DNA of 64,000 nt, taken from Pseudomonadota bacterium (GTDB taxonomy: Bacteria > Pseudomonadota > Gammaproteobacteria > Burkholderiales > Nitrosomonadaceae). The notes beneath the pieces were generated by a model that ran no database searches, was not told the DNA's origin, and saw only the letters and a list, made by a program, of their open reading frames with translations. The DNA is taken from positions 46,210 to 110,209 of the forward strand of contig JAFEGA010000001.1 in NCBI GenBank assembly GCA_018240285.1, given 5' to 3'. The translations under genes were made by a program, and so were the position numbers. Numbering within the stretch: the first letter of the stretch is position 1; each line of letters begins with the position of its first letter. This document shows positions 1 through 64,000 of the stretch, in pieces.

Positions 1-1
1 G

Positions 2-892
2 TCAATACCAGGCGGTGAGCCATTATTGCATAAGGAAATGCCTCAGATTGTCGCAGGTATCATAAAGCGCAAAAAATATGTTTATCTGTGCACAAACGCG
101 CTGTTGCTGAAGAAGCGTATCGATGATTATACGCCGTCACCCTATTTAACTTTTTCAATCCATCTGGATGGTATGAAGGAACGTCATGATGCATCAGTTT
201 GTCAGGATGGCGTTTTTGACCGTGCGGTTGAGGCGATAAAGCTGGCGTTGGATAAGGGGTTTAGAGTGACAGTCAACTGCACGCTGTTTCAGGGTGAAAC
301 GCCTGAGGATGTCGCTGAATTTCTCGATTATGTCATGGAATTGGGAGTCGAAGCAGCGACAATTGCACCGGGTTTTAGTTACGAGAAAGCACCGAAGCAA
401 GATGTATTCATCAAAAGTCAGGATACAAAAATATTATTCCGCGGCATTTTTGAGTTAGGCAAAAAATTAAAACGAAAATGGAGACTGAATCATTCCGCTT
501 TATATCTAGATTACTTGGCTGGAAATCAGAACTATAAATGCACCCCCTGGGGAAATCCGACACGCAATGTCTTCGGTTGGCAAAAGCCTTGTTATTTACT
601 GTCTGACGAAGGTTATGCGAAAACTTTTAAAGAGCTTCTTGAAGATACGCCATGGGAAAAATACGGTACAGCCAATAATCCGAAGTGTGCGCAATGCATG
701 GCGCATTGCGGATATGAAGCGACTGCAGTGGAGGATACGCTGCAACACCCATGGAAAGCAATGGTGACCTCACTGCGAGGACCCAGAACAACAGGCCCCA
801 TGGTGACTGAGCCTACGCCAAAATGGGCGGCTGAGGAAAACAAAACACCGAAAAAGCTATCTGATATTGCAGTGACGCTGATTGACAAATAG
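2..892 (+). CDS. hpnH: Adenosyl-hopene transferase HpnH (5' end outside window)
   Basis: Radical SAM enzyme that joins a 5'-deoxyadenosyl group to hopene, the first step in building the side chain of extended hopanoids. The reading frame is open from the window edge, so the start and the CxxxCxxC iron-sulfur motif lie upstream. What remains begins with the radical-SAM GGEP motif (S-I-P-G-G-E-P-L) and runs through the barrel into the C-terminal DUF3463-type domain, which keeps a second cysteine set C-x2-C-x3-C at about 686-709. It is followed at 51 bp by hpnB and then hpnM, so it heads or sits within a hopanoid operon. Family assignment is by recognition of the barrel and tail; roughly the first 40-90 residues are missing. 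Confidence 0.88.
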   Translation, partial: SIPGGEPLLHKEMPQIVAGIIKRKKYVYLCTNALLLKKRIDDYTPSPYLTFSIHLDGMKERHDASVCQDGVFDRAVEAIKLALDKGFRVTVNCTLFQGETPEDVAEFLDYVMELGVEAATIAPGFSYEKAPKQDVFIKSQDTKILFRGIFELGKKLKRKWRLNHSALYLDYLAGNQNYKCTPWGNPTRNVFGWQKPCYLLSDEGYAKTFKELLEDTPWEKYGTANNPKCAQCMAHCGYEATAVEDTLQHPWKAMVTSLRGPRTTGPMVTEPTPKWAAEENKTPKKLSDIAVTLIDK

Positions 893-943
893 GCGAATAT
901 CAAACCGGAGTATTGATACAAATTAAGGGATTTACATGAAATA

Positions 944-2074
944 ATGCTGGAATTTGTATTGTATGCATCGGTTTTTGGTGCTGTGTGCTGGGGATCATTG
1001 GTCTTGCTTCCGTGGCGCCCTTGGAGTACGCGAGAAAACATAGAAGCTCCGGTATCATTCGAATCCGGTGCTGATCTGAGCAATATCACCGTATTGATCC
1101 CGGCGCGCAATGAAGGTCCTTATATCGGCCATACGCTGAATGGTGTCAAAGCGCAAGGTACGAATATACGTATCGTTGTAATTGATGATCAATCTAGCGA
1201 CGATACTGCTGAGCAAGCGAGAAGCTGCGGCGCGCGAGTATTATCCGGTACCGCACCGTCTGCTGGTTGGAGCGGAAAACTATGGGCACTGGAGCAGGGG
1301 TTGCAGGAAGTCAGAACACCCTATACATTGTTGCTGGATGCCGATATCGAGCTGACTCCGGGTATTATCTTCGAACTGCAACGCAAAGCGCGCGATGAGG
1401 ATCTGGCGCTGGTATCGTTGATGGCCGAGCCGCCCATGGAGAACTTCATAGAACGTTTACTGATGCCGGCGTTTATATTTTTCTTCAAACTGTTGTACCC
1501 TTTCGGTTTGGCTAATAAACCGGAATCCCGTATTGCAGCAGCGGCGGGCGGCTGTATTCTGGTGGAAACGCAAGCATTGCATACCACCGGTGCTTTTGCC
1601 AATTTGCATAATGCGCTGATAGATGATTGTACATTAGCCGCCTATATCAAGCGCGCGGGTTTCCGTACGTTTATCGGACTCAGTCATGCGGCGCGGAGTC
1701 ATCGCGGTTATCAAACGCTGAAGCCGATTTGGGAAATGGTGGCGCGGACCGCATTTACGCAATTAAAATACTCAGTAGTTTTACTGGCCATTTGCACCTT
1801 GATTATGACGGCCATGTTTTGGGCGGCACCGCTGGCGTTTTTGCTGTCCCCATCCCAGGAAGCTTGCATACTCAGCGCAGTAGCATGGATGGCTATGTTT
1901 CTTACCTATTTGCCAACTTTAATTTATTATCACCGTTCACCGCTCTGGAGTCTGACACTGCCCGTCATTGGCACGCTGTATCTTGCCATGACTTGGACAT
2001 CGGCATTGCGCTATTGGCGTGGTGAACGCGCTCGTTGGAAAGACCGTCATTATGAAAGTAAAGCAAACTATTAA
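944..2074 (+). CDS. hpnB: Hopene-associated glycosyltransferase HpnB
   Basis: Family 2 glycosyltransferase of the type found in hopanoid clusters; its exact sugar transfer is not well established. The protein has an N-terminal membrane segment (residues 4-22), the GT2 nucleotide-sugar fold starting at about residue 48 (LIPARNE), the conserved VIDDQSSDDT stretch at 79-88, a DAD metal-binding motif at 132-134, and a hydrophobic C-terminal part (about 257-345) with two or three membrane helices. Its 376 residues match the family. The ATG at 944 is the first in frame. The 3' end overlaps hpnM by 23 bp, which suggests translational coupling within the hopanoid operon. Confidence 0.85.
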   Translation: MLEFVLYASVFGAVCWGSLVLLPWRPWSTRENIEAPVSFESGADLSNITVLIPARNEGPYIGHTLNGVKAQGTNIRIVVIDDQSSDDTAEQARSCGARVLSGTAPSAGWSGKLWALEQGLQEVRTPYTLLLDADIELTPGIIFELQRKARDEDLALVSLMAEPPMENFIERLLMPAFIFFFKLLYPFGLANKPESRIAAAAGGCILVETQALHTTGAFANLHNALIDDCTLAAYIKRAGFRTFIGLSHAARSHRGYQTLKPIWEMVARTAFTQLKYSVVLLAICTLIMTAMFWAAPLAFLLSPSQEACILSAVAWMAMFLTYLPTLIYYHRSPLWSLTLPVIGTLYLAMTWTSALRYWRGERARWKDRHYESKANY

Positions 2075-2687
2075 TTTGATCGTAGGATGTCTGATTTTGC
2101 TGCTGCTTTTGCCTGTTTCATCGGTATTTTGCGCGCCCGATCAGGGGGCTAAGACACCTGAACAAGTGATCAGTCACTTGCAATCTTCGTTACTGCAAGC
2201 CATGCAGGAAGGTGAAAAATTAGGCTATGAGGGGCGTTACAAATTTCTCGAATCTGTCATTGATCAATCGCATGACATTGATTTGATCATTAAAACCATA
2301 CTCGGTGCAACTTACTGGTCGCAGCTGGATAAAGCGCAACAAGACTTGATTGTAGATACTTTCCGTCAACTGAGTATCGCCACATACGCCGGACGGTTTA
2401 CTCAATATGAAGGGGAGCAATTCAAGATTGTAGAGCAGCGTTCATTGCCGCGCGAGCAAACGCTGGTGCGTAGTCAATTGACGAAGTCTGATGGTGGTGC
2501 GGTCAATTTTGATTATGTGCTGCATCAGACAGATGGTGGCTGGCGGATTGTCAATATCCTATTCGATGGTGTGAGCGATCTTGCCATAAAGCGCGGGGAA
2601 TATCGTGCTGTTATGCAACGAGATGGCTTTCCGGCGTTGATCCAGTTGCTGAAAGAAAAAATAGCGCTGGCGCAGGATAATCAGTAG
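2052..2687 (+). CDS. hpnM: MlaC/HpnM-type hopanoid-associated transport protein
   Basis: Periplasmic phospholipid/hopanoid-binding protein of the MlaC (Ttg2D) family. HpnM homologues are thought to carry lipids between the membranes together with the RND pump HpnN. The ATG at 2052 gives 211 residues beginning with a positively charged start and a long hydrophobic signal sequence (about residues 6-27, ending V-F-C-A). The mature part shows the usual MlaC pattern, with an early helical segment, the YEGRYKFLE region and a DYVL...W-R-I-V-N strand pair. An in-frame start at 2019 exists but would put charged residues before the signal, so 2052 is preferred. It is the third gene of the hopanoid set here and ends facing the leftward rsmB operon. 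Confidence 0.8.
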   Translation: MKVKQTINLIVGCLILLLLLPVSSVFCAPDQGAKTPEQVISHLQSSLLQAMQEGEKLGYEGRYKFLESVIDQSHDIDLIIKTILGATYWSQLDKAQQDLIVDTFRQLSIATYAGRFTQYEGEQFKIVEQRSLPREQTLVRSQLTKSDGGAVNFDYVLHQTDGGWRIVNILFDGVSDLAIKRGEYRAVMQRDGFPALIQLLKEKIALAQDNQ

Positions 2688-2743
2688 CAAGGCTTTTTTC
2701 TTACCGGTTGAAGAGAAAAAAGAAAGATAGGGCTTATAACTCC

Positions 2744-4015
2744 TTATTCCACTTTTGCTGTATCAATGCGAGTCAAGGCAGCTGCAAAGAAACCGTCTGT
2801 TTGATGCAATTGCGGCGATAGCTGCAAAAACTCTCCAGTATTCAAAGTTATTTTCTGCTGCGCAAACAGTTCTGAGCAATTCAACAAGGTAAATTGCGGG
2901 TGCGCAGCCAAAAAATCTCTAACAATGGTTTGGTTTTCTTCCGGCAGTAAACTACATGTCGCATAGACTAGCCGTCCGCCGGGTTTCAGCAGACCGGCGG
3001 CAGCGGACAGGATGGCGGCCTGTTTTGCTTTCAATTCCTCTATGCTCTGTGGTGATTGGCGCCACTTCAAATCGGGGTTGCGCCGCAGAGTACCGAGACC
3101 ACTGCAAGGCGCGTCCACCAAGACACGATCTATTTTTCCGGTTAATCTTCTGACTTTGGTGTCATTCTCGTTGGCGATACGTTGCGCGTGCAGATTCGAT
3201 AAACCGGAGCGTTTGAACCGGGGTTTCAGATTACTTAATCTTTTTTCTGAAACATCAAAAGCATAAAGACGACCTTTGGAATGCATCAAAGCGCCCAGCA
3301 ATAATGACTTACCGCCAGCGCCGGCACAAAAATCGACAACCATTTCGCCGCGTTTCGGCGCCAGTAGGTAGCCGAGTAACTGGCTGCCTTCATCTTGCAC
3401 TTCTATTTTTCCCGATAAAAATAGCGCATGGCGATTGATGGCCGGTTTCTCGCTCAGGCGGATACCGCACGGAGAATAGGGCGTTGCTTGTGCCGCGATA
3501 CCTTCTTGCTGGAATATTTCGAGTACTTCATCCCGTTTGGCGAGAATAGTATTAACCCGTAGATCCAGTGGTGCAGGCTGCTGTAAGGAAAGCCCCAGTT
3601 CGAGAATATCCTGATCCGGCATGCACGATTGCAATTTTTCCACCAGCCATGCGGGAAATTCGGCACGGATGGCCAATGGCAATGCATCCGGTTTGCTGGC
3701 CTTAATTTCCGCCAGCCATTTGACTTCCTTTTCACTGATCAGCGGTGTTAGTTCACGCAGATTCATGCCTTGAAATTTGACCAGAAAAGCGAGTAGTAAA
3801 GCGCGCGGTGTTACCTGTTTTGCTAAGCTTTCAAGAAAAAAGCGGTGGCGTAAAATGCCAAAAACGGTTTCGGCGATGAATGCGCGATCTTGCGCACCCA
3901 ACATGTGATTGTCTTGGAAGAAACGCCGCAAGATGGCATCGGCGGGATATTCCAATGGCAGCACGGCACGCATGGCGGCAACGGCTGCATCCAATTGAGG
4001 GTGTGTTAAATGCAT
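2744..4015 (-). CDS. rsmB: 16S rRNA m5C methyltransferase, RsmB/NOP family
   Basis: SAM-dependent RNA cytosine-5 methyltransferase. RsmB proteins modify C967 of 16S rRNA. The 423-residue protein has an N-terminal helical NusB/RsmB-like region (about 1-140), then the Rossmann methyltransferase domain with the SAM-binding FCAGAGGK motif, and both expected cysteines: the DAPCSG motif and the ATCS motif used for release and catalysis. It is the last gene of a leftward operon after purM, purN and a DUF3108 gene, starting 60 bp beyond the DUF3108 stop. This order is common in Betaproteobacteria. The N-terminal part is not a perfect NusB match by eye, so the exact target cytosine is inferred. Confidence 0.82.
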   Translation of the reverse strand: MHLTHPQLDAAVAAMRAVLPLEYPADAILRRFFQDNHMLGAQDRAFIAETVFGILRHRFFLESLAKQVTPRALLLAFLVKFQGMNLRELTPLISEKEVKWLAEIKASKPDALPLAIRAEFPAWLVEKLQSCMPDQDILELGLSLQQPAPLDLRVNTILAKRDEVLEIFQQEGIAAQATPYSPCGIRLSEKPAINRHALFLSGKIEVQDEGSQLLGYLLAPKRGEMVVDFCAGAGGKSLLLGALMHSKGRLYAFDVSEKRLSNLKPRFKRSGLSNLHAQRIANENDTKVRRLTGKIDRVLVDAPCSGLGTLRRNPDLKWRQSPQSIEELKAKQAAILSAAAGLLKPGGRLVYATCSLLPEENQTIVRDFLAAHPQFTLLNCSELFAQQKITLNTGEFLQLSPQLHQTDGFFAAALTRIDTAKVE

Positions 4016-4075
4016 TGAATTCCGGTGTGTCAGTGACGGGATTAATTAAGAGCGTTCTGGATTATTCAGTGCTTC

Positions 4076-4792
4076 CTAATGTTCTTTTTTATAGCTGATA
4101 TTGACTTCGGCTACCATTTTGTCGATTTCGCGGCCATTATCCTCTACCGAGACGATGCGCACGGGCAGCATGTGATTGTTCAATGCCAGCCATAATTTTC
4201 TTTTGAGCTTGGAATGCTTTTCTTCCTGCCGGGTTAATACCACGGTTTCCATCTTTCCGATCGGTGTATCGAGCATTTCTTTTGTGATGGTGTAGCGCGA
4301 TAACTGTAAGGTGTCACCATTAGCGATGTAGCAATCTACATGGTGTTTGGGGAGGCTGGTGAACATAAAATTGTACGACATGCTGAGACGATCCAAAGTG
4401 TCATCCGGCATTACTTCCTTTGCGTGGTGTCCTTGATGATGAAGCGTAATGACATGATTCTTCCAGTCGAATTCGGCTACACTGGGTTTTTTCTGGCCGC
4501 GTTTTTCATAGGCGCGTACCGGCCGTAACCCCTTCTGAGTAATGAATCCTTCGCTGTGGCGTATGATGCTGTTAGGCTCGATGAGTTTGTACATACCGGT
4601 GGCTTGTGCTTTGCTATTGATCGAATAATGCGCTTTGTCCTCAATATGCTTGATCTCCATAACTTCATCGATCTCGCCTTCGCCGATATCGGTTGTCACG
4701 GCATACTTGATTTCGATGCGCGATGGCAGGTCCGTGGCCATCGCCAAGGTGCTGCACAGCCATAACAGGAGAAAGAGCGGTGTAAATTTCAT
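4076..4792 (-). CDS. DUF3108 domain protein, exported
   Basis: Predicted periplasmic protein of 238 residues and unknown biochemical role. It starts with a clear signal peptide (MKFTPLFLLLWLCSTLAMA) and continues as a beta-rich DUF3108 domain with regularly alternating polar and hydrophobic strands. The stop of purN and its ATG overlap by 4 bases, so it is translationally coupled to purN. The same neighbourhood (purN, DUF3108, rsmB) is conserved in many betaproteobacteria, yet nothing in the sequence ties it to purine synthesis. Envelope maintenance is a reasonable guess from the signal peptide only. Confidence 0.72.
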   Translation of the reverse strand: MKFTPLFLLLWLCSTLAMATDLPSRIEIKYAVTTDIGEGEIDEVMEIKHIEDKAHYSINSKAQATGMYKLIEPNSIIRHSEGFITQKGLRPVRAYEKRGQKKPSVAEFDWKNHVITLHHQGHHAKEVMPDDTLDRLSMSYNFMFTSLPKHHVDCYIANGDTLQLSRYTITKEMLDTPIGKMETVVLTRQEEKHSKLKRKLWLALNNHMLPVRIVSVEDNGREIDKMVAEVNISYKKEH

Positions 4793-5427
4793 TCGGTCAA
4801 TCCTGGCGAATAGAGCGCAGCGCCGTTGACGCTGGTGCCGGTCACTTCAATCTGATTTCCGTTCAACCGGATCCGGTCTTCCATGAACCAGCGCACAGCT
4901 TGCGGGTAGATGCGATGTTCCTGATCTAAAACCCGGGCAGCCAGCGTTTCCTCGGTATCATCGGGCGCCACCGGGATGGCGGCTTGTATGACAATCGGAC
5001 CATGATCCAGTTGAGCGGTGACAAAATGAACCGTGCAACCGTGAATCTTGATACCCTCCTGCAGTGCCCGCGCATGTGTTCCCAATCCAGGGAATGCAGG
5101 CAATAAGGATGGGTGAATATTCATTAACCGGTCTTGATAACGTTGTACGAAGCGATCGCTTAGTATACGCATGAAGCCTGCCAGTGCAATCAGTTTTGGC
5201 TGGCAAGCATCGATTTTTTCCGCTAATGCCGTATCGAAACTTTGCCGGTCCGGAAATGCGCGATGGTCGAGAACGATAGTTTCAATGCCGTGTTGCCGTG
5301 CAATCTCCAGTCCCGATGCATGGGCATTGTTGCTGATGACGGCGATACGATCCAGCGGCAATTTTGCTTCCAGCAATGCCTGCATATTGCTGCCGCGGCC
5401 GGAAATCAGAATGACCAGAGATTTCAT
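4789..5427 (-). CDS. purN: Phosphoribosylglycinamide formyltransferase PurN
   Basis: Third step of purine synthesis: transfers a formyl group from 10-formyltetrahydrofolate to GAR. The protein has the N-terminal phosphate-binding ISGRGSNMQAL segment (residues 8-18), the LAGFMRIL segment, the catalytic N-x-H-P-S-L-L-P motif (about 104-111), and the conserved downstream aspartate in QLDHGPIV. Its 212 residues are the usual length. It follows purM by 24 bp and overlaps the DUF3108 gene by 4 bases, forming a leftward operon purM-purN-DUF3108-rsmB. Confidence 0.95.
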   Translation of the reverse strand: MKSLVILISGRGSNMQALLEAKLPLDRIAVISNNAHASGLEIARQHGIETIVLDHRAFPDRQSFDTALAEKIDACQPKLIALAGFMRILSDRFVQRYQDRLMNIHPSLLPAFPGLGTHARALQEGIKIHGCTVHFVTAQLDHGPIVIQAAIPVAPDDTEETLAARVLDQEHRIYPQAVRWFMEDRIRLNGNQIEVTGTSVNGAALYSPGLTE

Positions 5428-5451
5428 GAGCTATTGCTGGGAAATCGTGGT

Positions 5452-6513
5452 TTAAACCAGAACCGTCGCAGCTTGGCCAGCTGCACGCGATTTGATTTCA
5501 CCGATCCGCCAGGCAGTTTCTCCCGCCGCGTGCAAGCTGTGCAGCGCATTTTCCGCGTGCTCGGGTGCGACGACGACAGCCATGCCGATGCCGCAATTAA
5601 ACACGCGTGCCATTTCATGATCGGCGACATTGCCTTGCTGTTGCAACCAGCGGAACAATGGCGGCATTTCCCATGCCTCGCGGTATAAAACCGCAGTAAG
5701 TTGATCGGGCAAAATACGCGGTACATTTTCCACCAGGCCACCGCCGGTGATGTGCGCCAGACCCTTGACCGGCAGTTGATTGATCAATGCCAGCAATGGT
5801 TTGACGTAAATGCGTGTCGGTGCCATGACGGCATCGGCGAGCGATTGACCGTGAAAATCGGCGGATAGATCCACGCGATTATTTTCAATGATCTTGCGGA
5901 TCAGTGAGTAACCGTTGGAATGCGCGCCGCTGGATGCAATTCCCAACACGATATCACCCGCTTGTATCGTGGCACCGCTGATAATCCGTTCTTTCTCGAC
6001 CACACCCACGGCAAATCCGGCCAGATCGTATTCGCCGTGCGGATACATGCCCGGCATTTCCGCCGTTTCCCCGCCGATCAACGCGCAACCGGCTTGTTCG
6101 CAACCGCGCGCGATGCCGCCGACTACCTGAGTAGCCGTCTCCACATGCAATTTGCCACAAGCGAAATAATCCAGGAAAAATAAAGGCTCCGCGCCTTGCA
6201 CCAGAATATCGTTGACACTCATCGCCACCAGATCGATGCCGATGGTGTCATGGCGGTTGAGCTGGAAAGCCAGCTTCAACTTGGTGCCCACGCCATCGGT
6301 GCCGGACACCAGCACCGGGTTTTGGTATTTCTTGGAGATTTCAAATAAAGCGCCAAAGCCGCCGATTCCGGTGAGCACCTCAGGCCGCAGCGTGCGTTTG
6401 GCCAGCGGCTTGATATTGTCGACCAGCCGGTCGCCTGCGTCGATGTCGACCCCGGCGTCCCGGTAGGATAGTGGTGTTGTTGTGTCTGGATGATCAGATT
6501 GAGATGAAGTCAA
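5452..6513 (-). CDS. purM: Phosphoribosylformylglycinamidine cyclo-ligase PurM
   Basis: AIR synthetase, the fifth step of purine synthesis, closing the imidazole ring with ATP. The protein shows the family start [13 protein letters not shown], the glycine-rich [10 protein letters not shown] segment, the [12 protein letters not shown] motif, the [11 protein letters not shown] motif and the [10 protein letters not shown] motif. No ATG lies at a sensible distance: a TTG at 6513 gives 353 residues, matching the family, and is preferred. The frame continues upstream to about 6612, but that extension has no family resemblance. It is the first gene of the leftward purine operon. The start remains the least certain part of the call. 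Confidence 0.92.
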
Positions 6514-6771
6514 GTTGGATTCTCTTGCGGTTAAAAATGAATGCAGCTCACAAAGCGTGATTTTACCGCAAATGAACGAAGCACATGGTGCGCGCCGATA
6601 AAAATCTCCCATTCGATGATGGCGTGCTTAGGATTTGTTTTGATCGGCACGGCGTTTTGTTACTCGGCCGATTTCACTTATACTCGAAAGGCAGTTGAAG
6701 TAAAAGAAGTTCATTCAGTATGCAGTTCTGTAACGATCCATTGATCAACGTACTTGTATGGGAGAATGAAG

Positions 6772-7626
6772 ATGAAAACAATTCATGGCCGTGGCCTTGG
6801 CTGGCATAGAGATTTGCCCGATATGCGAGACCACACACTGGAAACGGAAGCGGTTGCAAAAGTGCTGGCAAAGTCGCCAGTCTTAAAGAAAGCAGCAAAG
6901 TCTTTACCCGCGTCGGTTGATTTGCGCAAATACTGCTCGCCGATCGAAGATCAGGGGCAGCTTGGTTCATGCACCGCGAATGCGGGCGTAGGCATGGTCG
7001 AATACTTTGAACGCCGCGCTTTTGGCAAACATGTCGACGCTTCGCGGTTATTTTTGTACAAAGTCACCCGGCAACTGCTGGGTTTCACCGGTGATGACGG
7101 CGCTTATCTGCGGGACACCATGAAAGCGCTGGTGTTGTTCGGCGTGCCCCCAGAAAAATACTGGCCTTACGATATCGCCCGCTTCAACGATGATCCCTCC
7201 AGTTTTTGCTTTTCATATGCGCAAAGTTATCAGGCAATCAAGTATTACCGCCTTGATCCACCCAATACCTCGACAGCAACCGTGCTGAAAAATGTAAAAA
7301 CAAGCCTGGCAGGAAATCTTCCCGCGATGTTCGGTTTTTCGGTTTACAGTTCGATGCCGCCCGGTGGCGATGGCAAGGGTGAGATTCCCTATCCGGGCAG
7401 TGGCGATACCCTGGAAGGCGGCCATGCCGTGCTCGCGGTCGGCTATGACGATCAAAAGAAAATCGGTTCCACCAAGGGCGCGCTGCTGATCCGCAACTCG
7501 TGGGGAACGGGCTGGGGTGATCATGGCTACGGATGGCTGCCGTATGCGTATATTGAAAACGGCTTGGCGGATGATTTCTGGTCGCTGGTGAAAGCGGAGT
7601 TTGTCGATAGCGATTTGTTTAAATAG
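6772..7626 (+). CDS. Papain-like (C1 family) cysteine peptidase
   Basis: Cysteine peptidase of 284 residues with the complete catalytic set: the oxyanion glutamine and nucleophile in DQGQLGSCTANA, the histidine in GGHAVLAVGYDD, and the asparagine in RNSWGTGWGDHGYGW. The region ahead of the domain (HRDLPDMRDHT) is the short conserved leader of bacterial C1 relatives rather than a long inhibitory propeptide. No signal peptide is visible, so it may act in the cytoplasm or be exported by another route. The ATG at 6772 has a GGAG ribosome site 7 bases ahead, which decides against the upstream TTG (6754) and ATG (6766). It stands alone, followed by a strong terminator. Substrate unknown. Confidence 0.85.
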   Translation: MKTIHGRGLGWHRDLPDMRDHTLETEAVAKVLAKSPVLKKAAKSLPASVDLRKYCSPIEDQGQLGSCTANAGVGMVEYFERRAFGKHVDASRLFLYKVTRQLLGFTGDDGAYLRDTMKALVLFGVPPEKYWPYDIARFNDDPSSFCFSYAQSYQAIKYYRLDPPNTSTATVLKNVKTSLAGNLPAMFGFSVYSSMPPGGDGKGEIPYPGSGDTLEGGHAVLAVGYDDQKKIGSTKGALLIRNSWGTGWGDHGYGWLPYAYIENGLADDFWSLVKAEFVDSDLFK

Positions 7627-7710
7627 TACTGTGCCAAACGGCTTCGGTCTGAGTTCTCAGCGTGCAGCCGCTAGCTCTGAGCAGGACCGCACGCCGGTTG
7701 GCTTGCGATT

Positions 7711-7735
7711 CCCCGTGGTTTCGCCACGGGGTTTT
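7711..7735 (+). terminator. Rho-independent terminator after the C1 peptidase
   Basis: An 8-bp perfect stem CCCCGTGG / CCACGGGG (7711-7718 and 7724-7731) with a 5-base loop is followed by TTTTCATTT. It lies about 85 bp past the peptidase stop and directly abuts the 3' end of the leftward membrane-protein gene. The other strand has only a weak U-run, so termination is best supported rightward. Confidence 0.75.
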
Positions 7736-7995
7736 CATTTCATGGTACTCACCAATACGATATGGACGATGAACATCAGTACGCCGAGTAGTAGCCAATT
7801 GATTCCAGCTTTTTTCGCCGCAGGATCATCTTTTCTAAAATAGGTAAAACCCATGGCAACACCGATCACCGGGAAAAGTATAGTGCCGATGATTACTGCT
7901 AGATTGACTCCTGCCGAAACTGCCGGTTTTGAAACTGCCGGTTTTTCATGTGTGGAAGGGACTTCGTTTTCTTTCTCGCTCATTGTTTTGATCAT
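7735..7995 (-). CDS. Small two-helix membrane protein, unknown function
   Basis: Protein of 86 residues (or 82 from an internal ATG at 7983). A polar, Lys/Pro-rich N-terminus with the repeated KPAVS element is followed by two hydrophobic helices (about residues 30-52 and 65-83) separated by a charged turn (FRKDDPAAKK). I recognise no family. Its ATG at 7995 overlaps by four bases the stop of a possible 38-codon ORF (7992-8108), which hints at coupled translation. It runs convergently with the C1 peptidase, and the terminator at 7711-7735 separates them. The regular hydrophobic pattern argues for a real gene. Confidence 0.55.
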   Translation of the reverse strand: MIKTMSEKENEVPSTHEKPAVSKPAVSAGVNLAVIIGTILFPVIGVAMGFTYFRKDDPAAKKAGINWLLLGVLMFIVHIVLVSTMK

Positions 7996-8108
7996 TTCAA
8001 AAAAATAAAACGGCCAATGTAACCGAAACCGGCCACAAAACCTAGAAAATCTTCCGAGGCTTGTTCAATTTCCCTTACGGCAAAGTTTTGCTCCAATAAC
8101 GGTGTCAC
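7992..8108 (-). CDS. Possible 38-residue ORF coupled to the small membrane protein
   Basis: From a GTG at 8108 a frame of 38 residues reads MTPLLEQNFAVREIEQ followed by a hydrophobic aromatic tail (FLGFVAGFGYIGRFIFLK). Its TGA overlaps the ATG of the next gene at 7995 as ATGA, the arrangement typical of coupled genes in this genome. No good ribosome site is visible and I recognise no family. It could instead be the decayed start of a longer fused gene. This is a tentative call. Confidence 0.3.
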   Translation of the reverse strand: MTPLLEQNFAVREIEQASEDFLGFVAGFGYIGRFIFLK

Positions 8109-8310
8109 CCCGACGCATCATGACAATGATAAATAACACATTGATGGTATATTTTTAGCAGCAAAAAAAAGTGGTGGAGTGGTATGATCTGCGCTTATTT
8201 TATTTACAGTGATATCAACGCTGAGTGATGCCGGTTTTTTTCTTTCCGGGAACCCGTAAATTCCAATCTCCAGCCTTGCTGGTGATGTATTTCTAACGCA
8301 GAGGCCGTTC
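7996..8310. other. Intergenic stretch before the aminotransferase
   Basis: About 315 bp between the leftward small membrane protein and the rightward aminotransferase. The left third may encode the 38-residue ORF described separately. The right part is AT-rich with an A8 run near 8163 and a TATGAT hexamer at 8183-8188 that could be a -10 box, but no convincing -35 partner. No riboswitch-like structure or RNA gene was seen. Confidence 0.4.
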
Positions 8311-9705
8311 ATGTCTTTCAGTATTACCGATTTGTTATCGCAGCATCGCACCGACAAATTTGATTTGCACGATCACTACCTGAATGCACAGATGGTGCGG
8401 GTGCTGAAGACGATCGGTTATGACCGCAATTATGAGCGTGCGGCGGGGCAATATCTGTATGACGAGCAGGGCAACGAATATCTCGACTTGTTGAGTGGTT
8501 TCGGGGTGTATGCGTTTGGCCGCAATCATCCGGTCATCGTCAATGCACTGAAAGAAGTATTGTCGCTGGGAATGCCCGATCTGGTGCAAATGGACGTGTC
8601 GATTCTGAGCGGTTTGCTAGCCAAGGAGATTTTGACCACGACGCCGGATAATCTGGAGCGTGCATTTTTTTGCAATTCTGGCACCGAGGCCGTGGAAGCG
8701 GCGATCAAGTTCGCGCGTTATTTTACCAAGCGCAACCGCATTATTTGCTGCGATCATGCTTATCACGGTTTGACGATGGGTGCGTTGTCGCTGAACGGCG
8801 AGCAGATTTTTAAGGATGGTTTCGGGCCGCTGCTGCAGGATTGCGGTTCGGTGCCATTCAACGATCTAGCAGCGTTGGAGCAAGCGCTCAGCGGCCGTAA
8901 CGTCGCGGCGTTTGTGGTCGAGCCGATTCAAGGCAAAGGCGTGAACATTCCGGATGACAATTATTTGCCTGAAGTCGAACGGCTGTGCAAGAAATACGGC
9001 ACGTTGTTTGTCGCCGACGAAATCCAGACTGGTTTGGGACGCACCGGAAAATTCTGGGCGGTTGAGCATTGGGGCGTGAAGCCCGACATGATTTGCATGG
9101 CCAAAGCATTGTCCGGCGGGTTCGTGCCGGTCGGCGCAGTCGCCATGACGCAACCGATCATGGACAGCGTGTTCAATCGCATGGATCGGGCGGTGGTGCA
9201 CGGCTCTACATTCTCCAAGAACAATATGGCGATGGCGGCGGGTTTGGCCAGTCTGGAAGTGATCAAAACCGAGAAGCTGGTCGAAAACAGCGCGAAAATC
9301 GGCGCGGATATCATCGGGCGGATTAATGCGCTGACTAACCAATATGAATTCCTGAAAGAAGCGCGCGGCAAAGGATCGATGATTGCGATCGAATTCAAAT
9401 CGCCCAGCAGCTTCTCGCTGAAGACGGCTTGGATGATGCTGGAAGCAGCCAACAAAGGATTGTTCTGCCAGATGATCACGATTCCTTTGTTCAAAGAACA
9501 CCGTATCCTGACACAAGTGGCCGGGCACGGTATGAATGTCATCAAGCTGCTGCCGCCATTGATTCTGTCACAAAAAGATTGCGATCGCATCGTCGGCGCG
9601 CTAACCAAAACCATTGCCGATACGCACCAAGTGCCGGGTTCGATCTGGGAGCTTGGTAAGAATCTTGCCAGTCATGCATTAAAAGCGAAGGCCGGGCAAA
9701 ATTAG
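8311..9705 (+). CDS. Class III PLP aminotransferase, HpnO-like
   Basis: Pyridoxal-phosphate aminotransferase of 464 residues. It has the fold-I hallmarks: FFCNSGTEAVEAAIKFAR, the aromatic DHAYHG segment, the ADEIQTGLGRTG motif, and the Schiff-base lysine in AKALSGGFVPVGA. The overall size and N-terminal region resemble HpnO, the enzyme that makes aminobacteriohopanetriol, which would suit a genome with hpnH/hpnB a few kilobases away. The acetylornithine/putrescine branch of the same family remains possible, so no symbol is given. The ATG at 8311 follows an AGAGG ribosome site. The perM gene starts only 7 bp after its stop. Confidence 0.75.
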   Translation: MSFSITDLLSQHRTDKFDLHDHYLNAQMVRVLKTIGYDRNYERAAGQYLYDEQGNEYLDLLSGFGVYAFGRNHPVIVNALKEVLSLGMPDLVQMDVSILSGLLAKEILTTTPDNLERAFFCNSGTEAVEAAIKFARYFTKRNRIICCDHAYHGLTMGALSLNGEQIFKDGFGPLLQDCGSVPFNDLAALEQALSGRNVAAFVVEPIQGKGVNIPDDNYLPEVERLCKKYGTLFVADEIQTGLGRTGKFWAVEHWGVKPDMICMAKALSGGFVPVGAVAMTQPIMDSVFNRMDRAVVHGSTFSKNNMAMAAGLASLEVIKTEKLVENSAKIGADIIGRINALTNQYEFLKEARGKGSMIAIEFKSPSSFSLKTAWMMLEAANKGLFCQMITIPLFKEHRILTQVAGHGMNVIKLLPPLILSQKDCDRIVGALTKTIADTHQVPGSIWELGKNLASHALKAKAGQN

Positions 9706-9712
9706 GGGTCGC

Positions 9713-10777
9713 ATGAACACGGAACATTCCGACGACTTGCATTATCTGTGGTGGCTGGTGCTGGCGTGCGTGTCAGGCGGGGTGCTTTATCTGCTGAGTC
9801 CGATTCTGACGCCTTTTTTGCTAGCTGCGGTGATTGCGTATATTTGCAATCCGATGGTGACGCGCCTGGCGAGCCACAGACTGTCGCGTACTATCGGCGC
9901 GATCCTGGTGATGTTCTTGCTGCTTGGCATGTTTGTGGCGCTGATTTTTATTATGGTGCCGCTGTTCGAAGAAGAGGCCCGGCGGCTGATGGATAAGGTG
10001 CCGGTTTATCTGGATGTGTTGAAGAATCACGTGATGCCGTGGCTGGAAGCCCGGTTTAACATCAGCCTGCAGCCCGACATGAATGTGCTGAAAGAGGCGA
10101 TTTCGGAACACTGGCAGAGCGCTGGTGGAGTGGCGGCCAAGGTGCTGCCGTCACTGACCAGCGGTGGTATGGCGATTGTGGAGTTTCTGGTCAACATGCT
10201 GCTGGTGCCGGTGGTATTGTTTTACCTGTTGCGTGACTGGGATATGCTGATCAAATTGATCGATGAAATGATCCCGCGCTACTGGCATCGGCAGATTTCG
10301 ATACTGGCACGCGAGACCGATCAGATTCTAGCGGAGTTCCTGCGCGGCCAATTGTCCGTCATCGTGTTGATGAGCATTTGTTATATCACCGGCCTGTGGT
10401 TGGCGGGACTGGAATTTGCGTTGCCGATCGGCTTGGTCGCCGGCATTCTGGTTTTTGTGCCTTATCTCGGTATGATCGTCGGCCTGACGCTGGCGACGCT
10501 TGCGGCCGTGATGCAATTTCAAGACTGGAGCGGAATCATTCCGGTGTGGATCGTATTCGGCGCCGGTCAATTGCTCGAAGGCATGCTCTTTACGCCCTGG
10601 CTCGTCGGAGACCGCATCGGCTTGCATCCGGTGATGGTGATTTTCGCCTTGATGGCGTTCGGTCAATTGTTCGGTTTTTTCGGCATCCTGCTGGCGCTGC
10701 CGGTGAGTGCCGTACTGCTGGTGTGGCTGCGGCATCTGCATCAGCATTATCTGGTCAGCAATTTCTACAAGTCATAG
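9713..10777 (+). CDS. AI-2E family transporter (PerM-like permease)
   Basis: Integral membrane protein of 354 residues with about eight helices, arranged as in the PerM/AI-2E exporter family. There is a pair of helices near the start (LACVSGGVLYLLSPILTPFL), a central soluble part (about 85-150), and a C-terminal block ending in the family motif region with FGQLFGFFGILLALPVSA. The transported substrate cannot be read from the sequence; relatives include AI-2 exporters and Na+/H+ antiporters. The ATG has AGGGG just upstream. It precedes hda, a conserved betaproteobacterial pairing near purM, from which it is separated here by two extra transcription units. Confidence 0.85.
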   Translation: MNTEHSDDLHYLWWLVLACVSGGVLYLLSPILTPFLLAAVIAYICNPMVTRLASHRLSRTIGAILVMFLLLGMFVALIFIMVPLFEEEARRLMDKVPVYLDVLKNHVMPWLEARFNISLQPDMNVLKEAISEHWQSAGGVAAKVLPSLTSGGMAIVEFLVNMLLVPVVLFYLLRDWDMLIKLIDEMIPRYWHRQISILARETDQILAEFLRGQLSVIVLMSICYITGLWLAGLEFALPIGLVAGILVFVPYLGMIVGLTLATLAAVMQFQDWSGIIPVWIVFGAGQLLEGMLFTPWLVGDRIGLHPVMVIFALMAFGQLFGFFGILLALPVSAVLLVWLRHLHQHYLVSNFYKS

Positions 10778-10817
10778 CCGCTGCTGGCTTAGAGTCCGGC
10801 GATTACCTTGAATCCCG

Positions 10818-11498
10818 ATGATGCAACAATTACTGCTCGACATTCTGCCGCCACCGCTGCCCACCTTGGAAAATTTTCAGCCCGGAAAAAACGCTGAGCT
10901 GCTGCACATGCTGACCGGCATAGTGTCGGGACGGGAACGGGATCGTTTCGTCTATTTGTGGGGCAGTCCGGGCAGCGGTAAAAGCCATTTGCTGCAAGCC
11001 AGTGTCGCCGCGTATACCCAAAGCAACCGGAAAGCGGTATATTGCTGCGTCCAAAACGGCAGTGAACTTGTGTTCGATAGCGGTATGGACTGCATTGCGA
11101 TTGACGATGTCGACCGTCTGGATGCGGCAGGGCAGATCGCCTTGTTCAATGTGTACAACCGGCTGCGCGATGAAGGTCACACATTCTTGCTGCTGAGCGG
11201 AGCGGTTGCGCCGGTGTATTTGGCGATGCGCCAGGATCTGGTGACGCGCTTGGGCTGGGGATTGGTGTTTCAAGTGCACGAATTAACCGAAGAAGAAAAA
11301 ATCCAGGCGATGAAAACGCACGCCGCAGATCGCGGTTTTGCCATCTCGCAGGAAGTTTGTCTTTATCTCTTGCGGCACGGGCGGCGCGATTTGCCGTCGC
11401 TGATGATGACGCTGGACGCGCTGGACCGCTATTCGCTGGCGCAGCAGCGTCCGATTACTATTCCATTATTACGAGAATTATTACAGGTGGCTTCATGA
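10818..11498 (+). CDS. hda: DnaA regulatory inactivator Hda
   Basis: AAA+ protein related to DnaA domain III that, with the DNA-loaded sliding clamp, stimulates ATP hydrolysis by DnaA and so limits replication initiation. The 226-residue protein begins MMQQLLLDILPPPLPTLENF; the QLLLDI stretch fits the clamp-binding motif expected at the Hda N-terminus. A Walker A motif GSPGSGKSHLL follows at about residue 50, Walker B as IAIDDVDRLD, and the sensor-type arginine-rich C-terminal helices. Two adjacent ATGs (10818, 10821) are equally likely starts. Its stop overlaps the next ATG by 4 bases. Confidence 0.9.
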   Translation: MMQQLLLDILPPPLPTLENFQPGKNAELLHMLTGIVSGRERDRFVYLWGSPGSGKSHLLQASVAAYTQSNRKAVYCCVQNGSELVFDSGMDCIAIDDVDRLDAAGQIALFNVYNRLRDEGHTFLLLSGAVAPVYLAMRQDLVTRLGWGLVFQVHELTEEEKIQAMKTHAADRGFAISQEVCLYLLRHGRRDLPSLMMTLDALDRYSLAQQRPITIPLLRELLQVAS

Positions 11499-12157
11499 AT
11501 TTGGCATTATTTGATTTGGATAACACGTTGATTGCGGGCGACAGCGATTTTCAATGGGCGCAATTTCTGATCGAGAAAAAAGCGCTGGACCGGGAATTGC
11601 ACGAAGCGAAAAATATCGAGTTTTACGAGCAATACAAAGCAGGGACGCTGGATATTCACGAATTTCTGAATTTTCAGCTCAAACCGCTGGCGCGCCACCC
11701 GCGCGCGCAACTCGAAGCCTGGCGCAAGGAATTCATGGCGGAAAAGATCGCACCGCTGATCGCACCCGGCACACGCCAGTTGATCGAACGGCACATGCTC
11801 GATAACGACCTGTGCATCATCATCACGGCCACCAACAGCTTCGTCACCGCACCGATCGCCCATGCACTCGGCATCGAACACTTGATCGCGACCGAACCGG
11901 AGGAAAAAAACGGCGAATTCACCGGCCGCGTCACCGGCACGCCTTCGTTTCGCGAAGGCAAAATCGAACGGCTGGAAAAGTGGCTGGACGAACACAATCT
12001 GACCTGGCTGTCGTTCTTGCGCAGCTGGTTTTACAGCGATTCGCTCAATGACCTGCCGCTGCTGAGTAAAGTCACCCACCCGGTCGCTGTCGATCCCGAC
12101 CCGACACTGAAGAGCCACGCCGAAAGAAATAATTGGCCGGTTATTAGTTTGCGTTGA
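11495..12157 (+). CDS. HAD-IB phosphatase (SerB-like)
   Basis: HAD hydrolase of 220 residues with motif I DLDNTLIAGDSD at residues 6-17, motif II in IIITATNSFV, the lysine region near EGKIERLEKWL, and motif III YSDSLNDLPLL. The cap is of the helical C1 type seen in phosphoserine phosphatase relatives and the CicA family. The substrate is not certain. It starts with an ATG that overlaps the hda stop (ATGA), so it is coupled to hda. A longer upstream frame (to 11357) overlaps hda and is not used. Confidence 0.82.
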   Translation: MNLALFDLDNTLIAGDSDFQWAQFLIEKKALDRELHEAKNIEFYEQYKAGTLDIHEFLNFQLKPLARHPRAQLEAWRKEFMAEKIAPLIAPGTRQLIERHMLDNDLCIIITATNSFVTAPIAHALGIEHLIATEPEEKNGEFTGRVTGTPSFREGKIERLEKWLDEHNLTWLSFLRSWFYSDSLNDLPLLSKVTHPVAVDPDPTLKSHAERNNWPVISLR

Positions 12158-12190
12158 TGGAGTGAATTGGCGTTTTAGAGAATGCCTTTT

Positions 12191-12223
12191 TATCCCGGAT
12201 GACGCAAGCTTATCCCGGGCTAC
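12191..12223. repeat. REP-like palindrome, left copy
   Basis: Imperfect inverted repeat whose arms are a CCCGGAT and an ATCCCGGGCTA separated by GACGCAAGCTT. A nearly identical element lies in the same orientation at 15140-15171. Its shape (short GC-rich palindrome with an asymmetric centre, intergenic) resembles enterobacterial REP elements. Confidence 0.65.
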
Positions 12224-12343
12224 TTGCTGATCGTGGCAAATGCGAAAATTTCACGCGAGCCGCTAAGTGTAGTTCCGCAAACGAATTAACAGCGCACAGT
12301 GGGGCTAAACAACTAAACGCCGTATTCTGCGCAACGGATGCGT

Positions 12344-12462
12344 AAATATTCCCGATTGGGAATATTTTCTCAAATAAGATTGATTGAGGCATAATTTTTC
12401 CCGATCAGGAAAATTAACTTGCTCAAATATGTACTTTGTTTCATAATTTCCCGAACGGGAAA
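12344..12462. promoter_or_regulatory. Three HipB-type operators ahead of hipBA
   Basis: Three palindromes share the pattern TTCC-N6-GGAA: one at 12344-12367 (arms AAATATTCCC/GGGAATATTT), one at 12397-12412 and one at 12447-12462. Their centres are 49 and 50 bp apart. The last ends 20 bp before the hipB ATG. By analogy with the multiple operators of the E. coli hipBA promoter, the HipB dimer made here probably binds them and represses its own operon, with DNA bending between sites. Confidence 0.7.
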
Positions 12463-12481
12463 AATAGACAAAGCGAAATCC

Positions 12482-12736
12482 ATGATCCACATCCACAGCA
12501 CTCAATCACTCGGGTTCGCCCTGCGTGCAGCACGCAAGCAGCTTGGCCTGACACAGTCTCAACTGGCTTTGGCAGCCGGTGTCGGGCTACGTTTCATTGT
12601 CGATCTCGAAGCGGGAAAGCCCACGCTGAGACTTGAACAGGTTCTGCGGGTCATCAATGCCTTAGGCGGTGAAGTCGTTCTTGCGGGCCTGCCGGAACAA
12701 TCCGCGGTGATGAAGATAGACAGCGATGGTGCATGA
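12482..12736 (+). CDS. hipB: HipB-like antitoxin, Xre-type regulator
   Basis: Helix-turn-helix protein of 84 residues. The Cro/C1 domain covers about residues 8-65 with the recognition region QLGLTQSQLALAAGVGLRFIVDLEAGKP, as in HipB antitoxins and type II repressors. HipB binds HipA and represses the operon; the three palindromes just upstream fit that role. The ATG at 12482 places the start after the last operator. An upstream TTG at 12419 would put coding sequence through the third operator and is rejected. It overlaps hipA by 11 bp. Confidence 0.82.
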   Translation: MIHIHSTQSLGFALRAARKQLGLTQSQLALAAGVGLRFIVDLEAGKPTLRLEQVLRVINALGGEVVLAGLPEQSAVMKIDSDGA

Positions 12737-13994
12737 ACTCGATGTCTGGCTGTTTGCCGATCACGTCGGCACTTTGTCGCTGCAGGAAGGGCGGCTTAGT
12801 TTCCGCTACCGCGAAAACTGGCTGAATCGACCGGGAGCCGTCGCACTGTCTTGCTCGCTCCCCCTGCAATCGGATGCATTCGATGACATCCACACGCGCC
12901 CATTCTTTGCCGGTCTGCTCCCCGAAGGTCATCTGCGCCGCTTGATCGCACAGCAATTCCAGGTATCGGGTCAGAACGACTTTGCCTTGCTCGATCACAT
13001 CGGTGGAGAGTGTGCCGGCGCCATTACGTTTCTGCCGCCTGGAACACCTCCTTCACTGCCTGGGGATGATCGCGTTCAGTGGCTGGGCGATGATGAGCTG
13101 GTTGCCATCCTTGATGAATTGCCCAGCCGTCCGATGATGGCTGGCAAGGATGGCTTTCGGCTGTCATTGGCCGGTGTGCAGGACAAGTTACCGGTTGTTT
13201 TTGACGGACAGCGCATTGGTCTGCCTCAAGGAGGGCAACCCAGCACCCATATCCTGAAGCCGCTCATACATGGCGTGGAAGACAGCGTCACCAATGAAGG
13301 CTTCTGCTTGGCCTTGGCTCGCGCCATGAAGCTGCAAGCAGCTCAAGCGCAGATCCACGCCATCGCCGGCCGCCGCTTTCTGCTGGTGGCGCGTTATGAC
13401 CGGCAAACCGGCACGCAAGGCTGGGTAGCACGCCTGCATCAGGAGGATTTCTGTCAAGCGCTGGGCGTGGTGCCCGAGATGAAATACCAAAACGAAGGAG
13501 GTCCCGATCTTGCCGCGTGCTTCAGCCTGTTGCGTCATGTTACCAGGCCTAGCGCACCGCAGATACTGCACCTGCTCGATTACGTGGTGTTCAACGCCTC
13601 GATCGGTAATCATGACGCGCATGCCAAGAATTTCTCTTTGCTCTACACCGGCAAGTTTCCGGTACTGGCGCCGTTGTACGACACCCTGTCGACGGCGGTA
13701 TACCAGACCCTCACACCCAAGATGGCGATGAAGATCGGCAGCAAATACAAGTTCAGCGAGGTGCAGGCTCATCACTGGGATCAGTTCGCCGAGAGCGCTG
13801 GCTTGGGTCGGGCCCAAACCCGCAAGCGCATTCTGGAACTGGCGCAGAGCTTGCCGAAGATTGCCCGCCAGCTTCAATCGCAAATAGAGATTGGATTCGC
13901 TGAAAACCCCTTGGTAGAGCAGATTATCACCCTGATAGAGCAACGAGCCGCGCTGACGATACGTCGGCTCACCGAGCCGCAAGGAAACGCATAG
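12726..13994 (+). CDS. hipA: HipA-family serine/threonine kinase toxin
   Basis: Toxin kinase of 422 residues. HipA of E. coli phosphorylates glutamyl-tRNA synthetase and causes growth arrest. The couple domain occupies the first 110 residues. The kinase core shows the P-loop-like LSLAGVQDK (S147 corresponds to the autophosphorylated serine region), THILKP with the ATP lysine (about 179), the catalytic SIGNHDAHAKN (D297), and the metal-binding aspartate in APLYD (D319). All key residues are present, so it should be active. Translation is coupled to hipB. It is more GC-rich than the island's other genes. Confidence 0.88.
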   Translation: MVHELDVWLFADHVGTLSLQEGRLSFRYRENWLNRPGAVALSCSLPLQSDAFDDIHTRPFFAGLLPEGHLRRLIAQQFQVSGQNDFALLDHIGGECAGAITFLPPGTPPSLPGDDRVQWLGDDELVAILDELPSRPMMAGKDGFRLSLAGVQDKLPVVFDGQRIGLPQGGQPSTHILKPLIHGVEDSVTNEGFCLALARAMKLQAAQAQIHAIAGRRFLLVARYDRQTGTQGWVARLHQEDFCQALGVVPEMKYQNEGGPDLAACFSLLRHVTRPSAPQILHLLDYVVFNASIGNHDAHAKNFSLLYTGKFPVLAPLYDTLSTAVYQTLTPKMAMKIGSKYKFSEVQAHHWDQFAESAGLGRAQTRKRILELAQSLPKIARQLQSQIEIGFAENPLVEQIITLIEQRAALTIRRLTEPQGNA

Positions 13995-14053
13995 ACTCGA
14001 TGAACGCAGATTCGATTCTTATTTGGGGATCGAACCGCCTCGGAATGGTATAA

Positions 14054-14227
14054 ATGTGTCCTCTGGGATTGACTGAAATTGGGGAAGGAACGAAAGATAC
14101 CAAAGATTGGAGCGGCTACCGTTCTTCACGGCTAAACCGGCAGTACCGGGTTATCTATAAAATCAACAACGATGAAGTTTATGTTCTCGTTGAACAGATT
14201 TCACCGCACGATTACCGGAGAAAATAA
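14054..14227 (+). pseudogene. Truncated RelE/HigB-like toxin
   Basis: A 57-codon frame, beginning with an ATG that immediately follows a stop, encodes only the C-terminal two thirds of a RelE/HigB-type mRNA interferase. The recognisable part is GLTEIGEGTKDTKDWSGYRS, then RLNRQYRVIYKI and a VYVLVEQISPHDYRRK ending. Intact relatives have about 90-100 residues, so the first helices are missing. The 59 bp between hipA and this start contain no matching sequence. Its TAA overlaps the ATG of the antitoxin gene by one base, the usual toxin-first arrangement. Because the core strands and C-terminal residues remain, residual binding to the antitoxin is possible. Confidence 0.65.
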
Positions 14228-14481
14228 TGGACGAAAATCAATTGGCCAAAAAAACATGCGACATGTCAGTCGGCGAGTCGGTGAAAATTATTCGCGAACT
14301 CCAAGGATTAAGTCAGAATGAATTGGCTGCCCTTACCGGTATTCCGCAATCGACCCTCTCCGCCATCGAGCATGACAAAATCAACTTGGGAATTGATCGC
14401 GCCAAAATATTGGCAAAAGCCCTCAAATGCCACCCTGCGGTACTGGTTTTCCCCGGGTGGGATATCGAAGTCGCTGCATAA
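14227..14481 (+). CDS. Xre-family antitoxin (HigA-like)
   Basis: Helix-turn-helix protein of 84 residues. The domain runs from about residue 17 to 72 with the signature ELQGLSQNELAALTGIPQST and an SAIEHDK recognition helix end. The TAATG junction with the preceding toxin remnant shows that it was the second gene of a toxin-antitoxin pair. With its toxin truncated it may persist as a solo repressor, or as an antitoxin acting on related toxins elsewhere. No clear operator was found upstream of the pair. Confidence 0.75.
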   Translation: MDENQLAKKTCDMSVGESVKIIRELQGLSQNELAALTGIPQSTLSAIEHDKINLGIDRAKILAKALKCHPAVLVFPGWDIEVAA

Positions 14482-14539
14482 CACTCTTGTGCAGTTTGAT
14501 GTTGGGCTTTCTTCGGCAGCCCGACCTACCTTGCTTATT

Positions 14540-14833
14540 CTACAATTCGATTGAGCCAGTAACCGGTTTTCTACTTTGATGCATCACAGCAATCACATAG
14601 ATTTTTTCGTTTGATTGTCTGTAAATTACCGAAAATGGAAAACGGGTCAGGATATAGCGCTGGAACCCTTTGCTGAATTGGGGCCATACGGCAGGGAATT
14701 CTGCGATAGCTTCATAGGCGCTTTCAAGTTCATTGATGAAATCACCCCCCAGTTCTTTTGCCTGCGATTCGTACCAGACGACCGATTCACGTATGTCGCG
14801 CGCAACCTCAGGATGAAAGTAAACGTTTGTCAC
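14540..14833 (-). CDS. RelE/ParE-family toxin
   Basis: Toxin of 97 residues with the ParE/RelE fold: an N-terminal strand (NVYFHPEVARDIRESVVWYE), a helical hairpin, then the strand block RYILTRFPFSVIYR and VIAVMHQSRKP. ParE toxins poison gyrase, RelE toxins cut mRNA; the pattern ending in HQSRKP is common to both and does not decide. The ATG overlaps the antitoxin stop by 4 bases. Full length and with no visible lesion. Confidence 0.85.
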   Translation of the reverse strand: MTNVYFHPEVARDIRESVVWYESQAKELGGDFINELESAYEAIAEFPAVWPQFSKGFQRYILTRFPFSVIYRQSNEKIYVIAVMHQSRKPVTGSIEL

Positions 14834-15057
14834 AACTCGCGTTTCAATTTCAACTTGATTTCTTCCCAGCTAACCGGTTCCACCGCACCGGATTCAAGTT
14901 GCGCGAACCGGCTTTCCGCGATTTGAATCCACGCCTCATCGACATGCTCCTCGTTGGCATCATCTAAACTTGAAATCAGGCAATGCGCAAGCGTCGCTTT
15001 TTCATGAGGCGACAACGTCTTGATATTTTCCAGAATCCATTTCATCTTATCGGGCAT
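14830..15057 (-). CDS. Addiction-module antitoxin (PF09720-like)
   Basis: Acidic helical protein of 75 residues resembling the unstable antitoxins paired with ParE/RelE toxins. The characteristic parts are the LSPHEKATLAHCLISSLD region and the C-terminal W-x-E-I-K-x-K-L ending, which threads onto the toxin. The ATG at 15057 has GGAGAG 7 bases upstream and is clearly preferred over the longer frame beginning at 15108. It is the first gene of the leftward module and overlaps the toxin start. Confidence 0.82.
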   Translation of the reverse strand: MPDKMKWILENIKTLSPHEKATLAHCLISSLDDANEEHVDEAWIQIAESRFAQLESGAVEPVSWEEIKLKLKREL

Positions 15058-15139
15058 GATAAACTCTCCGAAACCTTCATTAACAGGCAGTTTATCATTG
15101 AAAAACAAATTGGATTCGAGTATTAATGTTTGAGAAATT

Positions 15140-15171
15140 TAGCCCGGATGACGCAAGCTTATCCAGGCTAC
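15140..15171. repeat. REP-like palindrome, right copy
   Basis: Second copy of the element at 12191-12223, same orientation, with arms AGCCCGGAT and ATCCAGGCTA around GACGCAAGCTT. It lies between the ParE-type module and the next gene, so the two copies bracket the toxin-antitoxin island. Confidence 0.65.
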
Positions 15172-15174
15172 TTA

Positions 15175-15774
15175 CTATTTATCATCAAACAATGTTTTTC
15201 CTAAGAGATATTCTTCTATGTATATTCCTTGTGATCTGTGAAATCTGATTTCGTAAGCTTTGAGTATTTGCTCGATTCTTACTTCTTTGCCTTTTTCCCA
15301 TGTAACACTCCAAACCCATTGCCTCTTTTCTGGCTTAGTACCAGAGCCCCAGCCCTCAAACCGGGTATAACCTTGTGCACCTAATGCTTTCAGATCATTA
15401 GCAAAGTCGGCGAGATCTTTTGTGGTTGTTTTGTACATCCTACGTTCTTCAGGTGTGAGCTTGTGGTTGATTTTGTCAAGGTCATTTAGTGTTTCTTCGT
15501 GAGGGGTTACTATTCGTAATATTTGAGAAACCTCGTCCTTCGCGGTTACTCCTCTGTCTGAAGTTGTATATGATGCGGCACTGGCTACTTTGTAGCCATG
15601 TTCATCTATTTGAGTGTTTACGCCATGCCTAGCGTTGTAACCTGTAACAAAATGAAATAGCACTACAGCGAGCCCAACGATAAATACAATTACAACAGAA
15701 TGAAGATTTGTTGGAATTTTTTGCCCTAGAATTTCTATTTGGCTTACATTCTCTTCGGCAGGTTTCTCGCTCAT
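15175..15774 (-). CDS. Single-pass membrane protein, unknown function
   Basis: Protein of 199 residues that I do not recognise. A polar N-terminus (about 24 residues) is followed by one membrane helix (HSVVIVFIVGLAVVLFHFV, about 25-44) and a soluble domain with charged helices and a W-rich segment (WGSGTKPEKRQWVWSVTWEKG). A ribosome site AAGGA precedes the ATG at 15774 by 9 bases. It lies directly beside the right REP copy and its base composition is AT-richer than lysS, so it may belong to the accessory island. Confidence 0.55.
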   Translation of the reverse strand: MSEKPAEENVSQIEILGQKIPTNLHSVVIVFIVGLAVVLFHFVTGYNARHGVNTQIDEHGYKVASAASYTTSDRGVTAKDEVSQILRIVTPHEETLNDLDKINHKLTPEERRMYKTTTKDLADFANDLKALGAQGYTRFEGWGSGTKPEKRQWVWSVTWEKGKEVRIEQILKAYEIRFHRSQGIYIEEYLLGKTLFDDK

Positions 15775-15882
15775 TTTAAGTATCCTTAGTTTCTGTGGCT
15801 GTCAACACAGCAAGGGCGTTTGTCTTAACATTACTCATCCGCAACAGGTGATTTCAACAGGTAGTGAATTATTTTGCGCTTC

Positions 15883-17391
15883 CTAATCTTCCCGCCGTAA
15901 CTGCGGAAACAAAATCACATCGCGAATACTGGGGCTGTCGGTCAACAGCATCACCAACCGGTCGATACCGATGCCTTCTCCGGCAGTCGGCGGCAGGCCG
16001 TATTCCAACGCGCGGATGTAGTCCGCGTCGTAGTGCATGGCTTCGTTATCTCCGGCATCCTTGGCTTTGGCTTGTTCCAGAAAGCGCGCGGCCTGGTCTT
16101 CCGGGTCGTTCAATTCGGAGAAGCCGTTGGCGATTTCGCGACCGGCGATATACAGCTCGAAGCGGTCGGTGATTTCGGTGTTGTTGTCGTTGCGCCGTGC
16201 CAACGGGGATACTTCCGCCGGATAGTCGACGATGAACGTGGGTTCGAACAGCAGATGCTCCGTGGTTTCGTCGAACAACGAGAGCTGCAAGCCGCCGATA
16301 CCGTCTTTCGGGTTGTACGAGATGTTCAATGCTTGCAATTTGTTGATCAGAAAATCGCGGTCGTTCAGCTGCGCATCGGTGTATTCCGGATGGAATTTCC
16401 GGATGGCTGCGGTGATGGTCAGGCGGGCAAACGGTTTCGCCAGGTCCATGGTTTTACCCTGATACGTGACTTCGGTCGTGCCCAGCACTTTTTGCGCGAT
16501 TTGCGCCAGCATTTTCTCGGTGAAGTCCATCAGATACGTGAAATCCTGGTAAGCCTCGTAGAACTCCACCATGGTGAATTCCGGATTGTGCCGCGTGGAA
16601 ATGCCCTCGTTGCGGAAATTGCGGTTGATTTCAAATACCTTTTCCATGCCGCCGACCACTAGCCGTTTCAGATACAGTTCCGGCGCGATGCGCAGGTACA
16701 GCGCCATGTCGAGGGCGTTGTGATGTGTGGAGAACGGCCGCGCCGTGGCGCCGCCGGGAATCGGGTGCATCATCGGGGTTTCGACTTCCAGATAATCGTG
16801 CGCGACGAAAAATTCGCGCATCGCTTGGATAATTTTCGAGCGCGTCGTGAATACCTTGCGCGCTTCTTCGTTGGTGATCAAATCCAGATAACGCTGGCGG
16901 TATTTTTGTTCCTGATCGGCCAGACCGTGGAATTTTTCCGGCAGCGGGCGCAGCGATTTGGTCAACAATTGCAAGCCGGTGACGCGGATCGACAGCTCAC
17001 CGGTTTTGGTTTTGAACAACGTGCCCTGCGCGCCGAAAATGTCGCCCAAGTCATGATGCTTGAACGCCGCATGCACGTCTGCGCCGGTGAGATCATCCGA
17101 GATGTACAGTTGAATGCGTCCGCTCATGTCCTGGATCGTGGCGAAACTGGCCTTGCCCATGACGCGCTTGAGCATCATCCGCCCCGCCACCTTGACCGCA
17201 ACCGGCGATTCTTCCAGTTGCTCCTTCGATAACGCATCGTACTGTTGATGCAATTCCGCCGCTAAATGTTCGCGCCGGAAAGTATTCGGGAAAGCGTTGC
17301 CCGCCTGCCGCCATTCAGCCAATTTGGCACGGCGTTCGGCAATGATTTGGTTTTCATCCTGGGGAGCGGCTGATGGATTTTCCTGGGTCAT
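15883..17391 (-). CDS. lysS: Lysyl-tRNA synthetase, class II
   Basis: Charges tRNA-Lys. The protein (502 residues) has an N-terminal OB-fold anticodon domain (to about 150, with [15 protein letters not shown]) and the class II catalytic core: motif 1 around [17 protein letters not shown] (as [13 protein letters not shown]), motif 2 [17 protein letters not shown] and motif 3 [11 protein letters not shown] near the C-terminus. The ATG at 17391 is chosen because the family starts shortly before the E-N-Q-I-I-A-E-R-R region; the upstream 35 codons have no resemblance. Unlike in many bacteria it is not next to prfB, which lies 45 kb away. Confidence 0.95.
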
Positions 17392-17531
17392 GTTCTTGTT
17401 TATGAAGGTTGGATCGGTTAATTGGAATGATTTTTCGCTAGGGCGCACATTATACGCTGTGTGCGGAAATTTCGTGACCGTTGCATGTGTTTCCAAGCTT
17501 TAAGTCATGCGCCGGATTGCGGCGGAAAATG

Positions 17532-18737
17532 TCAGTGCGCGACTTCAACCCGGTTACGGCCTTTATGTTTGGCTCGATAAAGCGCATCGTCGGCACGTTG
17601 CAGCAGTAAATGTTCATCCAATTCGGCTTCGTTCGAAGCGATGGCCACACCCAGGCTGATCGTGACCGGGATCGGTGATTGGCCGGTGTTAATTGCTTCG
17701 GCGGCAATGGCGGCGCGGAATCTTTCCGCAGCTTTGATCGCACCTTCCTGGTTATATGGCGAGATAATTGCCAGAAACTCTTCGCCGCCGTAACGGCCGA
17801 TGTATTCATGGGAACGGGCCGATTGCGTCAAACGGCAGGCGATATCGCACAGCACGGCATCACCGATGGGATGTCCGTAGGTGTCGTTGATGGTTTTGAA
17901 GTGATCGATGTCGATCATAATGACGGCAATGCCGAATCCGCCGCGCTTAGCGCGCAAAATTTGTTTGTGCAGAATATCGAAAATGGCGGAGCGGTTGAGC
18001 AAACCGGTCAGTGCGTCGTGCGTGACGCGCTGTTCCAGCGATTTCTTCTGCGCGATGAGCAGTTTGTTGAGCTTGATACCTTTGTAGAGCTGCGTTTTTT
18101 CGATGATGACAGCCAGTTGGCTGGCGATTTGCAGCGATAAATCCTTGTGTAAATTTTGGTACGAGTTTTTTTTGCGGCGGGAAAAGAAAATAAAGCCGAT
18201 CGGCTTGCCGGCGGCGATTAAAGGGCAAATGAGGCAGGAGCGGATGCCTTCCTTGGCAATGGCTTGCGCCAGCCGGGATTTTGCATGTTTTTGCAAATGC
18301 ACGCTTAGATCGTCGATGATCTGCATTTGATCGAGGCCGATGAGGGTATGCAAACCGCGGTCGGATACCGGAATCGATAGGCCGGTGACTAATTCCAGTT
18401 TGTCGTAGCTGGCGCGCGACCAATGCAGTTTGAGTTTGCTGCCGTCATTTTCAAGTAATGCCAGAGTAATCCGGTCGTATGGCAAATGCTCCTGGAAGGA
18501 TTCATAAATATGATTCAGAACATCGATCAATTGCAGGTTGAGGTTGCACTCCACCATGATCTGATACAAGGATTGGTTTCTTTCGGCTTGCTTTTGCAGG
18601 TGCGAGGATAACGCTTTGAGGGATTTACCGAGATGGCCGATGTCATCGTCACCGACCGGAATATCCGGTGCGAATTCACCGCGTGCCATCGCTTCAGCTG
18701 CTTTGCGCAAAGCCAGGATCCGGTCGTTTTTTTTCAT
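17532..18737 (-). CDS. GAF-GGDEF protein, probable diguanylate cyclase
   Basis: Likely makes cyclic di-GMP. The 401 residues comprise a HAMP-like N-terminal stretch (about 1-50, with GEFAPDIPVGDDDIGHLGKS) without any membrane helix, a GAF sensor domain (about 60-220), a short coiled linker, and a C-terminal GGDEF domain with THDALTGLLNR, the metal aspartate in MIDIDHFKTIND and the active loop RYGGEEF. The inhibitory I-site position reads RSHE instead of RxxD, so product inhibition may be lost. ATG 18737 is preferred; a TTG four codons upstream is possible. It stands between lysS and the PTS genes. Confidence 0.88.
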   Translation of the reverse strand: MKKNDRILALRKAAEAMARGEFAPDIPVGDDDIGHLGKSLKALSSHLQKQAERNQSLYQIMVECNLNLQLIDVLNHIYESFQEHLPYDRITLALLENDGSKLKLHWSRASYDKLELVTGLSIPVSDRGLHTLIGLDQMQIIDDLSVHLQKHAKSRLAQAIAKEGIRSCLICPLIAAGKPIGFIFFSRRKKNSYQNLHKDLSLQIASQLAVIIEKTQLYKGIKLNKLLIAQKKSLEQRVTHDALTGLLNRSAIFDILHKQILRAKRGGFGIAVIMIDIDHFKTINDTYGHPIGDAVLCDIACRLTQSARSHEYIGRYGGEEFLAIISPYNQEGAIKAAERFRAAIAAEAINTGQSPIPVTISLGVAIASNEAELDEHLLLQRADDALYRAKHKGRNRVEVAH

Positions 18738-19013
18738 TTTTTTTACCAACCCTACTTAAATAGTGATGCGCTTTCAGATCAAACCATTCGAATATCCGTT
18801 TATATCAATTACCACGCAGCAGTGATTTTGAGTAATTCACAGTGTAATTAATTTGTTGGAATAAATATAACGTATTCGGCAAGCGAATAGTTGGATATTA
18901 TCAGCGGAAAATATTTTTCCGGTAATCCCCGGTAATGCAGGCGATAGACAGTGCAGTCGGTGCTAAAATCTTCAATTAAACATTTATAGACCTAATGATA
19001 AAGTGACCATAGC

Positions 19014-19418
19014 ATGATCGGAATTTTAGTGATTACGCACGAGGATTTGGGCGAGCATCTGATCCGCTGCGCCAGCCATGTCGTTGGCATGAGACCGCCG
19101 CAATTGATGGCGCTGGGCGTTTTTATCCAGGACGATCCCGATGCCGTGCTGGTCAAGGCACGTGACATGATCCAGCAACTGGACAGCGGCGATGGCGTGC
19201 TGGTATTGAGCGATATGTTCGGTGCGACACCGTGCAATATCGCCTGCCGCCTGGCGCAGCCGGGCAAGGTTGAGTGTCTGGCCGGCGCCAATCTGCCGAT
19301 GCTGGTGCGGGTGTTGACCTATCGTAACGAGCCGCTTGCGGCGGTGATCGAAAAAGGATTGAGCGGCGGTCAGCGCGGGGTGGTGCAAATCAATGCGGAA
19401 TCTTCTCATGCAAATTAA
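19014..19418 (+). CDS. PTS EIIA component, mannose type
   Basis: Protein of 134 residues homologous to EIIA-Man. The phosphorylatable histidine is H9 in GILVITHEDLG, and the fold continues with VLVLSDMFGATPCNIA. No EIIB, EIIC or EIID gene is nearby. In many betaproteobacteria this protein forms, with HPr and EI, a phosphorelay that regulates rather than transports. The ATG at 19014 fits the family start exactly. Its 3' end overlaps the HPr gene by 11 bp, and both are coupled to ptsI. Confidence 0.9.
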   Translation: MIGILVITHEDLGEHLIRCASHVVGMRPPQLMALGVFIQDDPDAVLVKARDMIQQLDSGDGVLVLSDMFGATPCNIACRLAQPGKVECLAGANLPMLVRVLTYRNEPLAAVIEKGLSGGQRGVVQINAESSHAN

Positions 19419-19677
19419 AGAAGTCGAAATTGTCAACAAACTGGGGTTGCATGCACGCGCTTCCGCGAAGCTGACCAAGCTGGCCAGTCAATTCAAATGC
19501 GAAGTCTGGGCAACGCGCAATAACCGCCGCGTGAATGCGAAAAGCATCATGGGGGTGATGACGCTGGCGGCCAGCAAAGGCTCGCGCATACAGCTCGAAA
19601 CCGACGGCGATGACGAAACCGAAGCAATGGCGGCACTGGTGGCGCTGGTCGAAGATTATTTTGGCGAGGGCGAATGA
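19408..19677 (+). CDS. ptsH: Phosphocarrier protein HPr
   Basis: Carries phosphate from EI to EIIA. The 89-residue protein has the EI-accepting histidine at position 15 (KLGLHARASAKL) and a serine at position 46 in VNAKSIMGVMTL, the site of HPr kinase control. Both regulatory sites are therefore intact. The ATG at 19408 places H15 and S46 at the standard numbering, deciding against the frame-open ATG at 19393. It overlaps the EIIA gene by 11 bp and ptsI by 4 bp. Confidence 0.93.
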   Translation: MQIKEVEIVNKLGLHARASAKLTKLASQFKCEVWATRNNRRVNAKSIMGVMTLAASKGSRIQLETDGDDETEAMAALVALVEDYFGEGE

Positions 19678-21407
19678 GCTTTATTCTGCAAGGTATCGGG
19701 GTATCGGAAGGCATCGCCATCGGCCATGCGCATCTGGCCGCGCCAGCCGCGCTGGAGGTGATGCATTATCTGATCCCCAAGCATCAGGTGGAGAAGGAAA
19801 TCGCCCGGCTGGACAGTGCTTTTGCTGTCGTGCGCAAAGAATTTGAAGTGCTGCAAAAATCCGTTGCCGACGGGCATGCGCGCGCGGAATTCAGCGCATT
19901 CCTGGATTTGCATTTGATGATTTTGGACGATCCGACGTTGTCCGAAGCGACGCACAGTATGATTGCGCAGACGCTATGCAACGCGGAATGGGCGTTGACG
20001 CAGCAGATGCAGGTGCTGCTGGCGCAGTTCGAGGAAATCGAGGATGCCTATTTGCGCGAACGCAAGGCCGACGTGGTTCAGGTAGTTGAGCGCGTGCTCA
20101 AGGCGATGCTGGGACATCCCGGTTATTTGCCTGTGGCGTCGCGGCTGACCGGCGATAGTATTCTGGTGGCGCATGACTTGAGTCCCGCCGATGTGATGCA
20201 ATACAAACAGCATCAATTCACCGCCTTTCTGACCGACCTGGGCAGCCAGACGTCGCATACCGCGATCGTGGCGCGCAGCCTCAACATTCCTTCGATCGTA
20301 GCGCTGCATCACGCGCATCAATTGATTGTCGAGAATGACTATCTGATCGTCGACGGCACGCATGGCATTATCATCGTCAATCCGGATAAATACGTTCTCG
20401 ATGAGTACCGCCTGCGGCAAAGCCAGCTCGAGCTGGAAAGGAAAAAACTCCAGCGCATCAAAAGCATTGCGGCGATGACGCTGGACGGTACGCTGATCGA
20501 TTTGCACGCCAACATCGAGCTGCCGGAAGACATCGTGCAAGTGAAAGAAAACGGCGCGACCGGTATCGGCTTGTTCCGCAGCGAATTCTTATTTCTGAAC
20601 CGCGACGATCTGCCGGGCGAGGACGAGCAATTCGAAGCATACCGCACCGTTGCCGCCAAAATGCACAAGCAGCCGGTGACCATCCGCACGTTCGATCTGG
20701 GTGCGGACAAAAACCTGAAAGGCAGTGAGCAAGTGGCGGCTAATCCCGCGCTGGGGTTGCGTGCGATCCGCCTGAGCCTGGCGGAACCAAAAATGTTTCA
20801 CACGCAGTTGCGTGCCATTTTGCGCGCTTCCAAGCACGGCGACGTGCGCATTCTGGTGCCGATGCTGTCCAACGCCGCGGAAATCGATCAAACGCTGGTG
20901 CATATCGAATACGCCAAACAAACCCTGCGCGATGACAAAATCGATTTCAACGAGCATATCAAAGTCGGCGGCATGATCGAGATCCCGGCGGCGGCGCTGA
21001 GTCTGGAGTTGTTCATGCGCAAACTGGATTTTTTGTCGATCGGCACGAATGACCTGATTCAATACACATTGGCGGTGGACCGCATCGACGACACCGTGGC
21101 GCATCTGTACGATCCATGCCATCCGGCGATTTTGTGGCTGGTTTCGCACATCATTCAGAGCGCCAACCGCGCCAAGGTGCCGGTATCAATTTGCGGGGAA
21201 ATGGCGGGCGACAAGCAATTTACGCGATTGCTGCTGGGCTTCGGCTTGCAACAGTTTTCCATGTACCCGGCGCAGCTATTGACAGTCAAAAATCAGATAT
21301 TGAAAAGCCATTTGCCCGATATTATTCCGCTGGCGCAGAAAATCATTAAAGCCGATCAGCCGGAAAAGATCGCCGCGTTGCTGGCGAAGTTGAATGACGG
21401 GGTTTAG
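19674..21407 (+). CDS. ptsI: PTS enzyme I
   Basis: Phosphoenolpyruvate-protein phosphotransferase (577 residues) that feeds the HPr relay. The N-terminal HPr-binding and phosphohistidine domain contains the active histidine H195 in GSQTSHTAIVARSLNIP. The PEP-binding barrel shows the GIGLFRSEFLF segment, the GGMIEIPAAAL and SIGTNDLIQYTLAVDR segments, and the catalytic cysteine in VSICGEMAGD. The ATG overlaps the ptsH stop (ATGA). Immediately after its stop begins the remnant restriction locus. Confidence 0.95.
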   Translation: MSFILQGIGVSEGIAIGHAHLAAPAALEVMHYLIPKHQVEKEIARLDSAFAVVRKEFEVLQKSVADGHARAEFSAFLDLHLMILDDPTLSEATHSMIAQTLCNAEWALTQQMQVLLAQFEEIEDAYLRERKADVVQVVERVLKAMLGHPGYLPVASRLTGDSILVAHDLSPADVMQYKQHQFTAFLTDLGSQTSHTAIVARSLNIPSIVALHHAHQLIVENDYLIVDGTHGIIIVNPDKYVLDEYRLRQSQLELERKKLQRIKSIAAMTLDGTLIDLHANIELPEDIVQVKENGATGIGLFRSEFLFLNRDDLPGEDEQFEAYRTVAAKMHKQPVTIRTFDLGADKNLKGSEQVAANPALGLRAIRLSLAEPKMFHTQLRAILRASKHGDVRILVPMLSNAAEIDQTLVHIEYAKQTLRDDKIDFNEHIKVGGMIEIPAAALSLELFMRKLDFLSIGTNDLIQYTLAVDRIDDTVAHLYDPCHPAILWLVSHIIQSANRAKVPVSICGEMAGDKQFTRLLLGFGLQQFSMYPAQLLTVKNQILKSHLPDIIPLAQKIIKADQPEKIAALLAKLNDGV

Positions 21408-21445
21408 TGCTGTGTACGCAAATAGACAGTTTTGCCACTTATTCG

Positions 21446-21612
21446 ATGACAACCGCAGAATCGCAGATTGAACAAAACTTGATCGCCAAGCTGGGCGAAC
21501 TCAAATACACCTCCCGCCCGGACATTCGTGACAAGGCTGCGCTTGAGCAGAATTTCCGCGACAAGTTCGAAGTGCTGAATCGCGTTCATCTCACCGATGC
21601 AGCAGCTTTTCC
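21446..21612 (+). pseudogene. hsdR: HsdR 5' stub (type I restriction subunit)
   Basis: From the ATG at 21446 the frame encodes about 55 residues matching the start of type I restriction endonuclease subunit R: TTAESQIEQNLIAKLGELKY, then RPDIRDKAALEQNFRDKFE and LNRVHLTD. After about 21605 the resemblance ends; the frame runs on to a stop near 21697 through unrelated sequence that overlaps the HEPN gene. Intact HsdR has about 1000 residues with nuclease and helicase domains, so over 90 percent is gone. The junction, not a point mutation, is the lesion. Confidence 0.75.
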
Positions 21613-21636
21613 CGGACATGGGTTAGGGGGTGAAAG

Positions 21637-23190
21637 ATGGGTAGGCAACTGGATAACTATTCGCCGCTTGAATCACTGCATCATATTGCTACGCTGATTG
21701 ATGACGCTACTGATAATGCGCTACCTGAGAAAGCGCAGCAGGCGCTTCAGCTTTGTGATGCATTGGAGAAGCGTCTCGATGCACGGCAATTAGTTGAACT
21801 TAATTATTTTCGGGCCAATGCGTGGTCGGTGATTCGACATGCAAAGCACTGTGACGAATCGAAAGTGTGGGAATGGGATCAGCCCGAGATTCTGCACGAG
21901 ATTTTCTGTTTGCGTTCCGCCGTGCGATCTGCCGAATTTGGATCGCATGAACCGTTTAGGCAATGTCAAATACTCGTCAATGCTGGCAATATATTCAGCC
22001 ATATAGGGCGACCGATAGAAGCGGTTGAATACTGGAATCGCGCACTTGGGTTAATGCCGAATTTTGCGATGGCGCTTGGCAATCTCGGCTTTGGCCTGGA
22101 ATCTTATGCGAAATACCTTTATGACCCAGGCCATCAGGGTGTAATTCTGAAAGAAGCCTGTAATTTCCTCAAGTCAGTTGCCGAGCCTAGTGCTGTTTGG
22201 GACAGTTACGATTATCAGCGAATCATAGAGAGCATGCTGGGTAGGGCTCAAAGTATTGAATCTCGCGTCGATTTTAGCTATCTGGAGAACATTTCACTTT
22301 ATGAGCACTCGCTTGGACGGTCGAAAGTGGAACGTAATTATCGTGCATGGGCATTAGGTAATGGATTATTCCTGTCACCTCTTAATGATCTAGGCGCGTA
22401 TCCCATTGCAGCCCATGATGTACTGCATTTGCCCCCAATGGTTCGGCCAATTTCAGAGCCGCCGCACTTTATCGGTTTTTTTAACCAGCTAAAACAAGAA
22501 TATGTATCCGCCCGCTTTTTGTGCTGGCAAGGCATAGTGGAGTCTGAAGCCTATAAGAAGCACTACTCGGATAAGAAGACCCTGCTGCTGAATACATTGG
22601 ATTATCCTGTGTATTCAGTATTTATAGAGCAGGTCAAGCTTGCATTTCGGATGGCGTATTCGCTATTCGACAAAATCGCGTTCTTTATCAACGAGTACTG
22701 GTTGCTAGGCATGCGAGAGAGCTCGATTAATTTTCAGTCTATTTGGTTTGAAAGCGGCACCAAGGATAAACCAAAGGTTTTACGTGCCAGCTTTCAAGCA
22801 CGTCAAAATCTACCCTTGAGAGGGCTTTACTGGCTAAGCAAGGATTTTGTTGAATCTGATAAAGATAGTGTTGTTTTGGGTGAAACTATGGAGCCAGATG
22901 CATACAAGTTACGCTCAATCCGAAACCATTTAGAGCATAAATATCTTAAAGTCCATGATGATTTGTGGAGCTATACCGATCATCCCGATAATGCATTGTT
23001 TGGCGATCAATGGGCTTTTCATTTGTCGATGCAAGAGCTAAACAAAAAAACGATAAGAATATTGAAAATGGCTAGGGCTGGGCTGACTTATTTGTCACTT
23101 GCTGTGCATCGGGAGGAAAATATTCGCAGTTCTCAGATGCCGGATAAGATCACTGTTCCTATGGCACTGCCAAGATGGGAGCATTTTTGA
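21637..23190 (+). CDS. HEPN-domain protein, LA2681-like, with TPR-like N-terminal half
   Basis: Protein of 517 residues. The N-terminal half is helical with a TPR-like segment (about 105-165). The C-terminal half is HEPN-like: helix-rich and carrying the RX4H motif RNHLEH (R429-H434), the active-site signature of HEPN ribonucleases. It resembles the LA2681 HEPN family as I recall it. HEPN proteins in this setting are often RNA-cutting defence effectors; PrrC and RloC, which also use HEPN chemistry, reside in type I restriction loci. The ATG has a strong AGGGGGTG ribosome site. The gene is visibly AT-richer than rhuM and hsdM, suggesting separate acquisition. Its TGA overlaps the hsdS stub's ATG. 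Confidence 0.7.
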   Translation: MGRQLDNYSPLESLHHIATLIDDATDNALPEKAQQALQLCDALEKRLDARQLVELNYFRANAWSVIRHAKHCDESKVWEWDQPEILHEIFCLRSAVRSAEFGSHEPFRQCQILVNAGNIFSHIGRPIEAVEYWNRALGLMPNFAMALGNLGFGLESYAKYLYDPGHQGVILKEACNFLKSVAEPSAVWDSYDYQRIIESMLGRAQSIESRVDFSYLENISLYEHSLGRSKVERNYRAWALGNGLFLSPLNDLGAYPIAAHDVLHLPPMVRPISEPPHFIGFFNQLKQEYVSARFLCWQGIVESEAYKKHYSDKKTLLLNTLDYPVYSVFIEQVKLAFRMAYSLFDKIAFFINEYWLLGMRESSINFQSIWFESGTKDKPKVLRASFQARQNLPLRGLYWLSKDFVESDKDSVVLGETMEPDAYKLRSIRNHLEHKYLKVHDDLWSYTDHPDNALFGDQWAFHLSMQELNKKTIRILKMARAGLTYLSLAVHREENIRSSQMPDKITVPMALPRWEHF

Positions 23191-23312
23191 TGGGTATCCC
23201 TGCACACCCACTGAGTGTTGCGCAGACGGAAAAAGTCGACATCCTTAAAGCCTATAAAAAAGGGCCGATGCAGAAGCTTTTTCCGACCATGAATGAGGTG
23301 GTGGGTGCATGA
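23190..23312 (+). pseudogene. hsdS: HsdS 3' stub (specificity subunit C-terminus)
   Basis: Forty codons ending MQKLFPTMNEVVGA. The portion ILKAYKKGPMQKLFP matches the C-terminal helix typical of type I specificity subunits (consensus around AYKKGLMQQLFP). Everything upstream, including both target-recognition domains, is missing and replaced by the HEPN gene, whose stop overlaps this ATG. Its TGA overlaps the rhuM ATG by 2 bases, an arrangement probably inherited from the intact hsdS-rhuM pair. Confidence 0.65.
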
Positions 23313-24328
23313 GCCAGCTTATCCTTTACACCAGCGAAGACGGGCAAGCCCAGGTGCAACTGCGTGCCGACCGGGGCACGGTCTGGCTCAGCCAGCGGCA
23401 AATGGCGGAGCTGTTCGATGTTTCGCCGGACAACATCGGCCTGCATCTGAAAAACATTTTTGAGGATGGTGAGCTGCAACGCAAGGCAACTACCGAGGAA
23501 TCCTCGGTAGTTCAAATCGAGGGTGCTCGCGAAGTACGCCGCACCCTCACGCACTACAACCTAGACGCCATCCTGGCCATAGGCTACCGCGTGCGCTCGC
23601 CGCGCGGGGTGCAGTTTCGCCGCTGGGCCAGCACGGTGCTGGCGGAATATCTGCGCAAGGGTTTCGTCATGGACGACGAGCGGCTGAAGAATCCCGATGG
23701 CCGCCCGGACTATTTCGACGAGATGCTGGCGCGCATCCGCGACATTCGCGCCTCAGAAAAACGCTTCTATCAAAAAGTGCGCGAGCTGTTCGCTTTGGCG
23801 GCCGATTACGACAAGACCGACCAGGCCACCCAGCAGTTTTTCGCCACGGTGCAAAACCTGCTGCTGTATGCGGTGACGCAAAAAACCGCTGCCGAGATCA
23901 TCCTGGCCCGCGCCAATCCAGCCGATGCGCATTTCGGTTTGCTGACCTGGAAAGGCGAGCAGGTGCGCAAGCAGGATATCCTGATCGCCAAGAATTACCT
24001 GAGCGAAGACGAAATCGACACGCTGAACCGGTTGGTGGTGATCTTTCTGGAAACCGCCGAGCTGCGCGCCAAGCGGCAAACCATTACCAGCATGGCCTTC
24101 TGGCGCGAGAACGCCGGGCAGATCATTACCGCCAACGGTTTTCCCTTGCTGGCGGGCGCCGGTTTGGTCAGCCATGCTCGCATGGAGCAACAGATCGCCC
24201 CGCTGTTTATGGATTACGACCAACGCCGCAAAGCCGAGGAGGCACGGGCGGCGGATGAGCAAGATGATGCCGAGTTGAAGGCACTGGAAAACAAGATCAA
24301 GCACCGCAAGGATCACCCTCATGACTAA
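23309..24328 (+). CDS. RhuM family protein
   Basis: Protein of 339 residues of the virulence RhuM family, common beside type I restriction genes and in mobile islands but biochemically undefined. The N-terminal domain (about 1-110) has WLSQRQMAELFDVSPDNIGLHLKNIFEDGEL, resembling a DNA-binding or Bro-N-like helix-turn-helix, and a RRTLTHYNLDAILAIGYRVRS segment. The C-terminal half is helical and charged. It overlaps the hsdS stub and then hsdM by 8 bp, so it is co-translated with hsdM. A role in restriction control is plausible but unproven. Confidence 0.85.
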   Translation: MSQLILYTSEDGQAQVQLRADRGTVWLSQRQMAELFDVSPDNIGLHLKNIFEDGELQRKATTEESSVVQIEGAREVRRTLTHYNLDAILAIGYRVRSPRGVQFRRWASTVLAEYLRKGFVMDDERLKNPDGRPDYFDEMLARIRDIRASEKRFYQKVRELFALAADYDKTDQATQQFFATVQNLLLYAVTQKTAAEIILARANPADAHFGLLTWKGEQVRKQDILIAKNYLSEDEIDTLNRLVVIFLETAELRAKRQTITSMAFWRENAGQIITANGFPLLAGAGLVSHARMEQQIAPLFMDYDQRRKAEEARAADEQDDAELKALENKIKHRKDHPHD

Positions 24329-25934
24329 AGAAGAACTGAACCAACTCGGCAAAACCCTCTGGGGTGTCGCCGACCAGTTGCGCGGCGCGATGAATGCCGA
24401 CGACTTCCGCGACTATATGCTGTCGTTCCTGTTCTTGCGCTATCTCTCGGATAACTATGAAGCGGCGGCAAAGAAGGAGCTGGGTCGGGACTATCCGCAG
24501 TTGGCAGACGATGACCGGCGGGCGCCCTTGTCTGTCTGGTATGAGCAGAACGCCGGTGATGTGACCGATTTCGAGAAGCAGATGCGCCTTAAGGTGCATT
24601 ATGTGATCGAGCCGCAGTACCTGTGGAGCAGCATCTATGAGATGGCGCGCACGCAGCACGGTGACCTGTTGGATACCTTGTGGAAGGGCTTCAAGTACAT
24701 CGAGGAAAAGTCATTCGAGAGTACCTTTCAGGGGCTGTTCTCCGAAATCAATTTGCACTCCGAGAAGCTGGGCAAGAAACCGGCGGATCGCAATACCAAA
24801 CTTTGCGCCATCATTCAAAGGATCGCCGAGGGCATTGCCCAGTTCAGCACCAATACTGACATTTTGGGCGACGCTTATGAATACCTGGTCGGCGAATTCG
24901 CCGCCGGTTCGGGCAAAAAGGCGGGCGAGTTTTATACCCCGCAACAGATTTCCACCATTCTTTCCGAGATCGTCACGCTGGACAGTCAGGAACCCAAAAA
25001 CGGCAAAAAGAAAAACCTGAGCAAGGTGCTGGACTTTGCCTGCGGTTCCGGCTCGCTGCTGCTGAATGTACGCAAGCAGCTCGGGGCCCACGGCATCGGC
25101 AAAATCTACGGGCAAGAGAAGAACATCACCACCTACAACCTGGCACGCATGAACATGCTGCTGCACGGGGTGAAAGATACCGAGTTCGAGATTCACCATG
25201 GCGACTCGCTGCTCAACGACTGGGATATTCTCAACGAGATGAATCCGGCCAAGAAACTGCAATTCGATGCCGTGGTGGCGAATCCACCTTTCAGCTACCG
25301 CTGGGAGCCGAATGAGGCACTGGGCGAGGATTTCCGCTTCAAGAGCTATGGACTTGCGCCAAAATCCGCTGCCGACTTTGCCTTCCTGTTGCATGGCTTC
25401 CACTTCCTGAGCGACAGCGGTGTGATGGCGATCATTCTGCCCCACGGTGTGCTGTTCCGTGGCGGCGCCGAAGAACGCATCCGCACCAAGTTGTTAAAAG
25501 ACGGCCATATCGACACCGTGATCGGCTTGCCTGCCAATCTGTTTTTCTCCACCGGCATCCCCGTCTGTATTCTTGTGTTGAAGCGCTGCAAAAAGCCGGA
25601 CGATGTGCTGTTCATCAATGCCTCAGGTCCAGAAAATTTCGAGAAAGGCAAACGCCAAAACCGCCTGCTGCCGGAGCACATCGACAAGATCGTCGCTACC
25701 TATCAGTTCCGCAAAGAAGAAGCGCATTATTCGCGGCGGGTCGATATGGAAGAAATTGCCGCAAATGACTATAACCTGAATATCTCGCGTTATATCAGCA
25801 CGGCAAAACCGGAGGATGCAATTGTCTTGGCGGCTGTTCATGCGCAATTAACGGCGCTGGAAAAACAAATCAAGAATGCTACTGGGAAACATAATGAATT
25901 TCTTAAGGAATTGGGGCTGCCGCCATTGCCCTAG
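24321..25934 (+). CDS. hsdM: Type I modification methyltransferase subunit HsdM
   Basis: Adenine-N6 DNA methyltransferase of 537 residues. It has the helical N-terminal HsdM_N domain (1-150), the region entering the methylase domain GEFYTPQQI, the SAM-binding motif DFACGSGSLL (238-247) and the catalytic ANPPF (320-324). C-terminally the family helix region is complete. HsdM needs a specificity subunit to recognise DNA; no complete hsdS is present here, so activity would depend on an HsdS encoded elsewhere. It appears intact and is more GC-rich than the HEPN gene. Confidence 0.92.
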   Translation: MTKEELNQLGKTLWGVADQLRGAMNADDFRDYMLSFLFLRYLSDNYEAAAKKELGRDYPQLADDDRRAPLSVWYEQNAGDVTDFEKQMRLKVHYVIEPQYLWSSIYEMARTQHGDLLDTLWKGFKYIEEKSFESTFQGLFSEINLHSEKLGKKPADRNTKLCAIIQRIAEGIAQFSTNTDILGDAYEYLVGEFAAGSGKKAGEFYTPQQISTILSEIVTLDSQEPKNGKKKNLSKVLDFACGSGSLLLNVRKQLGAHGIGKIYGQEKNITTYNLARMNMLLHGVKDTEFEIHHGDSLLNDWDILNEMNPAKKLQFDAVVANPPFSYRWEPNEALGEDFRFKSYGLAPKSAADFAFLLHGFHFLSDSGVMAIILPHGVLFRGGAEERIRTKLLKDGHIDTVIGLPANLFFSTGIPVCILVLKRCKKPDDVLFINASGPENFEKGKRQNRLLPEHIDKIVATYQFRKEEAHYSRRVDMEEIAANDYNLNISRYISTAKPEDAIVLAAVHAQLTALEKQIKNATGKHNEFLKELGLPPLP

Positions 25935-26102
25935 GTGTCTGTTGGATTGAATGATAAATGAGCATTTTGAGCTTGTTTTTAACACCGTAGCGGCAACACA
26001 GATAGTTTTTCAATAGCCTGCTAGTGTATGCGGTTTTTTTGGCGATATAATGGCTAGCCTGACATTCGGCCGTTTCTTCGCGATTTTCCTAATCTACTAT
26101 AC

Positions 26103-27230
26103 ATGCAAGATTCAAAATCAGTCGGTGTGGTAACACCGCAGTACGTGCAAATCGACAAGCCATTGCAGCTGAAAAGTGGATTGTCGCTGGAGAGCTATCA
26201 CCTGGTTTATGAGACCTACGGGCAGTTGAATGCTGCGCGTTCCAACGCGATCTTGATTTGCCATGCGCTTTCCGGTAACCACCATGTAGCCGGTGTGTAC
26301 GCAGAAAATGAAAAGAGCATCGGCTGGTGGGACAACATGGTCGGTCCCGGTAAGCCGATCGATACCGATCGTTTTTTTGTCATCGGCGTGAATAATTTGG
26401 GGGGCTGTCACGGCTCCACCGGTCCCGCCAGTATCGATCCGCGCACCGGCAAGCAGTACGGTGCGAGTTTTCCGGTGGTGACGGTGGAAGACTGGGTCGA
26501 GGCGCAAGCGCAATTGGCCGAGCATTTAGGCATTGAACAATTTGCCGCCATTGTCGGTGGCAGTTTGGGCGGTATGCAGGCGATGCAGTGGACGCTCGAT
26601 TATCCGGAAAAAGTGCGCCATGCGCTGGTGATCGCAGCAGCGCCGAAACTGACCGCGCAGAATATCGCATTTAACGATGTGGCGCGCCAGGCGATCATGA
26701 CCGATCAGGAATTTTACGGCGGTAATTTTTACGCTTACGATACGTTGCCGCGCCGTGGGTTGCGTCTTGCGCGCATGTTAGGGCATATCACGTATCTGTC
26801 CGACGATTCGATGGCAGCGAAATTCGGCCGCAGTTTGCGCAAGGGTGAGCTTTCTTTCGGTTTCGATGTGGAGTTTGAAATCGAATCGTATCTGCGTTAT
26901 CAAGGTGATAAATTCGCCGATTTGTTCGACGCCAACAGCTACTTGCTGATGACCAAAGCGCTGGATTACTTCGATCCCGCCGCGGCATACAACGGCGATT
27001 TGAGCGCCGCGTTCCGGGCTGCCAAGGCGAATTTTCTGGTGATCTCGTTTACCACGGACTGGCGTTTCTCGCCGCAGCGCTCGCAGGAAATCGTCAAAGC
27101 GCTGCTGGACAATGCACTCAACGTCAGTTATGCGGAAATCAACTCCAGTCACGGTCACGACTCGTTCCTGATGGAGCCGTCCGGTTATCATCCACTGGTG
27201 CGGGCGTATATGGACAACATTGCGATTTAA
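26103..27230 (+). CDS. metX: Homoserine O-acyltransferase MetX
   Basis: Alpha/beta-hydrolase that activates homoserine for methionine synthesis using acetyl- or succinyl-CoA. The catalytic serine lies in [12 protein letters not shown], the aspartate in the [10 protein letters not shown] region, and the histidine in SSHGHDSFL near the end. Its 375 residues match the family. Which acyl donor is used cannot be judged by eye: MetX of many proteobacteria is a succinyltransferase. A TATAAT hexamer at 26046-26051 may be its -10 box. MetW follows at 8 bp, the conserved betaproteobacterial pair. Confidence 0.93.
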
Positions 27231-27238
27231 GTAAAAAC

Positions 27239-27856
27239 ATGACGGATAACTCGATACCTTCAACCATTGCATTACGGCCCGATCTCGCAGCCATCGCCGA
27301 GTGGATCAAGCCCGGTGCAAAAATACTCGATTTAGGCTGCGGCGACGGTTCGTTGCTGCGCTATTTGCGCGACACGCGCAATGTGTTCGGTTACGGCGTG
27401 GAAATCGACGAAGCCAATCTGCTGAAATGTTTCCGCAGCGGCATCAACGTGATTCAAAATGACCTGGAAGCCGGGTTATCCAGTTTTGAGTCGGATTCGT
27501 TCGATTATGTGATTTTGTCACAAACCCTGCAGGCGATGCGGCATACCGAGGGTATCATCGAGGAAATGCTGCGCGTCGGTAAGGAAGGCATCGTTTCGTT
27601 TCCCAATTTCGGTTACTGGAAAAACCGCATGCAGGTCATTTCCGGTCATATGCCGGTGTCGGAAACGCTACCGTACCGCTGGTACGATACGCCGAATATT
27701 CACTTATGTACTCTGGGCGATTTTGAAGCACTGTGCCAGCAATGCAATGCGCGCATTCTGGAACGCAAAGTGATGAACAATCATTACCGTCCGGTTAATT
27801 TTCTGCCGAATCTACGCGGCATGCTGGCGTTTTACCGTTTTGAACGGCGCGCTTAA
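27239..27856 (+). CDS. metW: Methionine biosynthesis protein MetW
   Basis: Methyltransferase-fold protein of 205 residues that accompanies MetX; in several bacteria it is needed for full acyltransferase activity. It shows the SAM-binding-like ILDLGCGDGSLLRYL, the GVEIDE segment, the SQTLQAM segment and the conserved SFPNFGYWKNR. Coupled to metX by an 8-bp gap. Its last 62 bp overlap, tail to tail, the 3' end of the leftward DUF455 gene. Confidence 0.93.
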   Translation: MTDNSIPSTIALRPDLAAIAEWIKPGAKILDLGCGDGSLLRYLRDTRNVFGYGVEIDEANLLKCFRSGINVIQNDLEAGLSSFESDSFDYVILSQTLQAMRHTEGIIEEMLRVGKEGIVSFPNFGYWKNRMQVISGHMPVSETLPYRWYDTPNIHLCTLGDFEALCQQCNARILERKVMNNHYRPVNFLPNLRGMLAFYRFERRA

Positions 27857-28679
27857 GTGCGCCGGAAGTATGAGTGGCAGTTTTTTCCATGCACTCCAGC
27901 GCTTTGAGTTCCGCTGTGGAAAACCCCGCTTGTTGCCTCGCTTCGTAATGCAAAGGGCCGCAAATCTGTGCGGGAAAGTATTGCTCGATCAACTCTTGAA
28001 AAGTTTGCCCGGAATCGAGTCCGCGTTGCCGGCATAAATACTGGAACCAGTGCGATCCGATCGAAACATGCCCGATCTCATCGCGCAAAATAATCTCCAG
28101 CACTGCCATCGTTTTCTCATCGCCTGCCTGACGTAATCGTTCGATCATGCCGGGTGTCACGTCCAATCCTCTGGCTTCCAGTACACGCGGCACCAGTGCC
28201 ATGCGCACCAACGGATCAAACGCCGTGCGCACCGCCATATCCCATAAACCATTATGCGCCGGGAAGTCGCCGTAATCGCTGCCGAGCTCATTCAGCCGCT
28301 GGCGCAGTAACTGAAAGTGATAAGCCTCTTCCGCCGCTACCCGTATCCAGTCGCTGTAAAACTGCTGCGGCAGGTTACGAAAACGATACACCGCATCCCA
28401 CGCCAGATTGATGGCGTTAAATTCGATATGCGTGATCGCATGAATCAGCGCGATCAGTCCGGCTTTGCTGCCGAGGCGGCGCTTTGGCACATCACTCGGC
28501 GCAACCAAAATGGGCTTGTCCGGACGTCCGGGTTCTAAGATGGGAGCGGGTTCACGCTGCGATGTCAACGCTAATAATCCATTCTGCCAAGCTTGCGCGG
28601 TCTGTGCGGTCAGCCGTAACTTTTCTTCGGCCGCGCAAGCCATGAGGCAATTTTCAGCGGCGTCAAACAAGGATTCCAT
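27795..28679 (-). CDS. DUF455 family protein, ferritin-like fold
   Basis: Protein of 294 residues. Conserved glutamates and histidines fall at the spacing of a ferritin-like di-iron site: THIEFNAINLAWDA, AAEEAYHFQLL, and DEIGHVSIGSHWF. Such proteins occur near tRNA-modifying and redox genes, but the reaction of DUF455 is not established. The normal domain appears to end around AGFSTAELKALE; the last 30 or so residues, rich in T, K and C, are encoded on the opposite strand of the metW 3' end. It is divergent from the thioesterase gene. Confidence 0.8.
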   Translation of the reverse strand: MESLFDAAENCLMACAAEEKLRLTAQTAQAWQNGLLALTSQREPAPILEPGRPDKPILVAPSDVPKRRLGSKAGLIALIHAITHIEFNAINLAWDAVYRFRNLPQQFYSDWIRVAAEEAYHFQLLRQRLNELGSDYGDFPAHNGLWDMAVRTAFDPLVRMALVPRVLEARGLDVTPGMIERLRQAGDEKTMAVLEIILRDEIGHVSIGSHWFQYLCRQRGLDSGQTFQELIEQYFPAQICGPLHYEARQQAGFSTAELKALECMEKTATHTSGALKRAVQNGKTPACRVDSAEN

Positions 28680-28804
28680 GCCGGTTTTCCGGAAGCTGTG
28701 TGAGAAAGAGAAATCAGGTTAAAGCAAAAACGCTATTATATCTTTGCGCAGCCAGCGAACGCATGCGCGTATTCCCGATAAATTTCATACAAGCGGACAC
28801 CATC

Positions 28805-29224
28805 ATGCCTGATATACCTGACGATCCTTCACTGCATGTTGCATTACCGGAGGGGCAACCGGTATTGCGCACCGTGCCGATGCCCGCGGACACCAATTAC
28901 GCCGGCGATATTTTCGGCGGCTGGATCATGTCGCAAGTCGACATGGCCGGCAGCATCCCCGCCATCCGCCGTGCGCGCGGGCGGGTTGCAACGGTCGCGG
29001 TCAATTCCTTTGTATTCAAGCATCCGGTACTTGTCGGCGATTTGGTCAGTTTTTATGCCGACATCGTCAAGATAGGGCGTACCTCGATCACTGTCGACGT
29101 GACCGTCTATGCGCAACGCGGTGTACGCGAAGGCGGTGAGGAAGTTTGCATCAAAGTGACCGAGGCGGTGTTGACGTATGTGGCGATTGATAGTGACCGG
29201 CGGCCGCGGGTGGTGGAAGAGTGA
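28805..29224 (+). CDS. YciA-like acyl-CoA thioesterase
   Basis: Hot-dog-fold thioesterase of 139 residues that releases CoA from acyl-CoA. It has the YciA-type active region DTNYAGDIFGGWIMSQVDMAG, with the catalytic aspartates, and the VNSFVFKHPVLVGDLV strand, ending in a KVTEAVLTYVA strand. The ATG at 28805 begins right at the family start; upstream in-frame starts at 28700 and 28763 would add unrelated residues. Likely acts on medium or long chains in fatty acid turnover. Confidence 0.85.
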   Translation: MPDIPDDPSLHVALPEGQPVLRTVPMPADTNYAGDIFGGWIMSQVDMAGSIPAIRRARGRVATVAVNSFVFKHPVLVGDLVSFYADIVKIGRTSITVDVTVYAQRGVREGGEEVCIKVTEAVLTYVAIDSDRRPRVVEE

Positions 29225-29321
29225 CGTAAAAGTTCGAGATTGTGATAAATGTAACAGCTATTGCTGCTAAAAACTGAGCACAATGAAACACCGAAAATAG
29301 GAACTCTTTGGAGGGGCATTT

Positions 29322-29795
29322 ATGAAGCGCTTTCTTCGGAAAATTGTACCGGTAATGCTGTTGACCGTTTTTTGTTATCAAAATGCTCTGGCAGCCGACA
29401 TCTATTCACATATCGTTTTGGATTTGCCTGGCCGATTGGAAAAAACGGAGCCTTGGGTAAAGATTATCAAAACACACGAGGAATGGGCGCAGCTTTATGA
29501 TGAACTCACTCTCGTTGTTAGCGAACCTGATCCGCTGCCGGGAATTGATTTTGAGAGTTTTCAATTGATCGTCGGCGGAATAGGTGTAAAAAGCTCGGGC
29601 GGTAATAGTTTGGTGGTAGATGGGATCTTTGAATCCGATCATGACATTACCATTTATGTTCTCGATGTTACTCCCGGAGCTCACTGCTCGGCCATTACCG
29701 TGATCGATTATCCTATGACGGCTTTCTTGATCAGGAAAACCGAGAAACCTTTGAATTTTTATGTGCGGCATGCCAAAATGGATTGTTCTGAGTAA
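29322..29795 (+). CDS. Exported PrcB-like domain protein
   Basis: Protein of 157 residues with a signal peptide (hydrophobic residues 8-24, cleavage likely after ALA) and a compact beta-rich domain. The middle part (FQLIVGGIGVKSSGGNSLVVDGI) resembles the PrcB C-terminal domain found in some secreted proteins and protease complexes, but the similarity is a judgement by eye. Two cysteines (in HCSAI and DCSE) could form a disulfide in the periplasm. A GGAGGGG ribosome site precedes the ATG. It has no partner gene nearby. Confidence 0.55.
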   Translation: MKRFLRKIVPVMLLTVFCYQNALAADIYSHIVLDLPGRLEKTEPWVKIIKTHEEWAQLYDELTLVVSEPDPLPGIDFESFQLIVGGIGVKSSGGNSLVVDGIFESDHDITIYVLDVTPGAHCSAITVIDYPMTAFLIRKTEKPLNFYVRHAKMDCSE

Positions 29796-30146
29796 TCATG
29801 TGGTGCCGCGAGAATGACGAGATGTGCATTGTCCATAGCTCACAAAAAAATTGCTATGGAATTGATCTGCTTTACTACACAGCTACGGAGTAAGTTGCAG
29901 ATTATCCACAACCCATCCAAAAAACGATCCGGCAGTACGTAATTTAGTTCTCTTGTGTTATAGGTGCTAGTGCCACACCTGCTGCAATTAATGCCTTTCC
30001 GTTAAATAAATCGGAGCGCGTTTGAACCTCAGGCCATGCAAATTCAGTTGGAACTAGGCCTGCATTCTTGATAATAGTGAATGGCTTCATTTTTTGGTGA
30101 TTTTAGCAGTTTGGGTGCATTCTTAAGGATTTGGCGAGTTAGCAGG
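29796..30146. other. 351-bp stretch without a confident gene
   Basis: Between the PrcB-like gene and the 3' end of pgl. It contains a stem TCCATAGC/GCTATGGA (29832-29839 and 29853-29860) around an A-rich 13-base loop with no U-run, and on the minus strand a 48-codon frame (29944-30090, MKPFTIIKNAGLVPTEF...) lacking a ribosome site. Neither is convincing as a gene. It could hold a decayed gene end. Confidence 0.35.
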
Positions 30147-30836
30147 TTATTTGGTATCGCATGTTTCAAAAATAGCAATGGTTGCCTTTGTGCTTTGCGA
30201 TAACCAAACAACCGGTAATTCCGGATCAGGTTTCTTAGTGATCCGATCCAGCAATCGCTGCTTTCTTTCACCCGTCACCACCAGCACAATCTGTTCACTG
30301 TTTGCCAGTATTTCCAGCGAAAGGCTCATGCGCAAAGACGGCGCGATGGGCGGTGCGACAGCGATGCAGTGGCGCGTCGATAGCACATCCGGATTCATGC
30401 CGGGAAACAGCGAGGCGATGTGGCCGTCTTCGCCCAGGCCCAACACCGTCAGGCTGACCGGTAACGGTAGCGAGTCCAATCGCTGATAAAGGGCCTCGAT
30501 GGCGTCGAACGGATTGTCGTGCGCGGTTTTTAAGCCGATGAACGGGGTATTGGCCGGGAGGTGTGACAGCAAGTGCTGTTTGATCAGTTTTTCGTTCGAT
30601 TGATCGTCGTTGACATCAACCCAGCGCTCATCGGACAGCGTGACAGTAATCCGATCCCAAGGCAGTTTACATTTTGCCAGCGCGGGCAGGTAATGGCACG
30701 GGGTGCTGCCGCCGGGGACGACGAGGGCGGCTTGCGGTTTGCGGCTCAGGGTATTTTGCAGCGCGGTTGCGGCGAAATCGGCGAAGCCTTGGCTTAACGA
30801 CTCAATGTCGGGAAAAACCTGGCGTTGCAGCGGCAT
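30147..30836 (-). CDS. pgl: 6-phosphogluconolactonase
   Basis: Hydrolyses 6-phosphogluconolactone in the oxidative pentose phosphate pathway. The 229-residue protein has the phosphosugar-binding ALVVPGGSTPCHYLPAL segment, the TLSDERWVD segment and the LGLGEDGHIASLFPG motif. ATG 30836 matches the family start; the frame is open upstream into the HAD gene. It is the last gene of a leftward operon of sugar genes, 7 bp after the HAD phosphatase stop, which suggests that pentose phosphate flux and the sugar pathway are expressed together. Confidence 0.88.
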   Translation of the reverse strand: MPLQRQVFPDIESLSQGFADFAATALQNTLSRKPQAALVVPGGSTPCHYLPALAKCKLPWDRITVTLSDERWVDVNDDQSNEKLIKQHLLSHLPANTPFIGLKTAHDNPFDAIEALYQRLDSLPLPVSLTVLGLGEDGHIASLFPGMNPDVLSTRHCIAVAPPIAPSLRMSLSLEILANSEQIVLVVTGERKQRLLDRITKKPDPELPVVWLSQSTKATIAIFETCDTK

Positions 30837-30843
30837 GCGAGGG

Positions 30844-31485
30844 TTATTGCACCAGGCTGCGCAAATCCGGCACGGTTTCGATGTGCGCCGGGAACGGATT
30901 CGGGTCGCCGGGAAAGACGCGCCCAAGGAAAGCGGTGTTGTTGGCTTGCGCGCCTTCCAAATCGGCCATCGCGTCGCCGATCATCAGTACCGATTCCGGT
31001 TTCAGTCCGTGTGCTGCCAGAATTTCCGCGATGATGGTTTTTTTCAGTGCCGGAGCGCCGCGTACACCGGTGAAATAAGGTGCGAGGCCGCGCCGTTCAA
31101 CGATAACTTTCAGTTCGACTTCCGGCGTGCCGGAGGCGACGAATAGCGGGATTCTGCCGGATTGCTGGCGGATCAACTCGATGGCACCGGGTACCGGTTC
31201 GGCGGCGATGACCGCTTCAACCACCAGTTCGGAAAAGCGGATGTCCAGTTGTCGTTCTTCCGCTTCCGTCAATGGCGGTTTGTTGAGGAAATGTTCCTGG
31301 AAATGGCGGAATTTGCGGTAGCGCGACATGCCGCCGTTTTGTGTGTGGAATCGCACCACTTCGGTAACGATGTCTTCACCATACGGGCGGTACAGTTCCG
31401 CGAACGCTTGCGTTTTGATTTTGCCGGATTCGACCACGACGCCGTCGAAGTCGAAAATGATCGCCTGCCAGTTGAAATTGTTCAT
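30844..31485 (-). CDS. HAD-superfamily phosphatase (beta-phosphoglucomutase-like)
   Basis: HAD hydrolase of 213 residues. Motif I is FDFDGVVVESG (residues 11-21), motif II sits in LFVASGTPEVEL, a conserved lysine in ALKKTIIAEIL, and motif III is VLMIGDAMADLEGA. The helical cap is of the beta-phosphoglucomutase/phosphoglycolate phosphatase type. Its position between an epimerase gene (2 bp gap) and pgl within a sugar-acid operon suggests that it dephosphorylates a sugar intermediate, but no substrate can be read from the sequence. Confidence 0.82.
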   Translation of the reverse strand: MNNFNWQAIIFDFDGVVVESGKIKTQAFAELYRPYGEDIVTEVVRFHTQNGGMSRYRKFRHFQEHFLNKPPLTEAEERQLDIRFSELVVEAVIAAEPVPGAIELIRQQSGRIPLFVASGTPEVELKVIVERRGLAPYFTGVRGAPALKKTIIAEILAAHGLKPESVLMIGDAMADLEGAQANNTAFLGRVFPGDPNPFPAHIETVPDLRSLVQ

Positions 31486-31487
31486 GG

Positions 31488-32417
31488 CTAGGCGCGATTG
31501 TCCGAAGTGGATGGCGTGGCATCGTCGTTTTCGTCGCCGTGGTGCAAGTCCTGGTGGATTTCGCGCAGGCAATCGAGAATGCCTTGCCCCAGGTCGACAT
31601 GCTCGTTCAGTACCAGTTTGCGGCCGACGCGCGGTTGGAACGCATACGGCGTAATTTCGTAGTGATGCACCGCGTTGGCTTCGTCGAAATGCAATTCCAC
31701 CGGCCACGGCAGAATTTCCGAGATCATCGTCATGACATCCTTGATGCGCAGTCTTTCCTGGCCGGTCAAAATCATGTGCCGGTTGGCGAATTCGGGCGCC
31801 AGAATTTGTACGCTCATGCGCGCCGCATCTTCCACGTGGATGTATTCGCGCATGGCGTCGCCGCTGCCCTTGTAGGTAATGGAATGATGCGCGACCGCTT
31901 CGTGCAGCATGCGGTAGATGCCGTTGCGCTTGTCGGCGCGGCGGCCGTACAGCGAACCGTAACGCAGGATGCTGTAATCCAGCCCGTAGCGCTCGTGATA
32001 GGTTTCCGTGAAGCGCTCCGCTGCCTGCTTGCTGGCGCGGTAAAAAGAACCGGATTCGGAATAGACATAAATGCTGCTGGCGAAGACAAAGCGGCGCGCA
32101 CCGGCGATACGAGCGGCTTCCAATGCGTGCATGTTGCCCAGCACATTGATGGTGGCGGTGGGAATGGGCTTGTCGTTGGCTTCATCGATGTCGGCGATCG
32201 CGGCGAAGTTATACACGATCGAAGTTCCCTTGGCGGCCTCGATCACTTGATCGAGATTCATGATGTCGCCGATGATCATTTCCTGGTTGCTTTTCAGAAA
32301 CGGCGACGGACTGCGGTCAAACAGCCGCACCCGGTAGCCCGCAGCCGATAATGCATCGGCGACATGACTACCCAAAAAACCGCTGGCGCCAAATACCACA
32401 ACCGTTTCATTCACCAT
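31488..32417 (-). CDS. NAD-dependent sugar epimerase/dehydratase
   Basis: Extended short-chain dehydrogenase of 309 residues. It has the N-terminal NAD motif VFGASGFLGSHV (GxxGxxG), the D-x2-N region around GDIMNL, the catalytic serine in FASSIYVYSES and an altered YxxxK at YRASKQAAERF, with tyrosine and lysine present. The later part (ILRYGSLYG, MREYIHVEDAA) is the usual sugar-binding side. Such enzymes act on nucleotide sugars. It lies in the leftward operon, 4 bp after the dehydrogenase gene, and its C-terminal tail is polar and probably disordered. Confidence 0.85.
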   Translation of the reverse strand: MVNETVVVFGASGFLGSHVADALSAAGYRVRLFDRSPSPFLKSNQEMIIGDIMNLDQVIEAAKGTSIVYNFAAIADIDEANDKPIPTATINVLGNMHALEAARIAGARRFVFASSIYVYSESGSFYRASKQAAERFTETYHERYGLDYSILRYGSLYGRRADKRNGIYRMLHEAVAHHSITYKGSGDAMREYIHVEDAARMSVQILAPEFANRHMILTGQERLRIKDVMTMISEILPWPVELHFDEANAVHHYEITPYAFQPRVGRKLVLNEHVDLGQGILDCLREIHQDLHHGDENDDATPSTSDNRA

Positions 32418-32421
32418 AGTG

Positions 32422-33354
32422 TTATCCGTTTTTGATGAGACCTGCTTTGATCAAACCCTGCAGCAGATTTTCCGCCGCTTCGATTTCCATGCGCTGGCGC
32501 GATTCCCGGGCCAGCGATCCGACATGCGATGTCAGGGTGATATTGCTGAATTCAAGCAGCGCACCATGATAAGGTTCCTGCTCGAATACATCGAGCGCCG
32601 CGGCGCTTACTTTGCCGGATTTCAGCGCGCCGGCGAGGGCGTTTTCATCGACTAGTCCGCCCCGTGCGGCGTTGATGACGATGACCTCGGGTTTCATCGC
32701 CGCGAATGCCTTGGCATCCAGCAAATGATGCGTATCCGTGCTGTAGGGTGTGTGTAGCGTGACAATATCAGCGGTTGCCAGCAATTGTTCCAGCGGTACT
32801 AACGTCACACCATCCTGTGTGGCGAACGGGTCGTGCGCGATCACTGTGGCTTCAAACGCCTGGCACAGGCGCGCGACGCGACGACCGATATGCCCCAGGC
32901 CGATGACGCCGACGGTTTGCGCCGCCAGCAGGCGGCCTTGCGTGCGTGGCCATTCGCCGTTGCGCACTGCGCGATCGATCGTGCTGATTTGCCGCAATAA
33001 ACTCAGAATGTAACCCATCGTTAGCTCCGCGACGGCTTGCGCGGGCGCTTCCGGCGTGTTCAGCACTTGAATGCCGTGATTCTTCGCCGCTGCCAAATCG
33101 ACGCTATCCAGCCCAGCGCCGCAGCGCGAAATGACTTTCAGATTCGGCGCGGATTGAAATACGCGTCCAGTCAACGGTTCAATCCCGGCGATCAAGCCGG
33201 TCGCGCCGCCGCTCAGCAATTCGATGATTTCATCTTCGGTGAGCTTGCGCTTGTGCGGATTGGTGATGACCTGAAAACCTTGTTGCAACAAGCGCTGAAT
33301 GGCCGGATTGTTGCCGGTATCGAACGATGAAGTGGAAATGACCAATGAGTTCAT
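32422..33354 (-). CDS. D-2-hydroxyacid dehydrogenase (SerA-like)
   Basis: NAD-dependent dehydrogenase of 310 residues, in the same family as phosphoglycerate dehydrogenase but without the regulatory ACT domain. It has the NAD motif GVIGLGHIGRRVA, the substrate arginine in NAARGGLVDE, the glutamate in DVFEQEPY, and the histidine in LTSHVGSL. The ATG at 33354 overlaps the aldolase stop by 4 bases. In this operon it could reduce or form a 2-keto acid such as a hydroxypyruvate derivative; this is inference from neighbours only. Confidence 0.85.
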   Translation of the reverse strand: MNSLVISTSSFDTGNNPAIQRLLQQGFQVITNPHKRKLTEDEIIELLSGGATGLIAGIEPLTGRVFQSAPNLKVISRCGAGLDSVDLAAAKNHGIQVLNTPEAPAQAVAELTMGYILSLLRQISTIDRAVRNGEWPRTQGRLLAAQTVGVIGLGHIGRRVARLCQAFEATVIAHDPFATQDGVTLVPLEQLLATADIVTLHTPYSTDTHHLLDAKAFAAMKPEVIVINAARGGLVDENALAGALKSGKVSAAALDVFEQEPYHGALLEFSNITLTSHVGSLARESRQRMEIEAAENLLQGLIKAGLIKNG

Positions 33355-34121
33355 GATGTTTTCAATGTTGCGCGAATGCTTTGTAAATGCGTGCGGCAGA
33401 TGGAATCGAGAATGCGGATATCCAGCGCGTAGCCGAGGAAGTTGAAACCAGCTGCGATGCGTTGCTGCAATGCCTGCGGATCGGGTTCGATGACATGGAT
33501 ACCGCCAGGTTTTTGCGCACGGCGGCCAGCTTCCAGCACTTGCGCGATCGCCGTTTGCACGTCCGGGTGATTCAAATCGCCGGGGCGTCCCATCGAACCG
33601 GATAAATCGTACGGGCCGATGATGTACGCATCGATACCGGGGACAGCCAGAATCTCGTCGATGGCTTTGACCGCGTCGACATGTTCGATCATTACGACGA
33701 TTACCGCGTTTTCTTCCAGCCACTGGCGGTAAGCCTGGAAACTCGCGCCATAGCCTTGCGCACGTGCCAGACCGACACCGCGTTGCCCGCGTGGCGGGTA
33801 ATACACGCCATCCACGGCTGCTTTAGCATCGGCGGCGGATTTGATCATCGGCACCATGATGCCGGTCGCGCCGGCGTCCATGACACGTTTGATCTGATCG
33901 GGATGATTCGAGGTTAAGCGCACGATGGCCGGACATTGCTTGGCATCCAGCACTTGAATAATGGCTTGCACTTCGCCTAGCTCCAGCACGCTGTGTTCCA
34001 TATCCAGCACCAGCCAGTCGAATCCGGCGGATGCCATGATTTCGGCAATCGATGGATACCCCAGTGTGACCCACGAACCGATGGTCAATTCGGACCGGCT
34101 CAATCTTGATTTTAATGACAT
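33351..34121 (-). CDS. HpcH/HpaI-type class II aldolase
   Basis: Metal-dependent aldolase of 256 residues. Relatives join pyruvate to an aldehyde to give 2-keto-3-deoxy acids, or cleave these. Family motifs are WLVLDMEHSVL, GATGIMVPMIKSAADA with the metal glutamate region, PPRGQRGVG, VMIEHVDAV (metal ligand glutamate) and GPYDLSGSMG (metal ligand aspartate). It starts 8 bp after the kdsB-like gene stop and overlaps the next gene by 4 bases. In this setting a biosynthetic role, forming a 3-deoxy-2-ulosonate for CMP activation, is attractive. Confidence 0.87.
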   Translation of the reverse strand: MSLKSRLSRSELTIGSWVTLGYPSIAEIMASAGFDWLVLDMEHSVLELGEVQAIIQVLDAKQCPAIVRLTSNHPDQIKRVMDAGATGIMVPMIKSAADAKAAVDGVYYPPRGQRGVGLARAQGYGASFQAYRQWLEENAVIVVMIEHVDAVKAIDEILAVPGIDAYIIGPYDLSGSMGRPGDLNHPDVQTAIAQVLEAGRRAQKPGGIHVIEPDPQALQQRIAAGFNFLGYALDIRILDSICRTHLQSIRATLKTS

Positions 34122-34129
34122 GATCGTTC

Positions 34130-34879
34130 CTAGTATTGGGATAGCAGCGGATCCGCTGCCATCAGCTTCTCGACGCGCGCCAGATCTTCCAGAGTATCCA
34201 CTGCCTGGGTATTGAATTCTGTGGGCACCATTTTGACTTGCATGCCGTGCTCGAGCAGACGCAGCATGTCGATGGACTCTAGCTGTTCCAGCGGTGTCGG
34301 TGTCAAATGTGTATATTGATACAAGGTGCTGCGGCGAAAAGGAATGATGCAGACTTGCTTGTAAGCGGCTGTATTGGCGAAACCGGTTTTGGCCAATGTC
34401 GGAATCGGGCGGCGCGACATATACAGCGCATCGTTGTGCTGATTCATGACGACCTTGATGGTATTGGCGTCGAGGTAATCGGCTTCATGGTCAATTTTGC
34501 GCACCAGGTTGACGCAACCCAGTTCCGGATCATCTTTGAAAGGCGCTACGGCAGTATCGATCATATCAGGGTGTGTCATCGGTTCATCGCCTTGCACCAT
34601 GACGATCAGATCGGCATCGAGGTAGACAACCGCTTCCGCGACGCGATCGCTGGCGCGTTCGTGTATATCGGACGTCATGATGACTTGCGCGCCGAAACCT
34701 TCCGCGACTTGGCGGATTTCCTCGTCGCAGGTGGCGATATAAGTGGCGTCGAGCGATTTGCTCATCGCCACGCGTTTGTAAATATGCTCGATCATCGGGC
34801 GTCCGAGGATTTTTGCGATGGGTTTGCCCGGGAAGCGCGATGAACCCATGCGGGCCGGTATGACAGCGATTGTTTTCAT
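34130..34879 (-). CDS. KdsB-like CMP-sugar synthase
   Basis: Cytidylyltransferase of 249 residues of the KdsB/NeuA family, which activates 3-deoxy-2-ulosonates as CMP sugars. It has the nucleotide motif IPARMGSSRFPGKP (8-21), the VQGDEP motif, and the family RRPIP segment. It diverges from canonical KdsB in the middle part and is not next to kdsA, kdsC or lpxK, so I do not give the kdsB symbol; it may activate Kdo or another sugar acid. It is the first gene of the leftward operon and diverges from the polysaccharide genes across 277 bp. Confidence 0.82.
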   Translation of the reverse strand: MKTIAVIPARMGSSRFPGKPIAKILGRPMIEHIYKRVAMSKSLDATYIATCDEEIRQVAEGFGAQVIMTSDIHERASDRVAEAVVYLDADLIVMVQGDEPMTHPDMIDTAVAPFKDDPELGCVNLVRKIDHEADYLDANTIKVVMNQHNDALYMSRRPIPTLAKTGFANTAAYKQVCIIPFRRSTLYQYTHLTPTPLEQLESIDMLRLLEHGMQVKMVPTEFNTQAVDTLEDLARVEKLMAADPLLSQY

Positions 34880-35156
34880 GAAAAGTTGTGTGCTGAGTTA
34901 ATGATTGAGTACAAAAAGTTGCCGCCAAAGGCAATGTGCTGATTATCCGGTTTTTCCTCTGGTCTGGGCAATATGTATTGCTAAATTTAACGCGTGTGCT
35001 GTTTGCAGCACGCATTATAAAACCGGCCAGGATGTGTTGCTGGTAATCGCAGGGTCGCCGGAGTAAAATGGCGCGCGTTGCAGAATCTGTTGTTTAAACT
35101 GTAAAAACCTCTGATATGCTGCGAATCCTGAATAACTCCACTGTTGCATCACAGTC
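34880..35156. promoter_or_regulatory. Divergent spacer between the sugar operon and polysaccharide genes
   Basis: 277 bp that should hold promoters in both directions. It is AT-rich near both gene starts. I see no convincing -35/-10 pair, riboswitch or RNA gene. The divergent layout suggests shared regulation. Confidence 0.4.
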
Positions 35157-36422
35157 ATGAAAGCGCTTTTTTTTCTTCGTCACTATAACGATATCGATCA
35201 TGTCACCCCGGTTATCTACAAGTGGACAAAATCCGGCTATCAATGCGATGTCGTGCTGATCGGTTCGGCGCAATTCCGCCGTGATTTCCGTGTTCAATAC
35301 TTGAGTCAATTGCCGGGTGTGCGCGTAGCGCATATGAAGGAAATATTCCCGCTGGCCGAGTATATAAAATGGCGTTTGCAGATGCTGATATTGACGCGCA
35401 ACGTGCGGCGCATCGCAGTGATCGGCAAACTGGCGGAGAAGCTGGCCGAGCGGTTTGATGAAAAACAGCGTGAACCGTTGTGGCGGCATACCGCCGGATT
35501 CCTGTTGCAGCGGTGTTTCGGCGATGACGGTAAAGGGGGGGTGGCGTTTGATTGGATCGAGCGCAATTCAGTGATTTGTGTGGAGTGGGTCGAAGTTGTC
35601 ATTGCGATGGCGAAAGAGAGGGGGCTGGGTACGGTTTCGCTACCGCATGGCGATAGTCCGCATTACAGCCAACTGATCCGCCGCGGTGAACGGCGCGTTG
35701 AACCCGATGTCACGTTTTCGGCGGCGACGATATTCGATAAGGTGGTGGTGCCCAATGAGCTATGCGCGGTGCGTTTCCGTCCTTTCATGAGTGAAAACCA
35801 GCTGGCGGTGTTGGGTTCGCCGCGCTATTGCGAAGAGTGGCTGAAAATACTCGCCGGATTGATGCCGCCTTCACCGCTGACGCGTTCGGGCAGCCGGTTG
35901 AAAATTGTCATGTTTCTGAGAAAGGCCAACTTCACGACGTTCTGGGAAGAGGTGGGCGAAGTGGTTCACATGATCGCCGCGTTTCCCGGTGTGGAACTGG
36001 TCATCAAACCGCACACCCGCAGCGGCTGGAAGCAGTCGCTGACCACGGACAGTTCGATCAAGAAACTGCCGAATGTGCGTGTCGCCGGTGACGATGCGCA
36101 CTCGGTGCATCTGATGAACTGGGCCGACGTCATTATCGATCTGGCGACTTCCGTGGTGTTTGAAGCCGTCAGGGCGAAAAAACCGGTATTGGCCGCCGAT
36201 TATTTAATCGCGGCGCGCTCGGCGGTGGCTTATTACATGCCGGAAACCGAGTTGAGATGCCGCGACGATGTGTACGAAAAAATCAATCACTTTCTCAATA
36301 ACGGTTGTGATTCTTTTTATATCGAAGAGCACCGGCAGCGTTTCTTGAAAGAAATGCTGGATTATCCGGACGCCGATGTGCTACCCCGTTATGTGGGTCT
36401 GCTTGAAGAGCTCGCGCGCTAG
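35157..36422 (+). CDS. Putative surface-polysaccharide glycosyltransferase (GT-B-like)
   Basis: Protein of 421 residues that I recognise only at the level of fold. The N-terminal half starts with a Rossmann-like strand (MKALFFLRHYNDIDHVTPVI), and the C-terminal half has features of CDP-glycerol glycerophosphotransferase and capsule transferases: SLPHGDSPH, a second Rossmann start LKIVMFLRK, LVIKPHTRSG, and NWADVIIDLATSVVFEA. A G7 tract lies at 35535-35541 within the reading frame. It begins the rightward glycan cluster. Function in glycan polymer assembly is an inference from neighbours. Confidence 0.55.
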   Translation: MKALFFLRHYNDIDHVTPVIYKWTKSGYQCDVVLIGSAQFRRDFRVQYLSQLPGVRVAHMKEIFPLAEYIKWRLQMLILTRNVRRIAVIGKLAEKLAERFDEKQREPLWRHTAGFLLQRCFGDDGKGGVAFDWIERNSVICVEWVEVVIAMAKERGLGTVSLPHGDSPHYSQLIRRGERRVEPDVTFSAATIFDKVVVPNELCAVRFRPFMSENQLAVLGSPRYCEEWLKILAGLMPPSPLTRSGSRLKIVMFLRKANFTTFWEEVGEVVHMIAAFPGVELVIKPHTRSGWKQSLTTDSSIKKLPNVRVAGDDAHSVHLMNWADVIIDLATSVVFEAVRAKKPVLAADYLIAARSAVAYYMPETELRCRDDVYEKINHFLNNGCDSFYIEEHRQRFLKEMLDYPDADVLPRYVGLLEELAR

Positions 36423-36565
36423 ACGGCTTTGCTTGTTCGCCTTGCGTAGGTTAAGGCTTAGCTCAACCGAAAAGTATCTGATGCTGGTGGAAACAGATTT
36501 ATTGTATTGGGGTATGGCGTTATGCAAACTGAAAGACGAGTTTCGCCGTAAATTATAATGTGTAT

Positions 36566-37684
36566 ATGAGCGAGTCGATTGATGTATCCGTCGATGTTGT
36601 CATTCCGGTTTATAACGCACCGGAACTGACAAGGCGTTGTATCGATTCAGTTGTAACTCATCTCGGGCGGTCGATCGGGATAATTTTCATTCAGGATGAC
36701 GCATCGAACACTGAAACGCGCGAGATGCTCGACAGTTTGTCTTATCCGCAACTGCATATTTACCATGCACCCGAAAATCAGGGTTATGGAAAGTCGGTCA
36801 ACGATGCAATTGCACGTTCGCGTGCCGAATTGGTGCTGGTGCTGAATTCGGATACCGAGGTGCGTGAAAATTTTTTACCGCTATTGTGCAAAGCTTTTGC
36901 GGCTGATCAAAAATTGGTGGTAATTAATCCTGTGTTTGATAATTTTTTTCGCTATGCGGTTGATCGCTATCAGCGGCAGCCGGGCGGTTACATCAAAACT
37001 TATCGCTTCAAAGGGTATGCTTTTTTGATCCGGCGCGATCTTTTTCTGGCATTAGGCGGGTTTGATATGCAATTTGGCCGCGGTTACTACGAGGATACTG
37101 ATCTGGGACGCAGATTGGTGCGACAAGGATGGCGTATGGGTGTGCATCCGGATACGTGCATCTATCATAAAGGTGGAGCTTCATTCGGGCGTGGCTGGTC
37201 GTATTTTTTATTGATGAAACGAAATCGGGCGCTGTATTTTTCCCGCTATCCAGAAGCGCAACACAATATCCTTGTGGTTTCAGGTCAGTACACACTGGCA
37301 GAGCTGCCGGTTCAATTGTCTAATGCGCTTGAATGCATGTTGCAGAAAGGGGGGGGGGTTAACTGGTTGACGCCTGTACCATTGCCGCAATTATCCTGCT
37401 ATCCAATGCGCAATAGTCAAGCGAGCTTTAGAATGATTGTAAAGCAGTTGATGCGCGGCTGGCGGCGGAGAGATAAGCGAATTACCACCGTCTGGATTTT
37501 GCCGGGGGTGCCTGCGGGGTTACGTTTTTTATTAAAACTGCTGGTACGCATGCGTCATTTGGAACTGCGCGAGTGGCCGGAGGATCAGCCGGAATTTGCG
37601 CAACCTTTGCCAGATCCGCAGCGCAAGATACCAGCCGGACCTGCGCTAAAACAGGACGCTACCGGCAAGCAAAATTCAGAATAA
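36566..37684 (+). CDS. Family 2 glycosyltransferase
   Basis: GT2 enzyme of 372 residues. The fold begins with VDVVIPVYNAPELTRRCIDS, has the metal-binding NSDTE motif, an acceptor-side FDMQFGRGYYEDTDLGRRLVRQG segment with ED/ExD residues, and a helical C-terminus. It adds a sugar to a growing surface glycan. A run of ten G at 37349-37358 (coding K-G-G-G-V) lies near the C-terminal third; a change of one base would frameshift the tail. ATG 36566 is used; a GTG at 36560 is also possible and neither has a clear ribosome site. Confidence 0.85.
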   Translation: MSESIDVSVDVVIPVYNAPELTRRCIDSVVTHLGRSIGIIFIQDDASNTETREMLDSLSYPQLHIYHAPENQGYGKSVNDAIARSRAELVLVLNSDTEVRENFLPLLCKAFAADQKLVVINPVFDNFFRYAVDRYQRQPGGYIKTYRFKGYAFLIRRDLFLALGGFDMQFGRGYYEDTDLGRRLVRQGWRMGVHPDTCIYHKGGASFGRGWSYFLLMKRNRALYFSRYPEAQHNILVVSGQYTLAELPVQLSNALECMLQKGGGVNWLTPVPLPQLSCYPMRNSQASFRMIVKQLMRGWRRRDKRITTVWILPGVPAGLRFLLKLLVRMRHLELREWPEDQPEFAQPLPDPQRKIPAGPALKQDATGKQNSE

Positions 37685-37741
37685 CCGCGCTGCCGGAGCC
37701 GATGCAAACTATTGCAGTCATATACAAAATCGATTGATTTT

Positions 37742-38932
37742 ATGCGCACATTCCCATCATGGCAGGAATTATTCATCCGGTTTGCGCTGGTTTTTGTTTG
37801 CATTGCATTCTGGCGCGGCGATCTGAATATTTATTCTTTTTCGTTGCTGGTCATCGCGTGGCTGATGGACGACGGTCTGCGCCGCTTGTATCAGGCACTC
37901 AAACTGCCTTTGGTGCAAGCGATTGTGCTGTTGTGCGCGCTGTTGCTGATTGGGCTGTCATGGGGTGAGTTGCCGGACAATGGGCGGATGAAATGGCTGA
38001 AGTACTTTATCTTGCTGATTCTGATTCCGCTGTATTCGCTGCTGAATAAAGCGCGCATGCCGTGGGCAATCGGCGGATTAGTTACGGGCTATTTGATAGT
38101 TTTGGCTTTGGGTATCTATCAGCGGCTGGTGACGGGGGAGCAAGGCATTGCGTTGCTGAATATGTCCTATCTAAGCTTCTCCGCGATGCTTGGCACGGGT
38201 GCGATTGCCGCCGTCGGACTGGCTTGTGCGAGCCGCTCGGCAGTGACCGCGGGGGCGTTATGGATAGCCGCGCTCGCGTTAATTTTCATTCAATTTCATC
38301 AGTCCGGCAGAGCCCTATTGTTGGTGGCGCTGATCGCTATCGTGTTGCAAGCTTACTTGCGCTTCAGAATCGACCTCCGGAAATTCGCTGGTATTTTTAT
38401 CGCTCTGTTGATAGTCGCCGGGATTTTTGCTTACAGCAGCCCTGTTTTTCAGGAAAGATTGCTGCTGATAAAAAACGATATCGCATCGTTGCAACAAGGT
38501 CATTACAATTCTAGCCTGGGTTATCGCTTGGCCATGTGGGATGTCGGTTTACATGCGATTGCCGAACGTCCGCTGACAGGGTACGGGACCGGTATGCCGG
38601 GGCGCTATTTCGACACAACAATCCAGACATACAAAGGCGGTCTTTATAAGGATTTGCCAGTGTTTCAAAAAACTTCGCATTATCATAACGATTGGATTGA
38701 GATCGGCATGCATGTCGGCATTTCCGGCATGCTGGCTTTGCTGTTTCTCTATTGGGCGTGGTATCAGGCATTTAAACGCAGCGGCTTGGGCGTACTCGGT
38801 GCGGGTTTGGTAACTTATATTGTCCTGGCCGGAATGACCGATGCATTTCTGATTTTTAGCAGAATGCCGGTACTGTTGTTGACGATTACCGCTTTTGCGA
38901 TGAGTTACCACAAACAAAATAACCGAGTTTGA
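37742..38932 (+). CDS. O-antigen ligase/polymerase-like membrane protein
   Basis: Integral membrane protein of 396 residues with about 10-12 helices and a large periplasmic loop near the C-terminus (about residues 255-330) containing the pattern typical of the Wzy/WaaL superfamily: the NSSLGYRLAMWDVGLHAI region, ERPLTGYGTG, and HYHNDWIEIGMHVGISGM, where the H-N-D motif is the family signature. It should transfer or polymerise the surface glycan on the outer face of the inner membrane. ATG 37742 is chosen; the frame is open from a TTG at 37712. Confidence 0.85.
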   Translation: MRTFPSWQELFIRFALVFVCIAFWRGDLNIYSFSLLVIAWLMDDGLRRLYQALKLPLVQAIVLLCALLLIGLSWGELPDNGRMKWLKYFILLILIPLYSLLNKARMPWAIGGLVTGYLIVLALGIYQRLVTGEQGIALLNMSYLSFSAMLGTGAIAAVGLACASRSAVTAGALWIAALALIFIQFHQSGRALLLVALIAIVLQAYLRFRIDLRKFAGIFIALLIVAGIFAYSSPVFQERLLLIKNDIASLQQGHYNSSLGYRLAMWDVGLHAIAERPLTGYGTGMPGRYFDTTIQTYKGGLYKDLPVFQKTSHYHNDWIEIGMHVGISGMLALLFLYWAWYQAFKRSGLGVLGAGLVTYIVLAGMTDAFLIFSRMPVLLLTITAFAMSYHKQNNRV

Positions 38933-38956
38933 TTGATTAGCGTTAAAGGGAAATTC

Positions 38957-39640
38957 ATGAGCGATATGCAGCCCCCAGGGCGTCGAAAGTCTCGCGGACT
39001 TATTCCGGTTGATCCTGCAATCGAGATGTACATGCGGACACTGGTCACGCCAACCGACCATCCGGTTCTCGCTGAAATGGAAGCGTTTGCGCAGCAGAAA
39101 AACTTTCCCATTGTGAATCGTTTGGCCGGTGTTTTTCTTGAAACCCAGGCAAAAATGATCAATGCAAAACGAATATTCGAATTCGGCAGCGGCTATGGAT
39201 ACTCGGCATACTGGTTTGCGAAAGCGGCAGGTGCTGATGGGCGCGTCATTTGCAGTGACGCGGATGCGGCCAATCGCGAGCGTGCGGAAAAATATCTTAC
39301 CGCGGCTGATTTATGGCAGCGCATCGAATTTAATGTCGGTTTAGCGCAAGATGTTTTTGCGCGAACTGAAGGATTGTTCGATATTTGTTATAACGATGTG
39401 GATAAGGGCGACTACCCGGAAATCTGGCGGATGGCCAAGCAGCGGATACGTCCTGGGGGGCTTTATATTGCGGATAATGTGCTGTGGTATGGCCGGGTTG
39501 CCCTAGAGGATTTTCAGGGCGCCGAGCAAGGTTCAACCAAGGCGATCATGGAACATAACCGGCTGATTTTCAACGATCCGGATTTTGATGCATTCATTAA
39601 TCCGACGCGTGACGGTGTGATCGTAGCCAGAAGGAAATAG
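38957..39640 (+). CDS. SAM-dependent O-methyltransferase
   Basis: Class I methyltransferase of 227 residues, CCoAOMT-like. It has the SAM motif IFEFGSGYGYSAYWFA, the acidic SDADAANRERAEKYL strand, the metal-type YNDVDKGDYPE region and GGLYIADNVLWYG. The ATG at 38957 has an AAAGGG ribosome site 7 bases ahead. It follows the ligase gene by 24 bp, so it is probably the last gene of the glycan cluster and may methylate a sugar, but small phenols are also acceptors for this family. Confidence 0.85.
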   Translation: MSDMQPPGRRKSRGLIPVDPAIEMYMRTLVTPTDHPVLAEMEAFAQQKNFPIVNRLAGVFLETQAKMINAKRIFEFGSGYGYSAYWFAKAAGADGRVICSDADAANRERAEKYLTAADLWQRIEFNVGLAQDVFARTEGLFDICYNDVDKGDYPEIWRMAKQRIRPGGLYIADNVLWYGRVALEDFQGAEQGSTKAIMEHNRLIFNDPDFDAFINPTRDGVIVARRK

Positions 39641-39795
39641 CCTATGTACGTGCTTGAAGCTACGGAATAGTTACGTAATTGACATGGCGGTTTAATGGAT
39701 AAATTGGTATAGTTGTTGTACTTTTCGTTTGCAGTGCAGCACGTTATTTCGGTGTGCTGAGTGCTTTACATTATCTTTTTCAAGGGAAAATTATT

Positions 39796-40050
39796 ATGCA
39801 AATACATGTTTACGATACTTATGTCAAAGCTAAAGACGGACATACCATGCACTTTGACGTATTTACCGCAGTGAAAGATGATCAGAAAGCTGTTGAATAT
39901 GCGAAACAATGGCTGAATTCGATTGGTGAGGGTAATGCGGTGGTTACCAGCCGGGAGTGCAGCTTCTGCCATAGTCAGAGCGCTCCGACAAATGTTATCG
40001 ATGAAATCAACAAGAACGGTTTTTATATTTATAAAATGGAAGGTTGTTAA
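39796..40050 (+). CDS. DUF2024 family protein
   Basis: Small protein of 84 residues matching the DUF2024 family along its whole length: HVYDTYVKAKDGHTMHFDV at the start, a C-x2-C pair in SRECSFCHSQSAP, and the GFYIYKMEGC ending. The cysteines could bind a metal. Function is unknown. ATG 39796 follows a GGGAAA ribosome site; the upstream frame (39754) is unrelated. Confidence 0.85.
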   Translation: MQIHVYDTYVKAKDGHTMHFDVFTAVKDDQKAVEYAKQWLNSIGEGNAVVTSRECSFCHSQSAPTNVIDEINKNGFYIYKMEGC

Positions 40051-40155
40051 TCGTCACTGGCTCACGGTTGGAAATCTGGATTGAAGATACCTGTATCTTT
40101 GATTCTGAGTCAATCGCAAAAAATCATATCGATAATATTTCTCAAGGTTTTAAAA

Positions 40156-40671
40156 ATGAAGCGGAAATGTGCAAATTTGATCATGGCTGGTGTTGTTTTC
40201 GCACTGTGTAACACGGCTTTCGCTGCCGAACCGAAACTGATCGGACAGCATGGCGACTGGACTGCCTATATGTTCATGGAAAATAACAACAAGGTTTGTT
40301 ATATGGTGAGTCAGCCGAAAAAATCGGAAGGGAACTATTCAAAGCGTGGCGATGTATTTGCTCTGATTACGCATCGTCCTGCTGAGAAAAGTAAGAATGT
40401 TTTCAGCTATATTGCAGGTTATCCTTATAAACCGGGAAGTGATGCGACTGTTGTCGTCAATAATCAGAGTTTCAAGCTTTTTACTCAAGATGATTCGGCA
40501 TGGGCTCCTGATCAAGCGACCGATAACAAAATCACCGATGCGATCAAGCGCGGCAGTTCGTTGGTGGTGAAGGGGGCATCGGCACGAGGAACGGAAACGG
40601 TTGATACTTTTGGCCTGGGTGGTTCAACGTCCGCATATAAAGCGATTTCAGCCGAGTGCGGTGTGAAATAA
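40156..40671 (+). CDS. IalB-family periplasmic protein
   Basis: Protein of 171 residues with a signal peptide (MKRKCANLIMAGVVFALCNT followed by AFA) and an invasion-associated locus B domain: GDWTAYMFMENNNKVCYMVSQP and the later AKSFKLF-type strand region (QSFKLFTQDDSAWAPD). IalB proteins were named from Bartonella but are widespread periplasmic proteins of unknown role in free-living bacteria. Two cysteines are suitable for a disulfide. The ATG at 40156 is preferred; upstream residues of the open frame lack resemblance. Confidence 0.75.
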   Translation: MKRKCANLIMAGVVFALCNTAFAAEPKLIGQHGDWTAYMFMENNNKVCYMVSQPKKSEGNYSKRGDVFALITHRPAEKSKNVFSYIAGYPYKPGSDATVVVNNQSFKLFTQDDSAWAPDQATDNKITDAIKRGSSLVVKGASARGTETVDTFGLGGSTSAYKAISAECGVK

Positions 40672-40723
40672 ATTTATCGATTGCTCATAACTGTTTGTAG
40701 ATAGCCTTGAAGGTACTAACTCA

Positions 40724-41068
40724 ATGAGTGAAAAAATTGTTATTTATCAGAAACCCACCTGCAGCAAATGCCGGGCGACGTTATCCTTGCTCAAGGAGAG
40801 CGGTGCGGAATTTGAGTCTGTGAATTATTATGAAACGCCCTTAACGGTTGAAAATTTGCGGGAGCTGATCGGAAAACTCAATTTATCGGCGTACGATATT
40901 TTGAGAAAAGATGAACCGTCAGCTGGTCATTTGACGGCGGCGTCCGAGGATGAAATCATTAAAGCGATGATAGACAATCCGGATTTGATGCAGCGCCCCA
41001 TCGTGGTGCGAGGAAATCAGGCTAGGCTATGCCGGCCACCGGAGAATGTTTTAGAACTGCTTAAATAA
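40724..41068 (+). CDS. ArsC-family reductase
   Basis: Thioredoxin-fold protein of 114 residues of the ArsC/Spx family. The redox cysteines are in KPTCSKCRATL (C13 and C16), and the arginine in QRPIVVRGNQARLCRPPE is the family arsenate-binding position. It may reduce arsenate using glutathione, but the same family includes YffB-like proteins with no arsenate activity and no ars genes are adjacent, so the substrate is open. Confidence 0.82.
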   Translation: MSEKIVIYQKPTCSKCRATLSLLKESGAEFESVNYYETPLTVENLRELIGKLNLSAYDILRKDEPSAGHLTAASEDEIIKAMIDNPDLMQRPIVVRGNQARLCRPPENVLELLK

Positions 41069-41122
41069 GCGAAATGCATAACGCATTTGCAGCATAAAAT
41101 TCTTACTCAATTACCTAGCACA

Positions 41123-41168
41123 GTCAATCTACGGATTGACGATCCGGTTACGCTACCGCTGTAACCGG
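41123..41168. terminator. Paired hairpins between arsC-like gene and rplS
   Basis: Two stems lie in the convergent spacer: GTCAATC/GATTGAC (41123-41140) and CCGGTTAC/GTAACCGG (41144-41168). Neither is followed directly by a U-run on either strand, so this is only a probable bidirectional termination or mRNA end-protecting site. Confidence 0.4.
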
Positions 41169-41197
41169 TCCATTACAATTATTCTAGGAAGCTTTTT

Positions 41198-41602
41198 TTA
41201 TTCCGGTGATGTTGCGTTTTTGTTGTCACTAGCAGTAGTAGCAGTACGAGCCGGCAATTTTTCACGAATCCGCGCTGACTTACCTGCGCGATCCCTGAGA
41301 TAATAAAGTTTCGCACGGCGAACTGCGCCGCGGCGTTTGATTTCGATATCTGCTATTAATGGCGAGTAGGTTTGAAAAGTGCGTTCCACGCCTTCCCCGC
41401 TGGAAATTTTGCGCACCGTGAAAGCTGAATTCAATCCGCGATTGCGTTTTGCTATCACAACACCCTCGTAAGCCTGTACCCGTTTACGATCGCCTTCAAC
41501 GACATTTACATTGACAATGACTGTGTCTCCTGGAGCAAAATCAGGTATCTGTTTATTCAGGCGTTTAATTTCTTCCGCTTCCAATTGCTCGATTAAGTTC
41601 AT
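41198..41602 (-). CDS. rplS: Ribosomal protein L19
   Basis: 50S subunit protein at the interface of the subunits. The 134-residue protein has [19 protein letters not shown], the [19 protein letters not shown] and [13 protein letters not shown] segments, all typical. The C-terminal 20 or so residues ([17 protein letters not shown]) extend beyond the common end and are probably disordered. It follows trmD by 19 bp, closing the rpsP-rimM-trmD-rplS operon. Confidence 0.96.
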
Positions 41603-41621
41603 AATATTTTTCCTTCTTTCT

Positions 41622-42392
41622 TTACCTTGATTTACAGGATTGTTTAAATTCTTCCAACAGTTTCTCTTCTTCTAATGTCATGCCTTGCGCAAATTTCAAT
41701 GCAAATAAGTCAGGACGTTTTAGCCACGTTCTACCGATGGCTTGCTGCATACGCCAACGACGGATATTTGCATGGTTACCTGACATTAATATTTCCGGTA
41801 CACGATCTCCTTGATACACCTCAGGACGGGTGTAATGAGGATAATCCAATAATCCCGTTACAAATGAATCTTGATTTGCAGATTCCGGATCGCCCAATGC
41901 GCCGGGAATTTGCCTGATGATGCAATCGATCAAGACCATTGCGGCCAGCTCACCGCCAGAGACAACATAATCGCCGATAGAAATCTCCACATCGACTTGA
42001 CGGTCGATTAAACGTTCGTCTATGCCTTCGTAGCGCCCGCAGAGCATTGTTAATCCTGGCAGCTTACTCAGCTGTGTGACCATTTCATGATCAAGCCGTT
42101 TTCCCTGCGGGGTTAAATAAGCAACCACGGGATCTTTGATTCCAGCAGTATTTTGCCTTGCCTTGGCTTGTATAATGGCCTCTTCTAGCGGCTGCGCCAT
42201 CATGACCATTCCAGGGCCACCTCCATACGGACTATCATCGACAGTATGGTAATTGTCGCTGGTAAAGTCGCGTGGATTCCACGTATTAAGGCAAAAAATA
42301 TTACTTCTGTTTGCCCTTCCTGTGATGCCGTATTGTGTCAGGGCACTAAACATTTCCGGAAATAGCGTGATAACGTCGCATTCAAAAGGCAT
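41622..42392 (-). CDS. trmD: tRNA (guanine-N1)-methyltransferase TrmD
   Basis: Methylates G37 of tRNAs to keep the reading frame. The 256-residue SPOUT-type knot protein contains [13 protein letters not shown], the [21 protein letters not shown] region, the SAM-binding knot [14 protein letters not shown] and [11 protein letters not shown]. It lies 11 bp after rimM. Confidence 0.96.
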
Positions 42393-42403
42393 TGATTTTT
42401 ACC

Positions 42404-42916
42404 TTAATAGTCTATGCCCCAATCAACTGTAATCCGTGAATGTTTCAAATCCACCTTTATAATGAATTGTTCAACAAACGGAATGAGGATTTCTTCTTTA
42501 TCCTGATTTGCATTCCGTATGCGCAGAACATCGTTTGCACCGGTTTCAAACAAACCGACAACTTTACCTAATTCTTCGCCATTTAGATTTAAAACCTCAG
42601 TGCCGATCAAATCCGACCAGTAGTAGCCATCTTTTCCATTTTCGGATAGATCGGGAAGCTGATCACGCGGAATTGCAATTTGCATTCCTTGTAACTTCAG
42701 TGCTTGCGTGCGGTCGCTATATTCCTTTAACTTTGCATTTAATATGTTGCCGTTCATGCGACCAGCAACCACATGCACTATCTGCCAATCTTTATTATCT
42801 TTGGCTAACCACCATAATGGATATTCCATCAATCCATCAATATATTCTGTATACGGATTAACTTTTATCCAGCCATAAACACCATATGGGCCGATAATAT
42901 GACCCATTATCACCAT
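42404..42916 (-). CDS. rimM: 16S rRNA maturation factor RimM
   Basis: Binds S19 and helps mature the 30S head. The 170-residue protein has the N-terminal RimM beta-barrel (MGHIIGPYGVYGWIKVNP) and the C-terminal PRC-barrel with DLIGTEVLN...GKVVGLFETGANDVL and EEILIPFVEQFI. It starts 22 bp after rpsP. Confidence 0.95.
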   Translation of the reverse strand: MVIMGHIIGPYGVYGWIKVNPYTEYIDGLMEYPLWWLAKDNKDWQIVHVVAGRMNGNILNAKLKEYSDRTQALKLQGMQIAIPRDQLPDLSENGKDGYYWSDLIGTEVLNLNGEELGKVVGLFETGANDVLRIRNANQDKEEILIPFVEQFIIKVDLKHSRITVDWGIDY

Positions 42917-42938
42917 TGGTGTGTCTTTTGTATTGACT

Positions 42939-43205
42939 TTAGCTATTTGCAGATGCTGCTTTATCGGTAGAGAACTGCTTGATCAACCGGGTTGCTGTAG
43001 ACGATAGCTGAGCGCCTTTGGATTGCCAGTAGGCCACCCGGTCTAATTGAACGCGCAGTGCTTCCTCTCCTTCAGCAGCACGCGGATTATAAAAACCGAC
43101 GCGCTCAATAAACCGGCCATCGCGAGCGTAACGCGAATTCGCTACAACCATATTAAAAAACGGGCGCTTTTTTGCTCCCCCTCTTGCTAATCGGATAATA
43201 ACCAT
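42939..43205 (-). CDS. rpsP: Ribosomal protein S16
   Basis: 30S protein needed for subunit assembly. The 88 residues begin [20 protein letters not shown], with the family pattern [14 protein letters not shown]. It heads the leftward rpsP-rimM-trmD-rplS operon and diverges from the iron-sulfur gene on its right. Confidence 0.97.
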
Positions 43206-43366
43206 ATTTTTCCTGTAAACCTGTCAGTCAGTTGTGCAAAGCTTGAATTTAAATAACATTTAATTTTACAGTAATTCTTGTGATTCTGACAAGTGATAAA
43301 ATAGCCATGCGTTTATATAATATTCTTAAATGAGCTTAAATAATTGACCAAGCATCCTCGCTGTTA

Positions 43367-44665
43367 ATGCTTCAGTTGGAGAAGAAATTGCTTTCAAAGC
43401 TTTCCAAAGATTTGATTATTGAAGAATCGAATCAATGCGTTTCGTGCGGCTTATGTTTGCCGCATTGTCCAACGTATCGCGTGTTGAAATCGGAGGCAGA
43501 TTCGCCGCGTGGACGTATCGCTTTAATGAACGGCGTCGCAAGTGGGTGGATTCCATTGAACGCGCGATTTGTTCAGCATATGGACCGGTGCCTGACGTGC
43601 AGGGCTTGTGAGTCGGTTTGTCCCAATCGAGTCTCTTACGGGCAGCTAATTGATGAAACGCGCGCTTTAATTGCAGATCAGGCGGAATCAGTAGCAACTA
43701 TCCGTAAATCAACGATACGAAGTGCGCTGGAGAAACTGTTACTTATGCAACCTGCTCGTCTGGATCGATTGCGCCGGTTGTTTCGCTTTTTGCAAAAGAG
43801 AAAATCGTTGCAGTGGTTGCGAAAATCAAAGCTTGTGGAAAAAAGCAGATTGCTCAAATTTATCGTGCAACTTCCTTTGGTAAAGCTTCCCTATGTGGTG
43901 GCTACGGAAGGGAAAAATGTTGCGGGCAATTTTTGGCAACCGGTTTATCCTGCGACAAGCGAGGTGCGGGGTGAAGTTGCTTTGTTTTTGGGGTGTGTGG
44001 CGCGCGTAACCGATGTGGCAACCTTGAATGCCAGCATTTATGTGTTAAACCGGTTGGGTTACACGGTTTACGTTCCATCTGATCAAGTGTGCTGTGGGGC
44101 TATCCATCAGCATAGCGGCGATCCGGAACAGGCGAAAAAGCTGGCACGGCGGAATCAGTCGGCATTTGCTCAATTCAGCACGATTATCAGCACCGCATCG
44201 GGGTGTGGTGTGCAATTACTTGAGTCCGGTGTTGCTAGTGATCAGACGCAGGTTGTGGACATCAGCCGTTTTTTGATGAAGGTTGAAGGATGGGAAGGCA
44301 TTGACATTGCGTCATTGCCGCAAAAAATCTTGGTGCATGAGCCGTGCAGTTTACGTAATGTGTTGCGTGATCAAGTGTATCCCTACCGATTGATTGCCCG
44401 GATACCCGGCGTGGAAGCGGTGCCATTGGCGGGCAATGACCAATGTTGCGGTGCTGCGGGGACTTATTTCATTGATCAACCCGAAATCGCGGATATGTTG
44501 CTGAAGGACAAGCTGAATGCGGTGAAAGAAGGCGCAGCTCAATACCTGGTGACTTCCAATATCGGTTGTGCCATGCATATGGCCAATGGATTGTGCGAGC
44601 AAGGAATGAATGTTGAAGTGCTGCATCCGGTTACTCTGCTGGCCAGACAAATGGGGATGAAATGA
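43367..44665 (+). CDS. glcF: Glycolate oxidase iron-sulfur subunit-like protein (GlcF)
   Basis: Electron-transfer protein of 432 residues. The N-terminal part has two [4Fe-4S] ferredoxin motifs, CVSCGLCLPHCPT and CLTCRACESVCPNR. The C-terminal half carries two CCG domains: CCGAIHQHSGD and HEPC in one, CCGAAGTYF in the other. This is the architecture of GlcF, which takes electrons from the flavin subunits GlcD/GlcE oxidising glycolate. Those partners are not adjacent here. TTG or ATG alternatives near 43367 are possible; the ATG chosen reads MLQLEKKLLSKL. Confidence 0.85.
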   Translation: MLQLEKKLLSKLSKDLIIEESNQCVSCGLCLPHCPTYRVLKSEADSPRGRIALMNGVASGWIPLNARFVQHMDRCLTCRACESVCPNRVSYGQLIDETRALIADQAESVATIRKSTIRSALEKLLLMQPARLDRLRRLFRFLQKRKSLQWLRKSKLVEKSRLLKFIVQLPLVKLPYVVATEGKNVAGNFWQPVYPATSEVRGEVALFLGCVARVTDVATLNASIYVLNRLGYTVYVPSDQVCCGAIHQHSGDPEQAKKLARRNQSAFAQFSTIISTASGCGVQLLESGVASDQTQVVDISRFLMKVEGWEGIDIASLPQKILVHEPCSLRNVLRDQVYPYRLIARIPGVEAVPLAGNDQCCGAAGTYFIDQPEIADMLLKDKLNAVKEGAAQYLVTSNIGCAMHMANGLCEQGMNVEVLHPVTLLARQMGMK

Positions 44666-44751
44666 TAGCCGGGTAAATTTTAGTGTACCTAAATATACGC
44701 ATATCGTCCTATAATGGCGCGTCAATTCTTTCACGGATGAATTTAAAGACA

Positions 44752-45378
44752 ATGATTACGATCGATAAGCTTATCATTGGGTTTGACAGTGCTTTGCGCA
44801 CGTTACTGACACCGGCGCAGACGTTGCGGCCTGTACCTGGAAGTGAATTGCCGGAAACCGAGATGACGGATGCGGAGAAACGGTTATCGTGCGCGCTGAT
44901 GCGGGTAAATCATGTCGGCGAAGTATGTGCGCAGGCATTGTACCAGGGGCAAGGGCTGACGGCGCGCAACGAAACAGTGCAGCAAACGCTGATGCAGGCA
45001 GCGCGCGAGGAAACGGAGCATCTGGCTTGGACGGAGCGCCGTATCGCTGAACTGGGCGGGCATAAAAGCGTGCTGAATCCGCTCTGGTACGGTGGTTCTT
45101 TTGCCATCGGTGTCGTCGCGGGCATGCTGGGGGACAAATGGAATCTGGGTTTTCTGGCCGAGACTGAGCACCAGGTCGGCGCGCATCTGGCCGGACACTT
45201 AGAACGCTTACCCAATCACGACGAGAAAAGCCGTGCCATCGTGACGCAAATGAAAATTGATGAAGCCAGTCATGCAACCATGGCATTGTCATATGGCGGC
45301 GCGGAATTGCCGTTGCCGGTGAAGCTAACCATGAAACTTGGATCGAAAGTGATGACTCATACTGCATACTGGGTTTGA
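44752..45378 (+). CDS. coq7: Ubiquinone biosynthesis hydroxylase Coq7
   Basis: Di-iron monooxygenase that hydroxylates demethoxyubiquinone in ubiquinone synthesis. The 208-residue protein shows the expected ligand helices: [44 protein letters not shown] and [11 protein letters not shown]. The ATG at 44752 is used; ATG 44737 and a TTG-type upstream extension are possible. It follows glcF by about 90 bp. Confidence 0.9.
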
Positions 45379-45454
45379 GCGAGCATTACATTCGAGAACT
45401 GCCGGTTACGAGAGAAATCTGAATAATCAGACCATTGATCAAAAAACATTCGCA

Positions 45455-46015
45455 ATGAAAAGTATCAATCTGACACATCATTTTTTAATTGCAATGCCGG
45501 CAATGGCAGATTCTGTCTTTTCCAAGACACTGACGTATATTTGTGAACATAACGAACAAGGTGCGCTCGGGCTCGTCATCAACCGGCCTACCGATCTATC
45601 GATGGTCAACCTTTTCAAACAATTGGGTATTCCACCGGCCGATTCTTTCGTGGAGTCAGCGCCTGTGTTATTTGGCGGACCAGTGCAACTGGATTGTGGA
45701 TTCGTGCTGCATCAACCGGTCGGCAAATGGCAATCCACGCTGGCCGTGAACGGGGAGCTGGGATTGACTACTTCATTGGATATTTTAAAAGCCATTGCCA
45801 ACGCCGAAGGACCGGATCGAGTTTTGATCGCGATGGGGTATGCGGGTTGGGCTGCCGGTCAAATCGAACATGAGCTGGCACAGAATGCATGGCTGACGGT
45901 GCCTGCTTCAACTGCTGTGATATTCGACTTGCCCGCAGAAGAGAGGCTTCCGGCTGCCATGCAGCTGCTGGGAATTCACGATGCTAATCTCTCCAATGAA
46001 GTCGGGCATGCCTAA
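45455..46015 (+). CDS. YqgE/AlgH family protein
   Basis: Conserved protein of 186 residues (DUF179). It begins [20 protein letters not shown], and has [14 protein letters not shown], the [13 protein letters not shown] segment and [16 protein letters not shown]. Its role is not established; in Pseudomonas the homologue was linked to alginate control. It is the first gene of the cluster with ruvX, pyrR, pyrB and pyrC', and overlaps ruvX. Confidence 0.92.
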
Positions 46016-46481
46016 TCATTCGTTAGCAACGGAAAATTATTCCGTAGAACAATCTCAAGCGGGAGCTGTTTTGGCGTTTGATTTTGGAAAAAAACGCATC
46101 GGTGTGGCTGTGGGTAATACGGCCGTGAAAGTGGCGCGCCCTCTGGCAACGGTGGATAGCGAAGTGACGGAACGGCGTTTCGCATTGATCGGGGAATTGA
46201 TCGAAACTTGGCAACCGGTTTTGCTGATCGTGGGGCTGCCGTTGCATAGCGACGGAACGGCGCATGAATTGACGCAATTAAGCCAGCGTTTCGCGCGGCG
46301 GCTGTCCGGCCGTTTTAATATCAAAGTGATCATGAAAGATGAACGCTATACCAGTGAAATAGCCAGCGTAACGTTACGTGAAGCCGGCGTCACGGGAAGA
46401 AAACAGAAAGCGGTATTGGATCAGATCGCCGCACAACAAATCTTGCAATCATTCTTTGACGAACCGCATGCCACTACCTGA
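46008..46481 (+). CDS. ruvX: Holliday junction resolvase-like protein YqgF/RuvX
   Basis: RNase H-fold nuclease of 157 residues, likely acting on RNA or four-way junctions (pre-16S rRNA processing in some bacteria). Motifs: [15 protein letters not shown] with the first catalytic aspartate, GLPLHSDGT, the [11 protein letters not shown] glutamate and the [11 protein letters not shown] aspartate. The ATG at 46008 overlaps the yqgE stop; a start at 45981 is also open. Its 3' end overlaps pyrR by 14 bp. Confidence 0.9.
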
Positions 46482-46974
46482 CGCTGAAGCCGTATTCGAA
46501 AGTCTCGCTAAAAAAATCCAAGCCGATGCGGACAGGAATTTTGCGCTTGTGGGTATTCACACCGGCGGGGTGTGGCTGGCTGAACGCCTGCATCGAGAAC
46601 TGGGAATCAAGCAGCCATTCGGTACCCTGGATGTCGCTTTTTATCGCGACGATTTCGATAAAATCGGTTTGCATCCGCAAGTAAAGCCGTCGGAAATACC
46701 GTTTGCCGTGGAAGACGCGCATATTTTGCTGGTGGACGATGTGCTGCAGACGGGACGCACTATTCGAGCAGCGATCAACGAATTGTTCGATTATGGCCGG
46801 CCCGCTTCGATTAGCCTCGCCGCTTTAGTCGACCGGGGCGGCAGGGAATTGCCGATAGCCGCGCAATACACCGGCATAACGCTGGAATTGCCCGCGGATA
46901 AAATGCTTGAATTAAAGCGTGGAAAGAACGGAAAGTTAAGCTTTCATTTGTACGATAAGAGCCTGCCGGAATGA
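46468..46974 (+). CDS. pyrR: Pyrimidine operon regulator PyrR
   Basis: Phosphoribosyltransferase-fold protein of 168 residues with the PRPP loop [16 protein letters not shown] and [13 protein letters not shown]. In many bacteria PyrR senses uridine nucleotides; here it lies directly before pyrB (overlap 4 bp) and pyrC'. It may regulate or salvage uracil. The start at ATG 46468 removes an upstream frame open in ruvX. Confidence 0.92.
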
Positions 46975-47930
46975 TCAATCGAAACCCGCAACTGGATGAA
47001 CATGGCACGTTGCAGCATTTGCTGACAACCGAAGGATTACCCGCTTCCGTGTTATTGCACATTCTGGATACCGCCGAGTCGTTTGTCGGTGTCACGGAAC
47101 GTGATGTCAAAAAGATTCCCTTGTTGCGCGGCAAGTCGATATTCAATCTTTTTTTTGAACCTAGCACGCGCACGCGCACGACCTTTGAAATTGCTGCTAA
47201 GCGCCTGTCGGCGGATGTGTTCAATCTGAATATTGCCGTTTCCGCGCAATCCAAGGGCGAAACGCTGCTGGATACGGTCAACAATCTTTCCGCGATGAAT
47301 GCGGATATGTTTGTCGTGCGGCATTCACAGAGCGGCGCGGCGCACTTGATTGCAAAGCATGTGCAACCGGATATTCATGTCATTAACGCCGGCGATGGCA
47401 GCCATGCACACCCGACGCAAGCGTTATTGGATATGTTCACGATCCGGCGGTACAAACGCGATTTTCGTAACTTGCGCGTGGCCATTATCGGTGACATTTT
47501 GCATTCCCGCGTGGCGCGTTCCCAGATTCATGCATTGACCACGCTAGGCGTGCCGGAAGTGCGCGTGATTGCGCCCAAGACCTTGCTGCCGAAAATGGTG
47601 GAGCGTTTGGGGGTGCATGTTTATCACGATATGGCGAAAGGGCTGAAGGATATCGATGTGCTGATGATGCTGCGTTTGCAGAATGAGCGTATGAAAGGCG
47701 CGAATCTGCCCAGCCCGGAAGAATATTTCAAATACTACGGACTCACGCCGGAAAAATTGGCGCTGGCCCGGCGTGACGCCATTGTGATGCATCCTGGGCC
47801 GATGAATCGCGGTGTCGAGATCGATTCGGAAGTCGCGGATGGGAAACAGTCGGTCATTTTGCCGCAGGTCACTTTCGGTATCGCGGTGCGCATGGCGGTG
47901 ATGTCGATTCTGGCGGGTAATCAGGTTTAG
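46971..47930 (+). CDS. pyrB: Aspartate carbamoyltransferase catalytic chain
   Basis: Second step of pyrimidine synthesis. The 319-residue protein has the carbamoyl-phosphate motif [13 protein letters not shown], the [16 protein letters not shown] motif, [10 protein letters not shown] and [12 protein letters not shown]. It is followed at 10 bp by pyrC', and no regulatory chain (pyrI) is present, which fits the PyrB-PyrC' class of enzyme. Confidence 0.96.
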
Positions 47931-47940
47931 AGGCGGCTGC

Positions 47941-49215
47941 ATGAAAATTCATATCAAAAACGGGCGTTTGATCGATCCTAAGAACGGAATCGATGCCGTA
48001 CAGGATATTTTTATCGCTAAAGGTAAAATAGTTGCCATTGGTGCGGCACCAAGCGAATTTCAAGCTAGCCGGGTGATCGATGCGCAAGGATTGGTAGTGT
48101 GTCCGGGGTTGGTGGATTTATCTGTGCGCTTGCGTGAACCGGGCTTGGAATATATGGCTACCCTGGAGTCGGAAATGGCTGCGGCGGTTGCCGGTGGTGT
48201 CACGAGTATCGCATGCCCGCCGGATACCGATCCGCCTTTGGATGAGCCAGGGTTGGTGGAGATGTTGAAACATCGCGCCAAAAATCTCAATCAGGCGCAT
48301 GTGTATCCGATCGGCGCATTGACGCAGGGATTGAAGGGCGAACGCCTGACCGAAATGGCCGAACTGAATGATGCCGGATGCGTGGTGTTCGGGCAATCGG
48401 ATGGTTTACTGCCGAACTTGCGTGTGCTCATGCAGGCCATGCGGTATGCATCGACGTTCGGTTTCAGCGTATGGTTGCGGCCGCAGGAGATTACATTGAC
48501 GGGCGATGGTGTGGCGCACGACGGTGAAGTGGCGACCCGGCTGGGTTTACTGACAGTTCCGGTGTGCGCTGAAACAATCGCTATCGCCAATATTGTATTA
48601 TTGGCCAAGGAGATCGGTGTCAGCGTGCATCTATGCCGGATTTCCAGCGCCGAGGGCTTGGCGATGATTCGCGTCGCGAAGCAGCAAGGTTTGCCGATTA
48701 CTTGCGATGTGACGATCAATCACTTACATTTGTCGGATATGGATATCGGGTTTTTTGATTCCAACTGTCATTTGATGCCGCCATTGCGCGGTTTCAGTGA
48801 TCGTGATGCGTTGCGTCACGGCTTGCTGGATGGCACGGTCGATGCGATTTGCTCGGATCATGCGCCGGTGGACGAAGACGCCAAATTATTGCCGTTTGCT
48901 CAGTCCGATGTTGGCGCAACGGGAGTGGAATTGTTGCTGCCGCTCACATTGAAGTGGGCTGCCGAAATGCGCCTACCGTTACTGAAAGCGCTGGCGAGAA
49001 TTACTACGGAACCTGCGCGAATACTGGGAATTGACGCGGGCCATCTATCCGTCGGCAGTGCGGCGGATATCTGCATTTTCGACCCTGACCATTATTGGAA
49101 GGTGACACCGGCAGCCATTCAGAGTCAAGGAAAAAACACGCCGTTCATGGGCATGGAATTACCGGGTGGCGTTAAATATACCCTGGTGAATGGTCATATC
49201 GTGTACGAGCACTGA
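47941..49215 (+). CDS. Inactive dihydroorotase homologue PyrC'
   Basis: Amidohydrolase-fold protein of 424 residues closely related to type I dihydroorotases, but the metal site is broken. The first motif reads DLSVRLREPGLE instead of D-x-H-x-H-L-R-E-P-G, the second zone reads WLRPQE where a histidine is expected, and the third has HLCRISS where the canonical motif has HxxH. The ICSDHAP aspartate remains. In Pseudomonas such a PyrC' is a structural partner of PyrB needed for ATCase assembly, and the adjacent pyrB suits that. An active dihydroorotase must be elsewhere. Confidence 0.88.
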   Translation: MKIHIKNGRLIDPKNGIDAVQDIFIAKGKIVAIGAAPSEFQASRVIDAQGLVVCPGLVDLSVRLREPGLEYMATLESEMAAAVAGGVTSIACPPDTDPPLDEPGLVEMLKHRAKNLNQAHVYPIGALTQGLKGERLTEMAELNDAGCVVFGQSDGLLPNLRVLMQAMRYASTFGFSVWLRPQEITLTGDGVAHDGEVATRLGLLTVPVCAETIAIANIVLLAKEIGVSVHLCRISSAEGLAMIRVAKQQGLPITCDVTINHLHLSDMDIGFFDSNCHLMPPLRGFSDRDALRHGLLDGTVDAICSDHAPVDEDAKLLPFAQSDVGATGVELLLPLTLKWAAEMRLPLLKALARITTEPARILGIDAGHLSVGSAADICIFDPDHYWKVTPAAIQSQGKNTPFMGMELPGGVKYTLVNGHIVYEH

Positions 49216-49270
49216 GTCTTCAGCAAGATTTTCCCATCATTTTTGTGTTTAACTGATCATTTGGAGCAAC

Positions 49271-51364
49271 ATGTCAAACCCATTACTCGATTTTTCCGGC
49301 TTGCCCCGTTTTGCGGAAATCAAAAACGAACATATCTCACCGGCGATTGAAACGTTGTTAAAGGAAAACCGCGCGGTGATTGACAAGATACGCGCGGATG
49401 ATCGCACGCCGTCCTGGCAGACGTTTGTGCAGCCAATGACGGATGCCAATGAACGGCTGTCGCGCGCCTGGGGGCAAGTGTCGCATCTGAATGCGGTGAT
49501 GAATACGCCGCAGCTGCGCGAAACCTATAACGCCAATCTGCCGCTGATCACGCAGTTTTATGCCGAGTTGTCGCAGGATGTGAAGCTGTTTGAAAAATTT
49601 AAGCAGTTACGTGCGAGCGTGGAATTCGACCGGTTGACGCCGGCGAGAAAGAAAATCATCGAAAATGAATTGCGCGATTTCCGTTTGGGCGGCGCGGAAT
49701 TGCCGACCGACAAGAAGCAGCGATTCCTGCAGATCCAGGAAGAATTATCGAAATTATCTTCCACATTCAGCGATAACTTGCTCGATGCGACCAATGCATA
49801 TTCCCTGTTGATTGAAGATGCAAAAGACGTGACCGGGATTCCGGACGATGTGCTGCAAACCGCGCAGCAATTAGCCGCTGCGGATGGCAAAACGGGCTGG
49901 AAATTTACCTTGCATATGCCGTCGTATCTTCCCGTGCTGCAATACGCCGATAACCGCGCTTTGCGCGAACAAATGTATCGCGCCTATGCGACGCGCGCCA
50001 GTGAGTTTGATAGCCAGGCGGATTCGAATAAAGACAATATGCCGCTGATCAATAAGATACTGGAATTACGCCGGGAAGCGGCGCAGATGCTGGGTTATGG
50101 GAATTATGCCGAAGTTTCCCTAGCATCGAAAATGGCGACTTCTCCACAGCAAGTATTGGAGTTTCTGAGAAAATTGGCGGGAAAAGCAAAACCGTATGCA
50201 ATGCAGGATTTGCAAGCGCTACGGCAGTTTGCGGCCGAGCAATTGAATCTGCCGGAATTGGAAGCTTGGGACTTGGCGTATGTCAGTGAAAAACTGCGGC
50301 AAGAACGTTACGCTTTTTCGGATCAGGAAGTTAAACAATACTTCCCGGAAGATAAGGTATTGGCCGGTATGTTTAAGGTGGTGGAAAAACTGTACGGCAT
50401 CCGCATCACGCTTGCGGTGCCTGCGCGCAATATTCAGTGCTGGCATCCCGATGTGAAGTTTTTTGATATTCATGACGCCAACGGTGAGTTGATCGGTCAG
50501 TTTTATTTGGATCTGTACGCACGACCTACCAAGCGCGGTGGCGCCTGGATGGATGATGCGATTACGCGTAGACGGATCGATCATCAACCAACAGGAAAGC
50601 ATGCAATACAATTACCGGTGGCTTATCTCACGTGTAATTTTTCCGCGCCGGTCACTATGGATGATCAACCGCGCCCGGCCCTGTTTACCCATAATGAAGT
50701 GATCGTGCTGTTTCATGAGTTTGGTCACGGCTTGCATCATTTACTGACAAAAGTGGAAGATTTAGGGGTGTCCGGAATCAACGGCGTTGAGTGGGACGCG
50801 GTGGAATTGCCGAGTCAGTTCATGGAAAATTTTTGCTGGGAATGGGACGTGCTGGCAGGGATGACGCAGCATATCGATAGCGGCGAGCCGTTGCCCAAAT
50901 CGCTATACGATAAGATGATAAAAGCCAAAAATTTCCAGAGTGGATTGCAGATGCTGCGGCAAATTGAGTTTGCATTGTTTGACATGCATGTTCACTTTGA
51001 TTTCAATCCGGCTGGCGGCAAGACGGTCTTACAGTTGCTGGACGAAATCCGCAGCGAAGTCGCGGTGGTCATTCCACCGGACTTTAACCGTTTTCCCAAC
51101 AGCTTTGCGCATATTTTTGCCGGCGGTTATGCCGCTGGCTATTACAGCTACAAGTGGGCGGAAGTGCTCTCGGCAGATGCTTACAGCATGTTTGAAGAAA
51201 CTGCATCGGATGGCGTAGTGAATGCAGCTACGGGTTCGCATTTTCTCGAAGAGATTCTGGCGGTTGGAGGTAGTCGTTCGGCGCTTGAATCGTTTATTGC
51301 GTTTCGCGGCCGTGAGCCGGAATTGGATGCATTATTGCGCCATAGCGGAATGGAAACGGCCTAA
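49271..51364 (+). CDS. prlC: Oligopeptidase A (M3 family)
   Basis: Zinc metallopeptidase of 697 residues that degrades peptides in the cytosol, including cleaved signal peptides. The zinc motif is VLFHEFGHGLHHLL with the downstream glutamate in ELPSQFMENFCWEW. Family length and the EMYRAY-type region (REQMYRAYATRAS) match. The ATG at 49271 is the first in frame. The 3' end runs into a longer open frame shared in part with the upstream region of mlaA. Confidence 0.94.
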   Translation: MSNPLLDFSGLPRFAEIKNEHISPAIETLLKENRAVIDKIRADDRTPSWQTFVQPMTDANERLSRAWGQVSHLNAVMNTPQLRETYNANLPLITQFYAELSQDVKLFEKFKQLRASVEFDRLTPARKKIIENELRDFRLGGAELPTDKKQRFLQIQEELSKLSSTFSDNLLDATNAYSLLIEDAKDVTGIPDDVLQTAQQLAAADGKTGWKFTLHMPSYLPVLQYADNRALREQMYRAYATRASEFDSQADSNKDNMPLINKILELRREAAQMLGYGNYAEVSLASKMATSPQQVLEFLRKLAGKAKPYAMQDLQALRQFAAEQLNLPELEAWDLAYVSEKLRQERYAFSDQEVKQYFPEDKVLAGMFKVVEKLYGIRITLAVPARNIQCWHPDVKFFDIHDANGELIGQFYLDLYARPTKRGGAWMDDAITRRRIDHQPTGKHAIQLPVAYLTCNFSAPVTMDDQPRPALFTHNEVIVLFHEFGHGLHHLLTKVEDLGVSGINGVEWDAVELPSQFMENFCWEWDVLAGMTQHIDSGEPLPKSLYDKMIKAKNFQSGLQMLRQIEFALFDMHVHFDFNPAGGKTVLQLLDEIRSEVAVVIPPDFNRFPNSFAHIFAGGYAAGYYSYKWAEVLSADAYSMFEETASDGVVNAATGSHFLEEILAVGGSRSALESFIAFRGREPELDALLRHSGMETA

Positions 51365-51602
51365 CCGGAGAACTGCATTGTTTTGTCCATTCTATTGTTG
51401 TGTGGATACTTTATTTAGTCCTGGCATAATCTGCCGTATATTGAACGCGGGGTATCTGATTAATTGGGAGCTTTCTAATTATTCCGTGCAGTATGGATGC
51501 ATGAATGCCAAAACAAAACGGCATACTTTGTGCGAGGGTGTATTGAACCAATTGCATAAATATGGCAAGATCGACCGAATTTTTACTAAAAGAAATAAGA
51601 AC

Positions 51603-52382
51603 ATGATTAATATTATCCGTTCCATAGCTGTCGCTATTCTGGTTTCTAGTTTATTTTTAACGGGTTGTGCTTCAACGAAGCCATTAAGTGCGAACGGGAA
51701 CAACCAGAATGGCGTGAATGATCCGCTGGAATCCATGAACCGTGCAGTTTTCAATTTCAATGAAGTGTTCTATCACAATGTCTTGGATCCGGTTGCCAGG
51801 GGATATAAGATAATTACACCTGATCCGATTGAGATGATACTCGGCAACATGTTCTCCAATGTGAATGAAGTGGTGGTAATAACTAACTCTGTCTTGCAAT
51901 TGAATTATGAGAGCGCATTGGCCAGTAGTGCGCGATTATTGGTTAATACCACCTTCGGCATGTTCGGTATGATCGATATTGCCAGTGACATCAGTGCGGT
52001 GAGCGATGTCAATCTCAATAAACGCAACGAAGATTTTGGTCAAACACTAGGTCGCTATGGTATTGCCAGCGGACCTTATATCGTGCTGCCTTTCTTGGGA
52101 CCAAGCTCAGTTCGTGATACGGTTGGTCTCGCTGTCGACAGCTTCATATTTGATCCTATCACGCAAGGGATTACAGGTATTTTCGTGAACCATGTTGCGT
52201 ATATCAATTCAACAGCGGTACGTTTGCCGATAGGAACTGCAAGAACCATCCACTTACGTGCGCGGCATCTCGAAAATGATAAGACCCTCGAAGAGGCTGC
52301 TTTAGATAAGTATGAATTCGTGCGTGACGCTTATTTGCAAAGACGCACCAGTTTGGTTAATAACAAGAATGAAGTCAAATAA
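51603..52382 (+). CDS. mlaA: MlaA/VacJ outer-membrane lipoprotein
   Basis: Keeps phospholipids out of the outer leaflet, the outer-membrane part of the Mla pathway. The 259-residue protein has a lipoprotein signal (VAILVSSLFLTGCAS), then DPLESMNRAVFNFNEVFYHNVLDPVARGY split into the family segments, GNMFSNVNEVV, RLLVNTTFGMFGMIDIA and the RNEDFGQTLGRYGI region. The ATG at 51603 places the lipobox correctly; the frame is open to 51222 but that part is unrelated. It fits functionally with the MlaC-like gene at the left edge. Hairpins follow its stop. Confidence 0.92.
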   Translation: MINIIRSIAVAILVSSLFLTGCASTKPLSANGNNQNGVNDPLESMNRAVFNFNEVFYHNVLDPVARGYKIITPDPIEMILGNMFSNVNEVVVITNSVLQLNYESALASSARLLVNTTFGMFGMIDIASDISAVSDVNLNKRNEDFGQTLGRYGIASGPYIVLPFLGPSSVRDTVGLAVDSFIFDPITQGITGIFVNHVAYINSTAVRLPIGTARTIHLRARHLENDKTLEEAALDKYEFVRDAYLQRRTSLVNNKNEVK

Positions 52383-52412
52383 AGTAAGTGGCGCATGTAG
52401 CATAGAGCTTTT

Positions 52413-52441
52413 TGCAATCTTTGGATGTGGATTGCATTTTT
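52413..52441 (+). terminator. Terminator hairpin after mlaA
   Basis: Stem TGCAATC/GATTGCA (52413-52419 and 52430-52436) with a 10-base loop and a TTTTTG run. It lies 30 bp beyond the mlaA stop. Confidence 0.6.
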
Positions 52442-52465
52442 GAATTGACATAGCAGATAGTAATA

Positions 52466-52516
52466 AAGGCACATTGATTGGGAGTAACGCTTCAGCAATC
52501 AATGTGCCTTGTTTTT
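52466..52516 (+). terminator. Second terminator hairpin in tandem
   Basis: A perfect 15-bp stem AAGGCACATTGATTG / CAATCAATGTGCCTT (52466-52480, 52496-52510) with a 15-base loop, then GTTTTTTG. Stronger than the first hairpin and about 25 bp after it. Unusually long for a backup terminator. Confidence 0.7.
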
Positions 52517-52640
52517 TGTCAATTAAGAAGAAACAAAAAGAATTTCAATGTGATATTACGGTTTGTCTGGTTGACGATAAATGGATTGGTGATCAAGAAT
52601 ATGAGTAAAGTAAATTTGGGCCGAAGGGAGATCTGAATTA

Positions 52641-53792
52641 ATGGGAAACCCTGTAGTTATTGTGGGTAGCGGGTTAGCCGGTTATGCAGTCGCGCGCGAA
52701 TTACGCAAGCTGAATGCCGAGATTACTATCGTCATGTTATCGGCTGATCATGGTGGTTTCTATTCCAAGCCTATGTTGTCAAACGCGCTATCGTCCGGGA
52801 AAACCCCCGATTCCATTTTGAACGGTGATGCGGCACAAATGGCATCGCAGTTGAAAATTTCCATCCGCCCACATTGCCGCGTAACCGCAATCGATCCGAC
52901 AGGGTATGCAGTGACACTGACTGATGGTGAAAAAGTCGGCTATGATAGGTTGGTTTTAGCGGTAGGCGCTGATCAAATCCATTTGCCGCTATCCGGCGAT
53001 GGTGTAGCGAAAATATTATCGATTAACGACCTCGACGATTATAAAAAATTTCGTGAAGCGCTGACCGGGAAAAAACGGATCAGTATCATCGGTGCGGGCT
53101 TGATCGGTTGCGAATTTGCCAACGATCTGGCAACCGCCGGTTATCATGTGGATGTGATCGATATTGGTGCGCAGCCACTGGGACGTTTGTTGCCCCCGGC
53201 AGGCGGAGCTTTTATACGGCAAAAACTGGAAGCGGCAGGCGTGGTTTTTCATTTAAGCGCAACCACACAATCGGTTGATCTGGCGCACGAGAAATTGCGG
53301 CTAACATTTGCTAATGGTGAGTCCATCGAATCCGACATCATACTGTCTGCTGTTGGGTTGCGCGCACGCACGCAGCTGGCTGCATCGGCCGGTATTCCGG
53401 TTAATCGCGGCATTGTCGTCAATCGTTTGTTACAAACACAGTTAAACGATATTTACGCCGTAGGCGATTGTGCCGAAGTGGAAGGAAAGGTGCTGCCTTT
53501 TGTGATGCCGATCACGCATGCAGCCCGGGCTTTGGCGGCGACACTTGCGGGGAATCCGACCCAGGTTCGTTATCCGGCGATGCCGGTGATTGTAAAAACA
53601 CCTGCATGCCCTGCGGTTGTTTCGCCGCCGGATTTCACTATAAAAGGCGAATGGCATGTAGAAGCCGATCAAAATGGCGTGAAAGCGCTATATCGAGACG
53701 ACGCGGGCCGTTTGCTCGGCTACGCCTTGCTGGGTGCTGCAACACAGGAGAAAAATAACCTCACTCCGCAGTTACCGCCGGTATTGGAATGA
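52641..53792 (+). CDS. NAD(P)/FAD-dependent oxidoreductase, rubredoxin-reductase-like
   Basis: Flavoprotein of 383 residues with two Rossmann motifs (VIVGSGLAGYAVAREL at the start, SIIGAGLIGCEFANDL in the middle) and the FAD motif IYAVGDCAEVEG. It resembles rubredoxin reductases, which pass electrons from NADH to rubredoxin. No rubredoxin gene is adjacent, so the electron acceptor is unknown. The start follows a GGGAGA-like ribosome site. Confidence 0.82.
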   Translation: MGNPVVIVGSGLAGYAVARELRKLNAEITIVMLSADHGGFYSKPMLSNALSSGKTPDSILNGDAAQMASQLKISIRPHCRVTAIDPTGYAVTLTDGEKVGYDRLVLAVGADQIHLPLSGDGVAKILSINDLDDYKKFREALTGKKRISIIGAGLIGCEFANDLATAGYHVDVIDIGAQPLGRLLPPAGGAFIRQKLEAAGVVFHLSATTQSVDLAHEKLRLTFANGESIESDIILSAVGLRARTQLAASAGIPVNRGIVVNRLLQTQLNDIYAVGDCAEVEGKVLPFVMPITHAARALAATLAGNPTQVRYPAMPVIVKTPACPAVVSPPDFTIKGEWHVEADQNGVKALYRDDAGRLLGYALLGAATQEKNNLTPQLPPVLE

Positions 53793-53861
53793 GAACATTT
53801 CTTGCATTTGATGATCTATTAGCTAGTTTGTTATTGAAATAAATTCAGAATATTCAAGGTA

Positions 53862-54476
53862 ATGAAATTCCTATTCGATCTATTTCCGGTGATTTTATTT
53901 TTCTTGGCGTTCAAGCTGTACGATATTTTCATTGCGACCGCAGTTGCGATAGTGGCAGCTATCGCACAAATAGGCTGGCTTTGGTTACGCCGCCGGCAAA
54001 TCGACAAAATGATGTGGGTAAATTTGGCGATTATCGTTATATTTGGTGGCGCGACCTTAATCTCTCAGGATGAAACGTTTATCAAATGGAAACCAACGGT
54101 GTTGTATTGGTTGATTGCAGCTGTTTTATTGGGGGCTCATGCAATTTTCAAAAAAAACCTGATTCAAGCCATGCTTGAAAAACAAATGGCTTTACCGTCT
54201 TTTGTTTGGAGCAAACTCAATTTGAGCTGGGCGGGTTTTTTCTCAATCATGGGATGCATCAATCTGTATGTTGCATTTAGCTTCCCGCTGGATACGTGGG
54301 TTTCATTCAAGCTTTTCGGGGCTACCGGTCTGATGCTGGTTTTTGTTATCGGGCAGGTGATGATGTTGGGGAAATATTTACAGGAAGCGTCGGCAGTTGT
54401 GAAAGAGAATATTGTTGGCAGCGAACAAACCGGTCAAAAAAAGGAAAATGAAAATAAAGTGAGTAAGGAGTCATGA
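53862..54476 (+). CDS. yciB: Septation protein A / YciB family
   Basis: Integral membrane protein of 204 residues with five or six helices: [19 protein letters not shown] at the start, then [12 protein letters not shown] and [20 protein letters not shown]. The family (inner membrane-spanning, YciB/IspZ) affects cell envelope and division. It is coupled to yciI by an overlap, and ppiC follows, a common betaproteobacterial order. Confidence 0.92.
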
Positions 54477-54778
54477 TGCTCTATGTCATAAACGGTGAAG
54501 ATGTACCCGATAGTCTAGAAAATAGGATGACGGTTCGGCCGGAACATCTAAAAAGAATTCAAGCGTTACAGGATGCTGGGCGATTGATTTTGGCCGGGCC
54601 TTATCCGGCGATCGATAACCAGGATCCTGGTCCGGCCGGATTCTCCGGTAGTTTGATTGTGGCCGAGTTTGAATCTTTAGAGGTAGCTCAGGCTTGGGCA
54701 AATGCAGATCCTTACGTGAGTGCGGGTGTTTACCGGAAAGTGACGGTTAAACCTTTCAAAAAGGTATTGCCGGCATGA
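54473..54778 (+). CDS. YciI-like protein
   Basis: Small protein of 101 residues (or 100 from the second ATG at 54476) of the YciI/DGPF family: [21 protein letters not shown], the segment [23 protein letters not shown] in parts, ending in a KVTVKPF strand. Members include small dehydrochlorinase-like enzymes but this one's substrate is unknown. Its ATG overlaps the yciB stop. Confidence 0.88.
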
Positions 54779-54928
54779 AGCTTCCGGGTTGTTCCCGGAA
54801 TAGTCTCAAGTTGTTCAATAGAAATAATGGTATATAGAGTTCACGTCTACTCAGTTAAGGCGTATACTTTCTCGCAACGTACACTTTAGCAAGTAAATTT
54901 TTATCTTAATCACAAAAAAGGAAATTCC

Positions 54929-55723
54929 ATGCGTTTGACGAAATTTTCACAAGTAATGATGGTTAGTATTTTTGGAATGGCTGCCCTATCTGCTCAAGCC
55001 CAGTCAACAGGCACTGTGGCCAAAGTGAATGGCGTGGCAATTCCACAGTCGCGTCTGGAATTAATGGTGAAGGCGAGCGTTGCGCAGGGCCAGCCGGACG
55101 GCCCCGAAATGAGAAAAGCGTTGCGTGAGAACCTGATTGCGGAGGAGATTCTTGCGCAAGAAGCGATTAAGAAAAAATTGGATAAAGATCCGGATGTTGT
55201 CGCGCAGCTTGAGATAGCGCGCCAGGCGGTCCTGGTCAGAGCATTCCAAGCTAATTACATAAAAAACAATGTGGTGAGTGAAGATACGTTGCGCAAGGAA
55301 TACGAAGTTCTGAAAGTGCAAATGGGCGATAAGGAATACAAGGCGCGCCATATTCTTGTGGCCAGTGAAAGCGAAGCCAAAGATATTATTGCCAAGCTTA
55401 AGAAAGGCGGCAATTTTGCCAAAATTGCCGAAGAGAAATCACTCGATGACGGCAGTAAGGAAAACGGCGGTGAGCTTAACTGGAGTCCACCGGCGGCTTA
55501 TGTCAGACCTTTTTCCGAAGCTTTGGTGAAATTATCAAAAGGTGGACTCACGGAACAACCGGTACAAACTTCTTTTGGTTGGCATGTGATTCAGTTGATG
55601 GACGTACGCCCGATGGAAGTACCACCTTTCGAAGAAGTTAGGCAGAACATACAACAACGCGTGCTGCAGCGCGAATTCGGTACCGTTGTGCAAGAATTAC
55701 GCAGTAAAGCAAAAGTAGAATAA
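54929..55723 (+). CDS. Periplasmic parvulin-type prolyl isomerase PpiC/SurA-like
   Basis: Peptidyl-prolyl isomerase of 264 residues. It has a signal peptide (about 1-24, ending AQAQS), a SurA_N-like helical region (LRENLIAEEILAQEAIKKKL), and a parvulin domain (about 125-225) with KARHILVASESEAKDIIAKL, the GELNW segment and FGWHVIQLMDVRP. It likely folds outer-membrane or periplasmic proteins. An AAGGAAATTCC ribosome site lies just before the ATG. It follows yciB-yciI and runs towards the leftward alr gene. Confidence 0.88.
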   Translation: MRLTKFSQVMMVSIFGMAALSAQAQSTGTVAKVNGVAIPQSRLELMVKASVAQGQPDGPEMRKALRENLIAEEILAQEAIKKKLDKDPDVVAQLEIARQAVLVRAFQANYIKNNVVSEDTLRKEYEVLKVQMGDKEYKARHILVASESEAKDIIAKLKKGGNFAKIAEEKSLDDGSKENGGELNWSPPAAYVRPFSEALVKLSKGGLTEQPVQTSFGWHVIQLMDVRPMEVPPFEEVRQNIQQRVLQREFGTVVQELRSKAKVE

Positions 55724-55777
55724 CGAGACTCACATTCTTTTGTTGCGGTGGACTGGATTGCAACGTCGCGTTGCGCG

Positions 55778-56857
55778 CTAAAGCGAAGCAGTCTTTTCCA
55801 CCCGCGGTGCCAACGCACAAAGCAATTCATAACTGGTAGTGCCGGCACTCAAAGCCACTTCATCAACACTTAATCCCCTTCCCCACAAGATAACCGGGCT
55901 GTTTAATCCGGCGTTTTCGATGCCGGTTAAGTCAATGGCTAGCATATCCATGGATATCCGGCCTAGTATCCGGCTGCGCTGATTATTGATCAGTACCGGC
56001 GTGTTCGTTGGCGCGTGGCGTGGATAACCATCCGCGTAACCGCAGGCAACTATACCGATACGCATCGGTTGTTCAGTTTTAAAAAGACCGTGATAGCCCA
56101 CTCTTTCGCCGATTCCCAAATCCTGTATCGCAATAATTTTGCTCGAAAGGGTCATGACGGGGCGAAGGTTCAGTTCCGCCGCGGTTATATCCGGGAAAGG
56201 CGAAGCGCCGTATAGCATAATGCCGGGGCGCACCCAGTCGGTATGCGTCACGGGATAACGAATAATCGCCGCCGAATTCGCCAATGAGCTTGGATAATGA
56301 CCATACTCTTTTGTGATTGCCTCAAAGTACTGCATCTGCTGCAAGACATTTTCTTGTTCGCAAGGATCGTCCGCAGAAGCGAAGTGTGTCATCAATGTAA
56401 TGTTTTGATGGTATTGCTTTTCAATGAGCGCGCTGATGGCTTGTGAGAATTGCTTAGGCGCCAGTCCCAGTCGATTCATGCCGGTATTGATTTTTATGAA
56501 TAGATCCAGATTGCGATGCTTGGAAGCTGACAGCATTGCGATTTGCTCGGTATGATGAATGACCGCACTCAAACGGTATCGCTCAAAGATCGCTAACTCT
56601 TCGGTTGAAAAAAAACCTTCCAATAGCAGGATAGGGTGTTGATAACCGGCGTCACGCAGGCATATCGCGGCATCTAGTTCCAATAGCGCGAATCCATCGA
56701 CGTCTTTCAAAGCACTGGCGGCGTGAAGTAACCCATGCCCATACGCATTGGCCTTAAGGATGGCCATGATGCGTGAATGAGGAGCATGTCGGCGAACTAC
56801 AGTCAGGTTATGAGTTAAAGCGGAAAGATCGATAAAAGCTTGGGTAGGGCGTGGCAT
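55778..56857 (-). CDS. alr: Alanine racemase
   Basis: PLP enzyme making D-alanine for peptidoglycan. The 359-residue protein has the Schiff-base lysine in ILKANAYGHG (about residue 35), the catalytic tyrosine in GYHGLFKTEQ region and RISMDMLAIDLT near the C-terminal domain. ATG 56857 is preferred over an open frame start at 56881. It stands between ppiC and lplT and faces ppiC tail to tail. Confidence 0.94.
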   Translation of the reverse strand: MPRPTQAFIDLSALTHNLTVVRRHAPHSRIMAILKANAYGHGLLHAASALKDVDGFALLELDAAICLRDAGYQHPILLLEGFFSTEELAIFERYRLSAVIHHTEQIAMLSASKHRNLDLFIKINTGMNRLGLAPKQFSQAISALIEKQYHQNITLMTHFASADDPCEQENVLQQMQYFEAITKEYGHYPSSLANSAAIIRYPVTHTDWVRPGIMLYGASPFPDITAAELNLRPVMTLSSKIIAIQDLGIGERVGYHGLFKTEQPMRIGIVACGYADGYPRHAPTNTPVLINNQRSRILGRISMDMLAIDLTGIENAGLNSPVILWGRGLSVDEVALSAGTTSYELLCALAPRVEKTASL

Positions 56858-57073
56858 TAATGTAATGTTCGGATTGAGCAAGAGCGAGTATTATTCGCAA
56901 CGTTTTATCATAATCGAAATTTGCAGTGCCGATTTAACTTTTATGTCGCGACACCTTCATCTGCGAAGCGGTATGATGTGCTAATCTAGCGTAGCGGATG
57001 AGAAGGCGGTTGATCGCGGGGGTGATTCTTCATACTGAATCGACTAAGAAAAATAAATAGATAAGGAAATAGC

Positions 57074-58348
57074 TTGGAACGCGGTTTTTATACGATTATG
57101 GCGGCGCAGTTTTTCTCTTCTTTGGCGGATAATGCGTTGCTGGTTGTGGCGATTGCACTATTGATTGATTTGCATGCGCCAGCCTACTTGACGCCCATGC
57201 TGAAGTTTGTTTTTGTGTTGTTTTACGTCATTCTGGCCCCTTTCGTCGGCGCGTTTGCCGATTCGATGCCGAAAGGGCGTGTCATGTTCATCAGCAACAC
57301 CATCAAAATTACCGGTTGCGGGCTATTGTTCATCGCTATGCACCAATATTTCGCATTGGCCGCCTATGCGGTCGTAGGTTTAGGCGCAGCGGCGTATTCG
57401 CCGGCCAAATATGGCATCTTGACCGAATTGTTGCCGTCGGAGAAATTGGTAATCGCCAATGGCTGGATCGAAGGGCTAACGGTGGCGTCGATTGTGTTAG
57501 GTACGGTAATGGGCGGCGTGCTGATCACCCCCGCTGTTGCGGATGTGCTGCTGGGATTTGACTTTCCGTGGGTAGATACCGGAATCGATAGCGCACTGGA
57601 AAGCGGCATCCTGATCATTGCTGTCATTTATGCCATCGCGGCATTATTCAATTTGTACATACCGAATACAGGCGTCGATCACCGTATTCCGAAGAAAAAT
57701 CCTTTTTATCTCATTCATGAATTCAGCCACTGTGTGAAATTGCTCTGGACCGATAAATTGGGGCAAATTTCGCTTGCCGTCACGACGTTATTCTGGGGAG
57801 CGGGCGCGACGTTGCAGTTTATCGTGTTGAAATGGGCGGAGGTGGCGATGAATTACCCGCTCAATCAGGCTGCGCAATTGCAGGGCGTGGTTGCCGTCGG
57901 TATTGCTGTGGGCGCAGTTATGGCGGCGCGATGGATTTCGCTGCGGCAGTCGGTCAAAGTGATTCCGCTGGGTATTGCGATGGGAATCGTTGTGATGGCG
58001 ATGATTCTGGTGAAAGATTTATGGATCGCCATTACATTGTTGATGCTGATCGGCGGTTTGGCGGGGTTCTTTGTTGTGCCGATGAATGCTTTGTTGCAGC
58101 ATCGCGGCCATATTTTGATGGGTGCCGGGCATTCCATCGCGGTGCAGAATTTCAATGAGAATCTGAGTATTCTAACGATGCTGTTGCTTTACGCCTTGCT
58201 GATATGGTTTGAAGTGCATATTTATATTGTGATCGCCGCTTTTGGATTATTTGTCTCCCTCACGATGGCGCTGATTCGCAAGTGGCACTTACTCAATCAA
58301 AGCAAGGAAGATTCGCTGCATCTCATCGGTGCGAAAAAAATTCACTGA
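57074..58348 (+). CDS. lplT: Lysophospholipid transporter LplT
   Basis: MFS-type transporter of 424 residues that flips lysophospholipids into the inner leaflet for reacylation. It starts with the family signature GFYTIMAAQFFSSLADNALLV. The start codon is a TTG at 57074, supported by AAGGA 8-9 bases ahead; no ATG begins the family sequence. The usual partner Aas acyltransferase is not adjacent or fused, so reacylation relies on an enzyme elsewhere. Confidence 0.88.
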   Translation: MERGFYTIMAAQFFSSLADNALLVVAIALLIDLHAPAYLTPMLKFVFVLFYVILAPFVGAFADSMPKGRVMFISNTIKITGCGLLFIAMHQYFALAAYAVVGLGAAAYSPAKYGILTELLPSEKLVIANGWIEGLTVASIVLGTVMGGVLITPAVADVLLGFDFPWVDTGIDSALESGILIIAVIYAIAALFNLYIPNTGVDHRIPKKNPFYLIHEFSHCVKLLWTDKLGQISLAVTTLFWGAGATLQFIVLKWAEVAMNYPLNQAAQLQGVVAVGIAVGAVMAARWISLRQSVKVIPLGIAMGIVVMAMILVKDLWIAITLLMLIGGLAGFFVVPMNALLQHRGHILMGAGHSIAVQNFNENLSILTMLLLYALLIWFEVHIYIVIAAFGLFVSLTMALIRKWHLLNQSKEDSLHLIGAKKIH

Positions 58349-58352
58349 TCAT

Positions 58353-59081
58353 TTAGCGCAGGGACTGCATGGTTGCGCGAGCAAAACATAAGTCTTTCCA
58401 GGCTTTGGCTTTATCCGGCAGCGACCGCAGCAAGTAAGCCGGATGGTATGTAACAATCAATGGTATGCCAGAATAACTGTGCACTTTCCCGCGCAAACTG
58501 GAAATGCTGTCGTCGCGGTTGAGAAGATTTTGCGCGGCTACTTTACCTAATGTCACGATGAGTTTCGGCTTAATCAACGCAATTTGGCGGGTTAAAAAAG
58601 GCTCGCACTGTTGCGCTTCATTCAAAGTAGGATTTCTGTTATTCGGCGGGCGGCATTTGACAATATTGGCGATGTATACGCCTTCCCCACGTTTGAGCTG
58701 AATGGCGGCGAGCATTTGATCCAGCAGCTTTCCGGCTTGCCCGACAAACGGTTCGCCGATTTCATCTTCACGTGCACCGGGACCTTCACCGACAAAAAGC
58801 CAATCGGCATTCTCGTCGCCTACACCGAATACCGTTTGCGTGCGTGCCTGGCTTAAAGGGCAGGCAACACACTGCGATACGGCTGCCTTCAACTGATCCC
58901 AGTTCATTTCAGAGACTGGCAGTTGCGCTGAATCTTTTACCGGCTCGGATGTGAGCGGTGAGTGTTCTACTTCTACTGCTTGCGGAACGGGTAATGTACT
59001 TTGCTTCGCGATGCCCGGTTTTAAGCGCCACACCGGCAGCAAGTTCAATTCCTTCAGTATCTGTCTGCGCCGCGTATTCAT
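58353..59081 (-). CDS. Type 4/5 uracil-DNA glycosylase, iron-sulfur
   Basis: Removes uracil from DNA. The 242-residue protein has the [20 protein letters not shown] motif, cysteines placed for a [4Fe-4S] cluster in CVACPLSQ and [17 protein letters not shown], and [10 protein letters not shown] near the end. The first 90 residues are a variable linker. Its ATG overlaps the rimI stop by four bases. It faces lplT tail to tail across only 4 bp. Confidence 0.9.
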
Positions 59082-59533
59082 AACATCAGGCGCATGACCA
59101 GCGCATCTTCGCGTCCGCACATGGCAGGGTAATAGCCTTTGCGCGTGGCGATATGTTGAAAACCCATTTGTTTATAGAGCAGCGCCGCGCCGTGATTGGA
59201 TTCGCGCACATCCAGGAAAACCGACTTGGCGTTTTGTTCCCGGGCGGACTGTATGAGGAACTGGAGCAATTTTTTTCCCAAGCCTTTTTTCTGGTAACTG
59301 GCAGCAATGCCGAGCGTCAGAATGTGACCTTCCTCGGGGCTCATCATCATGATTCCGTAGCCCATCAATGTATCGGCTTGCTGCAGCACATGGCATGCAT
59401 AGCCGGCTTTGATTGAATCGGAAAAATTTCCCGGTGACCACGGAAAAAGAAAAATCTCGCGTTCGATCAGAATAATGCGATCCACATCCGCTAGCAGCAT
59501 CGGTCTGATTTCAATGGTTTGTTGCGCAGTCAT
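59078..59533 (-). CDS. rimI: Ribosomal-protein S18 N-acetyltransferase RimI
   Basis: GNAT acetyltransferase of 151 residues with the acetyl-CoA loop LGIAASYQKKGLGKKLLQFL and FLDVRESNHGAALLYKQMGF. RimI acetylates the N-terminal alanine of S18. It overlaps tsaB and the glycosylase gene by 4 bases each, a common gene order. Confidence 0.9.
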   Translation of the reverse strand: MTAQQTIEIRPMLLADVDRIILIEREIFLFPWSPGNFSDSIKAGYACHVLQQADTLMGYGIMMMSPEEGHILTLGIAASYQKKGLGKKLLQFLIQSAREQNAKSVFLDVRESNHGAALLYKQMGFQHIATRKGYYPAMCGREDALVMRLML

Positions 59534-60210
59534 GTTTGTCGCTCGCTTTCTTTCAGCGCAACTTTATTGCGGATATATAAGGGCGCGGCAAGTGCCGCAT
59601 CGGTATAAGCGCCATCGCGGAATTTCGGCAGGGCAAGCTGCGCCATTTCATGCGCGCGCGGATGGAGTTCAGGGTGAATTTGCTGGATATTTGCGCAGTA
59701 TTGCATCGCCAAGACGTCGTGATAAACATCAAAACCGCTGCCGCATCCATGCCATTCATTTCCGGATACAAGGGGTGCATGCTGCGGCGAACAAAGCACG
59801 GGTGGACTGATCATCTCCCAGCTTTGACCGGTTAATTTCCGGAAAGCGGCATGATAAATCTCACTCATGCGGGCATCAAGCGCTACGATGACGTTGTGCT
59901 GATCGATTTGCTGCGCAACCGCCTCTAGTGTGCCGACCGCTGCAACCGGCAAATCGGCGGCGAAGGCCAATCCTTGCGCTACGCCGCAGGCGATGCGTAA
60001 GCCGGTAAAAGACCCGGGGCCAGCGCCAAAAGCGATGCCATCGATTTGCTGCAATGCTAATCCAGCTTCCGCCAGCATTTCGTGCGTCATCGCTAAGATC
60101 ATCTCGGAATGGTTGCGTCCGGCAAGAATTTCTTTGCCGGATATTTCGCTGTCCACATTCAGTGCGACGGAACAAAATTCGGTAGAAGTATCTAGTGCAA
60201 GAATTTTCAC
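59530..60210 (-). CDS. tsaB: tRNA threonylcarbamoyladenosine protein TsaB
   Basis: ASKHA-fold partner of TsaD in making the t6A37 modification of tRNA. The 226 residues begin KILALDTSTEFCSVALN and include FGAGPGSFTGLRIACGVAQGLA. The start is a GTG at 60210. It leads the run tsaB-rimI-glycosylase. Confidence 0.93.
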   Translation of the reverse strand: MKILALDTSTEFCSVALNVDSEISGKEILAGRNHSEMILAMTHEMLAEAGLALQQIDGIAFGAGPGSFTGLRIACGVAQGLAFAADLPVAAVGTLEAVAQQIDQHNVIVALDARMSEIYHAAFRKLTGQSWEMISPPVLCSPQHAPLVSGNEWHGCGSGFDVYHDVLAMQYCANIQQIHPELHPRAHEMAQLALPKFRDGAYTDAALAAPLYIRNKVALKESERQT

Positions 60211-60279
60211 TGTAATCGCGGCAAGAAAATTAAATTGGGCATGTGTTTTATTGAGTTGAGTCTCTGAAACTTTTTCCGC

Positions 60280-60828
60280 TCATTTTAAACGCCAATGACC
60301 GAGCGGAACATAGTCAACGCCTGCTGGTACCGGTTTCGATTGCAACAGATACCATTGATTGACGGGCCAATGAATGGGCTTGATCAGATCCGTATTGACT
60401 GGATGGATTGCTTTGCGGAACAGTGTGATGTGCGGTTTGTATTGCCGGCGATCGAATGTGAATCCAGCTTCCGACAGAGTGGCTTGTAATGCATTAACCA
60501 AAGCGAACAATTCTGCCGGGAATTGTTTTGCATGGAGATAAACAATTTGATTGTGTTTCCAGTAACTGATTTGATCCAGAATCAGCGAAAATTTCTTCAC
60601 CGATATTTTTTTCATGATTTGCCGCAACGGTTCGATGCGCTGCACGCAAACATCGCCCAGAAATACCAGCGTGAGGTGAAGATGCGGTATTTTAATTTTG
60701 CGCCCGCCGCAAAGCGGCTCCAGTAACTTAGCCTGATGGGCGAGTTGTTTTTGCACGGATTGAGTGGGAGTAACGGCGAAGAATACCCGAATCGGCTTTG
60801 TTCCCTGATCGGCGCCTTTGTTGGTCAA
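60280..60828 (-). CDS. thpR: RNA 2',3'-cyclic phosphodiesterase ThpR
   Basis: 2H phosphoesterase of 182 residues with the two catalytic HxTx motifs, HLTL in [11 protein letters not shown] and HITL in [10 protein letters not shown]. It opens RNA 2',3'-cyclic phosphates in vitro. The start codon is a TTG at 60828 that overlaps the ispF stop (TTGA), so it is translated by coupling. Its cellular role here is unknown. Confidence 0.88.
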
Positions 60829-61316
60829 TTTTTTTCTGTGCGGTCAATCAGACATACGGCTTCGGCCACAATGCCTTCTTTGCGGCCGATCGCGCCAAGA
60901 TGCTCGGCGGTTTTGGCTTTGATGTTGATATTGCGTGCTGATGTTTGCAGGTCTTGCGCGATATTGGCGATCATCGCTGGAATATGCGGTGCCATTTTCG
61001 GAGCTTGCGCGATAATGGTCGCATCGATATTGACGATTTCGTAATGATTGTTTTCCAGCAAATTGTGAACATTGCGCAATAGCACGCGGCTATCGATATT
61101 TTTGTAACGCGGATCAGAATCGGAAAAATGTTGTCCGATATCACCCAATGCGGCAGCGCCGATCAGCGCATCGCAAATGGCATGCAACAACACATCCGCG
61201 TCGGAGTGACCGAGCAAGCCTTTTTCGTGCGGGATCGTCACTCCGCCTATGATCAGTTGACGGCCTTCAACCAGCTGATGAACATCAAAACCTTGTCCTA
61301 TTCTTAGGGTACTCAT
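60825..61316 (-). CDS. ispF: 2-C-methyl-D-erythritol 2,4-cyclodiphosphate synthase
   Basis: MEP-pathway enzyme of 163 residues supplying isoprenoids, including hopanoid and ubiquinone precursors of this cell. It has the zinc motif GFDVHQLV at the start, [18 protein letters not shown], and KAKTAEHLG(A/IGRKEG) near the end. It overlaps ispD by 4 bases and thpR by 4 bases. Confidence 0.96.
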
Positions 61317-62017
61317 GAATTATTCCTATTTTGTAAAATCAATTCGGCCAAAGCCAGGTCTTGGGGATAGGTCACTTTAAAATTGTAAGCATCGCTGGCA
61401 ACCAGTTTGGGGTGTAGTCCTAATGCCTCAACGGCACTGGCGTCATCGGTGACATTAATATTGGTTGCATTCTGCAATGCTCGAGTGAGCAGATCGCAGC
61501 GAAACATTTGCGGTGTCTGCGCCTGCCATAAATTTTCCCGCGATTCGGTGTTTTTCACACGATTCTCAGAATTGCTGCGTTTTAGAGTATCGGCAACCGG
61601 TACGGCGAGTAATCCGCCTACAGCATCGCTAGTCAATTCATCAATCAATCGATTGAGCTGTGCTGAAGTTAAACAAGGCCGGGCGGCGTCATGCACCAGA
61701 ATCCAATCCTGAGTATTGATCAAGTTTTTTTGTTGTGCGACGGTAAGACCATTGAGCACACTATCCGCTCTGGTTGCACCGCCACACTTCAGCACGATCA
61801 ATTTTCCAGAGAACTCAGACCAATCATATCGAGACCATTCCTCATCACCGGGCGCAAGCACGGTGATTACACCGGCGATTGAATGATGATCACATAATGT
61901 TCTGATTGCATGATAAATCATGGGCTTCTTGCATAATGGCAGATATTGTTTGGGAAGTTCATTACCCATGCGTGAGCCTGAACCTGCTGCGGGAATTAAA
62001 GCAAAAAACTTGGACAT
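61313..62017 (-). CDS. ispD: 2-C-methyl-D-erythritol 4-phosphate cytidylyltransferase
   Basis: MEP-pathway enzyme of 234 residues with the CTP motif [21 protein letters not shown], the VHDAARPCL motif, and the late [14 protein letters not shown] segment. It heads the leftward run ispD-ispF-thpR and diverges from prfB. Confidence 0.95.
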
Positions 62018-62242
62018 GATTGTGCTAGCGAGGCGGAGTTAAGAAAACGGGTTAATAAATAAAAATGTGAAATGCTGGTTGAATAAATCGCGATTATAGT
62101 TTTTTTACTTATGGATTGTTTGGAATTGTTACTAACGGGAACGGCGCATACTTTGTTTGCGTAATGAGGGTTGATAGAAGGCGCCCGGAACTAAAATCCG
62201 GTACAAGGTATAATCAAGCAATTCAATGTTAAGGTGGAATTT

Positions 62243-63350
62243 ATGGAAGCAGAAAAAATCAACGCAATTGCTAATCATCTCCAGGATCTCTCCAGCCGCG
62301 CCAGCGAATTACGGAGGTTTCTTTGACTTCGATACCAAACAGACCAGACTGAATGAGTTGACACGGCTACTCGAGGATCCGGCGATTTGGAATGATAGCC
62401 AGCGCACGCAAGAGATTGGGCGTGAGAAAAAGCAGCTGGAAGATACGATTGTCACTTTGGAGTCGATGGAGCAACAGCTCGATGACGCGCGCGAGCTGTT
62501 TCAAATTGCTAAAGATGAATCCGATGACGCAGCGTTAGAAAGTATTGCCGGTGATGTCGATAACGTAGAGAAAGCAATCGCGAATCTGGAATTTCGCCGC
62601 ATGTTTTCCGATCCGATGGATCCGAAGAATTGTTTTGTCGATATTCAATCAGGTTCAGGTGGAACGGAAGCGCAAGATTGGGCTTCGATGCTCGAACGCA
62701 TGTATCTGCGTTATTGCGAAAGGCAGGGATTGGCTGTTGAAGTTTTGGAGGAATCGCCGGGTGATATCGCTGGTATCAAAAGCGCTACTTTGAAAGTAAT
62801 GGGTGAATATGCGTATGGGTATTTACGCACGGAAACGGGGGTGCATCGATTGGTGAGAAAATCACCGTTCGATTCTGGTAATCGTCGGCATACGTCTTTT
62901 GCGAGTGTTTTTGTTTATCCGGAAGTCGATGACACAATAGAAATTGAAATAAATCCCGCCGATCTGCGAATTGATACGTTCCGCGCATCGGGAGCGGGTG
63001 GTCAGCATATTAATAAAACCGATTCCGCCATTCGTATTACCCACAATCCGACGGGGATAGTGGTGCAATGCCAAAGCGGTCGATCGCAGCATCGCAATAA
63101 AGCTGATGCGCTGGTGATGTTGAAATCGCGTTTATACGAAGCGGAACTGCGGAAAAGAAATGAAGAGAAGCAAGCCATAGAAGAAACAAAAACAGATATC
63201 GGCTGGGGTCATCAGATCCGATCGTATGTATTAGATCAATCGCGCATCAAAGATTTGCGGACAAATGTTGAAATTGGAAATACACAAAGTGTATTGGATG
63301 GAGATTTAAATAGTTTTATCGAAGCAAGTCTTAAACAGGGCGTTAAATAA
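62243..63350 (+). CDS. prfB: Peptide chain release factor 2 with +1 programmed frameshift
   Basis: RF2 reads UGA and UAA. The first frame runs 27 codons from ATG 62243 and ends in UGA at 62324-62326; after a +1 shift at CTT-TGA-C it continues from 62325 to 63350, giving 368 residues. The protein has the SPF stop-recognition motif (RKSPFDSG) and the GGQ catalytic motif ([17 protein letters not shown]). The internal SD-like GGAGG (62313-62317) lies three bases before CTT, as in other bacteria, so RF2 regulates its own synthesis. It lies just before the rRNA promoter. Confidence 0.94.
62311..62327 (+). promoter_or_regulatory. prfB +1 frameshift signal
   Basis: GGAGG (62313-62317) followed by TTT and the slippery CTT-TGA-C (62321-62327). 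Low RF2 favours the shift, high RF2 favours termination at UGA. The spacing is identical to the E. coli site. Confidence 0.9.
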
Positions 63351-63674
63351 TTTTTAGTAGTAAAATTTTGTGAGTGTCTGTAATTAAAGAAATTTTGCAG
63401 ATAATGTGGTTTTTCAAAATCGTTGTATGAAAAAAAATTGCAAAAAATGCTTGACCGGTAATCTAGGGTCTGTATAATTCCGTTTCTCGCTGCTTCGCAA
63501 CATTTAAAAAGTAGCAACGCTCTTTAAAAAAATACAATCGATAGGTGTGAGTACTTGATGAAAGAATAGATTCTATCAAGAATCGAAAAAATATTTTAGT
63601 ACTCGCAGGAAATATAGATATTGGTTTTTCGTGAATCAAAATCAAATACGTCAAGCGAGAGTTTTACCAGAATT
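63351..63674 (+). promoter_or_regulatory. rRNA promoter and leader
   Basis: A near-consensus promoter, TTGACC (63451-63456), 16 bp, TATAAT (63473-63478), sits behind an A-rich stretch that may act as an UP element. Downstream lies a boxA-like CGCTCTTTAAA (63518-63528) for antitermination. The first 100 bp after prfB show no clear terminator. Confidence 0.8.
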
Positions 63675-64000
63675 AAACTTAAGAGTTTGATCCTGGCTCA
63701 GATTGAACGCTGGCGGCATGCTTTACACATGCAAGTCGAACGGCAGCACGGGTGCTTGCACCTGGTGGCGAGTGGCGGACGGGTGAGTAATACATCGGAA
63801 CGTGTCCTTAAGTGGGGGATAACGCATCGAAAGATGTGCTAATACCGCATAATCTCTGAGGAGAAAAGTAGGGGATCGTAAGACCTTATGCTTTTGGAGC
63901 GGCCGATGTCTGATTAGCTAGTTGGTAAGGTAATGGCTTACCAAGGCGACGATCAGTAGTTGGTCTGAGAGGACGGCCAGCCACACTGGGACTGAGACAC
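63675..64000 (+). rRNA. rrs: 16S ribosomal RNA, 5' part
   Basis: Starts with AAACTTAAGAGTTTGATCC, equivalent to the 5' end of 16S rRNA, and runs through the universal GAACGCTGGCGGCATGC and CACATGCAAGTCGAACGGC regions to CACACTGGGACTGAGACAC at the window edge. About 326 of some 1530 bases are present. The sequence character is that of betaproteobacterial (Nitrosomonas-like) 16S. No tRNA, 23S or 5S lies in the window. Confidence 0.97.

Follow-up and report, generated by a model that had tools for sequence, protein, structure and literature searches.

Remnants of hsdR and hsdS around an intact HEPN gene in a probably decayed type I restriction-modification locus

Results

Organization of the locus between ptsI and metX

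The locus lies on contig C11 of a 2.97-Mb assembly composed of 48 contigs, inside the window, by which we mean the whole stretch of 64,000 nucleotides that was analyzed. It is flanked by ptsI on the left and, on the right, by an alpha/beta hydrolase gene, which we take to be metX. The features, all of them on the forward strand, are the following:

19674..21407, +, ptsI (PTS enzyme I), left flank; Pfam PEP-utilizers domains; DNA match in 83 of 85 genomes of the genus
21446..21600, +, 5' stub of hsdR, 51 codons; PADLOC REase_I, E 6.9e-11; 88.6% DNA identity to the hsdR of G021, compared over 21443-21600
21596..21600, +, GATGC overlap at the join of hsdR and hsdS; the G021 and G054 hsdR match ends at 21600 and the G086 hsdS/HEPN match begins at 21596
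21596..21626, +, first hsdS 3' end, its last nine codons (MQQLFPDMG) and the stop, from comparison with the end of the intact G086 hsdS
21627..21636, +, spacer GGGGTGAAAG with a likely ribosome-binding site, identical in G086
21637..23190, +, intact HEPN_LA2681 gene, 517 aa, with the motif RNHLEH (Rx4H, R429/H434); PF18733, E 3e-75
23190..23210, +, seven codons (MGIPAHP), tentatively a likely remnant of a darT start, from their resemblance to DarT starts
23209..23312, +, second hsdS 3' end with its stop, overlapping the rhuM start; PADLOC Specificity_I, E 1.6e-6; blastn match to 9 of the 9 hsdS genes tried
23309..24328, +, rhuM, intact, 339 aa; PF13310, E 1e-104; PADLOC PDC-S05
24321..25934, +, hsdM, intact, 537 aa; TIGR00497 over its cut-off
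26103..27230, +, alpha/beta hydrolase gene (presumed metX), right flank; PF00561, E 5.7e-24; DNA match in 83 of 85 genomes of the genus

From left to right, the hsdR start is joined to the first hsdS end, which is followed by the HEPN gene and the darT-like start, and this in turn is joined to the second hsdS end, followed by rhuM and hsdM. The hsdR stub covers positions 4-53 of the 976 positions of the PADLOC type I restriction enzyme profile, and the right-hand hsdS stub covers positions 389-418 of the 420 of the specificity subunit profile; the Pfam and NCBIfam scans gave no hsd match for either stub. The reading frame of the hsdR stub continues across the start of the HEPN gene to a stop at 21695-21697. 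As a type I restriction-modification (R-M) system, the locus has a complete hsdM, only the 3' ends of hsdS, and 51 codons of hsdR, while the rhuM product scores 349.7 bits against PF13310 for a cut-off of 33.7. These profile matches bear out the preliminary description of this DNA, which had recognized the 5' end of hsdR and the 3' end of hsdS as short pieces beside intact hsdM and rhuM genes.

The HEPN protein

The product of the reading frame between the stubs matches the HEPN_LA2681 profile over its full length with 252.5 bits, for a cut-off of 27. In its motif (R429-N430-H431-L432-E433-H434, of the Rx4-6H type), R429, N430, E433, and H434 are invariant in 34 sequences, and the protein departs from its 33 relatives at none of the 70 positions that are invariant among them. 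Pfam matches to TPR_1 and TPR_2 fell below the cut-off (E 0.007-0.008), and the N-terminal half is helical, its best PDB matches in Foldseek being mostly TPR proteins, none of them at E 0.001 or better. The AlphaFold model has a mean pLDDT of 77, which drops below 50 at residues 417-462, where the motif is located; the HEPN part of this model is poorly predicted and the structure adds little. The likeness to the LA2681 family consists of the full-length profile match, the Rx4H motif, and the weak TPR matches, and the protein is predicted from its sequence to be an RNase. Unlike in the PrrC-type guard nuclease, no ATPase domain was found in it by the Pfam scan.

The dN/dS ratio of the HEPN gene is 0.245 against its G086 relative and 0.09-0.13 against more distant relatives, with replacement and silent changes at 9:15 on the window branch and 14:8 on the G086 branch, 52 changes being not polarised. 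Judged by the dN/dS ratios and the invariant positions, the HEPN gene is under constraint.

Relatives of the HEPN gene and their link to type I loci

Relatives of the HEPN protein were found in four of the 85 genomes of the genus, namely the genome under study, G086 (90% identical, full length), G073 (39%), and G004 (short match). The locus of Nitrosomonas G086, a genome of the same genus as that of the window, reads hsdR (992 aa), a Bro-N gene, hsdS (419 aa), and HEPN, all open over their full length, so that HEPN immediately follows a complete hsdS and a complete hsdR is located further upstream. Behind the HEPN gene this locus is broken, with a rhuM piece lacking its start and then the contig end, and it is found outside the ptsI-metX site, where the gap in G086 is 198 bp. 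The window and G086 share 92.7% DNA identity over 21596-23193, versus 72% in ptsI and 75% in metX, a difference which indicates that the HEPN gene moved between lineages at some time.

Loci of Halomonas and Marinimicrobium carry the HEPN gene (76 and 75% identical, respectively) together with complete hsdR, hsdS, and hsdM, and the locus of Marinobacter sp. ELB17 has the order hsdR-hsdS-HEPN-darT-darG-rhuM-hsdM, with an hsd family that differs from that of the window. The reading frame between the stubs is intact, as first described, but the idea that it is an unrelated newcomer to the locus was rejected in view of these three loci and that of G086, in which the same gene follows a complete hsdS. 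A HEPN gene already sitting between complete hsdR and hsdS had been named as an arrangement that would contradict a replacement by a different effector; G086 comes to the same in sense, although not to the letter, as its HEPN gene lies behind hsdS.

The genome-contig search found 244 HEPN loci, 80 of which were kept and screened with references drawn from several type I families. At least one of hsdM, hsdR, or hsdS was present in the fetched stretch of all seven loci with HEPN proteins of at least 47% identity, versus 3 of the 73 below this value (Fisher p 4e-8, for loci that are not independent); the count of 3/73 rests on M and R matches, and one of the three (L113) is a lone weak hsdR-like match. 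The HEPN gene is directly behind hsdS in L041 (the G086 locus), L043, L044, and L045, with HsdS profile matches for the last three. Two other genes separate hsdS from HEPN in L046, and L047, one of the seven, has only hsdM at a distance of several kb. In the Halomonas locus L042, the HEPN gene is preceded by the start of hsdM fused to part of an hsdS, which is another broken join. Our literature search, which left most subscription papers outside its scope, found no report linking LA2681 HEPN proteins to type I R-M.

An origin of the HEPN gene in phages or plasmids was also considered and set aside. Relatives, all below 60% identity, turned up in one phage record among 50,697 and in 20 plasmid records among 72,556. 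Viral contigs contained seven HEPN relatives, at most 45% identical.

The two joins

On the left, the match of the window to hsdR ends at 21600 in G021, G054, and G058, at 21598 in G046, and at 21582 in G086, and it reaches 21612 in G007 and 21614 in G023. The DNA match to the hsdS-HEPN segment of G086 begins at 21596. Since the hsdR match ends at 21600 and the hsdS match starts at 21596, the GATGC at 21596-21600 is common to hsdR and hsdS. The HEPN gene is preceded by GATGCAGCAGCTTTTCCCGGACATGGGTTAG, which contains the last nine hsdS codons with the stop, followed by the ten-base spacer that is the same in G086. The chance that a random join shows an overlap of at least 5 bp is about 0.005 by formula, a rough value because the true parents are represented here by relatives. 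The join of hsdR to hsdS at 21596-21600 is present in the sequence, and it likely originated as a deletion.

On the right, the HEPN stop overlaps the next start as TGATG, followed by the seven codons MGIPAHP. The same TGATG overlap follows the HEPN gene of Marinobacter sp. ELB17 (71% identical), where it opens a darT gene starting with MTVPAQPK (PF14487, E 4e-61), and then come darG (Macro), rhuM, and hsdM. The DarT starts in loci L122 and L043 are MTIPAHPK and MTVPAQPK, and the darT of Nitrosomonas G010 begins with MTIPAHPK. Among the 41,209 ATGs of the 80 HEPN loci, the pattern M-x-[IVM]-P-[AT]-[HQ]-P was found once, at the ELB17 darT; this count measures rarity only, as the pattern was designed after both starts were known. 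The resemblance tentatively suggests that 23190-23210 is likely a remnant of darT. The darTG pair is incomplete in the window, with seven darT-like codons only, and the profile search retrieved no PF14487 match in this genome. The match to the second hsdS end starts at 23209 at the earliest and runs into rhuM. Compared with the junctions at about 21605 and 23190 of the preliminary description, the left join is thus at 21596-21600 and includes an hsdS end that had been missed, while the right piece opens with the darT-like codons before the hsdS tail.

Because the HEPN gene has an hsdS 3' end on each side, a single deletion is insufficient, and one must assume either that the ancestor already had two hsdS ends or that a second event took place. 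Most likely, a larger ancestor of the hsdR-hsdS-HEPN-darTG-rhuM-hsdM kind (comparable to ELB17, albeit with another hsd family) would have shrunk by two joins. In the first, codon 51 of hsdR likely became fused to the last nine codons of the hsdS adjacent to HEPN through a deletion whose ends overlap by 5 bp; in the second, the darT start may have been linked with the tail of a different hsdS around position 23210. Alternatively, a foreign segment running from an hsdS end through HEPN to a darT start could have been inserted into a resident hsdR-hsdS-rhuM-hsdM locus through end joins on both sides, ousting its interior in one replacement. Such an event would explain the two hsdS tails together with the darT codons, and the closeness of 21596-23193 to G086 relative to ptsI and metX fits such an entry; nevertheless, it requires two joins without long homology in a single event, and a join of hsdR to hsdS at the same site in another genome, G003, is explained by a simple deletion. 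We consider this replacement rather unlikely. The exchange of hsdR and hsdS for a different effector with the methylase kept, as originally proposed, holds in that hsdR and hsdS are mostly gone and hsdM and rhuM remain, and fails for the newcomer effector, the window having retained the hsdS end and the spacer of G086.

The ptsI-metX site across the genus

In 78 of the 85 genomes of the genus, ptsI and metX are on one contig and strand, and in 72 of these 78 the gap between them is at most 500 bp, which leaves no room for the locus there. The intact locus after ptsI that was to be sought in relatives was found in G054, with hsdR (1008 aa), hsdS (428 aa), a gene for an AAA_13 protein (381 aa), rhuM (336 aa), and hsdM (535 aa). 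In G023, hsdR follows ptsI up to the contig end and an hsdM end precedes metX on another contig, and this locus may be intact. Three other genomes display decay at this site. In G003, the start of hsdR runs directly into an hsdS end, behind which come an intact DUF559 gene, a 78-bp piece of rhuM, and the hsdM end. G057 retains the final 53 bp of hsdR together with an intact Fic gene that is 87% like the Fic of G046. G072 has 20 hsdR codons joined to the last 87 bp of the gene before its stop, with intact genes for an SMC-like ATPase and AlbA_2. In G057 and G072, the extra genes would represent cargo of the lost locus, as suggested by their position and, for Fic, by the G046 gene as well. Altogether, hsd traces were found at the site in six genomes, one with a complete locus, one that cannot be judged, and four without hsdR and hsdS but with the extra gene or genes whole. 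Among the four decayed loci, hsdM is retained only in the window.

With our references, the stretches fetched from G055 (gap of 986 bp), G075 (529 bp), and G063 (flanks on different contigs) showed no hsd remnant at E 1e-3; one 19-base match in G063 (E 0.009) was taken as chance. The count of six genomes leaves aside G052 and G073, whose flanks are on different contigs, and for the 72 short gaps refers to remnants long enough for the genus-wide search. The hsdR-hsdS-HEPN arrangement was not found at the ptsI-metX site in any of the 85 genomes.

These comparisons bear on a possible assembly error, in which the contig would have joined unrelated reads. The pieces are parts of a type I locus in colinear order with the flanks usual for the genus, and three other genomes carry similar remnants at the site, making such an error extremely improbable.

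Cargo variation and the state of rhuM and hsdM

Complete or near-complete loci of the relatives differ in cargo. G021 has none but rhuM, and HEPN is found in G086; AAA_13 genes occur in G054, G058, G046, G002, and G007, Bro-N genes in G086, G058, and G007, a Fic gene in G046, and DUF559 and YhcG genes in G002. From the ORF lists, hsdR and hsdM of G007 and the hsdM start of G021 look broken. The nearest relative of the window rhuM is that of G058 and the nearest of hsdM is that of G054, showing that the locus is a mosaic. For rhuM, replacement and silent changes are 8:11 on the window branch and 17:29 on the G058 branch, with 48 not polarised.

The dN/dS of hsdM is 0.058 against G054, and its replacement and silent changes are 7:32 on the window branch versus 8:41 on that of the intact G054, with 63 not polarised. 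Relaxed selection on hsdM after the loss of hsdS is not seen in these ratios; therefore, the loss of hsdS may be recent or hsdM may still be useful. If the loss happened only a short while ago, the constraint on hsdM despite the lack of HsdS and HsdR of its family would be accounted for.

When the rest of the genome was searched with the G054 proteins, neither a full hsdR nor a full hsdS of this family was retrieved. Besides the stubs, the only matches were a remote HsdR, with stretches of 28 and 42% identity, and a remote HsdS (27%), both on contig C21, where the hsd set carries its own HsdM of 815 aa. An additional HsdS-like ORF was found on C44 with the PF01420 profile. A partner HsdS acting in trans was set aside, the search with the G054 protein having retrieved no further HsdS of the family of this HsdM. 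These data bear on the idea that HEPN, RhuM, and HsdM form a working three-gene defense unit under selection, with HsdM borrowing an HsdS from elsewhere. The intactness of all three genes, the similar hsdM ratios on the window and G054 branches, and the HsdS-like ORFs on C21 and C44 are in line with it, whereas the lack of an HsdS of this family, the separate HsdM of the C21 set, and the absence of HEPN, RhuM, and HsdM without hsdR and hsdS from all other loci inspected argue against it. We judge such a unit very unlikely.

Discussion

Our results suggest, with fair though not high probability, that the window holds a decayed type I locus whose HEPN gene resided there as a passenger behind hsdS, that a deletion with a 5-bp overlap joined hsdR to the end of that hsdS, and that the HEPN product is a self-contained RNase, as predicted from its sequence. 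The decay of G003, G057, and G072 at the same site supports the resident-passenger view. Among the observations that point in the other direction, the G086 locus lies elsewhere and is itself broken, the darT remnant is only seven codons long, and the dN/dS of HEPN is higher against G086 (0.245) than against more distant relatives. The HEPN protein might sense infection through its helical, putatively TPR-like part, cut RNA, and stop growth. As the searches retrieved no HsdS of its own family, HsdM would no longer methylate DNA, and if it is idle, RhuM and HEPN would be the only defense parts at work.

Type I loci with embedded defense genes are already known, as described in PMC12255303 for the RptR-RMS-DarTG-M48 island of EPEC, where the gap between hsdS and hsdR is termed a potential recombination hotspot. 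The likeness to that island lies in foreign defense genes beside hsdS; it differs in that the R-M core of the window is broken, the passenger is left, and the passenger is a HEPN gene. In PMC3710099, PrrC of EcoprrI is a HEPN anticodon nuclease within a type IC locus, and RhuM is noted beside PrrC-like and R-M genes. Both HEPN proteins are encoded within a type I locus; in contrast, PrrC, as presented there, is a HEPN domain fused to an ABC ATPase and restrained by R-M proteins, whereas the HEPN protein of the window has a putative TPR-like part, no ATPase, and a locus without complete hsdR and hsdS. The LA2681 family is listed in Table 1 of PMC3710099 as fused to TPR and in operons with TPR, with no R-M link in that table, and the subgroup of the window differs from this entry in sitting in type I loci. 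Within the literature searched, two things appear to be new, namely the link between an LA2681 subgroup and type I loci, and a core lost repeatedly at one site with the cargo retained.

According to section 10 of PMC3710099, HEPN nucleases in R-M loci are restrained by the R-M proteins and freed upon R-M failure. From this guard model, the survival of the HEPN gene without HsdR and HsdS is surprising, unless its own helical part controls it. The gene being intact after the loss of hsdR and hsdS, either no R-M leash is needed or the protein is silent.

Within a single genus, the ptsI-metX site is intact in one genome, decayed in four, and empty in many, and so provides a natural decay series, which bears on how defense loci fall apart and which of their genes persist. 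As a tentative and more doubtful generalization, type I R-M loci could be landing frames that are outlived by their cargo: the core was lost in four genomes by different breaks, each with different intact cargo (HEPN; DUF559; Fic; the SMC-like ATPase with AlbA_2), and such cargo, including the HEPN RNase, would work without R-M and not as a leashed guard. The DUF559 and Fic genes are short and may have survived by chance; the HEPN gene and the G072 pair are long.

The type I loci at the ptsI-metX site and elsewhere in the genus

Compared by eye with G054, a same-genus genome with an intact locus at the ptsI-metX site, the first third of the window rhuM (23309-23560) is of another type and the remainder is similar. 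That first third looks as if it had been swapped between loci. In G072, of the same genus, the collapsed hsdR at this site is followed by genes for an SMC-like ATPase (880 aa) and AlbA_2 (2049-5836 of stretch L144). Another type I locus, distantly related to that of the window and with an HsdM of 815 aa, is located on contig C21 of the window's own genome (6999-14000 of stretch L031).

Loci carrying relatives of the window HEPN gene

In Marinobacter sp. ELB17 (L043), multiple defence layers are stacked in a single operon-like run, with an EcoEI-type hsdR:

5626-16067, defence gene run: hsdR, hsdS, HEPN, darT, darG, rhuM, hsdM

In Marinimicrobium (L044, 4964-8415), the genes of a RecQ-like helicase, bearing a phosphoribosyltransferase domain, and a DprA-like protein are located between hsdR and hsdS. 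In Halomonas (L042, 9827-10000), a piece of the hsdS conserved region is fused to 53 bp of the hsdM start immediately 5' of the HEPN gene, with an overlap of about 8 bp at this hsdM/hsdS join.
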